The notes under the pieces are model-generated. The model was not told where the DNA came from. It saw only the letters and a list, made by a program, of their open reading frames with translations, and did no database searches. Positions 1 through 64,000 of a stretch of DNA of 64,000 nt are shown in pieces. Each line of letters begins with the position of its first letter. The stretch's first letter is position 1. Location of the stretch: NCBI GenBank assembly GCA_964017195.1, contig OZ024896.1, positions 31,469,430-31,533,429 on the forward strand, read 5' to 3'. Source of the DNA: Siderastrea radians. Taxonomy: Eukaryota > Cnidaria > Anthozoa > Scleractinia > Rhizangiidae. A program made the position numbers and the translations under genes.

Positions 1-308
1 GATTACTGTTTTGTGTAAACAAGTGGTGTTTTGTCACGTACAAACCTGTGATGAGACAAAGTTCAATGGCGAGTCACGAGACTTTCATGAGACTGTCATA
101 AGTTCGTTTTCGGCGCTTTTTATTGGCTTTCGTGGCAGCTAGAGTTGTGTAACAAAAGGGAGAAACTTAAAAGGAAGCGGGGAATGAGTAAATTTATGCG
201 TTTTTCGTAATCTGAAAAATGATAACCGATGTTTGTGTCTATAAAACTGTGAAACGAATCTTGCGTAGAGCTGTTGCGTTTTTGTCTTCGTATTGGAGGT
301 GATAATTG

Positions 309-341
309 TTTTGATTTGATTTGATTTGATTTGATTTGATT
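309..341. repeat. (TTGAT)n microsatellite
   Basis: About six consecutive copies of TTGAT/TTTGA. The minus-strand reading frames through it are low-complexity and I do not treat them as genes. The surrounding 1-2,772 stretch has no exon I can assign with confidence. It lies beyond the last recognised RB1CC1 exon and may be one of its 3' introns. Confidence 0.85.
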
Positions 342-1737
342 GTCTGCTGATCTTTCCGCTCAAACTTTGTACAAACAATCCCGCTACCGCCACGCAGCCT
401 AACCAGAAACCCATTTCTCTGATAAGTCACCTCTAACTTTGCGCTTAGCAAGTCGCACGTACGAGCAACGTTTATGCCACCCATACAATCTTTTTCCTTG
501 TCGACCTTGTGCCTTTGACGGACCTAGTGATCGAGTGGCATGGGCATTAATTTTAAAACCTACCAAAAGGTGCGAACAGTAATTCGTTTTAGTTCGAAGT
601 TCACGATTCTGCCCTTTTTATACCTTCAAACTATTTGCCATCTATTTACCATCATTAACTATGGGACATCCCTGCACAGAAGTCATGTTATTTCTCACAC
701 TCTAAAGTTGAACCATATAACTCAAAACGTAAGTTGTGCGCATGCGTACAAAGGATTATTTACTAGAACTCGCTTCCGCTCACGTGTAAACCAGGTTTGT
801 GCTGACGATTCGTTTTCTAAGGAAGTCTACCACAAGGAAGCCAACCATTTCTATTTGATATATAAATATCCAACATCAAGCGAATGAAATCCGGACACTT
901 TCGTAGTGTCGCTTTAGTAGCAGAATTTTCCGTGCGTTCTCATCTGCATTTTTGTTCCGGCCCCGACAACTAGCCTTTCGGTAAAATTCGACAGTCGTCG
1001 GGAATGCCGAACATGGTCCACCCAAAAACCAACCAACCAACCAAAGAACCAACCTTCCCAGAAACTTGAGGCTGCATGCCGACTATGAGGCTATTTTGTA
1101 GACAAAATAGCTCAATAATAAATCATTTGACTGTTGTAAGCTCAGAGTATATCACAACCGGTAGAAATTTCATGGCGTAAAAGCATTAAACTACAATAAT
1201 ATCCTGGTCATCTGCCAAACCCAAACCCCTGATAATCCCAGACGGTTACAACCCAACCTGGTTGGTAACAAAACACCATTCCAATTTTACCCACTCTTCC
1301 TAAATAGCTGTATCTCCCTATATCTCCTAAATGTTAACTTTTTAAACAACTTTACACAGAATCACTTGTGGCAAAATTGCAAACTTTCCTTAGGCCAAAA
1401 TGGACAGTATTTCCAAACTTCTACTGGACAAAGATCACAATTGTTTTATTTTCTGGTGGTCACTGGCCATGTGATCACCATTAGTGATGAGCCCTGCCAG
1501 TGTTCCTTCTCTTCCCTCATGATCCACTGTGCACAGGTTGGATGCATATAACCCCAACACCCAAATCCACCATTTTATCAACTTCCCCTACCAATTTACT
1601 TCTCCACCTGGGTTGAAACACCAGTTCTGAATGGTAATTAATACACGAGGCATTGGGTCAACTGTGCCTTCCACAAGACTGCACCACACATAATTTGTAG
1701 GAAAATGTAATTATAAAATTATCTTATCAGGAGTTTT

Positions 1738-1846
1738 GGTGTGAGGTATCACCATATATTTTTCAAGTTGTGCTGTATTTTGACGGGCCCACAGGGCGAG
1801 TCAAAATACAAACAACGAGTAAAAATATACGGCTACACTTCACACC
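1738..1846. mobile_element. Palindromic foldback MITE, about 109 bp
   Basis: The ends GGTGTGAGGT and the inverse ACTTCACACC, plus the inner pair ATATATTTTT / AAAAATATA, fold back on each other. The centre is a hairpin, TATTTTGACGGGCCC followed by GGCGAGTCAAAATA. No coding capacity. Confidence 0.65.
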
Positions 1847-1945
1847 ATAACATCTAACTTAACATTTTTCAACCTTTTTCAGTAACTTGCAAGAAAACTA
1901 CAAGTGTAACAGGATGAGCACATGCACAGTACTGTACAATATTTA

Positions 1946-2056
1946 ACAATTATCCTGCGAAATCGCGCGGAATATCACCTGATACTTAGCCGACGAGGCC
2001 GTAGGCCGAGTTGGCTAAATCAGGGGATATTCCGCAAGATTGAGCAGGATAATTGT
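1946..2056. mobile_element. Palindromic foldback MITE, about 111 bp
   Basis: It opens with ACAATTATCCTGC and closes with GCAGGATAATTGT. The inner arms GGAATATCACCTGAT and ATCAGGGGATATTCC also pair, as do GACGAGGCC and the facing GGCCGAG near the centre. It resembles the element at 1,738-1,846 in architecture but has a different sequence. No coding capacity. Confidence 0.7.
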
Positions 2057-2772
2057 TTTATTATTCAACAAATTCCCATCGACTACCATTTTCAGAACGA
2101 GAAAAACTACGGCTCTATGATAAAAACGCTAAAAGCTAGCAACACATAAAGCTTAATAAAAATCAAAACAGAACTTCAAGAAATCGAAGTTTACTACCGT
2201 TCACTTAAAAAGACTTATTTACAAACTCATGTTTGGAAATGACAAGACAAAGGAAAAAATATTGCTACCTTACCGAGAATAAGTCCTCTTCCTGTGAATT
2301 AAAATCTTTTCAACTTTAGTCTTTACAACTTTCCGTGAGCAACTGTGCTGCTTCTTTCGCAGTAGCATTTTCTTGGTTGAGTTCTCACTATGAAAATTCC
2401 AAGTCAACCGCTGGATGTCTTTGTGAGCTGAAGCACATACTTGTTGACATTTTGAGAGCATTTAATCGTGGAAAGCTTCTTCCAGAGAGTTAAAATTTAC
2501 GGAGAACACTGCTAAAACTGCTTCGCTTTTCAAAATGGCCGCCAAACAAGCAATGAAAGAAAATCTGCAGTGCACTTCCAAATATGGTCATTTACGTATA
2601 TCGCAGGATATCTGTCATGTAGGATGACAGATATTGAGGGCTTCCTTGCCATATATGGGCATAGTGACAATTTGTTGAATAATAATGTGGGATATTTGTA
2701 CTTGTTTCGCGCTCTTTCTGTACAATAAGTGATACAGTTGGACAATAATTACAGGCTGGAATTGATTCTTAC

Positions 2773-5700
2773 TTCCTCCAGGACTTGAATCCTTTGTTGA
2801 TAGTCTTCCTCCAGAACTGCATCAGTGCCACGTCTACAAGAGAGAAGTTTCTATTATTTAACCCTTTATGCCCTAACAGTGACAAAAATGGAATTTCTCT
2901 TTACATCATTACTACTTGTTTAAACATTCAAGTGACCAGAATAAAGATGTCTTGATATTTAGACAAATTCTCCTAACTAGTTCCCTAAGAAATGCATGGA
3001 GAATGGTAAGGAGAATATGCATTTTCATATCAGGGCTTAAAGGGTTAACATTCATTCCATGAGTGTGCATTGGATTATAAGAGGCGGTAAACAACCTAAT
3101 ATATAGATTTAGCCAAGCCTAAAAGCGGAGCCCCCCTTCTTGTTTTGTCTGTTTTTTGTTTTGTTTTGTTTTGTTTTTTTTTTTGTTTTTTTTGTTTTGT
3201 TTTTGCTGGCAGTTATTAATTTGTGAAAATACTCTCATTCAAGTCGTTAAATTTAAAAAAAAAACAAAGAAAAAAAAAAGAAAAAACTACCTGCTCCCGC
3301 TGAGTGTCGAACTTGGCTCGTCAGCGTGAGATGCCGGTGACTAGTCCACTAGGCCATAGGCATTTCGCAATACATTCCATGTTAATTTTAATACTTATTT
3401 CTTTCTTCATGACAAGCTGCCTATCAGCATGAAAATGCTGGTGTTTTTCCTGGCAAAATGTGTTCGAAACGCCGTAAAAACCATGGTTGTGGACAGAAAA
3501 AAACAAAAACCACTAGCTCTGCTATATTTGCCGCCGAAACCGCTGCGAAAAGCTGCAAACTCAAGCGGTGTGCGGACTGAGTTTGAACAGAACCGACAAG
3601 GCAAATTTGAGCTTTTTGCCTGACCTTTATCGCCTAATTTTTTTCGCCTAAATTGAACTTTTCCCCTTCCACCAAAAAGACAACTGAGTGTTCTTTTGAA
3701 CTTTTTTTTTCCATTAACAAATTTGTTTTTGACTTGTGTTGTCTTTGCTTGTTTTGCTACAACGCGGGTCAACATGCGATTTCGTGCCACAAACACACGG
3801 GATTCAGCGCAGGGTAATATCCAGTGTAGGAAGTGTATTGGTAACCCTGTGGTGCGGACGGACGGACGGACGGACGGACGGACGGTCACGTGACTATTAC
3901 GTCACTACCAAAATTTTTTGGCTTGATAGGTTACAAAATTTCCTTAGCAATGGAGCTCCGCTGACGCGCTAGCGCGCTGGCTCTGCTGTAAGCAGGCCTT
4001 CTGACAGGGTGTGCGGGTGCGGGACCGCACAATTTGGTCAAACCCGCACAATAACGCACAATTCCCAAAAACCTGCAAAATCCCGCACAATACTGAGAGA
4101 TTTGCTTAAACATTTAATTAAATCAGGTATGCTATTGATTACCAAGATTCCTAAAAACTTTTTAGGCTATTTCCAGGCTATTTACCTTCCAAAACAATCG
4201 AGAAATCCCTCGCTTTCCTCGATCGCTCGGGCGAATTAAAACGCAAGGCGTTCTTTCGTCATTCTGTGCCGGCCTGGGCACTAGTTCTTTTAGTCAACTT
4301 CAGTATAAATCGAGTTTTGTCTTCGAGCGTGTCGCATCCTCGTTCAGTTAACTAATATAGCCGGGAACAAAGAAGAAATGCCGAAGAAATGAACCATGGC
4401 GCCGAAATGACTGTCACCATTTCTGAATTATTTTCGCAAAGGACTAATCGAATTTGTGAATTGACAAAGAAACTGAATCGTTAAACTTCGGTCAGAAGAA
4501 AATCATTAACTGATCTGCATACTAGATTTCATTTTTCTTATTCACATGAAAGTTATTTTCATTCAAGAAAGTGCAAGTTCTACGATCTACTTGGTAAGTT
4601 GTCGTGCGAGAAAAACAAACATGCCATCAATCACTTTATCAAATCACATTTAGCATGCAATTTGCGTACATGTCGGGTTGTTTTTGCGGCTAACTTCGAA
4701 GAATTTGTGAGCCTTTACGGGGAATTATTCACACTACATATTATTAATTTAAGACAGAAAAACTGCAGGGATTTTTTGATAAAGGAACTCGTTTAGATCG
4801 GAAATATTTTATACCGAAGTTTTATTTTGCTTTTATACGCATGTTAATAAAACCTGATCGAGATCATCGCGCGTGTCACGCAACGTGAATTTGTTTATAC
4901 AGACACAGTTTTGAGTCAAACTACGCTTTGGTAAGAAAAGAAAAGAAAAGCCACAAATTGGCAACTGCTGGGTATATTTTTATCGCCAAAGAAAGAAACT
5001 TAGTTGCATTTTTCGTTTATACAGAATTTCCTCCCTGTCGGGTCTGGCTAGAACACTGGAGATTGAATATTTGGTTCATCACAAGATTATGCAATCCCGC
5101 ACAATTCCCTGCACAATCACCTTTTTTTCCCCGCACAATTTGTCTCCCAAATCCAGCACAATTTTAATTTTTCTCCCGCACCCTGTCAGAAGGCCTGTAT
5201 AAGGTGCATAGTGCAGAATTGGTAACAACCACCTCATAATAATGCAACAAGTGTGGGTGAGAACTTTGGTAATCATCGCTAACAACAGCGTGGTCAGTTT
5301 TCAAAGATTTAACACTTTTTTGTGTATTATGACCATGTTCAGAGTTACGTGCACAGCAGAGAATGTGACCATCTTGACATGCCATCTTTTGACATGCGAA
5401 GTAAACAGCTGAGACTGTTCAAACTGTTGAACTTGCAAAAATACTTCTCCGCCTATTGGCCAAAGAAACAAAAAATAAACTAACACTACTGACCTCAAAT
5501 CGCTGAAAGAGTGTTAAAAAAACAGCTGCTACATCATTCACAAACTGATTTCTTGATACACCCCACCCAGTTTGACAACAAATAAATCCATCTTCATTGG
5601 GAAAATTCTAGTTCGACTACAACCAAATCAGTTGTGCTTACATTTTAGGCTTAGGCCTGGTTACATCGCATGGTAAAAGATGGCATGTCAAAAATATACA

Positions 5701-8700
5701 CATAACAATGAAAATGGTTGTAAAATCACTCACTCTGTCTCATGTTCTTGGCTGGCTAACTCCTTGCTTCTCTGTGCTTCCCACATTTGCCGTTCAACTT
5801 GCAACAGCGATAATGCTGATGCCTTTTCTTGTTCAATCTGTTCTAAGAATTCTGCTTGTTTGTTTTGCATTAGGATTTCAGCTTCTTGAACCTTGGATTC
5901 CTTTTCTTGCAGAGCTGAAGATCAGAATTTAAATAAACTCAACAAGTTTTAAAATAGTGGCTAGCAACTGCCAGCACTTTAAGTTTCTGTAGCATTAATG
6001 GACTAGAAGCATTGTTATACTCCTCCCTGGATGAGATGCATAAGTGGGTTGAAATTTGATATACGAAGTTTAATTTGTGCGAAAGATGCAGATTCTCACA
6101 GTTCATCTATTTTTAGAACCCGCTTTGGGTCTTGGCTTGTACTTGTAGTGTTTGTAGCCAGATAAATAATTCTGCTTTGCTTTCAAACAGCACCGGCATA
6201 TTTACAGTACCGCTCGAAAGTATTGGTGCATAAGCACGCGGCGAAACCTCATCCGCCGCCATTTTGTTTTCCTCGAATTTGCCGCGGTGGGACGAAAACC
6301 GCAACCTCGGTAAGGACGAAAGCGACCGAACACCGCGGCTGACTTGACGCGGCAATGCCTCGGTAACCAAACAATAGTGGCTAATTTCTATTGTTTTGGC
6401 ATTGTTTATACTTTATCTCACTAATATTCTCAAAGGAGCAAATACACAAAAGGTTAGCAGTATAATTTCACAAGATTGCGCTTCGTGATAAAACCGATTT
6501 CGGACTCGATCGTGTGCTGTCACGCGGGCTTGGCATTGCAGGTGTTTTTATCACCAAGTGCAATTATAAATAAAGAACTTTAAAGATCGTGTTTTCATTG
6601 GTATTAGATCATTTTAAGGAGAGCTGTGAGCAAGCCGATGTATTTTAATGGTTTTTGAGCAAGCCGGTAGTCCGTGCGATACGACACGAGAGGTTCTCGT
6701 TTCAGACTTTGCAAGACGGCGGGACTAGGCGCCAGAATCATGCACAATCACAATAGAATGGATTGTCGGGCAGCCGCAAGCAAACTTCGAGCGAACAAAC
6801 AGAAGCTGGCATGTTCAATAGTAAAGTAAAACATGTTCTTTATTTTGAAAAAAAAAACAGTTTTAGTCGGCAAACACGACTATGTGGTGCCAAGCGTTGC
6901 ATGAATAATTTGCGTGCCGAATGCGATGTAAGCTAAAATTTTCAGAATTGAAATATGCCTTCGCCATACTCAAACATGCCGTCAAAAGCGAAACTGCTGA
7001 ATGTAACTTGAACTAAAAAGCAAAAGTTATGATGTTAGAAAGAGAATTAGAGTAAAATAGCAAGTTTTTTCCTGAGATTATTTTTAGTTCACGGAGCATT
7101 GCACTGAATTTGAATTTGCATACTGTGGGTCTCAAAATAAATTGTGCGAGCGAGTGGGAACAAATCGAACCTTTCTAGATCTTTTGCGCACTTAATCCTT
7201 CGATGATAATTGAAATAGTAAATGAAACTCATGTTGAAGCTCAAAGACAATGCCAAGTGTAAAAGAATTTGTAAGAAATAACGATATATAGCGCGGAGTT
7301 AGTTTCAGTTCAAAAGCGCATCAAATTTGCATAACGGTGAAATCTGACCTTTTCAATGAACGTCAGATGGTATGAAACGCAACAATTCTATCTCTATGAT
7401 GTCCGTTTTATTTCTTCTAGCTGTTGCAAATGGCACGAGTTTCCATTTCTTTTTTCGACTAACGTTAGCATTCAGCAAAAGTGCTCAGAAGTGACGGTTT
7501 GTGAATCACGGTAAAAGCAATAATCATGTGAAATCTATCACATAAAATCATCGGCGCGCGACGTCTCGCTTATTGAAGTTAATTAATCTTTGAAACAAAG
7601 GAAACAAAAGGCTATTCAAACACCACCACGTCCTATTCTTTACCGCGGTATTTCTGACCGCAAAAAACCGAGGTAAAACCGGAGTTTTCAAAGAAGTTAG
7701 ACGAGGTTTTCCCGAGGTCAAACCTGAGATACAAACTACAATTCCACCGCGGCAGTATCGCGGAAAATGCACCAATACTTTCGAGCGGTACTGTATATCC
7801 AGAATAAATAAATTGTATTAATCTTATGCAAAAACCGCTTGCTTCTCATCTCGGGATTCTCATTATTTATCTTTCTCTTTAACTTTCTTTTGTAATTCCA
7901 CTAGAAAGCAAATGTAATGGCTAAGTAAACGCAGGAATGCATCACAAGTAAAATCCTGCCAGACCTGAAGTATACAAAACAGTGCCTTCGAAGTAACATG
8001 AAATAGTTCCTGTTGATCGCAAAACACTTCAAAGCCTGTATGAGCATGTTCCGCTGATAAGAAGGGTTTCAGTGTCGTGGTGGCACAACCCCACCCAACA
8101 TCTCACAGAATCCCCCCCCCCCCCCGGCCTCACAGACGAAAACCGATACCGAAAACTGTACATCGTATATCGTTTATTGGACAGCGCCATTTTTTTAGCC
8201 TTTGACATTACCCATGACATCACTTTCATGGTGTCATTGGCTAAAAGCTGATGTGTGCATGGAGATGTGAGCTCATCCAGAGAAAGCCTTTCAGCCTAAC
8301 AAATGTCATCTATTCACTTAGTGTGCCTGCAATCCAACATTTATTGATTATTCAACACAACTTCTCATAATTTTCCAAATGAAGGAAGTGATCAAATCAA
8401 TCAAAAATCAAGGTGCTATGCTTGGTATTTACACCCTAATCGCATACCATAATTTTTCCATCTTGCCCTTCCACTTAGCCAATGTGTGCAAACATATAAC
8501 CATTTGAACCCCAATAGTGATCAGCATCAAATTTCTCCTCATCATGTCAGTGCATTAAAACACATACAAGTCATGAGACTTAGGGAAAGGGTCACCAAAG
8601 ATGAATTGTCTTGATATTTCGACAAGTTCTCCTAACTAGTACTCAACAAAGTGTATGAAGACCAGTAAGGAGAATTTTCATAATGATACTGGGGCTACAT

Positions 8701-11700
8701 AAACAAGTAAAAACTAACAAGATTAAGTTCCAACGTTTCGGCGACTTCATGACGCCATTATCAAAGAATGATTTAATGAATACAGTGCAAGTATTAGAAC
8801 TTAATCTCGCTAGTTTTTACTTGTTTATGTATCTTCAAATCATTATTAATTAGATACTGGGGCTTGAAGGGATAAATTCAATTCACTCACCTGCCAGCAG
8901 TTCTTGTTCTCTTCCACAGAAAGCATCACGTGCTTGTTCATATTCTCCTGTCACAGTCTCTTTTTCCATCACCAAGGATTTAATATCTTTCTCTTGTTGC
9001 TCAACACATTGTGTCAACTCCTTAATTTTTGCCTGAGCATGAAAGAGAGCACTCTCCTTTTCCCGTTTCAGTTTCATCATTATAGCATTAAAACGTTTCT
9101 GCTGATCTTCCTCGTAACGTGATTTGCTTTCTTGAAGCTTCTGTGTTGATCCTTCATGCTCATCAATTTTTGCTTTGTATTCACTCACAATCAAGCTCAA
9201 CTTTTCATTTTCCTGTCGATGTTGAGCTTCACTGGTTTCTTTGTCAGCCTGTAACTGTTTTACCTCTTCTAGAACTTTACTGTTTTCAAACTCAAGTTTA
9301 GATTTCAGCTCTAAGAATGCAGTTCTCTCCTGCTCAAACTGTGCATTCAATTGAGCGAGCTCTTCCTTGCACTCTTCTCTAGTTCTTTTAGTTGAATTCT
9401 TGATTATTGCTTCCTTACATAAATCTCCTTTTTGCTGTAGATTTGCAGCAGCATTCATGACATCCTCCTCCACCTTTAATTCTAAGTCTAAGATTACTTG
9501 CCTACATTCATTAAGACCCTGGCGAATTGCCTCAAACTCTCCCTTAAGACAATCCCTAACTTTTGTATTAATTTGTTGAAGTTTTTCTTTCTGAGAATAA
9601 GTAGTTTGTAAAGAGCATTCAGCAGTTGTTAACTGCTCTTCTAATTGTTTTAATCTTTCAGCCATTTCATTCCTTGAGGACTGATCAGTTCTCTCAAAGC
9701 TCTTATGATCTGAATCTGACGATCCTTCCTTGCAAAACTCTTCAGAGCCTGACCCTTGTGTTGGCAAACTGCCATCAGAACTACCTTCCGTTTGAGTGCT
9801 GTGATCAGTACTCTGTGTTCCAGAACTGGCAAGCGTCGGTGTCCGACTAGCGTCATCAAGAAGTGCCGTACAATCTTCCTGGAGTTCACCTACTGGTTGG
9901 ATATCATGATGCAGATCATTATCATCAAGATTAACAGCCAAATCAGCGTCAAACACAGTTACGTAGTCCTCGTGTGCTGACTGAAAAACTAAGTCATCAT
10001 CTAGCGCTGAGCTTTTTTCTGAAGCAGTATCACTGCTACTTTTTTTCCTTTCATGTGATTCATTGTCATCTGAACACTCTGTGCTCTCTTCTGTAACATT
10101 TTGATTTAATACGTTTGTTTGTTCACTAACAGGTGGATGCTGCGTAAAATAAAACTGCTTCCCTTGTTCTTCTTGTACAGGAATTTTTTCTTCTTCACAT
10201 GTCCATTCAACTTGTGTGGAAGCATCTACGCTCATCTGAGTCAACTTCTCGGAAGAAGACATTTCAGTGAAAGTTGCTTTCTTGTCTGAAACACTCTCAC
10301 TAGTTCTTCTTCCTAAGACTACAGGGAACTGTGGTGAAGTGCCAAGATTTTCAAGTTCTTCTGATTGCAAGAAACTCGCTTTTCCAGTTTCATCTTTCAT
10401 GCTGATGTTGATGGAAATAGATTCCAAAAATGCTGATAATTCTGGGATCTGTTCAAGAAGTTCTTGAAGGTCTCTGTCTGTTATGATGGGAAGCTGTTCG
10501 TCAAAGGGTCTAGGTGGCTTTTCCAGAAATTTGGATGGTCTGTCACTCAACCCACTAAACAGATTCTGTAGAAAATGCTGGCCTGGAAACAGAAAAGATC
10601 ATTAGACAGTCCGGCAACTACAGCCTAGTTAGCACAGTTGACCGGCAGGCTGGCACAGATTGAAGATGGTAGAGATCATAGTCTCAAATCCAGCGAGATC
10701 AGTGCCAACCAGCAGGCTCATTAAGACAACACAAAGTCATGTTGAATGGGCTAAAAAAACTCTTAATTTCTATTTCAGATGATTGTATAATTGGGCAGTA
10801 ACATCAAGATGTTGGCCCTGTCTCCATTAACGGTAATGAAGATGTCACATTACTCTTCAAAAATACAGGTGTTGTGGACTGGCCTGTTAACATTCATTTA
10901 CGGATTGGGCAGGTGGGTTGAAATTATGAATAGACTGGTTACAGCAACTGTTATACTTTGTTAATACACTGATGTCCAAACTAACCTCTTAGCAGAATTA
11001 TTGTAAAGTGCATTTGAACATTTAAATAGGAAAGCAAAGTGACAGACAAGGACAGAGGGAGGCACTGTGATTTTGAACTTTCACATTTCTTATACAAGTA
11101 AAGCATCACAGATTACCAAACTGAAGCTCAAATTCTTCTCTCCTTGCAGTTTCCTCTGATCTTGCCTGGACAGAGGTTTCACATAACTTACTAGCCCACT
11201 AAACAGGAGAAAAAAAGGCTTTAATAAAATCATTTGTTATGCCAGAATTTGGAATACTGACTGTACATTTTAATTTGGGGTGGTTGGCGGCTTGCCAATT
11301 AAAATGTATCAGGCATCCTCCCCCCCCCACCCCCCCCCCTTCCCCTCTATGAAAAAGAGCACCTGATCACTGATTGTGGAATTATGGTACTTTCACATGT
11401 TGACATTGAATCTTATTCTCGTAACTGACCACGTAGTCCCATGATATCAATGCTACATCCATCAGTCCATCCATCCATCCGGTCAGTCATTCAGTCAGTC
11501 ACTTAGTTAGATAGGCAAGCAGCCATTCACTCATTCGTTCGTTTGTTCGTTCGTTCGTTCTTTCACTTACTCATTCATGCATTCATGTATGTATGTATTC
11601 ATTCATTCATTCATTCATTCATTCAATCATTCATTCATTCACGGATCTTGCTGTTTCCTACCTTCTGAAACTGAGAGGAAAACGATCGTCTTCTAACTAC

Positions 11701-14700
11701 TTCAGCCACTGCTAAGGTGTACATGCGTGGTGCTTCATTCACTTGTTCAATGATTTCCAGTCTACAAAACAATCAACACCAACAAAATCATTCACTTACA
11801 AAAAAAAGACACAAAGAGACAATATCAATGAAGTGAAATCTGTATCAAATGGTCACCATTGGTAATGGCTAACTGACCCATAACAATGCCCCACTGCAAA
11901 TACAGGCCATACAGGCTTTAATAGAAAGCAACAAAAGAAAATCTTTCATATTGTCCTTCAATAGCACTTTCAAAAATAATACTAACTTGTAAAGGTTCAA
12001 ATGAGGCCTAACACTATTGTTAAACTTAGAATCTAAAATCCAAGCTTTCGCCAATCAACGGCATCATCAGGGATAACAAAAATATTCCACATAGGCCTAT
12101 ACACAAATGTTATATAGGCCTATGCGGAATATTTTTCTTAACCCTGATGATGCCGTCGATCGGCCAAAGCTTGGATTTTAGATTTTAATTTTTACAATAG
12201 TGTTAGGCCTCATTTGAACCTTTACAAGTATTATTAACAAAAGAAGCATTTGACTGAGGGGAGTTCCAAATTCAGAAGAATTAACCACAAGGCATAAGTC
12301 GTTATAATGCTCTTTGTAACAACTATTCATCACAAGAAATGACAGAATTTGATTACCCGCATGGATTAGACTTTTTAACAAAGTGACCGCTAAATTCCAG
12401 TGAAACCAATACTTTTTCAACCTTAACTGTCTGCAAAATGGAGGATGACAGCTAAATACAGGCTTGACTGAGATTACCTCCTTTTTATTCTTCTGATATT
12501 CTCATGGTACATGATGATAGTGCCATCACAGTCACATATTTTCTTCTCCACATACATTATCCATCTGCAAAGGCCAAATGGAATATAAACAGACTGGTGA
12601 GTACCATGTAAACGCTCTTCTACATTTTCCTCCTTATTTCTCACTGTGGTAGGTTAAAAAGAGTTTTATAAAGATAGCCGCTTCTGTAACAAACATTACA
12701 GATGTTCTTGAGGGGGCAAATTGTACCACAGACATTTTTGCTGTTTAGAACAATCCAAACAGCCTGAGAATTGTGGAGCATAATGAAAAGACGAAGGAGA
12801 CAGAGGAAAAGGAGCAGGAGGAGACAAGAATGCAAAGCTCATTAGGAAGGGCTTTTGTATTGATATTAAACAGAACTAGCTCAGATAAACGCTATTAGTA
12901 CACATATTTCTAGTACATTTCCCCGCATGGAAACACTGAAAAGATCTCAGATATGCTTTCCCGTCCCCCCGTCCCTGCACTCAATGTTGTCTGACAGGAC
13001 TGATGAATCATCAGGCTTTTTTGGCAGCAAAGCAACATCAATAAGGGGGAGAGTGGAAAGAATTGTTGTTGTAAGTGATTTTCATGGTCAACTCATTCTG
13101 AAAAAAAGAATAGAATAGAATAGAATAGAAGTTACGACAAAATTGAGGCCCTCACATTAGTAAGCTACTCACATTAACATATTAAAAATAAAATAACATA
13201 TTAACAATAAATAAATAAATAAATAAAATAATATAAAAATTATCCACAGAGCAAACTGTTTTGTCCAAGAATGTTGGCAGAAAAAAAACAAATGAATACA
13301 ATATTTTATTGTAAAACAAAAAGTTGGCAAGGTGATGTGCAAGAAAAATTCCTAACAGTTCAAAGCTCTGAAGATGGGACTCCAACCAAAAAAATAATTA
13401 GACACCCATGTTCAGTTCCTTGGGTGTACTGCACCACTGTTAGAGCAAAACCCTTGATCCCTTTTTTTGCGCAAACCTGGGAATGATCAACCCAAATATG
13501 TTACCTTAATCTGGTGTGTAGATTAGCAGACAACTCATCCTTGGCTTTTGCACATCGTTTTCGTATATCCCTAGTATTAAAACAGCAAAACTGTTCAGCA
13601 AAACTTTAAAACAAAAATACAAATTAAGTTAAAGTCCAGTGGCAATGCCAATAGACCATTTTCATTATGACGTCACACGCGCTAAGGCTTCTGGTAGTTG
13701 TAGTAAAGATCGCGCCCAGTGTCGCGCGATCGCGGGAAAGTGTCGAAAAATCAGCAGAAGCGCCATGTCGGCCAAGGAAAGCTACCAGGTGTTTTACAAA
13801 GTTATGTGTTCGATTGCTATACAAATTCAAAGAAAATTCAGCGTGGAGTTTTTTTATGTTTTTTTTTTCGATAAACGAGGAATTGCAATTTCAACGGAAA
13901 ACTGTTTTTCCCAAATTCTGGATACCGAGTGTGTAGCGGGAAAACGTGTCTTAACAATGTGCCAATATAATTTCCCTCATGAGAAAAAGAATCGAAGGGG
14001 AGGAGGCAGTTTTTGAGATAGGAGATACAGAACAATTAGAACAGTTTTTAAATAACAGAACCAGATGGAGATCGAAGCAATAAAAATTTTATATTTAGCA
14101 TAGTGCAAAACAAAACGAGGAACCCAGTGAAATGCTTTGAGCGACTCGCTCTGGGATTTAATAAAAATAAAACAAAGCAAATACATTTTAACAATAGTTC
14201 ACTTTGAGTGAATCGGCAGTTCTAAGTTTAAGTCATTGAAATGGAAGAGAAATACCATTCACTACTACAAGTTAACGCAAAACATGTAAAGGTGATTGAA
14301 ATATTCCGTCAACTAAATAAGCAAGCAATGTTATTCGCACGAAGACGGCCGAACGATTTTTTGCGTTCAAAACAACCCAATGTGCAGTACCAAAGGAGAG
14401 CAAACTGGCTTGAGAAACAACACTAACTCAGTCTAGAATAGTTTCTATTACTATTTTTTGAATTATTTTCACCATTTTGCGAAATGAGACATAAGCTTAA
14501 GAAACAAAACCTACAAAGACAAAATCTTGAAAGTTTATACGCTCAACATTTTCTCGCCAAGATTAACTGTAATAAATGCAACTGCAATATCAGATCGCTT
14601 ATTTTCATTTTAATGCGAAATTCTATGAAAACACAAACAGAGAAAAAGGGAAAACAAACTTTCAGGTGTGAAAAAAAATATTCAGAATAGCACTTGCTGT

Positions 14701-17700
14701 CGGCCTGGGAAAGCAAAATGTCTCGAGTACAATTCCGCTTAACTTGACACTGTTTTGTACCAAATTTCTGCAAGTTTTCTAAACATTTCAAGAAAGCTAT
14801 TGTAAATGTGGATTCACTCAGTTAAAAAATTCTTACGAAGTCAATCCACAGTCAAATATGTAATGTAGCAACGGTTGAAGTGGAAGAAATACTTAAAATC
14901 GATCGTTGTCCTTGGAAATAAAAACGACACTGACAATACAGTCTGTTCTCGAACAAGGATTTCTTTGCTCCAACTCTCCAATTTCTTCTATAACTGCCGT
15001 CGAGTATTTCAGGTCTTTTCCTTGTAGCAAAAAGCTTTTAAAAGAATTGTCTTCAAACGACTTCATCCTAAGGATGCATGTAAAATTACCGGCCTGAAAA
15101 TCGAGCGTACATCCGCTAAAAAAGTTTTTGTAACGCACCGAGTGCGAAACGATTGGAAAAAAAATCGAAAATCTTGCAAAATAAAGCTTCCTTACTTTTA
15201 CATTGTTGTCTCTTGATGTGTCCTGGTGGGGTAAAAAGCAGGTTTGTCGCTTATGTCACTCGAGTTCCTCTCAATTATGCACATTATAGACGTGATGTGA
15301 TCGACCAACTCGGCCACCACTGCATTGCATGTGTTTTTGTGGATTATTTTGAATTTTCCCGCGATTGAGCGACCCTGGGTGCGATCTTTACTACAACTAC
15401 CAGAAACCTTTGCGTGTGTGATGTCATAATGAAAATGGTCTATTATTCTCGTTACTGGTCTCCACACACTTTGTTGAGTATCAGTTGGGAGAACTTGTTT
15501 ATACATTAAGAAAGTTTATCTTTGGTGATCATTTCCCTAATACTCATCAACAGTATGCTTTATAATGCACTGACATGATGAGGAGAAATTTGATACTGAT
15601 CACCATTGGGGCTAAAAGGGTTAAAAAAGCATGCATTTAGTACCACTGACCAAACTGAGTGTTATTCAGTACTACTGTAAATGGTTTGAATCCAGGATTC
15701 ATGTCATAAGTCAATAAAGCATGATGATCCGGGTGAGTGTAGTCTTGAGAAGGACTGTTTGTGATGACATTGACTGATGTTTCAACAACCTGAGTGGAAG
15801 TCATCATCAGAGTCAAGTGAATTGTGAATCGTCAGTAAATGTTATAAGTCTCTGGTCGTTGTCCTGATTGGTCGATGAACTCACAGTGTTAATGGTCGTC
15901 TGTCAGTTAAGCCATGATGTTACCGGCTATGAAGACCACAAAACATGATTGGTGCATTTCAATCCATCTTTTGTTAGTTAAATTTCTGTTGGTTTATTGT
16001 TAGTAAAATTAGTAAGTTTGTCTGTCGTTTGTCTGTCTTCTTGTTGCCATCAATAGGTTGTTTGTAAGGTTCAGTACTGTCAAAAACTCTTATTTGTTTC
16101 AGGCTACAGAAACTGTCAGTGTTAAACTCCAACTGTGACCCAAGACTAGTAAAACTTTACTTTTGCATGTTCCTACTCTTGGCAGTCTAAAAATCAAGAG
16201 AACATACCTCAAATGGGAGTGATTCTTCGTCAACATCATGAGCTGTTTTTGATGACTAGCACACAGATCAGGAAGAACAGAAGGGTCGCCAATGTTTTGA
16301 GCTCGAGACTGGTTCTGTTGAAAACCTTGAGACATGTCAGCTTGAGACTGTGTCAAGGTCTGTACATTCTGAAGGAGTTGCTGTAGTCCTGCCAGTCTTT
16401 CGTCCAATCCTTTGATCTCTTTCATGTTTGTGTTATCAAGAGACTCTGTCATGGGGTGATATGAGACAGGAGCATAAATTTGTCATCAGCAAGTATAACG
16501 AATGAGTGACATATCGAGTTGAAGACAAGAAGAGAAATGTCAACACCTTTTAGTTTGTTGAACATAACATAATTCACAAAGACAAAAATGGTTACTTAGT
16601 ATTGACTAGTTTTTATCCAGAAAGGATGAAGGTAAAGAGGAGTAGCACAATCACACTTTAAGAGTTTCTTACCTAAAACTTGATTTACTTCCTCTGTGAT
16701 CTCAGTCAAGTGCGATTCATCAAACTGAAAAATTAGTTAATCATGAAATAAAGTACTTTGAATACTAACTCCTCTGAATTATTTTGTTGCAAAACAATAA
16801 ACAAGGTACATGTATCTACAATACCTGCTCAACTGCCTCTATACATTGTTTAACCATATCTTGAAGACTGTTCTTACTGTCCTGTAAAAATATTAATTAA
16901 ATAGCAATATTTTTTTTATTTTTCTGTAATAACAAAAACACTAAAAGAAAGCCCTGCTAAAGATATTTCATTTGAATGGTTTCAAGTAATGATTTTGTCC
17001 ACAAACTCAAATGCTAAATCCACCTGGTACAGCACAGTAAAGAGCACCACAGGAAAGTACTGCTCGGTAGCTTTCCTTTGAATCATCACACTATAGGATT
17101 TTATCCTCAGACTCAAAACTTGAAACCACCTTGTATGTAGCATAATAAACAGCTCCACGGGGCAAGTACTTCTCATTATTGCTTTCATTTAAATATGGTC
17201 ACACTTCAGGATTCATCCACCCACGCAAAAGTTGGAGCCACCTGTACAGCATAATAAACAGCACAACAGAACAAGTACTTCTCATTACTTTCATTTAAAT
17301 GTGGTCACTCTTCACGATTTCATCCACTCACTCAAAAGTTAGAACCACCTTGTACAGCACAAGAAACAGCACTGCAACAAGCATTAGTTGACCCAGAACC
17401 TAGAGCCATGTGTTATGAACCGAGCTTACGTATAGGATCTGGAAATGAAAGCTCCATCCCACATAAAATATTTTTTGACCCCTCTTTCTTTTGGACCATC
17501 TCACCTGTGCACTGATCCAGTCCAGCAGACTGGCCCTATCCTGCAGCCTCTCCTTGGATAGTTGTCTTGTTATTAGACATGGTAGAATAGGTACCCTGGC
17601 TAACAACGGCAACATCTGTTTGAATCTGAAAGAAAATAATTAATCAAAGAGCTATAAATAAATTAGAATATCAACTTACATGTACACATTTTGTTAATGA

Positions 17701-20700
17701 CATCCAATTTGGTAACATGAAACTTTGTTTTAGAAATAAACCTTAAACACACCTGGAGGCAAAAAACAACTAATTAAGTCATCTTCAAGCTGAAGATGAC
17801 TTAATTAGTCGAAAACGTTTGGTTTTCCTTTTAAACCGTTTTTCAGCCTTGTAAATAGTGTTTTTTTAACTCTATTCTTGTTGTGTGATGTGTGATATCT
17901 CTGTCTTGGATATTTGATATACATATAATTTGGTAAATTACAGAATTCGACTTGGTAAACTTCAGTGGCAGATCCAGGATTATTGAAGGGGGGAGGCTGA
18001 CCTTACAGAACCATATCAGAACAATCTGAGACAAAATCGCCTCAGTGATAGTTTTGTTCATTTTCTTAATTTCAAGCTTAAATGGCCCCAAAAAGGGGGG
18101 TGACTGGCCACCCAATCCACCCCCCGGGATCCGCTTGTGAGACTTGCACTACAAGTTGACAGATGGTCCACTGGGTTCTTTACCCATCGATCAAATGAAT
18201 ATGGAATAAGTCAGTTGCTCAACTTCAAAATCTACTTGCCATGAAATTACCAGTATACCAGATGGGAATCTGGTCAATCCATGAACCTTCACACAACAAA
18301 GGATTGCAAACTGGCAAAATCCACCAAGGTAGCAAAGGTGTGCTTTCAAGCAACAAACCACCACAAACATGAGATTGTCTATTTCAGTTTGGTGGCAAAC
18401 TACTTTTCTTATTATCACCTTCCGTTTGCACATTTTATCTGCCAGAGAAGTGTCCCATATTAAAGAGTTATTGTGGATGTTTTCTAGAATCTGAAAACTA
18501 GCTCAAATTTCTTCATCAGCCAATGTAAGTTTTTTGCAGTTGACGTAAAAAATCACATGTCGATTGAATGGTGTACAAAGTCTGACTGGTCTTCACTACA
18601 TCAATTGGAACTTTGCAAAATTAAGTACATATGGATATAAAAGGATTTGAAAGAGTATCACCTGTCTAGGAGCTCTACGTATCTTGTCCGTGAATCAAGA
18701 AACTCCGAGTAGATCTGATGGACACTACTTGATCTTGCTCTAAATTCACTGATTCAGCATTAAGGAGAAAAATGGTAATGTCATTCATCATTCAATTAAC
18801 TAAGTTGAAACTACTGTTATGTGGAAAAAGAAAGCGAATTTGACAAAACATCTACCAACTGTTTATTGATACCTTGCAATACTCTCCAAGTTCGCCACAA
18901 CTGCTGCCCACCCCTTTTGCTGGAGCTTTTGTTCGTAAACAAGGTTTTCACAGCTCTCTGCAATTTCTATTGCAAGCAAATGGAAGTCCTAAAAATTGAG
19001 CAAAAGAGTCATTATGGTGAACACATGATGGGGATTGTAAGATGATTAATTGTCATCATTTTTTCATGTGACTGACAAAACAAACTGCAAAGACTCACAG
19101 ATGCTAGTTGAGCCCTAGATACAACTGTTTCATATGTAGGCGGCAGATTAAAGGACTTTTCAACTTGCTCCTTCAAATTTGCTTCTGTAAAAGAAAACAA
19201 AAAGGAAATAAATAAATAAACTTATATTAAAAGACTAAAAAAGTATTGGCGGGCTATGAGAAACACACCACTTCAATCTAAATTTTAATGTTATGATTAC
19301 ATCAACATTAACAACTCAACTCTACCTGCTTTTAACCCTTTCACTCCCAAGAGCACCTAAAATCAAAATTCAAGACGGATCCTAAATTTCATTTTGTAAA
19401 ATACTTCAATATAAATAGTACTATGGGAAAGTACTGCTCGTTAGCTTTCATTTGAATGGTCACACCATAGGATTTCATCCACAGACTCAAAAGTTATAAC
19501 CACCTTGTGCAGCATAATAAACAGCACCACAGGAAAGTACTGCTCAGTAGCTTTCATTTGAATGGTCACACCATAGGATTTCATCCACAGACTCCGAAGT
19601 TAGAATCACCTTGATGTCCCTGTTGTAGTTTTAAATAAATTTCAGGTCAAAACGATTTCAAACCAGTTTGATTTGTACTTTCCTTTGTTTCAGTTTGATG
19701 ATAATGACTCCCAAACAAAGAAAAAACAAATCAAACTGCTTTGAAATCATTTTGACCAGAAATTCATTTTCACCTACAGTACAACATCTCCATAACTGAC
19801 TCTGGGAGTGAAAGGGTATAAATCCATGGCTAAGTTGCAACTAAAAATGCTCACCTTGATGTAATAACCCAAGAATACAAATTTAAAACAATAAATTGCA
19901 CTTCACTGCTATTAGCTGACTCACCAGATCCTAAGTTGAGGCTGGGTGACGGTGGTATGGACGATTCAATGGTGGATTTACTGAACAGAAAGATAGGGTT
20001 GGTATCCTAATATAGAAACAAAAGTTGAGAAAATGTTTACTTGTAAACAATTGAAAAACTTTTGGCCTTGCAAAACAATTTTCCTAATACAGTGGAACCC
20101 CAGTATAACATAATACCAAAGGACTGGGGAAATGTGTTCGTTATAATGGGGGCTCGTTATATCAGAGTTCTTTATGAAACATTTTACTACAACTGGCCTG
20201 AAGAATATCGTTTGTTAGTGTATACCAGACCAGTGGATAGTGTTGTTTGCATGCTGTGATTGGCTACTCAAACTCGGGATAGCATTTGCTATTCACCTCC
20301 CAGTATTTTTCTGGATTTTGTGCACAAGTTTTGCCTCTTTTCTCAGAAAAAAGGAACTATGCGGTTCCGGCTATCCACTGTTTTGGTATATACTAAAACA
20401 AATTATTCACCTCAGTCTCGGTGAAGAGTGGTAGATGACCGTAAATATTTACCTCCACTTCAGTGAATAAATTATTGTTAATAATTTATTATACTGGGGT
20501 CTTAACTCTCATATCTCTGACAAAATGTTAAAGCAATCCTGTGATGAACTAGCACCCCACCCAAGGCACAGTAGTAAATTGTGTACCTAGTTGCTTCATG
20601 CTGTGGTAATCAGTTCGAGTGCCGTTAGTTCTGAGCTGCTGCACTAGTTGTATCTTTATCCATCATCAGTCAATTCTGGCAGTAAATTTGTGTAGTGTCT

Positions 20701-22028
20701 GTGCGGCAGAAGGAGAAAATGTTGGAAAAATCCTCAGACGTTTCCGAGACTGCTGTCTCTACATCAGTGAGAATTGCTGATTGAATTGAATGCTGTTATT
20801 ATCTCGAAACATCTGAAGATTTTTCCAACATTTTCTCCTTCTGGTGCACATGCGCTACACAAATTTAGATCAAGAATTTCTCAATTTATATGCGCTACAC
20901 AGTTTTAATGCATTTTTTTCAATTCTGGTGCCCAAGTGTCCTCTTAACATTTTGTCTGACCAACAGTCAAGTTGACACAGTTTTAAAACCATTTTCCTCC
21001 CAACAGTGTGTCTCAGGATTGAATCCTGGACTCAGTGTTACATGTGGGTTCAGTTTACTGCTGTTTTTCTCCCTCCACATAACCCAGAATTTCTAACTTC
21101 CAAACAGTTCAATATGGTGTCGGAGGACCACAGATTCAGGAGGAGTCAGGCATTCTTAAGAGAGTGCAAAGGCAGCTCCTGAATTGTAATTGCCAGGGGA
21201 ATGTAATATTGTTATTAATAATTATGAGGCCTGGGAAAAACCTCCTGTAAGGAGGTAACGTAATTGTATCATTACTGACCAAAGGTTTTATTTGGCTAAT
21301 GAAACGTTGTTCTCTATGTGTAGAATATTCAAGCAATGATTACTTACAGTTCCAGCACTACTGTAGCTGCATACCCTCTCTGATGGATCAAGCGCTTCAC
21401 CATTGGATATCAAGAGTACTTGTTTATCCTCAGGGATCCCGGTCACAGAGGCTACCGTACTCATTAGCACTTGAATGCTGTTAAACCAGCAAGCGAAAAT
21501 GCTAAGTCTTTCTAAAGTGTGAGGAGGTGCAGTGGTCTAGATATCATGGTGGTTAGTGCAGTCATTCATGCTTGAAAGTCCATCGCACACAATTTGTTTT
21601 CAGAAATGAAAATGTTTTTGTCACAGAAATACTTTAAGACAGTTGTGATCAAACTTGGTGAAAGTGGTGGATATTCTCTTTTTCTGTATTACTTTACTGA
21701 GCTCATTCAGTTTTACTGAGTATTTATGATCTAAACCTAATTGAAGTTAAGTATTAATTCACGGCACTTAGCCCCATTTATATTGAAATATTAGTTATCC
21801 AACATTTAACGAACTCATTCTAACAAGCCTATGACTGCAACAGACAAACCAAAGAAGCAGTAGTTATTGTTTTGGAGCTAGCTTAGCTAAAACACAGCCA
21901 AACTGTCCAATGACGTTGTTTTTGTACAAGCCGTACAATGTCTATTCAGGGTTTTCTTACCTTTCCATCGCAAGTTCCATTTCAAACGTGTATATTGTCC
22001 CCAAGTCCACATGGAAAACATGTAGCAT
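2773..22028 (-). CDS. RB1CC1: RB1-inducible coiled-coil protein 1 (FIP200), autophagy scaffold; 17 coding exons, C-terminus not found
   Basis: FIP200 is the scaffold of the ULK/ATG1 autophagy-initiation complex. Exons in transcript order, each with a GT/AG boundary and matching phase: 22028-21961, 21477-21348, 20006-19925, 19184-19099, 18988-18873, 18739-18662, 17625-17505, 16881-16825, 16724-16673, 16445-16208, 13570-13505, 12564-12478, 11761-11662, 11198-11117, 10582-8891, 5914-5734, 2833-2773 (1,099 codons). The ubiquitin-like N-terminus starts MLHVFHVDLGTIYTFEMEL and includes QVLLISNGEALDPSERVCSY. The ATG17-like region includes KGWAAVVANLES, SLLDWIS, NMKEIKGLDERL, DPSVLPDLCASH and MYTLAVAEVVRR. 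The 1.7-kb exon holds an acidic, Ser-rich stretch and then a long coiled coil, which continues in the last two exons. The C-terminal claw (about 100 residues in other animals) was not found. An 18-nt in-phase candidate exon lies at 2292-2275. The real end is probably left of the window. Confidence 0.9.
2858..3047. mobile_element. TTAACCCTTTA-type MITE, about 190 bp
   Basis: The ends read TTTAACCCTTTATGCCC and GGGCTTAAAGGGTTAA. It belongs to a family with further copies near 8.5, 15.5, 37.5, 60.6 and 61.1 kb. These share the termini and internal phrases such as AAATTCTCCT and AAGGAGAATATGCAT. No ORF. Confidence 0.7.
3288..3361 (-). repeat. tRNA-derived SINE head or tRNA pseudogene
   Basis: On the minus strand it has an A-box-like TGGCCTAGTGG and a B-box-like AGTTCGACACT at tRNA spacing, followed by a T-rich run that could stop RNA polymerase III. 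The acceptor-stem ends do not pair, so this is not a functional tRNA gene. A long T/A-rich tract lies beside it at 3,130-3,290. Confidence 0.6.
3855..3885. repeat. (GGAC)n microsatellite
   Basis: About seven CGGA/GGAC repeats in a row. The apparent peptides across it are Thr/Asp/Gly/Arg repeats and are not genes. Confidence 0.9.
3993..5197. mobile_element. Non-autonomous DNA transposon with CCGCACAAT subterminal repeats, about 1.2 kb
   Basis: The left end is CAGGCCTTCTGACAGGGTG and the right end is its inverse, CACCCTGTCAGAAGGCCTG. Just inside both ends the motif CCGCACAAT (with variants such as CGCACAATTC and CAGCACAATT) recurs several times. Such arrays often serve as transposase-binding sites. 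No transposase-sized ORF is present. I could not define a clean target duplication, and the superfamily is uncertain (hAT-like is possible). It sits in an RB1CC1 intron. Confidence 0.75.
6205..7793. mobile_element. Non-autonomous Tc1/mariner-like element, about 1.6 kb
   Basis: Perfect 27-bp inverted ends begin CAGTACCGCTCGAAAGTATT and are flanked on both sides by TA, the expected target duplication. Further in, GCCGCGGTGG recurs in inverted form. A full transposase would fit in this length but no ORF longer than about 85 codons exists, so it is non-autonomous or fully decayed. It lies in the RB1CC1 intron between the exons at 5.9 and 8.9 kb. Confidence 0.8.
8505..8875. mobile_element. MITE of the AACCC...GGGGCTT family, split by a nested foldback element
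   Basis: It starts TTTGAACCCCAATAGTGA and ends ATACTGGGGCTTGAAGGG, like the family copies at 2.9, 60.6 and 61.1 kb. It is interrupted at about 8,697 by a second element. The phrase GATACTGGGGCT occurs both just before and just after the insert, as if duplicated on insertion. Confidence 0.55.
8697..8830. mobile_element. Foldback MITE nested inside another MITE
   Basis: The arms ACATAAACAAGTAAAAACTA and the inverse TAGTTTTTACTTGTTTATGT enclose a short loop containing AACGTTTCGGCGACTTCATG. No ORF. Confidence 0.75.
11455..11645. repeat. Compound tetranucleotide repeat (ATCC, AGTC, GTTC and CATT units)
   Basis: Successive blocks of CATCCATC, CAGTCAGT, TTCGTTCG and finally about a dozen ATTC units. 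It is intronic in RB1CC1. A C-rich run lies about 130 bp to the left, near 11,320. Confidence 0.9.
11974..12236. mobile_element. Large near-perfect palindrome (foldback element), about 263 bp
   Basis: The outer arms AATAATACTAACTTGTAAAG and CTTTACAAGTATTATT pair. So do inner segments around AAATGAGGCCTAACACTATT, AATCTAAAATCCAAGCTTT and CATCATCAGGG. The centre carries ATAGGCCTATA twice. Almost the whole length can form one hairpin. Intronic in RB1CC1. Confidence 0.8.
13650..15444. mobile_element. DNA transposon remnant with about 90-bp inverted ends, about 1.8 kb
   Basis: Both ends read AATAGACCATTTTCATTATG going inward. They stay similar for about 90 bp, through TCTGGTAGTTGTAGTAAAGA and the GC-rich segment around GATCGCGGGAAA. 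The inside has only short ORFs (up to about 125 codons) with no recognisable domain. It lies in an RB1CC1 intron, next to the exon at 13,505-13,570. Confidence 0.75.
15520..15622. mobile_element. Fragment of the AACCC...GGGGCTA MITE family
   Basis: It contains GTGATCATTTCC, TGATGAGGAGAAATTTGATA and a GGGGCTAAAAGGGTTAA end, matching one end of the copies at 37.5 and 60.6 kb. The other end is missing. Confidence 0.5.
17035..17395. repeat. About 105-bp tandem repeat, three diverged units (RB1CC1 intron)
   Basis: Each unit contains, in order, a CAGCAC...ACAGGAAAGTACT-type segment, CTTTCATTTGAATGGTCACA, GGATTTCATCCA, CTCAAAAGTTAGAACCACCT and TGTACAGCATAATAAACAGC. The same unit recurs at 19.4-19.6 kb and beyond the 3' end of the NALCN gene at 30.8-31.1 kb. 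Confidence 0.8.
19333..19818. mobile_element. MITE with AACCCTTTCACTCCCAAGAG ends carrying 105-bp repeat units
   Basis: The left end is TTAACCCTTTCACTCCCAAG and the right end is the inverse, CTCTGGGAGTGAAAGGGT. Inside are two copies of the 105-bp unit also seen at 17.0-17.4 and 30.8-31.1 kb. This suggests the element may have carried the tandem repeat around. Confidence 0.6.
20090..20505. mobile_element. pogo/Tigger-like non-autonomous element, about 415 bp
   Basis: The left end is TACAGTGGAACCCCAGTATA. An inverse, less similar end (TTATACTGGGGTCTTAA) lies near 20,490. The CAGTGGAACCCC start and the AACG-type phrases are familiar from pogo-type termini. No transposase ORF. Confidence 0.5.
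20706..20845. mobile_element. Foldback MITE, about 140 bp
   Basis: The arms CAGAAGGAGAAAATGTTGGA and TCCAACATTTTCTCCTTCTG are perfect inverses. The match extends, with a few mismatches, through AAAATCCTCAGACGTTTCCGA. Intronic in RB1CC1. Confidence 0.75.
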
Positions 22029-23569
22029 TTTGACAGCGTTTCCCTCCCTGAAGCTCCTTCTTCCTTCGTCGATATAGGCAAATCCGAGCGGTTTTGTTAC
22101 TCTGCAAAAAATCTGCGGAGAACTTCTATGGAAAATATGCGGACACTTCGATAAGAATGCCCGAGGTTAGAGCGACAAAACTGATAAGTTTTGTTCATTT
22201 TTCTTTCTAATTGCGTCGGCAAAACTCCAAGGGACTCCCTTGTTCCATTATAAACGGTTGTTTCTGGAAAAACAGGAAGGCATTATGCTACTTCGTGGCC
22301 TTAGGAAACAGAATTTGTGATGACTTCACCTTTTCCGTCATTGCTAAGTCACAGCATCACGCAATTGAGCATGCGTGACCGGTTTGTCTGCTGGCCGGAA
22401 ATGAAGTTGACAAATCCATAGAGCGACAGTTGGGGAGGGGAGGGTGCGGGATTTAGAAATGCCAACGTGCAGTCACATCTTGTGCTCAATTCGTTGCAAT
22501 TCAACACAAGACAGATGGTACTACCAACCACCCAACAAATAATATTTTGTGTGTGTGCTTGAGTACTCTCCACCCCCTCCCAACTTCTTTGAACTGAAAG
22601 TGATTCCTTTCTTTTACTGTCCCTACTCCCCCTGCCACATCTGGCTAGTGCATTCTGGGGAGCAGGATGGTGGAATTGCCTACCAAAAAGCAAAACAAAT
22701 CGGGTAAGGGAGAGTAAAAATGATTCTTTTGCACTTTTCAACTTTTTCTCACTATGTCCGTCCCTAGCTAGATCTCTAAAAATAGAATCATTCTTTCATG
22801 GAAACCAGTATGAGTTTTACTTCATAATCGTTTATTGACAAAGTGAATAATTTACAACTGCTCACATTTACAGTTTCTCTGAAGTCTTCATAACATTTGT
22901 TCCTATAAAGAAACAGTCAATTACGTAAAAACATGATACAAAAATGCAAATACATAATTTGCATATTTGATACGTGGACGTGATTTCCAAAATCTGGAAC
23001 AACATTCAATTGACATGCACAATTTGTTAGTAACAATAATATTTACATTGTATGTAGCATGAAAAAGGTCAAACTAAGCATACAGAAATCACCTTGAATT
23101 TTATAGTAAAACTATGGTCTGTACCATAAAATAATGAACAATGTTTTACTTTTTCAAGATGTTTTAACAATGTATCTATTAAAACTTTTTTTCTTTGCAA
23201 AGGTGCAATTAGTCATTAAATTACTCAAATGCCTTCAATACAACGTGAATCTGCCTAGATAACATCTCAGGAACACTATTCACAGGCTTAGAGGAGCATG
23301 CAAATCCTTCTACTTGTACTACATCCCTATGTTTCCTTCCAGATCCCTTTTACAAGAGAATTTTGCAGACACACTTTTCCAATGCCATGATTTCTGATCA
23401 GTCTCCCTCCTTCAACATTTTCTTTCTAGTAAATACACCTTTCAGTGAAAAAATAATTAATTTTCTTTTTATGAGTGTATAAATACCTTTTTATGACTTG
23501 CCCAATGGAATGTGTCTCATCACCACATTAAACTACAGTAAGAGGTGAAGGCCTATTGACCACTTCCAT
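22029..23569. other. Intergenic stretch between RB1CC1 and the SAM synthetase gene
   Basis: It should hold the RB1CC1 promoter and 5' UTR at its left end, and any 3' UTR of the SAM synthetase at its right. No ORF with recognisable content and no clear TATA box were seen. A minus-strand ORF of 130 codons at 22,349-22,741 has no coding character. Confidence 0.5.
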
Positions 23570-23707
23570 ATTTCCATAATACACATTGTCCCCACCCCCC
23601 AAAAAAATTTTGCAGAAACTACTGTTTTTAATTTTATGTTCCCAAGAGACATTGAAAACAATAGTTCCTGCAAAATTTGGGGGGCAAACAAAGTGTATTA
23701 TGGAAAT
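23570..23707. mobile_element. Foldback MITE abutting the SAM synthetase stop codon
   Basis: The left arm ATTTCCATAATACACATTGT is inverted at the right end as GTGTATTATGGAAAT. The inner parts also pair (CCCCCCAAA...TTTTGCAG and CTGCAAAATTTGGGGGG). Its right end runs up to the TGA of the gene at 23,707-23,709, so the proximal 3' UTR is made of this element. Confidence 0.75.
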
Positions 23708-24966
23708 CAAAACTCTAATTTCTTTGGCACTTCCCATGGAAAGCCAGGCTTAAAATGACCAAAGACACTAGTAGCCTTGAAAATGGGTTTACGCAAGTCT
23801 AGATCTCTTATGATTGCTCCTGGTCTGAGATCAAAATTCTTCTTAATGATCCTCAAAAGCTCTTCATCAGACATTTCACTGCTCCCATAGCTGAAAACTG
23901 AAACGGACAACGGATCAGCAATACCTATGGCATAAGCTACTTGCACTAAAGCACGCCTACAAAGACCTGCTGCAACCAGTGACTTGGCAATCCACCTGCA
24001 AGCGTAACTTGCTGACCGATCCACTTTTGTCGCATCTTTACCTGAAAAGGCCCCACCCCCATGTGCACCCCACCCCCCATAGGTGTCTACGATAATTTTG
24101 CGACCAGTTAGGCCCGCATCTCCCATGGGGCCACCAAAAACAAATTGTCCCGAAGGTAACAGATGATAAACCGTTTGTTCATCAAGGTATTTTTCAGGGA
24201 TAGCACTTTTTATGACAGTCTCTTTGAAATGGTGTCGTATTTCCTCCACTGATATTCCCTCAGCGTGTTGGCTGGAGATCAAGATAGTGTGAACCCTCTG
24301 AGGTATGCAAGCGCCATCTTTCAGATTGTACTCTACAGTCACCTGGGTTTTGCCATCAGGTCGTAACCATGGCAAAGTTCCATCTACTCTACACTCTGTT
24401 AGCCTTTGAGTCAGTCTGTGTGACAGCACCGTTGTTAAGGGCATCAGCTCTTCAGTCTCATCTGTAGCATAGCCAAACATGAGCCCCTGATCCCCTGCTC
24501 CAATCTCCAGCTCTTTCTTGTCCAAGTAAACCGACTTAGCTATCTCAGAAACTTGCTCCTCAATCGACAGCAAAACGCTGCATGTTTTGTAATCAAAGCC
24601 TTTCGAGGAATCATCATAGCCGATTTCTTTAACGGTTTTTCGTATAACGCCTTGATAATCTACCCTCGCTGAAGAAGTGATCTCGCCAAACGCCATGATC
24701 ATTCCAGTTTTACTTGCAGCCTCGCAAGCCACTTTTGCATGGGGATCTTGCTCTAAATGTGCGTCTAAAATCGCATCGGAGATCTGATCACACATTTTGT
24801 CTGTATGTCCTGGGCAAACGGACTCCGAAGTAAAAAGAAACTTGCTTCGGTCGCCTGTGCTGTAAGGACCAGTCACATACGAGCGAAGAGATGCTGCAAC
24901 GATGGGTCGCAGAGCAAACTTTGTTGTCAGTAGACGAGCAACAAATTTTGATCTAGAATTCAACAT
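23707..24966 (-). CDS. S-adenosylmethionine synthetase (methionine adenosyltransferase), intronless paralog with a putative mitochondrial presequence
   Basis: The product makes S-adenosylmethionine from methionine and ATP. The frame is open upstream to 25,116, but I chose the ATG at 24,966 (419 residues). It starts a basic, acid-free N-terminus of about 38 residues, [20 protein letters not shown] onward, ending near LRSY (residues 27-30). This looks like a mitochondrial targeting peptide. The enzyme core starts near residue 43 (LFTSESV) and is full length. It keeps [12 protein letters not shown] (156-167), GTLPWLRPD (196-204), GGGAFSGKD (303-311), KVDRS (314-318) and KNFDLRPG (376-383). It departs from the family in the ATP/methionine loop, CPGHTDK (51-57) in place of GEGHPDK, and near the C-terminus, [10 protein letters not shown] (403-412) in place of GHFGRxxFPWE. 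There are no introns, unlike vertebrate MAT1A/MAT2A. It is probably an old retrocopy. Activity cannot be judged from sequence alone. Confidence 0.93.
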
Positions 24967-25446
24967 TTTCACTCCAGAAATAATACTGGCAATAGATACC
25001 GTATTCTTGACTCCAGAACAGCAGAAAATGCAGCTAAATAAAACGTCCGAAGCGTATAAAACTAACTGGCTGAGCAAATAACACCTCGAGGTGGTGCAAC
25101 TGTAACAAAACAACAATTAATCGATATTTGGTCGTCTCTATTAGTGGCTTTCGTTTGCCTGACAGGACGATTATTTGCATTTCAGGAACAGCTGATGGAC
25201 AAAAGCAGGTGCGAATTTAATGGGAAATGTTTCATGACTAATGCTTTTCCGACCACAGATTAATTCTAGTGGTTGAATTGCAAGTGTCGGTTAACGATAA
25301 TTCGTCTCGCTAACCACTCGGAGAATTCCGTACGCCTTCGTCAAATGCCGGCTATGCTCGGAATTTCCCGTCCGTATAAATAAGGACCCCTTGGGACTAA
25401 CATGCATATTGTATTTCCGCTATAAAGTTTATTACACCTATACAAA
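24967..25446. promoter_or_regulatory. Shared divergent promoter region of the SAM synthetase and NALCN-like genes
   Basis: 480 bp separate the two start codons, which face away from each other. The plus-strand side carries a TATA box. I see no clear TATA box for the minus-strand gene. Shared regulation is inference. Confidence 0.55.
25375..25382 (+). promoter_or_regulatory. TATA box of the NALCN-like gene
   Basis: TATAAATA lies 65 bp upstream of the ATG at 25,447. A start site 25-30 bp downstream would give a 5' UTR of roughly 35-40 nt with no need for an upstream exon. Confidence 0.6.
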
Positions 25447-28400
25447 ATGGAGGCAAGAGGACAGTCGGTTGTTATTGAATCAGACCATCATTCTTCTTCC
25501 ACAACCTTATGGCCGCTTCGCCAAGCGGCTTATGCAGAATCTGTGGGATCGGACGATGAAGAAAACGAGGACATTTCGCGAACATGGTGGGTGAAAACGT
25601 GGTGGTTTCAGCGACTTGTTCAAGTCTGTGCCGTGGTCAGTTTGATTTCCACCGCGATGAATTCACCAGAGACTTTTAAATCGTCGCATGCGCTAAAATA
25701 TATTACTCTAGTTCTTGACATTGTTGTCGCCGTTGTTTTCACCACTGAAATGATTGCTCAAGTTAACATGTGGGGTCTATGGAGAAAACAGAAGAGCTAC
25801 CTCAAGCGACCGCAGTGTATTTTCAATGCGAGTATGCTGTTTCTTATATTCTTATCCATTTTGTTGCAACTCGTCGAAATTTCTGGCGCTTACATCTACG
25901 ATTCTTCGGAGGACAATAGACATAATTACGTTGGGTTTTCCATCCCAAGAGCTCCTAGAGCACTTATAATTATACGATTCTTCAACGTCCTTATCACAAT
26001 AAGCTTACCCAAGTCGGTCGCCCGGCGTTGTAAACGTCAAATCTGGGCTGTAACTTTATTCTTGTTGTATTTCATGGCGTTTGGCTCGATTATCGGCGTT
26101 CAGTTATTCGGGCGCAAAAACTTTTATTGCGTTAAAAACGGCGCTGATTTGAATAACATTAGCTACAGCGATCTACTATTGACTGATCACAGATGCAACA
26201 ACGTTAGCGGCGAAACTGGATACTTCTGTCCGAAGGGTTTCAATTGTGTTCACGTTGATTTCCAAAAGCAGGGAAGTGCGGCAGATAAAGACTACTTCGG
26301 AGATTTTCTTCTCAGTATTTTAACAGTCTACGAAAGCTCTACTCAAGAAGGCTGGGTTCTTGTAATGTATCGCATGATGGATTTCAGATCGCATGTTCTT
26401 GTTATTGTTTACTTTGTGTTGCTCATTTTCTTCGTGGCTTGGCTCGTAAAGAACGTATTCATCGCCGTCGTCTCGGAAACCTTCGCCGATATTCGGAGTC
26501 TCTACATGTACAGTCGGAAATCCTCGAAGCGTACTTCGGCTCGGCTCGCATCTCAAGTCATCAAAGATGGGGGAACGGGATGGCATTTAGTCTCAGTCGA
26601 TCACGAAGCTGTCAAAGGCCACGCACCCTTTCGTGTTCGGCAAATTGTCCACTCAGTTTACTTCAAGTACACAATGTGGTCCTTCGTTTTACTGGACGCC
26701 TTAATGCAGGCTGGCCTCCCCTACTCCTTGCGTAGATACGCCCAGTTTGGCTTCACCATAATATTTGACGTAGAAGTTCTGCTCAAAATTTCCTGCGTGG
26801 GATTTCGCCCTTACCTTGTAAGCAGAATGCACGTCACAGAATTTGTCCTAGCTGTTGGAAGCACGGTTTTTGCGTTGCCAATTCTGATCTCCGAGACAGC
26901 AGTTTTCTTGGCAGTTTTTAACGTGATGAGAGTAGTCCGTCTTGTCGGGGCAATTCCAACACTGCAAGAATTCTGCGAGAAAATCTTCGGTACTGGAAAG
27001 AAACTTGGCAGTGCGATTATGTTTACGCTGTTTTTCGTGATGGTTTCATCGGTGATAAGCATGCAGTTCTTTCTGACTCTGGACCCGAAAAACTTTGGTA
27101 CCTTCATGAAATCAGTACAATCCATGTTCCAGATTATAACACAAGAAGGATGGGTTGAAGTTTTGGATGAACTAATCCACAAAGCTAACAACCCCTTTCT
27201 GGCAACCCTTGTTGGGATGATCATCTTAGCTGTTCATTTATTCTCTTCACTCATCATTATGAGTGTCTTTGTAGCAGTCATCCTGGACAATTTAGAACTC
27301 GATGAAGAAGTCAAAATTATGAAACAGAAGAAAATGGGGGAAGAATCCCGAGATTCCACCGATGCACTCCCGATGCGACTTCGTGTCTTCGAGCGTTTCC
27401 GCGACGACCCACGATTGGTCAAGATGAGTCGGATCAAAACAACTTCGGATTTCTTTACGCCGAAGATTCGAGACAGTTTCATGAGGAAGTTTATCGACAG
27501 CTCGAGTTTGGAAGTCCCGTTGGGTGACGATCCGAGACTTCACGTCGGCGAAGGTGAGAAATTAAGAAGAAGGCGAGCTGCAATTCCAATGAAGCTCTTA
27601 AATTCAACAATATCCGAAGTGGATAAGCTTTCAAAGTTCGTCCGAAAGCAGTCGAGCATTACTGCGCTGATCAACGACTCTAATCGTCGGAGGACCTACG
27701 CGCTGCTCTCTCCGACGGAAATTACCCCGAGAAGTGCCGTCAGCGGAAACAAGCAGGCAGCGGCCGCCGCCCCTTCGGATTTCCGATCAGCCTCGAGACG
27801 TTTCCGAAGTCGCCAGCCGCAATCACCGAAACCAGCAACTCAGGGGGGCGTGAAACAAGTAATGCGGATTGCAAGTCAAGCCACGGGTCTTCACTCTCAG
27901 ATAACTCAAGATGACAGTAACATTGGCAAAGATTTTGACATCCAGTGGGTGCGTGTTAGACGAGAAGAAGCTCAGAGAAAAAGAAAAGCGCAAGAAGAGA
28001 AGCTACGCGAAAATCACCCATTCTTCGACCAACCACTTTTCTCGCTACAGCGTGACTCGTGGCTGAGAAGATTTCTTCAGAGCATGGTGAACGCGCGTTA
28101 CGCAATTCCACCGGGCCACAGAGAACGCGCGTCACGCAATAACATAGTCACCATGGAACGTCTCCACAAGTGTCTTGCTTCACAGACGTACATGGAATGG
28201 ATTATGATTACTGTCACGCTGATCTCCTGTATAGCTATGATGTTCGAGACTCCGACACAGCGTACATTTGTCAGGACTTCTACTGAGGTCATCGAATACA
28301 TCTTCTTTGTCGCAATGAGCATAGAACTTGGTGTGCGCATTCTGGCGAACGGCTTAATTTTCACGCCGAATGCCGTAATCCAGAACTTCGGGGGTGTACT

Positions 28401-30762
28401 AGACGTTTTCATATACTTCGTCGCCCTCGCCTACGTTGCCTGGCAACCACATCCCATACCTGCCCGCTCGGGGGCTCAGGTGTTGATGGTATTAAGGTGC
28501 CTTCGCCCCCTGCGCTTCGTCACATTGGTGCCCAAGATGCAAAAAGTGATCCTAGATCTTGTTGGGGGCTACAAAGAAATCCTCAAAGTGAGCGCTTTGC
28601 AGTTCATGCTCATGTTCATTTTTGCCAGCTATGGTGTCCAAGTGTTCTCTGGCAAGTTTGGAAGTTGCAATGATCAACGAATCAAGGAAAAAGCGCTATG
28701 CAAAGGAACATTCCAGATCGACATCGCAACGCCGCGGGAGTTGCGCGACCTACCTGGCTCCTCAAAAATTACCGTTCCCCGAGTGTGGAAAAACCCAAGA
28801 AATTTCGACTTTGATAACGTGTTGCACGCATTTCTAGCCTTGTTTGAAGTTCTCTCTTTGGAGGGTTGGCTGGAAGTCAGAGATGTGATTCAGGCAGTTG
28901 TTGCACCCGAGTACAGTCTATATGTCCATATCTACGTGCTTATTGGAAGTATGATCGGACTGACTTTGTTTGTGGGCGTGATTGTCATGAACTTCAATGA
29001 GAAGAAGGGCATTGCGTTACTCACGGTAGATCAGCGTCGTTGGCAAGACTTAAAGAAACGTCTTCGACTTGCGCAGCCCCTCCATCTTGCACGCAGACCA
29101 GATAAAGAAGGAATCCGTACTTTACTCTTCGATGCAACGCAATCATTAATCTACAAACGCATCATTATTTTTCTGGTGGTAGTGGATTGCGTGACGCTCA
29201 CGGTCGTCCATTGGACTTCAGAGGACAACCTACGATTGCGTGACGGACTGACAAGTACCGCGGCTGCGTGCTCGCTGCTTTTTGTTGTCGATCTGCTACT
29301 CAAAGTCATCGCATTCACGTTCCAAGGATACTGGCAAAGCAGGCGAAACCGGTTTGACTTGTTGTTGACGAGTCTTGGAGTACTCTGGGTAACTCTGAAT
29401 TTCTCACTGAAGGGAACTGGCGCTCCTTACACAGGAACTACGGTGTTTGGAATGGTGATTATCTTATTCCGCTTTCTAACGCTCTCAGGCAAACATGACA
29501 CTCTCAAAATGTTAATGTTGACAGTCGTGATGTCGCTTGTTAAAAGTTTCTTCATTATTGCGGTTCTCATCCTTGTGATGATAAGCTACTCGTTAGCCGG
29601 TGTCATCCTGTTCGGCACGGTGAAATACGGAGAAGCCTTGAACCGTCACGCCAACTTCAAGACAAGCTTCAACGCTATGATTCTCCTCTTCCGTATTACA
29701 ACAGGAGAAGACTGGAACAAGATTATGCACGATTGTATGCTAGCTAAGCCATACTGCACAGAAAATGCTTCCACTCCAAACTTTTGGGAAACTGATTGCG
29801 GTAATAGCGCCGCTGCCCTAATTTACTTCATGTCGTTTTATGTCATCGTTACGTTTGTTTTCTTGAACCTTTTCATCGCTGTGATCATCGAGAACTTTTC
29901 GCTCTTCTACTCGAGCGATGAAGACTCTCTCATTAGCAACACTGATCTTCGAGACTTTCAGCTCACTTGGAACTTAGTGGATAAATACCGTAAAGGGGTC
30001 TTAACAGTAAGGCAAGCTAAGCTTGTCCTTCGCTTGCTCAAAGGCCGCTTGGAAGTCGACAGTGGTTCACTGTTATTCAAACACATGTGTTGCGAAATTG
30101 AGAAGCTCAGAAACGGCAGTGAAGTTTCTTTTCATGATGTCATCGGCGTACTCGCGTACCGTTCGGTCGACATCAGCCGAAGCTTGCAACTAGAGGAGCT
30201 TCTGGAACGAGAAGAACTGGAATACCAGATAGAAGAAGAAGTTGCCATTCAAACCATCCGTGATTGGTTCGTAAATCTGCGACGGAAGCGCGCCGAGCGG
30301 GAATGGATCCGACATTTGGAGCAAGGTGGCATTGCATTGGCTGGTGGTATCCACTTCTCGGATAACAAGAGCCCGGGTGCATCGAGCGCTGAAAGTGTGG
30401 AAAATTCAGCCAATGAAGAGCAGGAACACGAGGAACGTGACGTTGAGGCAGAGCGTGACCCACGTGAGCATGATAGTAGCGAAGATGAGGATTTCTCAGT
30501 GTCCTCGCCTTCCAAGGGGCCGTCTATTCTACTTTCCAAGCCATCAACAAACAAGAAATCGGATCGCAAAACTTCTCCGGGTCGTAAAAGTTCGGTTACC
30601 TTCCCGGATGAACTGTCGATGTCAGCGAAGCGAAGAAGTTTGCCGGAAGCCCTTGGTGTTCCCAAACCGCGAAAGAAGAGCATTCCTGAAGTGAAAGAAT
30701 TTGCGGGAGACGTGCGTGATTGGTGGACGAGTCAGATGAAAGACGGACTTGAAACTTCTTGA
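25447..30762 (+). CDS. NALCN: NALCN-type four-domain cation leak channel, complete and intronless, EEEE pore
   Basis: NALCN channels carry the resting sodium leak that sets excitability; they sit in the plasma membrane with UNC79, UNC80 and FAM155. This 1,771-residue protein aligns along its whole length with NALCN (1,738 residues in human, from memory). Shared stretches include TQEGWV, FVAVILDNLELDE, ENHPFFDQPLF, ESGAQ-like RSGAQVLMVLRCLRPLRF, PRVWKNPRNFDFDNV, GIALLTVDQRRWQDLK, FWQSRRNR-like YWQSRRNRFDLL, FGTVKYGE, TGEDWNKIMHDCM, YRSVDISRSLQLEELL and the C-terminal DVRDWWTSQM. The pore residues are E301, E567, E1139 and E1421. Animal NALCN usually has Lys in domain III (SLKGW); here it is SLEGW. 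The domain I S4 has few charges. Variable regions are roughly 690-860 (II-III linker) and the acidic, Ser-rich tail after 1,620. The single exon contrasts with the dozens in vertebrate NALCN. It may be a retrogene paralog. Confidence 0.95.
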   Translation: MEARGQSVVIESDHHSSSTTLWPLRQAAYAESVGSDDEENEDISRTWWVKTWWFQRLVQVCAVVSLISTAMNSPETFKSSHALKYITLVLDIVVAVVFTTEMIAQVNMWGLWRKQKSYLKRPQCIFNASMLFLIFLSILLQLVEISGAYIYDSSEDNRHNYVGFSIPRAPRALIIIRFFNVLITISLPKSVARRCKRQIWAVTLFLLYFMAFGSIIGVQLFGRKNFYCVKNGADLNNISYSDLLLTDHRCNNVSGETGYFCPKGFNCVHVDFQKQGSAADKDYFGDFLLSILTVYESSTQEGWVLVMYRMMDFRSHVLVIVYFVLLIFFVAWLVKNVFIAVVSETFADIRSLYMYSRKSSKRTSARLASQVIKDGGTGWHLVSVDHEAVKGHAPFRVRQIVHSVYFKYTMWSFVLLDALMQAGLPYSLRRYAQFGFTIIFDVEVLLKISCVGFRPYLVSRMHVTEFVLAVGSTVFALPILISETAVFLAVFNVMRVVRLVGAIPTLQEFCEKIFGTGKKLGSAIMFTLFFVMVSSVISMQFFLTLDPKNFGTFMKSVQSMFQIITQEGWVEVLDELIHKANNPFLATLVGMIILAVHLFSSLIIMSVFVAVILDNLELDEEVKIMKQKKMGEESRDSTDALPMRLRVFERFRDDPRLVKMSRIKTTSDFFTPKIRDSFMRKFIDSSSLEVPLGDDPRLHVGEGEKLRRRRAAIPMKLLNSTISEVDKLSKFVRKQSSITALINDSNRRRTYALLSPTEITPRSAVSGNKQAAAAAPSDFRSASRRFRSRQPQSPKPATQGGVKQVMRIASQATGLHSQITQDDSNIGKDFDIQWVRVRREEAQRKRKAQEEKLRENHPFFDQPLFSLQRDSWLRRFLQSMVNARYAIPPGHRERASRNNIVTMERLHKCLASQTYMEWIMITVTLISCIAMMFETPTQRTFVRTSTEVIEYIFFVAMSIELGVRILANGLIFTPNAVIQNFGGVLDVFIYFVALAYVAWQPHPIPARSGAQVLMVLRCLRPLRFVTLVPKMQKVILDLVGGYKEILKVSALQFMLMFIFASYGVQVFSGKFGSCNDQRIKEKALCKGTFQIDIATPRELRDLPGSSKITVPRVWKNPRNFDFDNVLHAFLALFEVLSLEGWLEVRDVIQAVVAPEYSLYVHIYVLIGSMIGLTLFVGVIVMNFNEKKGIALLTVDQRRWQDLKKRLRLAQPLHLARRPDKEGIRTLLFDATQSLIYKRIIIFLVVVDCVTLTVVHWTSEDNLRLRDGLTSTAAACSLLFVVDLLLKVIAFTFQGYWQSRRNRFDLLLTSLGVLWVTLNFSLKGTGAPYTGTTVFGMVIILFRFLTLSGKHDTLKMLMLTVVMSLVKSFFIIAVLILVMISYSLAGVILFGTVKYGEALNRHANFKTSFNAMILLFRITTGEDWNKIMHDCMLAKPYCTENASTPNFWETDCGNSAAALIYFMSFYVIVTFVFLNLFIAVIIENFSLFYSSDEDSLISNTDLRDFQLTWNLVDKYRKGVLTVRQAKLVLRLLKGRLEVDSGSLLFKHMCCEIEKLRNGSEVSFHDVIGVLAYRSVDISRSLQLEELLEREELEYQIEEEVAIQTIRDWFVNLRRKRAEREWIRHLEQGGIALAGGIHFSDNKSPGASSAESVENSANEEQEHEERDVEAERDPREHDSSEDEDFSVSSPSKGPSILLSKPSTNKKSDRKTSPGRKSSVTFPDELSMSAKRRSLPEALGVPKPRKKSIPEVKEFAGDVRDWWTSQMKDGLETS

Positions 30763-30839
30763 GAGGATAACTTATCAGCCAACACTTAAACTTTCAAAAC
30801 TGATAATGATGCTAAGTTTTGTTTGCAAAATGATGAAGA

Positions 30840-31140
30840 ACAAACAGTACCACAGCCGTTAAGTACTGCTCAACGGCTTTCATTTGAATCGTCACACTGT
30901 AAGATTTCTTTCAATGACTCTTAAGTTGAACTACGTTGTTCAGCATAATAAGCAGAATTACACGAAAGTACTGCTCAGTAGCTTTCATATGAATGGTAAC
31001 ACTTTAGGATTTCATCCACAGACACACAAGTTAGAATCACCTTGTACAGTATAATAAACAGCACCACAGGAAAGTACTACTCAGTAGCTTTTATTTGAAT
31101 AGTCACACTTTTAAGATTTCATCCACAGACTCAAAGTTAG
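30840..31140. repeat. About 105-bp tandem repeat, three units downstream of the NALCN-like gene
   Basis: AAGTACTGCTC recurs at about 30,861, 30,965 and 31,072. Each time it is followed by CTTTCATTTGAATNGTCACA and GATTTCATCCACAGAC. It is the same unit as in RB1CC1 introns at 17.0-17.4 and 19.4-19.6 kb. The first AATAAA downstream of the NALCN stop (about 31,052) lies inside this repeat and could be its polyadenylation signal. Confidence 0.8.
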
Positions 31141-32209
31141 AACCTCGTCATGACTTAAGCTACGTGGTTACTGGGAAATTTGTTTGACAACACATTTTGA
31201 TGTTCAAGATCGGAAAGAACGAACTTTGAGTTTGGTTAGTTAGGCCAGGCTGCGCAAAGAAGAAAACATCGCTGTTGAGACTTTTTTCCAAAATGTTTTC
31301 CCGTTTGTGTGCTCTTGCAACTGCTGTGGAAGCAAAATGCTTTTGAAGAAAAAAAAATCAAAAACACGTTTTTCTCCTCGGAGAATAATTTGGCTTCCGC
31401 AACAATTGTTGGGGGGCAGCATCAAACAAGAGAACATATTTGAGCTACATTGAAGTTAGCAATTTTTTCCTCGGGAAAGTTTTCTCGTTTGATACTTCCT
31501 CGGGCAGTATCTTTGTGTTTCGTGTTGTATATAAACACACTTTGTGGTGTATTCTTCTTGGTTTGCAATTGATGGGCAGTGGGTAAGGACGTCCTAAGCG
31601 ACTTGTTCGAGTTTTTCTTTTTAAGTCTTGCTTTTTCGCACCGAAAAAACAACTTTCATATCAAACTGTTGCCTTGTTTGCTTTTATTTAACTTGAGGTT
31701 TATTTAACAAGATGTCCACCGTTGGTCAAGAAAAACCCATTTTTGTCTTTTTTATTGTTGTTGTTGTTGTTTTGTTTTGTTTTGTTTTGTTTGTTTGTTT
31801 ATTTTTTTTGGCTTAAAAGTCACTTTGATGTGTTTACCTGGAGCCCCTCAACTGATTTGGCTGCCAGACAAGCCTTTGAAACATATGTAAGATAAACTGT
31901 GTACAGAGAAAACTGTAGAAATTGTATATGTCAAATAGCGGCGACCTGCGTGAAACCAAATCGACCTGAGAACGCTTGTTCACGTAGAAATTATAAATGC
32001 GGATATATGTGCAATACAGCATGATAGGGTCGTAGGACGCACTTCGCAGAGAATAGGTACATTGATTAATATAATGTTGTTATATATTAAATGTATCGTT
32101 TTGCCTAAGTCGATATCGTGTACGTCATTCAAAGGTGCGATGGCGAGCGCGATAGGAAGTAGGGGGCTCGCTACCTTTTCCCTTCCCTCGTGTTCTGCGA
32201 TCGTGTCCC

Positions 32210-32990
32210 TCGGTCCAAATCCGCTAGCGAAAATGGACCCCCCCCCCGGTCCAAATCCGCTAGCAGACATGGACCCCGGTGGGTCCACTTTCGCTATCAG
32301 ATTTGGAACCCCTTCGCGGGTTTGGTACCCCCTGTAAAAACTCTGTCTACTAAGTAACTTCAACAGAAAATGTGGCTATTTGCATATAAAGTAAACCACC
32401 AAAACTACTCTTTCGCCAGTAAACCATTTCTTTCGGATTTTATAGCACGGTAATTGTAAACAGTAGATTACCTTGCTATACGTAGAAATGCACAGGATAA
32501 TTTATTAAAAAGCTGCCGCGCTTGAAACCAAAAGTAAGATGTATATTCCTCGAGTCTAAAAACGTACCGGGAAACTGAAGACCTTCTTCTCAAAACTTGC
32601 CGTTTCAAAAGAAAATTATCGCGTTTCTGAAGGGGGTCCAAATCCGCGAGTGGGGGGTCCATATCCGGATATGGACCCGGGGGGGGTCTAAATCCGCTGT
32701 GGCACCGGTCTTTGTTCTCTCTCTCCTCGGGTGCCATTCAAGATACGATCGCAAGTGGTGTACTTTCATGAAAATTTTGGCGAATCGACGCTAAACGAAC
32801 GAAGATAATGCTTATGTTTTTCTGTCACTTTCTCGCTTCCCTACCGGGTATCCCTTCCCCGTTCACGCCTGCAACGCAAGCTAGGCAGCTTGAATCAGGT
32901 AACTCTTAAATAATAAAAGGACCACTTGGACAAACAGCAGCTAAGTGAAGCCGGATCTTGGTGTAGATCAGGATCAGCAGTATTGAATAA
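32210..32990. repeat. Dispersed repeat, copy 1 (second copy at 56.66-57.36 kb)
   Basis: It begins with several GGTCCAAATCCGCTAGC / ATGGACCCC phrases and continues through CAGAAAATNTGGCTATT, AAGTAAACCACCAAAACTAC and AAGCCGGATCTTGGTGTAGA. The other copy has the same order and strand and is highly similar. This copy has about 90 extra bases near 32,810-32,895. No ORF with recognisable content. Confidence 0.85.
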
Positions 32991-33266
32991 TTAAGGAACC
33001 AAGGAGAATTAAACAGCTGTCATCTCACTTTGGTAATGAGTGTCCGTGAGAAAATGACGGTAAATAAATCCCATGACAGTCTTTTAACTCCAAATATGTA
33101 GCTATATAATATATTTTTGATCCAACCTATGGACTGAGCTGATAAACGCGAGCAATCCCTTAAATTGCTTTTTTTCAAATGCGGGTTTGTTAGCAAACGC
33201 TTACGCCGTTTTAAGTGGAGAGAGCAGATATTTCCCAAGGCGAAATATTCATTATTTTAAAAATGT

Positions 33267-34796
33267 CAGGGACCGCACGGCCTATTTTAAAGTGGGGGGC
33301 TAACTCGGTCGGGGTATGTGGGGGGGGGGGGGGATGGGGGGAGGAGTGGTGACAGCCTCACGTGAATTTTTTTGTCTTTTTAGTGACTTACAATGCATCT
33401 AGGGCGGCCAAGTGTGTTAAAAGTTGTCAGTTTACACCCATCATATAGAACACGCGCAGTATAAATTGGAACATGGAAACACATGGACCATGTACAATAT
33501 AAATTGATTGAAGTATATAGACCATTAGTAAGGGATCAAAGCTAAACTAAGGGTCTCAAACTCTTCGAACTAACCAGTGATTAATAATGTTGATACTTAG
33601 GGCACGTTTTGGTGGTCTAATCCCGAACAGAAGACAGTATACAGTTAGTGTGTTTTCTCAGTATGGACACTATTCCCTTCCCTCAGTAATCTATTGACGA
33701 TTACAAAATGAACGGAATGCGGTCGGAATGTTTTGGTTTATCAGAATAGAAAAACTCGCGTTCTTTTAGGGATTCAGTGTTCTGGAAATATCTGTTATTC
33801 CTAAACCGGAACAGGAACAGCCAGGATAGTTCCAAAATAATGCACCTGAGCCTGTTCTTTCATCTCTACACACATTTTAAGTCATATCCGGCAAGGTGCA
33901 AATGTTGACGTATTCGCATTTAAGATCTCAAACTCAAAAACGTTTTTCTTAAGACTTGAACAAACAAACCTGTCGTCATATTACACAATAAGGCCATCTA
34001 AGAAAGCTTAGCTGAGTATCGTGAGCTATATATTTCACCAAAGTCAGTGTGTCGGTATGTCCTGACTGCTGCATGAATGCCTTATTTCTCATCGTTAGGA
34101 GCGACAGAGATCATTCGGCAAAACGTTTGGCAGCTATCCTAGTTAGAAAGTTTACATGCGTATAGAGAAGCTTGAAGAAGTTACGTTGATATTCAGCAAA
34201 GATCAAAGCACGCTGTTGCCAGTAATCCTATCTGGAGACAGACTGCAGTTCGTAGTGCCGGGCCAGACAAAAACGAGAGTTGACAAAAATTCATACTCTT
34301 TAAGAGCAGAAGGGAGTCAATGAGAGTTCACGAGAGTTAGAGGCCAAAAGATAGCGAGAATGTCAACTTCAGTCAATTGGAATTAGAATCCGAGCAGGTT
34401 CAAACTCTTCAAGATACAAAAAATGAAAATGATGTGAACTGCGGAAATACAAATGAAACTACAAAGTTCTGCGGTGTCATTTCTTCAAGAATCAGTTCCT
34501 TAGAGCGCACGTGAGTATCAACTAAACAAGCCGAATGGGAGCCAGGCGATTTGAACTTTTCTGGGCGGAGTATTTCGTTTCTTTTGCGTTACTGTTTGGT
34601 CCATATGAAAATTACATCTAACTGGGAGAAACTAAGTACTGGTCAACACTGAAACTAATCACTGACTAATGAATTTTCCAACTTTTAAATTTTTATTTAT
34701 TTTATTTATTTTTATTTATTCATTTTTGGCATCAAAAAGTGGGGGGGGGGGGGGGGGGGCTAAAGCCCCCTGAGCCCACCCATCGCGCGGTCCCTG
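33267..34796. mobile_element. hAT-like non-autonomous element with G-run ends, about 1.5 kb
   Basis: The ends are CAGGGACCGCACGG and the inverse CGCGCGGTCCCTG. Just inside each lies a long homopolymer G run next to GGGGGGCTAA / GGGGGGCTAAAGCCCCC. The CAGGG start fits hAT termini, but I could not find a convincing 8-bp duplication. The inside has no transposase. Confidence 0.6.
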
Positions 34797-35156
34797 AATA
34801 TTTAATTCAATTAGATGATTCATCATTACCCATTCAGAATTAATCCCTAAAATAATGGCCAAGACGACAAAAAATCTATGCCTTATTACTAACTTGTAGG
34901 CAAAATCATGGCACTTCAGTTCAGACAAAAGAGGTTTTAAAAAATCTATGTCCGAATAGGAGATGAAAACGGCTTCGTCAAACACTTTACTACACTGTGA
35001 AGGACATTTTGTTGTAATGATTATTTGACCTCACAAACATTGTTTTTTGCGCAATCAGTTTCCTTTGGTTCAAAAATGATCTCAAACGGTGCTCAATTTC
35101 AACCAAGGACTGAAAAAATTCAAGCATCGTTTTGCAAAATAAAAAGGAACAAATTA

Positions 35157-35400
35157 CCACAGGATACTTGTTTCTAGAACCTTTTTTTGAAGAGGGGATA
35201 ATCGCCTACCGAGAATCAGGGAGTAAGGAGCCATAAGAAAACGAACAAACAAGCCAGGAACAAAAAACAAACAAACAAAACGAAACAAAAACCCTAAAAA
35301 AACTCCTAGCAAAGAAGAGCAAAAAAACAAAAACAAACAAACAAACAAAACAATAGAAACAAGACAAAACAAAAATGCAAACAAAAAGCACATCTAGAGA
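35157..35400. repeat. AAACA-rich low-complexity tract
   Basis: Many AAACAAACAAA units. The minus-strand Phe/Leu/Cys-rich reading frames across it are artefacts of this composition. Confidence 0.7.
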
Positions 35401-35563
35401 CATTATTCCCCGTCAAAAAGAAGTTTAATGATCTTCTTTCCAAAAAGTTACAGTTTAATCTTTGCAAGCTGCATTTTCTGCTGTACTAGTTGAACAAGTT
35501 CTTGTTCCTACTGAAGCGTATCCCAGGCACCAGTTTCCGCAGCGAATGTCAGGAGAACTTGTT

Positions 35564-37179
35564 TCATTCACATCTGTAGCGAACCTGTTGATTTTGAAAT
35601 AATATCGGGACAAGTTAATACCTTGCGAGAGGGGAGGGGGAATATTTTACCGTGATTGTTTCAGTCAGGCTCAACATAAAACATAACAAATCTCCAATTT
35701 TCATTTTGTAACTGAAGTACAGAAAAGCAAATAGATATACAGAATGTTTCATATACAGTGGAACGCCGACATAACGAAACCACATATAACGAACGCCCCG
35801 GTATAACAACTAGGGATTTTGTCCTGATGTAGCAAGAAACTCTCTGAAATCAGTGACATTAAAAGAAAGTGTTGGCACAAAGTAAGAAGAATATCGACAA
35901 TTTAAGCTCACTGAAAGGATCTTACCTCCAGATATTTAGATGTACCGAAGCAAGGATCACCAAACTTTCCGTTATTAGCAATCAAAGTGCACCCTGAACG
36001 TCCTTGACAATCATCGCGCACTTTGCCAAGCGCCCCTGCAGCTCCGCAGTTTGTGGTTCGTATCGGCCCTCCACAGATATGGGCGCCAGTCAAACGACCG
36101 TAGTTCGCTGTTAGGATATTGATTTTTTTGTTGCTTTGGCAATGGATTGAAAGGGAGCCACCCTCACAAACTTGCACCAGTCTTCCATCTAGTCCTGAAC
36201 TGGACACGCAGCTGTACGTCACCTGAGTTTGAGAAAGACGAAAACAACAATCGGTCTTTCCCTTTTCTGTCTTTTCTTTTTTGAAAATCATCTCCTATGA
36301 GGTACTTAACATTGAATTTCTTTACTTTATTACTAGATCAAATGAAGAGGCTCCTTTGTTTTTATATAATTTATTTCTAAACACTGTTTAATTCCTCACA
36401 TGCACCACGTCCGTAAATTTACTGGAATATGCTTCAATCTTAAAGTTGTATGTAGACAATATAGTCGAAATGTTCAACCAGTTGGTTGCCCTTCTTCATT
36501 CGGTAATTTTGTAGTGGTGGAAAATGGGTCAGTCTTTAGTGCAGATGGTCTATTACGTAGCGTATACCTTTCATTACAATAAATTTGAACTAAAACTGTT
36601 TATTTAGGAGATTTCAAGGCATTGTCTGGGGACACCGCTTATGTTTTTATAGCACTAATCAAGTGCTATCCATGAAAGGGGAAGTATTAATTATTCATCA
36701 CCCTCCCAGGCTCCTATTCTTCTGGACATTTTTGTCAGGTCTCAGTTAAGGAATCCATGTTGAACTTACCTCCAGGTATTTCTCGGTGCCAAAACACGGG
36801 TCTCCAAAAGCGGCGCTTGTTGCATGCAGAATGCAGCTTCTTTGGCCTTGGCATCTATGCCTAGCTACCCTTAGTGAGCTTCCGGCATGGCACCACGTGT
36901 TACCATCATGCCCACGGAACGCACACACGCCTTTCTGAGTTCGTCCATACGTCGCGCGCTGGATAAAGATCTCTTTGGATCCGCAGTTGATTGTCATATG
37001 AGAACCTTCACAAGCTCGTCGAAATTCTGATGATGATGCAAAGAAGTTCGTTCAGTAGTGGTTAAATTGTTTAATTATGTAGCTTATTCGCGGGAAAGTA
37101 GACTGAAGAAGAGATAAAAAATGTTACCTGCACTAACAAATAACCCTGGAATGAGAAACAAAACCAACAAATGCAACAT
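35564..37179 (-). CDS. Secreted two-domain SUEL/rhamnose-binding lectin
   Basis: Lectins of this type bind rhamnose or galactose and often act in innate recognition or egg coats. There are four coding exons: 37179-37128, 37026-36770, 36222-35926 and 35584-35564, with matching GT/AG sites and phases (208 residues). Exon 1 encodes a signal peptide starting MLHLLVLFLIPGLFVSAG. Exon 2 encodes one SUEL domain (ACEGSHMTINC, RATYGR, CQGQRSC, FGDPCFGTEKYLE). Exon 3 starts with the closing VTYSC of that domain and encodes the second (QVCEGGSLSIHC, ANYGRLTGAHICGG, CQGRSGC, FGDPCFGTSKYLE). Exon 4 adds only VRYRCE and a stop, which closes domain 2 in the family's usual YLEVxYxC manner. Both domains keep the YGR and DPC sugar-binding motifs. 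A partial copy of exon 3 lies at 55.6 kb. Confidence 0.88.
35755..35830. mobile_element. pogo/Tigger-like terminal fragment
   Basis: ACAGTGGAACGCCGACATAA followed by CGAACGCCCCGGTATAAC resembles the end seen at 20,090. Only one end is recognisable. It lies in the last intron of the lectin gene. Confidence 0.5.
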
Positions 37180-37469
37180 CTTCCCTCGTGGCTTGAATCT
37201 TCAGAGAAGTGAGTTCTAAAACAAAAAGACAATCAGCGCAGAAAGTCATCAGTCGTGCGAATTGAACAAGACAATAGTGCAATTTTCTTAATTTTATAAT
37301 GATGTTATAACCGAAAGTTCGCTTCTGTGTACTCTTTGTGCCCCTCATACGCTAATTTCAAAGGTGCCTGTGTCTGGAATATTTTACCCGGCTAATCGGC
37401 TATAATCAATGAATATGTGAATTAATTTTAAACACCTATAAATTCCTAAAAGAGTGCAAACATTTCCTT

Positions 37470-37675
37470 GACCCTTTAAGGCCCAGCATTTACCTATACA
37501 AACTCTTCTTACTTGTTTTCTTGCGTACAAATTGGGGAGAACTTGCTTGAAATATCGAGAAAATTCATCTTTGGTGATCATGTCCATAATTCTCGTGACC
37601 CGTATGTGTTAGAATGCACTGAAGGCGGATGAGGAGAAACACGATGCTGATCACAGTTTGTGCTCATAGCGTTAA
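37470..37675. mobile_element. MITE of the AACCCTTTAAGGCCC family
   Basis: It starts ACCCTTTAAGGCCCAGCATT and ends near CTCATAGCGTTAAAGG. The inner GAAAATTCATCTTTGGTGAT and GATGAGGAGAAA match the copies at 60.6 and 15.5 kb. Confidence 0.6.
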
Positions 37676-39309
<1,634 letters not shown>

Positions 39310-42300
39310 ACCGTATTGCTGTAGTGACTGGATAATTGCGTTTCGCTTTGGTTCTGAACAACAAAAATGGTTTAACAGACTGAAATCTCCCGTTTGCAAC
39401 CAGATTTCACTCAACAGTAAACAAGAACCTGAAGAGTTCACGTAAGTTGTATTTTATTGACGACATGAGATTTGCCTGTTATCCATTCCAGAGAGAACCA
39501 CGTTTGCAAACTCTTTAACAAGTGTTGTTAAGCGAATTGTACTCAATTACGCACTTAAGTTCTCGTCAAGGTTAAGGAAATTGCCTGTCATTCACATGGC
39601 TGGAATCTGCGACAAACAGATAATAGCCGTTTCCGCCCCGGCAAAACCACTTGATCACCGAAAAGCGTTTTTTGTATTCCGGATTAAAGTTTCTTTTTAG
39701 GGTAAACCATGTTCAAACAAGCTGCTAGTAGTTCACGCAACGACGAACATCATGATCAGCGACTTAAACTGTTCAGATTCTATGCCTTCCACAGGCGTAA
39801 CTCCGTTCACTGGAGGAATTTTAAAAGCTAGTATAAAGTTAGCTATTCCCAAAAAAAATTATTCCTCTCGCTTTACCTTTTCCCTAGAAAAAAAGGCAGA
39901 ATTAAACCATCTTTTGAGATCTACTTTCTTAGTTAGTTTGTCAATTGAGCGGTTTAAAAAAATTTTTTAATCCATTAGTTGCTATTGCCGCTCGTGTTCT
40001 GTGCAACAGTTCTTCGTCAGCCTCAACCGAGTCAGAACTGAAAAGAATCGCTTTATTTTCAAATTAAATTAATTATCACTCACGACAAGCATATGAGAAT
40101 TTATAGCTTCAGAGCAACTTGCTATACTTCCATTTTGTTTAAAAGCTTTCCAGTGTTCCAGCTCACACTGACTTAAATACTTCGCTTGTTTTTTAACAAG
40201 AGTGAATAGAAAACGGCCGGGATGGTAGTTCAACACCTAAACTGGGTCAATTGGCAAGGATGCAGCAGGGTTTTGTAAACTTTTGAATCTTTTGAATTGA
40301 CATGGTATAGCTAGAAATTGGGAATTATCGCAGTAGATGTACGCAAAGCACCGCTATGCAGCAGCTTCAACGAGCACTTGAAGCCCCACAAAGCGATAAT
40401 CTCTTTCCATGGAACTCACTTTTGCACAGATATCACACAGTTCAAGTATTTGACTACATTTACTTTGCATCGAATCTCTTCATAGCTTCCCGAGTTTGTA
40501 GGCTTACAGTTTCAAACAACCCACAGAAATCATTCCGGTTAGTCGCAACTGAACACGAATTACTTTGTCGTCAAACTTAACTTGTAGTTGCAATACTATT
40601 TTAACTTACCATGTCCACTTACTTCTGTACCATTTTATCTTAAATAACATGGACTTACCGTAATTGTGCTTGCCTCTTAAACTCATAGAAAGAGAGCTTC
40701 GGATGGTAACAACAAGAAAGGGCGCGACTTTTTATAACATAGAACAAATGAGACAATCCAATCAAATTGCACGAGAACGCCGGCTTCCTGTTACGTGTTT
40801 AGGCCCTTCAGTCAAGTACGGCTTGAATTTGTTGTCATAGGATCCTAGCTTTCGTGACCTTCAGAAAAATATTATGACATGATGAAAACACTTCAATTGT
40901 TTCCTGCGTAATTTATATTTGCACATTTCCTCAACAGCTTCAAACATACACGAAATATAGCGAAACCAAACGGCATCCATTCAATATCACACAGTGTTGA
41001 TTAATTCCTCCTGCTTAAGTTAACTCTTCCTGTCTGCCCAACAACTCTCTTAAACCTCTACAAATTTCACTTTGATTTCAGGTAGATAAAAGAATAGCGT
41101 CTTCTCGTTCTATTTCTCTCTCGCCTTATTTCATTGGGAATTTCAAAACACCTTTTTCTGTCATAAAAATCACCAACAGGGGTCAATTGCCCTGTTTGCA
41201 TCATTGATTTCATCCCGAGATACGTTTCATCCCAGGATGACTTTCATCTCCTCCCGGGATGACTTTCATCTCGGTGTCTTGCCGTTTACCTGTATGTGTT
41301 TACATGATTTGGAGCTAAAATGCGTTCACCGCGGGATGATTTCATCCCTGTGCTGAAGACCGGGATTACAGTGATCAATTCAGTCAGCTTTCCAAGCAAA
41401 TTATCCCGCATCAAACAACAAATTTGTGTATTATGTGGTTGGTTCTCTCACCCTTAGACAGGGTCACGATTAAAAGGGTTTTGATTATTTCATATTATTT
41501 CTCTGATGACTCTGTTTTCCCCTCTTTCTTCAGAACTGCAAGAATACTTTCAAATCAATATATAAATACAGAATTAATCTACTGAATTGTTTACAAAGCT
41601 TTTTGTTCAAGCAGCAATACATTATTCAAATATTAAACTTGGTTGAAAACAGGAGAATTCTACTGTCTTGTCAGTTTCAGCATTCCAGTAACTCTTACAA
41701 TAACAAAAAGAAAAAGATTGATTTGTACTTAAAAACATGACTCTGTAGATCAAAAAAGGAAATAAATCTCAGGACCCATTCTTGTCTCAACGCAACTTTC
41801 TTTGGTATCAGTGAGGCAATGTAAAAAGCAAGGATTAAAGTGAGCATCGCATTCATTTGCTGAAGTGACTGGATATTTGCTTTTTTTGCTCTTTGGTTCT
41901 TTGTTTTCTTTTAAGACTGGGCAACAAAACGAGATGGTTCAACAGACTGAAATCTCCTTTGCAACCAGATTTCACCGCAAACGGTAAAGAAACTGAACAG
42001 TTAATTCACGCTTTCAGTGCCATCTCTCTACGCCTAAGTTGTAATTTATCGACTAAATAATTTTTGCCTGGAATGCTAAGCACACTGTACTCGGTTACGA
42101 TCGATCGTCGGAGTTAAGGAAATTGCGTTATTCACGTGGTTGGTATCTATGACGAACAAGTGATAATTAATCAATAGACTACTATGACAAAGCCACACAA
42201 ACGTCAATATTTTTTCCTTGTCGAAATCAACAATTCCAAAAACAAAACCAGTCGATAACCTTTTTGACATCAGCATCAATATCAATGTGTATTAAGGTCG
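39310..42300. repeat. Diverged non-coding module, left copies
   Basis: It contains GTGACTGGATAATTGCGTTT (39.3 kb) and GTGACTGGATATTTGC (41.9 kb), ATTCACRTGGYTGGWATCT at 39.6 and 42.1 kb, TCTCGTTCTATTTCTCTCTC (41.1 kb) and TTCAGAACTGCAAGAATAC (41.5 kb). The same landmarks recur in the same order at 51.9-55.0 kb. No coding potential seen. Confidence 0.7.
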
Positions 42301-43034
42301 GCTAATTAGCTCCAGGGAGCAGAAGTTCAGTACTGATTTTTATTCAGTTCTCAGTGTGTGGCTTAAATTTTCCCGTTTACTTTGTGTGTTTTAGTAACGA
42401 GGTGAGATACCATATCCGTTGTGGCGGAATATAAACTTGTTTCGTGTTAAGCATGTTTTGACGCACCTAGTTTTGAAAATGATCAAAGAGGATTGGAATG
42501 TACAACATTCATCACAAGAAAGGTTTTATACTGGACTAAAAATTTTGCAGTGGAAAATTTTAGTCGCAATTAAAGGGTGTAGCGTTATCAATCCTTTTCC
42601 TTTGAAATATTTTTTCAAAGGTGAAATCTGATGAATATTACAGGTGGGATTCTGCGAAACAATCAACAGCAAAGATTTTAACGCATTGTTCGGTCTCATA
42701 ATTATTAGTACAAGCAATAACGATTGTACTTTTTCTTTTTGGAGTAAACCATAATCGAGCAAACTTTTTTTAAAATCTGGCATTAAGCTTTCTGTGAAAT
42801 GGAAAATAAATAACTTTGTCTTTCTGTCCCGTCTACGAACAAACTGTTGTACATGGTGTACACTCGGACCTAAGTTCGTTTATCATACAGCCATCGATTG
42901 GAACAACCCAGAGTCAGGGATCAAAACCGAAGAAACTTTTTTATCACTTCACTTGCTTCGTCATCCTTGTTGTCCTTTCCTGACATTGTCTTTCGTAGCC
43001 CAGTGTATTGCAATGTTGTTTGTCCTTTTTTACA
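42301..43034. other. Sequence between module copies and the 8.7-kb element; no gene seen
   Basis: Only short ORFs without recognisable content. It ends with TTTACA at 43,029-43,034, the left target duplication of the large element. Confidence 0.5.
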
Positions 43035-43145
43035 ACACCCCTCTGTAACAGACCCAGTGGAATCTTTATCTTCACTGGGTTTTTGGAAAAAACGTCACTG
43101 GGTTGGCAAATTTCCCACTGGGTCGGCTTATTTTCCGGTGGGTTT
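43035..43145. repeat. Left inverted end and subterminal CACTGGGT repeats
   Basis: It contains the terminal inverted repeat (43,035-43,062), then CACTGGGT at about 43,073, 43,096 and 43,117, and a variant CGGTGGGT at about 43,136. Candidate transposase-binding sites. Confidence 0.75.
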
Positions 43146-43401
43146 TTTTTCATAAGCTTATTCGATACAAAAATGGCCAGTTGTCGAAAATGAGAGGTTT
43201 CTATTGCTTTTCCATTATCCCCTTCCCCGCAAGTGGCTTCTTTATAGCGGCTAAATTGAAGGAACTGTCTTGGTCCAGGGAGGAATTAAAGAGGATTATC
43301 GCACAAAAAGTGTAACCTAAGTTAGCAAAGTTACAGCAAGAATCAATGTGGGATCACTAACCTTCTTGAGACATGCAAAGGTCAGAGAACGGCCATCAAA
43401 C

Positions 43402-46400
43402 TCATCGTAAACAAGCAATGATGTCTTGATATCTGTTCCCTCTGCCTCTTCTTTGCCTACGATCTTGATATACCACGGTCTCTTGTGCCTCATGATCACT
43501 TTCTGAAGGTTCAGCAACTTCTGTACATGTTTCTGTGCCCGCCGTGGATCTTTCCTCGCACACGTCTTCATGTGATTCATCTGATTGCAATGCCCGCTTG
43601 ATGGAATCTTCAAATTGCTCTGCTATCTCCAGAATTTCGCCGTATGTTTCTGTTGTCATCAAGAATTTAGTTTCCGTCACTGTGACAACCTCCTCCAAGA
43701 ACAAGGTCACTACCCCGTCGTTTCCATCACGCAGCACATGCGCATATCTCATGGAAGCATTCTTCCAGTTGAGATCTAGGGAATAGCAAATGTTGACATC
43801 ATCTCGTGCAGTTTCAACAAGAAAGTCCCCGCGGACTTTGGATCGAGGGCCAAGACTTCTTAGAGATACATTATGGGTTACTCTCAACAAATTGAAAGGC
43901 AACCCGTCAGTTCCACGAAAGGCTACTACCTCTCCCACTTCGAAAGCGTTACTGTTGACATAACTAGAAACATCATCCTGATCATGCACGGCGGCTACAG
44001 CGACAGCATCTTCTTGTGGAGTCGTTGAGGGTGTGAATATGGAATCCTGTATGGGTGTCGCATTTAAGGGGCGCCTGGTTGCATGCTGGCCAATAATTGT
44101 CGGTGGTGTTCCATACTTCCTCTTCTGGAAATCTCTTAAAGTTTTCATGGGTCTGGACTTGGTAGCCATGTGAATACCCCTAAGCTTCGCCTTTTGGTCA
44201 TCAGTCAAGTTTCCTTTACATCCAAGCATGCTCACATACCCCCGACAAAACGCCATCCTCCCAATGTACAACTGCTTTCTTAACAAAGCTGGGTCAATGT
44301 CCTTACCATTTTCCAAGTTGGTCTTAACTTTCCTTAAGTCTTCAGTAGTAAAGCAATGTTCATGTCTCTGTTGGAACATCGCCCACATTGCGTCCGAAGA
44401 GGTCTCGTTGTCGTCAGAGCCTACAGCAGCATACGTGTAAGTGGAGGACACCTCATCTCTTGTTCTCCTGACACTGACGTTTTGACACATGGTGTTATCT
44501 GAAGTGACAGCAGGGATGACGAAGTGAAAAGCCTCAGTGGCGACACGTTTGGAAAACTGTAGAACAGTTGGGTTATTTCCTGGGTTCTTCTCAGTCACAT
44601 GGCCATAGAATCCCTCAATCATGCGCGTGCCAAGAGTCTTAACTTTGATTTCGTTCAGAAGATTCTCCTTTCCGGTGTACTTGAAATAGTCTGACAGATA
44701 CTGTACACCATTCACAAGAGTTACGTAAAATCCTTCTGCTGTACGTGAAGCCATAGATCCATTGGTTATATCAAGTGAAACAGCACCGGTGTAAGTTCGT
44801 ATGTCTGTGATAATACTTTTTAACTTGTCAGCTGCCGTGATGATATCTGGAAGTGAATCGACCAATGTCTTGTTCCTTACAGAGGAAGCGTGAAGTGGAT
44901 CAGATGAACGAGCTCTTTCTGACACTAATCCCATTGATTCAGCAATATCGTGCCATGTAGACTGAAACTGGACAAGGCCTTTTAAAGAAGATGCCATTCG
45001 GATAGCACCTTGGAATTCTGACGGGTGCTCTGCTACGTACAAACATGCGCCCCGCGCCGCTACACCAGCGGGAAAACACAGTTTGGCGGAGTTGCTAGGT
45101 CCATCAGTTTGATCAGGATCATTGAGGTGCCCTAGAATCACAGCAGCCGACTGCTCTGAAAAATTGATCTTGAAAATACAATGCTTTAGGTGGTCAGAGA
45201 AGTAGATCTCTCCATCCATTTCACAGAGCCCGAAAGGAAATGCAACACCATGTGCAGCACCAAACTTGAAAGCTTCTTTCACGCCACTGTCTTCGATTAT
45301 GACAACCTTTACTTCTCCACTCAGTTCGTCAGTGGATAAGCAGTCTGTTACAACAATTACATTATCCGCAAAGTAGAGGCAATCTATTGGGTGGCTTAAT
45401 TCGGGACTCTCGATAGTGCGGCATATTGTAATTGAAGTGTAATCATCAGAGAGAGCACAGAGATAAATCTTGCCTGCAACAGGATTGGTCACCAACACTT
45501 GTTCTTTATTTGGAAGACCGCTGCGAATACTAAATGGCTGAAATTGCTGACTCTGGCCAAGTACTTTTAAGGTGCTTACAGACGTCTTGTATGATGGATG
45601 GCGAACAATTCGTGCAACGTTTTTCACGATCCTTATTGAGCACAGCTTTGAGTCACAAACAAGTAAATCCTGTTCGCCGTTAGTCAAAGCCAAGCCAGAA
45701 ATAGAAACCCATTTTCCTTTCTCTGAGGGAACACTCTCTGGTGCGAAAGGGACATCGTCATCTGGAACTCCTTGATAATTCACCTGTGCACTTCCTTTCG
45801 ATATCGGGATCAACTTTCGTGGCAATGGTGTCTGTCTGTAACACGATAGGGACTGATTGGAATCGTCAGTGTAGTATACAACACCTGCCTTTGATATCAC
45901 CAGAAACAATGGAGAGGAGATGCCCGAGTGATCTTCGGCAAACCAAGGCCTACGAAGTTCTGGAATGTCAGTCCTTACCAGTTTCTCAACTTCTCCACAA
46001 GCATTGATCACTGACTCACTAACTCTTTGCAAGCTCTGCTCATCAGAGTGTTTGTCTAACTGGGATATGGCTTTGTGTGATACCCCTTTCAACATTCTTT
46101 CCACAACATCATCTTTTGCCGAGGATAGAAGCAAAGATAAATCTGTTGAGTCATATGAGTGACGACCATCAAAATGCGTACCCCTCTCCAAAGAAGCTTG
46201 AGCATTTTTAACCTGGTGGCCGATGTCATGGATGTGGTAGAAAGGGAATTGCAGAGGGCCGTCACCATCTCGAAATGATTCAACTGAGGTCGATATCTCC
46301 TTCCCAAACTTCTCGTATGCGGACTCTTGGTCAGATATTGAAAGAAGTATGCGTGCTCGAGTGCATGTGATGTCCTCCCCTGTTCTAATTCTCCCAATGC

Positions 46401-49400
46401 AGGATTCACAGGGTCGCTCGTCGCAGTTCCAGGTATCATAAATTCCAACGTGAATATGACATATCGCTTTATTTAAAAAGCAATCCTTGCAAAAGGCATT
46501 GCAAACAGGAGCCAGCCCGCTTCTTTTTGCCGATTCCAAACAAGCCGTACAGGCTGAGACGTATTTCAAAACTTCTGTGACACGACTCTTCACATCGTTG
46601 TAGTCCCCAGACTTCTCCAAATGGTATATTGCGATGGGAAACGCTACCATGTCATCCAAGAGATGTAGCAAGAAGACTTCCCCTTGCTTGATCCAACTTA
46701 AGTGGCCATCTTTGAACATCTGAATTAAATTCTCCAGCATTTTCTTATACCCATCCTTCGAAATGTTCTCTGCATCTTCAACTGTTATTGCAGGTGAAAT
46801 TCCAAATAAACTCTCTTGGTATAAGCAGGCACCAGGCGAGATTGCTTTCTGGTCAAGTACAACTGTAGTAAAGACAACCACGGACTGATCGCAACGAAGA
46901 ACCATCTTTGATATTCTTTGAAAAATTTCAAGTGCAATTTCAATGAAATTTACAATGACCCCACTGAAAATGAGGGGAACACAGGCTTTTTTGTACCAGC
47001 TAGAGTTAGAAAGGCCAAAGTGATTAACAGTGTTTGGTTTGGGTAAAGGAATTGGGCCTTGTGTTATTTTCACGTTTTGTCCTACGTTGTGCTTTCCCAA
47101 GTAAATATTATAAGCCTGGCGACCAGAGACAGATTCCCTTATAAGCTCTTGTTGCAAAACTGCTGCCGGAAACAACTGATGCAGATTTCTTATCCCTCTT
47201 ATGGGGTCACTTGATATTCCACCATAAAACGAACTAAAGAGGTCTATTTCTTGAAAATGGCAATGACTCTCCTTTATAACGTTCTGCTGATAGAGCTCGT
47301 TCATTCGTACAAATGTTGGGTGAATATCTTCCGGATTTACTGAAAGGACAAATTAAAAGCATAATGTCGGTATAATGCATGAGAAGGTCTCTACAGGCAG
47401 ATACAGACTGACTGCTGCCCGTTTTTTATCGGTTTACGTTGGATACTTCGTGAGGAAACAAAGGAAATCGGCAGAGACTGTAACACTGGAATCTTTCGTA
47501 GAAACACTGAATGCTTAGAAGAGTTTATCAGAATTTGTGTTTATGTCTACCGAAAAACTGATTTCTCTTTTTATGGTGTAGGTTTATTTCCCTTTGTTTC
47601 AGTTTTGTGATAATGACTATAAAAACAAATAAATATAAATCCCACCTGTTAGAAATTATTTTCAAATAAAATTTATTGCAACCCACACCAACGTGACATT
47701 TTCTTGATCAACTGGTAAGTAATGAATGTAATATTTGGATAACACGGATAATCTACACAAAGATCTGATTGCTTGTTTCTGGAACGACTGAAAAACTGAA
47801 GGTTTAAAACAATAGTTATTCCAGTCCTGCAATATAATGGATAACAAAACAACAACGCCAAACAAACTGGGTAAAGTTCAACAAAATTTTTCTTAAATCA
47901 ACTGAGAAAATGCATTGGCATGAATATAAAAAAACACAACAACTTACAGTGCATTTACTGGAAAGTAATTTCCTCCACAAATCAACCAATTTATGTTCAG
48001 CAGTCTAAAATTTGGTTTAAATGCATATATACAAGCACTCCCAGTAATCACATTTAATCAGGTAAATGTTTGATGAAGATGCAAAGTAAAAGTTTTTCAT
48101 CTTATAGCACTGTTCATGTTTGTTCCTTTGTTTGTTCAGAATAAACAAAACCACAGCAGCATCAACTGATGCAATTTTCTTTACCATTAAGAAATTTTAC
48201 AATGGCTGAATTTAAGTAGATGGCTTACTTAAAAGTCCATTCTGATTAACATCTTCTGGGTCCAAAATTTCTAACACTGCATTTTGTCGGACATATAGCA
48301 TCCAGTTTGATTCCAGAAGATCAAAGTGAGGATACTGACTTCGGGCAAATGCACTGAACTCTTGAAGTGTACATTCTCGTGTCCCATGTACTGTAAATGA
48401 AAAAAAAATGTGCCTTTGAAAATTATGACCATACATTATTACTATGATCTGTAATTTTCTTTAGAGGGATGAATGAAATTTATTATTTAGATAATTCTGT
48501 GTAAAGGCAAATTCCTGGGTGATCACATGTGAAACTGTTAACATTGAAGGACTATAGGTGCTGTCATTTTCAAATGTCTGACCTGTTTTGCAATCCTCGT
48601 CTTCACATTCTTTGATGTTTGGAAGACCAGTTAAAGTACTCTTGTTAAAGTTAAAGGGGGATATTCTCACTCCTGTGAAATAAACAAATACAATAATTCA
48701 TTAAACAACAAATTCACAATTAATTTGGGAGCTTGGTTTAATCATATTGATTCCACGTTTGGTGCTTAAATGCTCTCTTTCTTAGGGAAATATGTAAAGT
48801 TATATTTCCTTTGAAGGTTTTAAACAATAAAAATTCTAGTCTTGCAATATCATAGGTATCCAAAAAAGGACCTACAGTTTAAATGTAATGAAAATGAAGT
48901 GAGGAAAATTTGTAACATGATAATGGCTCGTATCAGACTACTCCCATAGACACGTCATCACATGATTCATTTATGAAACATGTCAGAAAGGGAAAAGCAG
49001 AACCTTCTGAGGTAAAGATGCCTTTCTAATTTTTTGTTATTTTTTTTTATTTATAAGCTAATGCATGATAAAGTAAATAATCCCTTTTTAATTCTCTATG
49101 TGATTACTCAAAGGGACCATGTCATGACTGAATGACCAGTAACCGGTTTAATACATTTAATCTAGGTTTTCAAAATAAACACTTTGAACTAAAAGTTAGT
49201 GAAAATATTTCTCCTGTTGATCTCAACATTAAAAACATTGCTATATTTCAAACAAAAATGTCACCTGGGCATCATGATGAAATATATGAAAGAAACAAGC
49301 TCCCTTTGAACATTGTTCAGTCCAACAAGTATTGCAAAAAACCTATTTTGCAAGCCCTTTCAATCTTCATCAATTTTTCCCAGCCTTTTCTTCTTTACAG

Positions 49401-51395
49401 TTTTTTTGTATTTCAGTTGCTGTGTTATTGAAATGTTTTAGTATACTTTAAGTTGGTTGAAATTTAGAGCCTTAAATACTAAACATCTATACCTGAAACA
49501 GTCACCTCTTGAAAACCATGGGCTTTACCCCCTTGACACACTTCAACAGCAGGGGTAAGGCATTCTTTGTTGGAGGACAAGTATTGCTCATGTCTCCTCA
49601 GAAGCACATCTGCTGCAGCTACCATGAAAGATAGAAACATAGAAACAATTTTACAGTTATTTAACTTGTAATGTTGTGTGTCAATAATAAAATTTCAAAG
49701 TTTTAGTCTAAACAAAGATTAGAAGGTGTGGCTGCTAGACCCTATCCCTGAAGTGCTCTGTATTTTTTAACCTCTTGCACAGACATCTCCCATAAGTAAT
49801 GAGTTAGGCTTGCTTCTTTTTTTTTAATTGGTTACTGCTTACAGTTTGGGGACAAAGTATTATATAAAAACTATTATATAATTCAATGAACATCTAAAAT
49901 TCAGAAATACTGTGCTCATATTTGGGTTATTTATATTGAAGTTTCCTGGCTAATAAATACATCTTATTCGTGCAGATATTTTGTGAGTTGCGTAGTATTT
50001 TTCCGAGCCCCGTAGGGGCGAGGTAAAATATTAGCAATGAGCAAAATGTCCACTTGTATTATATGTTAAACCATCGAATAAGGGATTTATTATTACACTT
50101 ATTTTTCCAGTTTGCTTGGGCCAGTATTCCGTAAGTTTGTCGCCCGTATTTTTGCCCTGTTCTACTGTGTAACAACGTGGCACATTTTGCGCGTTCTTTT
50201 GCCCTAATATGGAAAAATGGTGCAATAGTGGAATAATAACACTACATATAAGCAAAACACACAGTATTTCATCAAAGAAAATACATTGAAAAGATGTGGT
50301 CAATAACATGTTCAGTGGATTATTATATCATCACAACTGTATCATACATAAGCTACTGTAAATGTACTTACCTCTGTAGCGTGATGTCACTGGGTTATCC
50401 ACATGACTGCTCTTTATATGCTTCCAGAAATGATCATTCTTTATCATAATATCATTCAAGTGTCCAAGTGCCACAACAGCAGCACAGATTGGGCATTGAA
50501 CACACAATGGGTTAAGTAATAGATCAGCAGATCCAAACACCTTCCTTACAGCAGCTCTTTTATCAAAAAACCTTCTCAGTTCGCATGATGTGAGTAGTTT
50601 TCTCACTTGGCCAGCAAGCTGTTGTCCTTCTGGACATGGTGCTACAACAGCTTTGGTAGAGTGAGAAACTGAGCAAGTTTTGCACCATGTTTCCTTCAAG
50701 TTACGTCGAATTAGTTCCCGCATTGCATCTTCTCTAGACTTCTTTGGGAGCCCTTGGATGAACACGCCGCTCCAGTCCTTTTCTATTATCATGTCCAGCA
50801 CATTTTTGACATTCTGCTGTGGAGCATTTGACACTGTTGATGGACCGGGTAGCTGAGAAGAAAACAAACCACGTGTTTGCAAGGCGGCACTGGCAGCACT
50901 AGAGACGGTTTCAACTTGCAATGTTACTGTACAATCTTGGCGACTCTTCAGAAAAAAGACAAACGATTCCCATGTCGCTGAATTCAAAGTGACTTTGCAT
51001 TCGCTGTGATTGTAGTAAAGCTGTGCATTCGTTCGAGAAGTCGAGCAAGCATTTAACACTTTCGTCTTAAATAAATCAAATGCATTAACTGACTTCAATG
51101 AAAACATAAATGGAATGAAGCTGTCACTACTGTCTTTTCTCACAAGAGCAGTATAAACTGGCTCATTTTTCTCATCACCTTTGGAAGCGTGGCGATCCTT
51201 CCTTCCAGACTTGCGCCGGTAGGTTTTACGCGTTTTACTTCTGCTGAATTTCGTCTTCTTATTTTCCACCTCCCGTACATATTTGCTTCGCTTTCCATGT
51301 CGACTTCCCGTGCGAAAATCATCAATATCAGAGTCCGAAGAGGACGAATCGCTTTCGGTTCCACTGCTGGAAGAAGTGCCAGTAGATTCCGCCAT
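43402..51395 (-). CDS. Transposon-encoded 1,779-residue protein with BED-like zinc finger, Cys/His cluster and NHL-like propeller
   Basis: Function not recognised. Exons are 51395-50372, 49618-49493, 48672-48583, 48390-48229 and 47339-43402. All four introns are phase 1 with good GT/AG sites and the spliced frame is fully open. Exon 1 encodes a Ser/Asp-rich then basic N-terminus, an unassigned globular region and a BED-like finger (CVQCPICAAVV ... HFWKHIKSSHV, about residues 300-335). Exon 5 (1,300 residues from its first Met) has a cluster CTACLES ... CNAFCKDCFLNKAICHIH and NCDERPCESC. Next comes a propeller-like region with NHL-style blades, for example FPFGLCEMDGEIYFSDHLKH and DGPSNSAKLCFPAGVA. 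A conserved-looking block follows, with RMIEGFYGHV and NNPTVLQF. That block is reminiscent of the ENFF...NPTxxQF motif of P-element/THAP9-like transposases (weak inference). A second frame at 43,317-43,500 also looks coding, so the true C-terminus may differ. Confidence 0.8.
49963..50063. mobile_element. Foldback element in intron 1 of the transposon gene
   Basis: The centre TTTTTCCGAGCCCCGTAGGGGCGAGGTAAAA forms a hairpin (quoted here as two facing arms, CCGAGCCCC and GGGGCGAGG). The outer arms near GATATTTTGTGAGTTGCG and GCAATGAGCAAAATGTC also pair loosely. It has the same style as the element at 1,738-1,846. A nested insertion inside the larger element. Confidence 0.5.
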
Positions 51396-51604
51396 GTTGT
51401 TCGATCGGCACCAGTCCTACGACCGAGTTGAGTGTCACGTGGTTCAAATCAGGGCGGAAAAGGCGGGAGAACGCTTTTCCCACCCTGGTTCAAATATATC
51501 CCGCAGTTTTTACTCCTCCCAGATTTATTTTGTTTGTTTGTTTTTTTTAATATAAACGGGCTATTGTTGTATTTAAATTATTTTTATTTTTTGTTTGTTT
51601 GCAA

Positions 51605-51762
51605 AAATACGCTGGGTATGTAAGGTACAATCACTGGGGAAGCATAAAAACGGCTGGGTAAAAAAAAAATATTCGCTGGGTAGTGGGGAGACTAAATTTC
51701 CACTGGGTAGGGGAAAAAAATCCACTGGGTCGGGTTCCACTGGGTCTGTTACAGAGGGGTGT
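51605..51762. repeat. Right inverted end and subterminal GCTGGGTA/CACTGGGT repeats
   Basis: Repeats at about 51,611, 51,632, 51,652, 51,675, 51,702, 51,723 and 51,739 lead into the inverted terminus. Nearly all point the same way as those at the left end, so the arrays are not mirror images. Confidence 0.75.
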
Positions 51763-51936
51763 TTTACAGCAAACGTAATTCGCTGCCGTTATGAAACAAA
51801 AGGTTGTTTAACAGGGGCCTGACTGTTCTGCGCCCTGTCCTTACAGGAAGACTTCGTTTCACTTCTTATGTAAAACGTAGTGATAAGCAAGGGGCTTAAA
51901 ATAGCAATTAAAGCCGAAAGACATGATAGAGTCAAT

Positions 51937-53270
51937 TGATCTTGAAGACCTGGACTGGTTCAACTGGCATAGATGTAGACTGGTGTTGATCCACTTTCAA
52001 AAGCCATTGAATATAGATGGCATACAAATTATTTGTGGATATTGCAGTCGACACATACAAATAAAACGAGTTCATACAAGGAGAAACATCGTGATCAGCG
52101 GCTTAAAATGGTTAAATTATTGCCTTTCCCAGATATTGCACCGTTCACAGGAGATATTTTATACCGAGATACGTTGTCTTAGTATCACAAGTTTCGTGAC
52201 CTTCAGAAAAATATAATGTTACATAACCAAAACACTTTTAATTGTGCTCCTGTTTGACTTTCAAATCTTGTAACTCTTCTCAACAGCTTAAAAGGTGCTT
52301 GAACTATAAACGGAATCCATTTGATATCACAGTTTGATCAATTTTTCCCGCTTAAGTTAACTCTTCCGGTTTGTCCGACATCTTACTAATCCCACTCCAG
52401 AAATGGTTGCTTGGATTATGTAAAGTTTGGTAAACAAAATGTTTTCTCGTTCTCTCTCTCTCTTCTCGCTTCATTTCATTGATGATTTAAAAGCAGCTTT
52501 TCCTGAGATAAAAATCGCCAGTACTTCTAAGGAATCATTTCAGTAAACATATCAAGCAAATCATTTCGTATCAAAACAGCAATTTTGAGTATTATTTTTA
52601 ATAATTGGTAGTGGTTTTCTGACCGTTACACCAGAGCACAAGAAAGTGTTTTTGTCACTTTGCAATATTTCTCTGATGGTTCTGTTCTCGCCTTCTTATT
52701 CAAAACTGCAAGAATAATTTCAAACCATAATCTTAAATGAATTAATACGGATTCTAACATGTATTAGCTTTTTCTTAAAGTAGCCGCTACTTTAAGAAAA
52801 AGCTAATATCAATATTCAAATCAACTTGGTTGAAAACCGCAAAATACGCTTGACATAGTCCATTGTTTACAAGTGATACTGAATCGCTTGTTTTATACAG
52901 TCCAAAAAGAAGAAATTTTAAATTCAAGGCCCATTCTTGCCTCAATGCAATTTTTTGGTATTGAGACAACATATTAATCACGGAGCAGCATCGCAGTCCT
53001 ATTGTGATACTTTCGTTCGGTTTAGTTGCAGTTTTTGTCCTCTATTAAGTCTGCCTCCTTCGCATGATGTATATTTTATTGACGAAATAAATCTTGCCTG
53101 CAATCTTCCATAGGGAACCAGGTTTCCAAACTCTTTCACAAGTGATGCTAAACACCTTGTAGTCAATTACGCACCAACGTTTTCCTCAGAGTTAAGGAAA
53201 CTGCTTGCCGATTATTCACGTGGTTGGTATCTATGACGGACAAGTGATAATAATAGGACATTAAGAAAGT
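51937..53270. repeat. Non-coding module, copy C
   Basis: Landmarks in order: GACCTGGACTGGTTCAACTG, GGAGAAACATCGTG, TCGTTCTCTCTCTCTC, GATAAAAATCGCCAGTACTT, TTCAAATCAACTTGGTTGAA, AAATAAATCTTGCCTGCAAT and GTTGGTATCTATGACGGACA. The next copy repeats them about 1.35-1.45 kb further on. Confidence 0.8.
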
Positions 53271-53320
53271 CATGATGGGGTAATTAACGACCTGGACCGG
53301 TTCAGTTGGCATAGATGTAG

Positions 53321-53572
53321 CCTGGGCCCGGTTGTTCGAAAGCCGATTAGAGCTAACCCTGGGTTAAATATCGCCCAAGCTTTCTGATTCTTTTGTATAA
53401 AAGCATTACCGCTGCTAATTTTAAGTGACGGTTTGAAAGCAGCCAAAGTGAAATTGTTAGGTAAAAATAATTTACTGGAATCCACGTCGTTATGGAATAA
53501 AAGCGAATTAAAAAATACCGCTAATCTTGGGTTAGCTTAACCCTGCTTCGAACAACTGGGCCCTGGTGTTAA
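53321..53572. mobile_element. MITE with GGGCCCGGTTGTTCGAA ends, about 250 bp
   Basis: The ends are CTGGGCCCGGTTGTTCGAA and TTCGAACAACTGGGCCCTGG. The inner arms AGCTAACCCTGGGTTAA and TTGGGTTAGCTTAACCC also pair. The unfilled site is visible in copy C (GTAGACTGGTGTTGATCC), which suggests CTGG as the duplicated target. Confidence 0.8.
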
Positions 53573-53797
53573 TTCACTTTCAAAAGCTATTGAATTCAGA
53601 CGGTATGCAAATTATTGGTGGATATTGCAGTCGACGCGTACAAATAAAACGAGTTCATACAAGGAGAAACATCGTGACATGGTTACTTATTGCCTTCACA
53701 GATTCTGCACCTTTCACAAACGGTGAACGTTGTCATCGGTATCACAACTAACTGTTTCGTTCTCTCGTTCTTCTCGTTCTCTCTTCTCTCGTTCTTC

Positions 53798-53799
<2 letters not shown>

Positions 53800-53888
<89 letters not shown>
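53800..53888. repeat. (TC)n microsatellite, about 90 bp
   Basis: An uninterrupted CT run. The corresponding tract in neighbouring module copies is only about 10-20 bp. Confidence 0.95.
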
Positions 53889-53894
<6 letters not shown>

Positions 53895-55010
53895 GCCTCG
53901 TTTCATTGATTTACAAGCAGCTTTTCCTGAGATAAAAATCGTCAGTACTTCTAAGCTGGTAATGAATTCAGTAAACATATCAAGCAAATTATTTCGTCGC
54001 AAAGCAGCAACTTGGGGTATTACGTGGTGTAGTGGTTCTCCAACCACAATTAAAAGTGTTTTTATCACTTCATAATATTTCTCTGATGATTCTGTTGTCA
54101 CCTCTTTATTCAAAACTATAAGAATACTTTCAAATAAGAATCTAAAATGAATTAATCCGGAATCTAACATGTATTTGTTGACAAAGCTTTTTCAGTAGCA
54201 AAACATCATTCAAATCAACTTGGTTGGAAGAACGGAAAATACGCTTGTAAGTCCATTGTTTTCAACGGTCCAAAATCAGGCCCCAAAAAATAATAACACA
54301 GACAAAGACATTCAAGATTACTTGAAATCGTGACTTTGTAGTTGAAAAAGAGGAAAATTTGAATCTCAGGACCCATTTCTTGCCTCAATGCAATTTTTTG
54401 GTACGGAGAAAACACATCCGTAAACACGGATAAGCATCGCATTCCTGTGGTGACACTTTCCTTTTGTTTGGTTTTAGTTTTTCCCGTCTATTAAGTCTGC
54501 CTCCTTTGCAAGTGATTTTAATGACGAAATAAATCTTGCCTGCAATCTTCCTTAGAAAACAATGCAGGTTTACGAACTCTTTCACATGCAGATGCTAATC
54601 GCCTTGTAGTCAATTACGAACCGCAACGTTCTCGTCAGATCTAGAGTTCAGGAAAATGCCTGTTATTCACATGGTTGGTATCTATGACGATCAAGTGATA
54701 ACAGTCTATTAGGGCCAAACCACTCGATCACCCAAAGTCAATATTTTTCTTGACGACAACAGCTATTGAAATACAAAATGAGTAAATAAGAGTGAGTTAG
54801 CAAAAACTCTTAAATACGTTGATAACCTTTGGGTATCAATATCAACTGGCCTGTCTGCCCGACAACTTTCTCCTCACATCTAAAATGGTTGGTTTGATTA
54901 CAGTGAGGTAAAAGAATTGTTGTTTTCTCCTCCCCTCTCTGTCCTTTCCGCCTCATTTCAATGAGAATTAAGAAGCAGCCCTTCCTGCTTTGGTACGTTA
55001 ACAATATACG

Positions 55011-55627
55011 TGACTCAACAATTTTTCGTAACAAATGGCACCAGAATGTCGTTTCTTAGATTTTTGCGAAAGCCGCAATGAAACAAAATCAAGAACACCA
55101 CTAGTGTCAATAGAACTTTCTTGGCCTTAAATAACAAGTTTAAGACACATGGTCAGCAATATTTTCCAGCCATATCATCAAAGCATCGATTATTTTTCGG
55201 TGCATATACTAAGACCATGCACAAAACTAAGTTTTAAAATGTTTTTTGCGATTTATTTGAACTAAGACATACAGGATTTTTATTCTTGTATATCTTGTTT
55301 GCCTTACTCGGCTGTGTACAGTTTAAAATGTCGGTATTGGTTTTTCAAAGTGAAACCTGGCTCGCGCAAATTTTCCATTTACTGTTTTCGGGGATTTTTG
55401 CTTATTGCTGTCATGGAAATATCGATTCTCACGAAATGCAAACCACACTAAAATTCAATCCAAAACCAATGACTGGTGCAATTTTCACGTCCATCCGACA
55501 AGGAGAAGACTGTCTAAGAGCGGATTGTAAATTAGTTAGGTGCGGTCCAAAAAACTGTATCGAAGCCGTTAAATAACAGAAGCAAGCCAAATTGGTCAAA
55601 CTTGTCTCATAACTGAAAGGATCTTAC
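55011..55627. other. Stretch with no gene seen
   Basis: It contains a plus-strand ORF of 96 codons at 55,286-55,576 with no recognisable content and no matching repeat in the window. I make no call on it. Confidence 0.4.
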
Positions 55628-55935
55628 CTCCAGGTATTTATATGCACTGGGGCAAGGATCACCAAACTTGTTGTTATTAGCAACCAAAGCACACCCCGGA
55701 CGTCCTTGACAATCACTGCGTACTTTGCCAAGCGCCCCTGCAGCTTCGCAGTTTGTGGTTCGTATCGGTCCTCCACAGATATGGGCGCCAGTCAAACGAC
55801 CATAGTTGGCAGACACGATATGGGTTCTTTTGTTGCCATGGCAATGGATTGAAAGTGAGCCACCCACACAAACTTGTACCAACCTTCCAAATTGCGCACA
55901 TGATGCGCTGAACTGGGCACGCAGCTGTACGTCAC
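55628..55935 (-). pseudogene. Stray copy of SUEL lectin exon 3, probably a gene fragment
   Basis: The translation keeps QVCVGGSLSIHC, ANYGRLTGAHICGG, CQGRPGC and FGDPC...YKYLE with a GT donor, and closely resembles exon 3 of the lectin gene at 35.6-37.2 kb. The intron flanks on both sides are also similar. Near the 5' end it differs by 11 nt between the acceptor (CAG before GTGACGTAC) and the domain body, so the ancestral start is out of frame. An internal CCCAG before TTCAGCGCATC could restore phase if used as an acceptor. I found no signal peptide exon or first-domain exon upstream, so an expressed gene is unlikely. Confidence 0.75.
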
Positions 55936-56189
55936 CTGAATGTGAGAAAGACGGAAACAACAATCGGTCACTCCCTTTTTTGCCTTTTCTTTTGAGTAAT
56001 CTCCTATGCAATAACAAGCTCAAGGTCCTTATCCAAATTAAGAGGCTGCTTGCTTTAATTTCCAAAAACCGTTAAGGTGGCCGAACACAGTTTTCATGTA
56101 CGTATACGTTATTCATCGTTATTTTCAAACCAATGGCAGTTGAGCGGCCAAAATTGGCAAAATGCAATATCAAGTAAAAAGGATTATTT

Positions 56190-56420
56190 GACCACTATTC
56201 GCCGAAGGCGAGACAAAGTCGAGGTGATTATTCCACAATATTCGCTTAGCCTGAGGAGAATAATTGTCTTAGTATAATTGTTCAAGTGATTATCAGAGCA
56301 AATGCATTTTCTTTTTTCTTTTCTCCAGAAACAGCAAAAATCGCGCGGTGGCCATTTTGAAAATTAGTGCTTCAGTATTATAATCACCTCGCGTGGGGTG
56401 ATTATAGCAAGATATGACGT
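56190..56420. repeat. Foldback fragments with CGAAGGCGAG / GGTGATTAT arms
   Basis: Segments such as CTATTCGCCGAAGGCGAGAC, GAGGTGATTATTCC and CACCTCGCGTGGGGTGATTA resemble palindromic elements elsewhere. The boundaries are not clear. Confidence 0.35.
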
Positions 56421-56490
56421 GATCCTCGACCAATCAGTGCGCGCGCTTTTCTATGATCACCCGAGGAAATGTCTCGTGTTTCCTAATTAA

Positions 56491-56532
56491 ATCCCCCCAC
56501 CTCTCCCCTTTTACCGCCTGCCACGTAGGCTA
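56491..56532. repeat. Terminal fragment of the AGCCTGYGTGGCAGGC repeat family
   Basis: ACCTCTCCCCTTTTACCGCC followed by TGCCACGTAGGCT matches the ends of the inverted pair at 61,619-62,022. Confidence 0.5.
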
Positions 56533-56659
56533 TTCATATTCAGGTGCAGAGTGAGAGGGCGAATATTTTTAAGGTGTCCTTCTTTAAAGCTGTCCCTGTA
56601 ACCCTAAACAAGAAAAACCCCAGGGGCATTAGATCCAGTGTCCTAACGGATTTATACCC

Positions 56660-57355
56660 CCTCGGAATTGGACCCCCGGTCCAAATCCGCTAGCAGATAT
56701 GGCCCCCTTGGGTCCACTTTCGCTAGTGGATTTGAACCCCCTTCGCGGATTTGGACCCCCTGTAAAAACACACTCTACTAAGTGACTTAAACAGAAAATC
56801 TGGCTATTCGGCATATAAAGTAAACCACCAAAACTACTCTTTCGCCGGCAAACCATTTCTTTCGGGTTTTATGGCATGGTAATTGTAAACAGCAGATTAC
56901 CTTGCTATACGTAGAACCGCAAAAGCTAATTTATTAAGCTGCCGCGCTTGAAACCAAAAGTAAGATGTCTATTCCCCGAGTCTAAAAGCGTACCGGGAGA
57001 CTGAAGACCTTCTTCTCAAAACTTGCCGTTTCAAAAGGAAATTATTGCCTTATTGAAGGGGGTCCAAATCGGCGAGTGGGGGGTCCATATCCGGATATGG
57101 ACCGGGGCGTCTAAATCCGCTCTGACACCGGCCGTTGTTCTCTCTTTCCTCAGGTGCAAAATATATTACTGTCATTCAAGATACGATCCCAAGTGGTGCA
57201 CAACGACTTTCATGAAAATTTTGGCGAATCGACACTAAACGAACGAAGATAATGAATTAGGTTGACTAACTCTTAAATAATGCAGGGACTACTTGAACAA
57301 ACAGTAGCGAGGTGAAGCCGGATCTTGGTGTAGATCAGGATCAGCAATATGGAAT
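56660..57355. repeat. Dispersed repeat, copy 2 (first copy at 32.21-32.99 kb)
   Basis: The same order of landmarks as copy 1, from GGTCCAAATCCGCTAGC to AAGCCGGATCTTGGTGTAGA. It lacks about 90 bp present in the first copy near its right end. Confidence 0.85.
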
Positions 57356-58407
57356 AAAACACAAAACCAAATGCAACAGAAGGTTGATCGAACAGCTGAA
57401 AAGGGTTATTTTATTGTTGTCTGATCAACAGTCTTGGGCAGCTTGAGCCTGCTTGCGCTTTTTCTCTTACGAAATATTGTGCAATTTCCACCAATATCTG
57501 TCATCTTTCCCTTCCCTTCCCCGCACCGGCCACCCCCCACCCCCCACCCCCGTTCTCCCATCTTCCCGTCCGCCCAAGCCAAGAAAGGAGATCCCCTCGG
57601 AAAAGTTGAGAAAACTTGCTGGGATCCCCTGCCAATAATTCGTCAAAAGAATTGTAACAAGAAAATTGCAATAAGACATGGGGCGAACAATAAATTGAAG
57701 TTGGCTACCATGACGTTCTGGCCAAATTGAAAATAAACACAAAAGCCTTTACTACAGCATGTAATGCATAAGCGAGTGTCCCTTCAACTCAGGTGGACTG
57801 GGTACAAGTATATACATGTGGACAAGGATTGTGGAGAAAACATTTCACATCAGTCAAATTTCCGAAAGATTTTCAACGCCACCAAGAACGTGATTGTCTG
57901 TTGTTAAACAGGTGAGAAGTTGCAGTGTGTCGATTATGTGATTTATAAATTCTCTTGACAGCTCGCTGTGTGATTATTGAGAAGAAAGCAGCGCTGTGAC
58001 ATAACTTGTGCATTGCACGTTGTCGCAAGCTGATGATGAAACAAGTTTGTGTGTGTGTTACAAGTTTGTCGATTCAGCCGATTACACAGGCGATATTTTT
58101 TTTATTTTTAGAACACAGATTTAAAGTTACGTTCTTTAAAGGAATTAATTAGGAAATTTAGCAGATTTCTTGCCCCTTTCGCCTGTGGCCTGCGCAGAGT
58201 TGTTGAATATATTGACATCAGCCGAATTGCATAACTGTTTAAACGTTAAATACTGTACGATAGATGAGTGTTTAACACAAAATGCTGTATTCTGCTTCTT
58301 TTTTATGTAAATCCGAGTTTCAGACTAAATGGTGATAAATTTTAGATGATTAGGTCTTAAAACCTGTAATTAACACTTCCTGACTCTAACTCGCTTAAAC
58401 AAAATGG
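57356..58407. other. Upstream region of HCCS; no gene seen
   Basis: It contains a C-rich stretch around 57,510-57,590 and a GTGTGTGT run near 58,050. A 5' non-coding HCCS exon may lie here, because the coding sequence opens right after an acceptor at 58,669. I cannot place that exon. Confidence 0.45.
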
Positions 58408-58475
58408 TGCAAACCCGGGCCACATTGGTGGGAGGACAGTGTTCTCTCTTTTGTGCCATCCCTGCTTCTGCTCCC
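58408..58475 (-). repeat. Decayed tRNA-derived SINE head
   Basis: CCCGGGCCACATTGGTGGGA and CCATCCCTGCTTCTGCTCCC match the SINE head at 59,230-59,316, with substitutions and small indels. Confidence 0.6.
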
Positions 58476-58486
58476 ACCATCCCTAG

Positions 58487-58625
58487 ACTGCGAGTAGTCT
58501 CTATTCCGGGGAGACGTGACATGAGGGGAACGTACGTCTCCCCGGAATTGCGCGCGAAGTGCGTGTGTATTTTCACCTACCCCACAATCGTTATCGCCAA
58601 AATTAGAGACTGCTCGCAGTCTACA
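58487..58625. mobile_element. MITE with AGACTGCGAGTAGTCTCT ends, about 140 bp
   Basis: The left end AGACTGCGAGTAGTCTCT and the inverse AGAGACTGCTCGCAGTCT differ at one position. CACCATCCC lies on both outer sides, a likely 9-bp target duplication. The inside holds a GGGGAGACGTG / ACGTCTCCCC hairpin. It sits just upstream of the HCCS coding start. Confidence 0.75.
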
Positions 58626-58671
58626 CCATCCCTTTCAACTTAAACATACATTCTGACTTCATCCTTTAGGG

Positions 58672-61600
58672 ATGGGTGGCACCTCATCTACTCCAGTTCC
58701 ATCTGATGGGGGCTCAAGTGTAGCAGTTGTCACTCAATCTCCGACAAGTGGGTGTCCAGTTCAACACACCATACCCCCAGCAGACAGAACGACACAGCCA
58801 TCAGTCAGTGAATGTCCAATGCATCAAGACAGGGCGAAGTCACAAGCCAGTCAGTGTCCCATGAGTGCTGGAAGTGGTTGTGACAGCAGTACAATAGATA
58901 AAGGTGGAGATGCCTTGGATCCTACCAACATGGTAACTAAGAAAGATGTAGTATATATTTTGTCATGAGTGTGAGACATAGAATAAAATCTGAGGCCCCG
59001 ACAGGAAGTGAACTCAGGTCTAACTACTGAGTTAATAAAAAATCACTTTATTTAGGTGTCACGGGTATTTAGCTAATTGGGGACAGAATGCTAATTGGGG
59101 ACACTTCCAGGATCGAATTGGAATTTGGATGTGTTGGTTTTTGAGGAGAAAGGAAAATCGGAGTACCCAGAGAAAAACCTCTCGGAGCAAAGACGAGAAC
59201 CAACAACAAACCCACAAACCCGTACCCACATAATTATGATGCCGGGTCCGGGAATCGAACCCAGGCCACATTGGTGGGAGGCGAGTGCTCTCACCACTGC
59301 GCCATCCCTGCTCCCCACACAATATGTTACTAGGAGACTCTTGGTGAGATAGGTCTGGTTTAGTTGGTCAAGAATGTGCATCCTTTATATTGCTGTGTAA
59401 AGATGAAAAAGAAATATGGTATATCTTAATTAAGCTCTCTAAAGAAATAAGAAAGATGTAGTAACTTGGTTTGTCTTAAGTCCCTGAAGGGAATTGAACC
59501 TATGAACTTCCTTAAACTGGTCATGGTAACTGTGTTACAGCTTCTTGGTAATGCAAAAACTTTAAAATTTACAACTCAGCCAATGATTACATTCAAGCTT
59601 CACTAAAATAATGTAAGCTTGTATTGTGTGGATTGTTCAACTGGAAGCCTTGTGTGAAGTAATGACTTTGGTATATCACAGCTTTTCTACATAATGTACT
59701 ATTACAAGGCAACAAACAAAATCGTTTGAGAAAAGCTTTGTAGGAAGGCCTGTGATTGGAAGAGATGAAACTGACTTGACATTTTTGTATAGGAATTTAT
59801 GGAACTGTCTCGGGATGCTTTTGCAGAAAAGCTACACCACCAATTTCTTTTTCTTCTTATGTTTTGCTATCATCATCACTTTTCAACATTTGATCACCAC
59901 TGAAATTAAATGAATGGCTGAAATTCGTTTTTTAGATGCCTCCACCAAACCAACGGCCATCCCTTGGCCAGCCTTTTTCTCTACCAATTGACCGTCAGGT
60001 GTCAAATATTCCCCGAGGAGGAACGGGAAAGGATGAGAACTGGGTGTACCCCTCTCAGCAGATGTTTTGGAATGCAATGTTGCGTAAGGGCTGGAAATGG
60101 CAGGATGATGAAGTTCAACCCAATGACATGGAAAATATCATAAAAATTCACAATGCTAATAACGAGAGTGCGTGGCAGGAGATAATGAAGTGGGAAGCGC
60201 TACATTTCAGGTAAAGCCAGTGATGCCCAGCCCCTGTCATCGTGTTGTTTCCTTAGACAAGATACTTTGCCCCACATTGTCTCTCTCCACCCAGGTGTAT
60301 AAATGGGTACTGGAGACATACTGCTGCGAGGGACTAGCATCCCATCCGGGGGGGAGTAGCAATACTCTCAGTAACTTCATGCTACAGAAACTGGGATAAG
60401 CTCCAGCCGTGTGGGCTTCCTTGGACCGAGGGCGACTTTTTATCCAGTGACACACTAGGTGTTACGCTTCTACTGACAACAGCACCAAATGGCAGCTTGT
60501 ACTTGATTCTTCATCAGCCAAAGAGTAATAGCTCAGCTGTTTAACAAATTTAACCGTTTAAGCCCCAGCATCATGATACAAATTCTCCTTACTGGTCTTG
60601 ATATATTTTGTTGAGCACTAGTTGGGAGAACGTCTTGACACATCTACACAATTCATCTTTGGTAATCATTTCTTTAATTCTCACAACCTGGATGTGTTGC
60701 ACTGCATTGATATGGTGAGGAGAAATTTGATGCTGATCGCTACTGAGGCTTAAAGGGTTAAAGTGATTCCACTGAAATAAGAGTTGTTGAACGATGTTTT
60801 TGAGACTTTCAAATTGAGTGCTACCGTATTTCTTCAAACTATTCATTGAAAAGTAAGGGTACCGATTTCTGGGCAACAATCGTGATGAAAAGAAAGGTCA
60901 TCACACTTGTCTGGGAGAAATTGACCACTTATTTCTCTGAACACTGCACCCTTAAAAGAAATCTACCAAATTTTGAATGTCCACTTGTTGCTGCCCATGC
61001 TAATGATGCGAGGAATTATGCGCAGCAAGTTTGTGCAATGCAATTCAGTGGAATCACGTTAAGACAGTCAATAACGTTTCCAGCTTAACCCTTTAAGCCC
61101 CAATAGTGACAAGCATCTAATTTCTCCTTACAATATCCATACTTGTTCAACATACAGGTCACGAGAATAAAGGAAGTGACCACCAAACACGAAATACCTT
61201 GATGTTTGTGCAAATTCTCTCAACCGGTACTGTAAGAAATGTGTGAAAAACACTAAGGAGAATATGCATATTGATATTGGGGCTTAAAGGGTAAACTTGG
61301 TGTACTGGTTGCAGTGGCAGAGACCAAGGGTGAGATTCATGAAGCCCTCCTAAGTTATGATGCATCCTAAGTATTGTTTTTGACAATAACCTATTGTTAT
61401 TCCAGCAATAGGCTATTGTTAAGAAACAATCCTTAGGATACATCTTAACTTAGGAGGGCTTTGTGAATCCAGCCCCAGGCCTCGAACCACCAACGTCCCG
61501 ATCTGAATCCAACCACTGACCACTACACTACTGCCCCCGTGAACTAGGAAGTACTGAGAAAAATGCCAAAAGTAACCCTCCAATGGCCTCGTCTGGTATC

Positions 61601-63725
61601 CCATCCAGGGGGGGAGTTAGCCTGTGTGGCAGGCACGGAAAGGGGAGGGAAAGGGGGGAGTTATTCGCGAGCACGAACCACGAGCGTAGAGTGCGAAATG
61701 AAGGGAAGAGGTAAAGGGAGAGGGCGCGCCCGCTACCAGGCCATTGTTTCATTCATTGTTGACACCTAATTAGTATGCAAGAACGAGTTGTCTGCTAGTT
61801 ATTTGTGACACGTCTACTTGTCAAAATTATCCAATCAGGTAGAGCGCAAACTGTCGTATTACTCCTGTACTTGTTAGAAATGGGAAAAATTGTTGTTGAA
61901 GGCAGAGAGCAGAGTTTCCCTCTTCATCTTCCCTCTTTCTCTTCCCTCTTCATCTCACACTCCGCGCTCGCGAATAATTTCTCCCCTTTTCCCTCCCCTT
62001 TCTGTGCCTGCCACACAGGCTAGTGGGGAGTTGTAGTACATGTTATTAGTTGTAGGTGCTTCATACAAACAAACCAAACCTGAGCACCAGTGTGATCAGA
62101 ACAGACTCAGCCTTGGTCACCAGCTTAGTTTTACGTTCTATACATTTTTGTATCTAAGAAACTCAAATCTTCTCACAGGGAATGCAGCTCACCTAAACTG
62201 CTGAGTTTTCGCGGGAAAGCAAAAGAATATTCACCAAGAGCGAGAATACGAAGCTGGCTGGGGTAAGAAGTTCTCGTTCTACACTTAGTAAAACCTTTTT
62301 AATTTTAATTGCTGTCTACTGCAACCACTCTTAAAGGGACACTGTCACGGGGATTTTTACGTTTTGGGGTGAAAATGTGCTGAAATTTGAATTAAATGCT
62401 TTTTTCACGTACACAGAGTACTCCTAGAACGTCAAGAAAAGGAAATCATATGATTTTCTCATAGGAAGAACAAACCATCGTCAGTTACTGGCGATTTTTA
62501 CACGGAACAAAGGAAAAAGTTGAAAACATCAGCCTGATGTTTTCAAGTTGTAACCATATCCATCCTAGCAATCCGCAGCAAAACACACTCAACTATAATC
62601 TCAGAGAACTGGTAGAGTAATTTTAAACGAAATTCAACCAGTATTTTTGGATTTCCGCTGATTAGAATATGTCCTTTTGCTTTTCAAAGTTATCTAGATA
62701 TTGGTGACAGTGTCCCTTTAAAGAGATGTTGTCATTATACTGGTATATCTTTCGTAATGGTACAAGTTCATCTTGGTTCCATCTTATGGCTCTTGATACG
62801 GGCCACAAATTCATATCAACACGGCGAGTCTTCATCCCGGTTCCCTCAGTTCAGTTGTGGCTCTGTATTTGTTTACATGTCTTCACACCAGTAAGAGGGA
62901 AAAAAAAGCGCTTTTCACTCGAACATTGTAGAAACACTTGTCCTGGCTCATGCTCTCTACATTTCTCTCGGGTTCTCAAATACTTGACGTATTTTATGAC
63001 AGTTAATAAAAGTTGTGCTCATGTAGCGCAAGGTCTGGTTGGCTGTTCAGCCTTTTACATGAGGTTATGTAAGCACTGGCTTGACTCCACCCAACGTTTG
63101 TTTCGTTGTACTTTGCTACATAATCAGATGCAAATACTCAGGCCCGGTCCACATTAATGCATTTTCAGAAGTTTCCGTTTTTAGATGCGCTAGATCGTAG
63201 CAAAATATCTTCCTCCATACAAGCCATTTCATATCGATTTCTCCTGTCCACGTTAATGCATTTTTATTTTAAAACGGATATCTTTTTATGCGTTTTGGGT
63301 TATTGTATACATTAAAACAATACAAAGTGCCGTCAATGTTTTCGAAAGTGCACGTTTTCATAACTGTTTTCGAACGTTGTAGAGTGGACAAAAGCAAAAT
63401 TGGAAAACGTAACAAACCGTATGCATTTTAAACGAAAACACATTAGTGTGGAGGGGACTGAAAGTACCGACCTTCTGACTTTTTTTTCCCTTTTTCCAGG
63501 TACGAGTTGCCTTTTGACCGTCACGACTGGATCATCGACCGGTGCGGCCGAGAAGTCCGATACATTATCGATTACTACGACATTGGCGACGAAGAGGCTT
63601 ACAAGAAAGGCGAGTTTGTACTTCTTGATGTCCGACCAGCTATGGATTCATTCCAAGCCGTTTTAGACAGAGCGAGAGTTTGCGTTCTTCGGTGGTCACT
63701 TTATTTTAGCAAAAAAGACGACTGA
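58672..63725 (+). CDS. HCCS: Holocytochrome c synthase (cytochrome c heme lyase)
   Basis: The enzyme attaches heme to the CXXCH cysteines of cytochrome c in the mitochondrial intermembrane space. Coding exons are 58672-58932, 59936-60210, 62179-62262 and 63500-63725 with matching phases (281 residues). The N-terminus has Cys-Pro heme-regulatory motifs (CPVQH, CPMHQ, CPMSA). Then come [31 protein letters not shown], the heme-ligand segment [10 protein letters not shown] (His near residue 158), [44 protein letters not shown] and VRYIIDYYD, ending in [10 protein letters not shown]. The usual ECPCGPSL segment reads [10 protein letters not shown] here. The C-terminal tail (about 30 residues after RPAMDS) is longer than the short human one. 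The ATG follows an acceptor directly, so a 5' UTR exon is expected upstream. Introns hold SINEs and MITEs. Confidence 0.95.
59070..59316 (-). repeat. tRNA-derived SINE
   Basis: On the minus strand it opens with GGGGAGCAGGGATGGCGCAG, including a perfect A-box TGGCGCAGTGG. A perfect B-box GGTTCGATTCC follows at tRNA spacing, then a conserved body containing AGAGGTTTTTCTCTGGGTAC and TTTTTGAGG-type sequence. The tail holds two copies of CCCCAATTAGC. It lies in HCCS intron 1. Confidence 0.85.
59470..59545 (-). repeat. Possible tRNA-like fragment
   Basis: A B-box-like GGTTCAATTCC is present on the minus strand but the A-box is weak. HCCS intron 1. Confidence 0.3.
60557..60760. mobile_element. MITE of the TTAACCCTTTAAGCCCC family
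   Basis: It starts AACCGTTTAAGCCCCAGCAT and ends GAGGCTTAAAGGGTTAA. HCCS intron 2. Confidence 0.75.
61086..61296. mobile_element. MITE of the TTAACCCTTTAAGCCCC family
   Basis: It starts TTAACCCTTTAAGCCCCAAT and ends TATTGGGGCTTAAAGGGTAA. It is the closest partner of the copy at 2,858-3,047. HCCS intron 2. Confidence 0.8.
61331..61478. mobile_element. Foldback MITE, about 148 bp
   Basis: The arms ATTCATGAAGCCCTCCTAAG and CTTAGGAGGGCTTTGTGAAT pair, as do inner ATCCTAAGTATTGTTTTTGA and facing sequence. The centre holds ATAACCTATTGTTATT. HCCS intron 2. Confidence 0.8.
61476..61545 (-). repeat. Second tRNA-derived SINE head
   Basis: Minus strand: A-box TAGTGTAGTGG and B-box GGTTCGAGGCC at tRNA spacing. 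The sequence differs from the SINE at 59.1-59.3 kb. It is joined to the foldback MITE on its left. Confidence 0.65.
61619..62022. mobile_element. Inverted-repeat element with AGCCTGTGTGGCAGGCAC ends, about 400 bp
   Basis: The left arm AGCCTGTGTGGCAGGCAC then GGAAAGGGGAGGGAAA is inverted at the right end as TTTCCCTCCCCTTTCTGTGC then CTGCCACACAGGCTA. The arms stay similar for about 90 bp, through ATTATTCGCGAGC. HCCS intron 2, ending about 160 bp before exon 3. Confidence 0.75.
62335..62717. mobile_element. TTAA-flanked MITE with AGGGACACTGTCAC ends, about 383 bp
   Basis: Perfect 14-bp inverted ends and TTAA on both sides (62,331-62,334 and 62,718-62,721). This fits piggyBac- or Kolobok-type mobilisation. 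HCCS intron 3. Confidence 0.8.
63142..63462. mobile_element. MITE with GGTCCACATTAATGCATTTTC ends
   Basis: The left end GGTCCACATTAATGCATTTT is matched by a diverged inverse, GAAAACACATTAGTGTGGA, near 63,437. It ends about 40 bp before the acceptor of the last HCCS exon. Confidence 0.6.
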
Positions 63726-63839
63726 ATTGCACACAACTGTATTTCTTCAACGTGGGGATCAAAGAGTTACAGACATCCAAAGATTTCCTTCACATGAAAG
63801 AAGAAAGTCTGCAAACTCATGCAAATTCCAAAAGGTTTA

Positions 63840-63956
63840 GGCCCGTTTCAAACGTTGAACTTTTCATGTGCCGAGTGTAACGCAAATCAGACAAAACAAT
63901 AACCTTACTCATTGTATTAGATTGAGCACTTGAGAAGTTTGACGTTTGAAACGGGA
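63840..63956. mobile_element. Foldback MITE, about 117 bp
   Basis: The arms GGCCCGTTTCAAACGTTGAA and GACGTTTGAAACGGGAC pair. The inner CTTTTCATGTGCCGAG and facing GAGCACTTGAGAAG pair partly. It lies just beyond the HCCS stop, probably in its 3' UTR. Confidence 0.7.
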
Positions 63957-64000
63957 CTTGCAAACTTGTACTTTCACAATTCTTTCAGTTTCTTTGAAAT

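Follow-up and report, generated by a model that had tools for sequence, protein, structure and literature searches.

A recently mobile transposon family of Siderastrea radians encodes a putative DDE transposase carrying an NHL-type beta-propeller

We analysed a window of 64,000 nucleotides from the genome of Siderastrea radians (contig OZ024896.1), in which an earlier note, made from the sequence alone, had singled out a complete transposon-like element. The element spans 8,728 bp, has the termini ACACCCC..GGGGTGT and carries a single gene on the minus strand. Its boundaries are as follows.

43029..43034, no strand: left target-site duplication, TTTACA
43035..51762, gene on minus strand: whole transposon, 8,728 bp
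43035..43062, plus strand: left terminal inverted repeat (TIR), 28 bp, 28/28 identity to the right end
43052..43123, no strand: left subterminal CACTGGGT array, four exact units, unit 1 inverted and inside the TIR
51610..51745, plus strand: right subterminal CACTGGGT-like array, three exact units and three with one mismatch
51735..51762, minus strand: right TIR, 28 bp, 28/28 identity to the left end
51763..51768, no strand: right target-site duplication, TTTACA

The matching inverted ends, the TTTACA flanks and the subterminal repeat arrays that the earlier note had described were all recovered. The terminal 28 bp agree at every position, the 6-bp flanks lie immediately outside them, and the window contains ten occurrences of CACTGGGT where 1.55 would be expected, seven of them in the two subterminal regions.

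A search of the host genome (805 Mb, 439 contigs) with both ends, as the earlier note had suggested, found at least 27 occurrences of the left end, 16 of them at 100% identity, and at least 31 of the right end. Pairing 19 left ends at ≥98% identity with 19 right ends at ≥96% resulted in 17 near-identical copies at 17 places, and an exact 6-bp target duplication flanks every one (17/17); eight divergent left ends, 12 divergent right ends and four unpaired ends (two left, two right) were excluded from this count. The duplications comprise 15 different sequences and are 77% A+T, while a 6-bp match is expected by chance at about 1 in 4,096 sites with equal base frequencies and somewhat more often in A+T-rich DNA. 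Because the copies carry these duplications, the transposon nature of the element is established, and it belongs to a real, recently mobile transposon family. The alternative of a normal host gene flanked by repeats that resemble each other fortuitously, to which we assign a very small probability, is refuted by the genome-wide occurrence of copies with both ends and exact duplications.

Divergence between copies is mostly no more than about 1%. Aligned blocks of at least 1,000 bp in the near-identical loci have 98.7-99.8% identity to the window copy, a range that also takes in introns 3 and 4 wherever the aligned stretch reaches them, and identity in shorter blocks falls as low as 96.1%. Internal deletions that spare both ends but remove the middle reduce seven of the 17 paired copies to 2.3-4.2 kb (one on C8, three on C7, and C3:14.7, C1:13.1 and C14:29.8). 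The copy at C3:14.7 Mb sits within a repeat array. When its flanks are joined with a single duplication, they give an ungapped alignment of 163 bp (82% identity) with a neighbouring array unit on the reverse strand, as would be expected of an unfilled site. Exon 5 is matched over its full 1,300 residues at ≥99% in eight loci, of which five are stop-free and three have one stop. Three copies (the window copy, C1:73.3 and C13) measure 8,728 bp with exons 1 and 5 open, so that, with near-identical, full-length copies at hand, activity is directly testable.

Two further loci were recorded during this search. On C9 (L056, G000:C9, 805 bp), an element of about 0.65 kb lies between divergent versions of both ends, and inspection of its flanks by eye revealed no 6-bp duplication. 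At the copy at G000:C3:10.31 Mb (L014, L054), the flanks joined with one duplication are open for 59 codons and then reach a stop; this copy may lie within a different gene, possibly one belonging to a mobile element.

Between the ends, exons 1 and 5 are the sole frames of at least 170 aa. They belong to one gene of five exons on the minus strand, with all four introns GT-AG and in phase 1.

50372..51395, minus strand: exon 1, acidic/basic N-terminus and CCHH finger; its relatives adjoin older exon-5 copies
50403..50495, minus strand: finger C301-x2-C304-x21-H326-x4-H331 (exon-1 numbering)
49493..49612 (or to 49618), minus strand: exon 2
48583..48672, minus strand: exon 3
48229..48390, minus strand: exon 4
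43402..47339, minus strand: exon 5, proposed catalytic region, propeller and C-terminal domain

The joined exons form an open frame of 1,777 or 1,779 aa, because exon 2 has two in-frame acceptors six bases apart. The intact five-exon gene with phase-1 introns and 1,779 residues that had been proposed therefore holds, as the form with the longer exon 2. The exon-5 frame of 1,300 aa is stop-free, and its residues are numbered here from the ATG at 47304. The finger ligands C301, C304, H326 and H331 are kept in 6, 6, 7 and 6, respectively, of seven older genomic copies, a sample from the 51 exon-1 matches listed in which two of the seven are near-duplicates. A second possible ligand set in exon 1 (C238, C241, H245 and C254) is less certain, with H245 present in three of six. 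The earlier note had spoken of a BED-finger/NHL-propeller protein, and this description stands for the propeller, on profile and model evidence given below, but not for the BED finger, which lacks Pfam profile support: the exon-1 frame matched no Pfam family at E values up to 1, and hence neither zf-BED nor THAP. Only the CCHH spacing fits the BED label.

Three protein database searches yielded 30 proteins of the same family, nearly all unnamed and many of them fragments; in the second search, 19 of 28 matches were dropped as NHL-only (6-19% query coverage or no alignment). P0001, which represents 143 member sequences, is nearly identical to the window protein. Long frames with the same architecture also occur elsewhere, namely in P0002 (45% identity to exon 5 across its whole length), P0008 (33% identity over 99% of the last 992 codons) and P0030 (1,248 aa; 38% identity over 96% of the first 720 residues). 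One relative is an uncharacterized protein of the hydrozoan cnidarian Clytia hemisphaerica. P0003 gave no match to exon 1, and the viral contigs searched contained no relative. In a chimeric relative, P0005, the propeller is combined with a stretch resembling exon 1 (45% over 71 residues), so that exons 1 and 5 are linked outside the window copy. In the host genome, older relatives share 44-64% amino-acid identity, and by coordinate comparison exon-1 relatives lie beside older exon-5 relatives at eight places, some of them near right-end-like arrays. Comparison of the window copy with six older copies gave dN/dS values of 0.11-0.13 for five, with dS near saturation in these five, and 0.46 for the sixth, which has 17 stops. 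These ratios demonstrate purifying selection on the predicted protein.

Exon 5 contains a series of conserved residues and a beta-propeller, which we located with an alignment of 31 rows (the window protein and its 30 relatives), PDB profile searches and structure models.

46852..46854, minus strand: D151, proposed first catalytic Asp (FDxKAxSPG), in 13 of the 14 rows present
46399..46551, minus strand: Cys-rich cluster C252-C302, between D151 and D325
46330..46332, minus strand: D325, proposed second catalytic Asp (ISDQ), in 21 of the 23 rows present
46216..46227, minus strand: D360-x-x-H363, C/DxxH motif (HIHDIGHxxKNAQASLERG), D360 in 21/21 rows and H363 in 20/21
44986..45987, minus strand: six-bladed NHL/YWTD beta-propeller, about residues 440-773, from PDB profile and model matches
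44614..44616, minus strand: E897, proposed catalytic Glu (E-x-FFGHxTE), in 7 of the 8 rows present, eight rows only

The propeller is confidently modelled and lies between D360 and E897. Its assignment to the NHL type within a mobile element, as first claimed from sequence, was confirmed by the PDB profile and by the structure model, and Pfam NHL was detected in four of ten family members (best E 0.00065). The best 50 matches of the VIA fold search were propeller proteins, and the best 50 of Foldseek were mostly propellers, the remainder being a small number of ribosome-assembly and other proteins; some of the matches had a large rmsd. Our literature search found no NHL or propeller transposase, although Repbase and most subscription papers were outside its scope and priority is thus uncertain; neither term, NHL or propeller, occurs in a review of RNase H-like families (PMC3985635).

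Around the propeller, the relatives conserve a D..D..DxxH..E series that the earlier note had missed. The exceptions are few: P0033 has Tyr in place of D151, P0040 has Asn and P0050 Thr in place of D325 (the latter in a stretch unlike the family), and P0009, whose row is poorly aligned there, departs at E897. The cysteines C252, C255, C268, C275, C299 and C302 are each kept in ≥94% of the 18-20 rows present. From this pattern of conservation, we infer that D151, D325 and E897 are the catalytic acids. A C/DxxH motif between the second D and the E marks the hAT/P/MuDR/Kolobok/Dada group, as described in two papers (PMC3706591, PMC9587614).

In the structure models, mean pLDDT was 44.5 in model 1 (1,200 aa, 10 rows) and 65.1 in model 2 (876 aa, 31 rows); around the four proposed residues it was about 26-53 in model 2 and no better in model 1. 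In model 2, residues 355-359 form a strand that ends at D360, a helix begins at 361, and E897 lies in a helix spanning 895-904; at such low pLDDT, this predicted secondary structure amounts to a resemblance to the DDE arrangement rather than a demonstrated fold. Because the proposed catalytic region is of low confidence in both models, an RNase H-like fold that brings the acids together is put forward as putative only. The earlier statement that the protein belongs to no recognised DDE transposase family was borne out by Pfam, in which 19 distinct proteins of the 31 aligned rows matched no DDE family at E values up to 10 or 5, in a scan via HMMER whose filters drop very weak matches. Neither the D325-D360 segment nor the E897 segment matched a transposase in PDB profile searches, and there was none among the best 50 matches of either fold search. 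The best PDB profile matches of these segments, to a ribosomal protein at E 0.62 and to epimerases at E 0.0074, were taken as chance.

Such low confidence in the catalytic fold, together with the common role of NHL domains as interaction domains, would suit a different reading, in which the protein is a captured NHL-containing gene and another transposase moves the element. We consider this improbable, since exons 1 and 5 are the sole frames of their size between the ends, their relatives occur together at the eight older places, the conserved acids follow the order of DDE enzymes, and P0002, P0008 and P0030 have the same architecture elsewhere. We instead regard it as likely that the element is an autonomous cut-and-paste DDE transposon, the single gene of which encodes a transposase with a beta-propeller as its insertion domain.

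To place the element among known transposon groups, we compared it with published descriptions. P/THAP9 transposases carry a THAP zinc finger upstream, and the element also has an upstream finger, although of CCHH type and without a Pfam THAP match. The P element and THAP9 have in common with it the order D, D, [C/D]xxH, insertion domain and E, as well as terminal inverted repeats. In the P element, D303 and D339 are 36 residues apart, compared with 35 between D325 and D360 here, and a GTP-binding insertion domain (339-528), followed by E531 on helix 4, occupies the place of the NHL propeller (PMC8230255). The P-element duplication is about 8 bp (PMC3706591), whereas that of our element is 6 bp in 17 of 17 copies, and none of the Pfam P-element models matched among the 19 proteins. 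Hermes, a hAT transposase, also has an insertion domain (PMC8230255), in the place of which our element has a beta-propeller. The hAT superfamily shares membership of the C/DxxH group with the element, and hAT6 additionally its 6-bp duplication, which is also described for IS3EU (PMC12730594). No Pfam hAT domain, the dimerisation region included, was found among the 19 proteins.

Membership of four other superfamilies was considered and excluded on the ends or the duplication length, with the quoted descriptions setting the element apart. Dada belongs to the C/DxxH group and resembles the element in its 6-7 bp duplications, large multi-exon gene and Cys-rich finger before the catalytic part; however, Dada-U6 and Dada-U1 are described as without terminal inverted repeats, unlike the 28-bp TIRs here, and Dada targets RNA genes, whereas 17 copies of our element have 15 different duplication sequences (PMC3706591). 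Fungal IS3EU families share 6-bp duplications and long TIRs with the element but have the ends TAYGG..CCRTA (PMC12730594). Kolobok duplicates TTAA (PMC9587614) rather than varied 6-bp sites, and Zisupton (KDZ) has an 8-bp duplication (PMC12730594). The CMCT/RAG1 clade is characterised by C(2)C and H(3-4)H motifs between the second D and the E (PMC12730594). Between D325 and E897, no CxxC was found among columns kept in ≥93% of at least six rows. RAG2 is a beta-propeller that takes part in DDE recombination as a separate protein of kelch type; in our element, the propeller is of NHL/YWTD type and is part of the same chain as the acids, between which it lies.

These comparisons suggest that the element works like a hAT/P-type transposon, and we file it in neither. 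It probably forms an undescribed lineage within the hAT/P/MuDR/Kolobok/Dada group, whether as a superfamily of its own or as a highly divergent member. The 6-bp duplications of hAT6 and IS3EU, and the P-like order and 35-residue spacing of the motifs, are compatible with a very divergent member of one of these named superfamilies that acquired the propeller and uses the same mechanism, a reading we hold to be possible but doubtful, given that the 19 proteins match no hAT, P or other Pfam DDE model (with the HMMER filters that drop very weak matches) and that the ends are unlike those of IS3EU. We lean slightly towards an undescribed superfamily of animal DNA transposons, in which an NHL propeller is inserted between the second and third catalytic residues of a DDE transposase.

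The features demonstrated are the ends common to the copies, their 6-bp duplications, the recent spread, the conservation of finger and acids, the propeller fold and purifying selection; building on these, we propose the following mechanism. The exon-1 zinc finger would bind the ends bearing CACTGGGT, and a DDE-type RNase H-like site (D151, D325 and E897, with D360xxH363) would excise the element. The same putative site would then join the ends to the target strands with a 6-bp stagger. The propeller, which would fill the place of the insertion domain of the P (GTP-binding) and Hermes transposases, could act as a scaffold that holds the transposon ends, or could offer a surface on which host or chromatin partners dock. 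If this is right, the family is a new lineage of cut-and-paste transposases outside Pfam coverage, with a new insertion-domain solution, and a single-chain counterpart, independently arisen, of the partnership between RAG1 and the RAG2 propeller. The insertion slot of hAT/P-like transposases could then hold an interaction domain, which might steer target choice, and the role of a propeller in transposition becomes testable outside RAG. A transposon origin is also suggested for some unnamed proteins, such as that of Clytia.

Elsewhere in the window, an uninterrupted 1,771-aa frame on the plus strand (25447-30762) contains four ion-transport stretches (PF00520, E 1.9e-131) and is apparently a four-domain channel, intronless over that length. 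A single 469-aa frame on the minus strand (23707-25116) encodes an S-adenosylmethionine synthetase; it contains all three Pfam domains and no intron, and is therefore possibly a retrocopy. A 555-aa open frame on the minus strand (8883-10550) had no Pfam match at E 0.001. Two tandem arrays (17020-17372 and 30861-31144), about 14 kb apart, consist of 106-109-bp units with a similar consensus.
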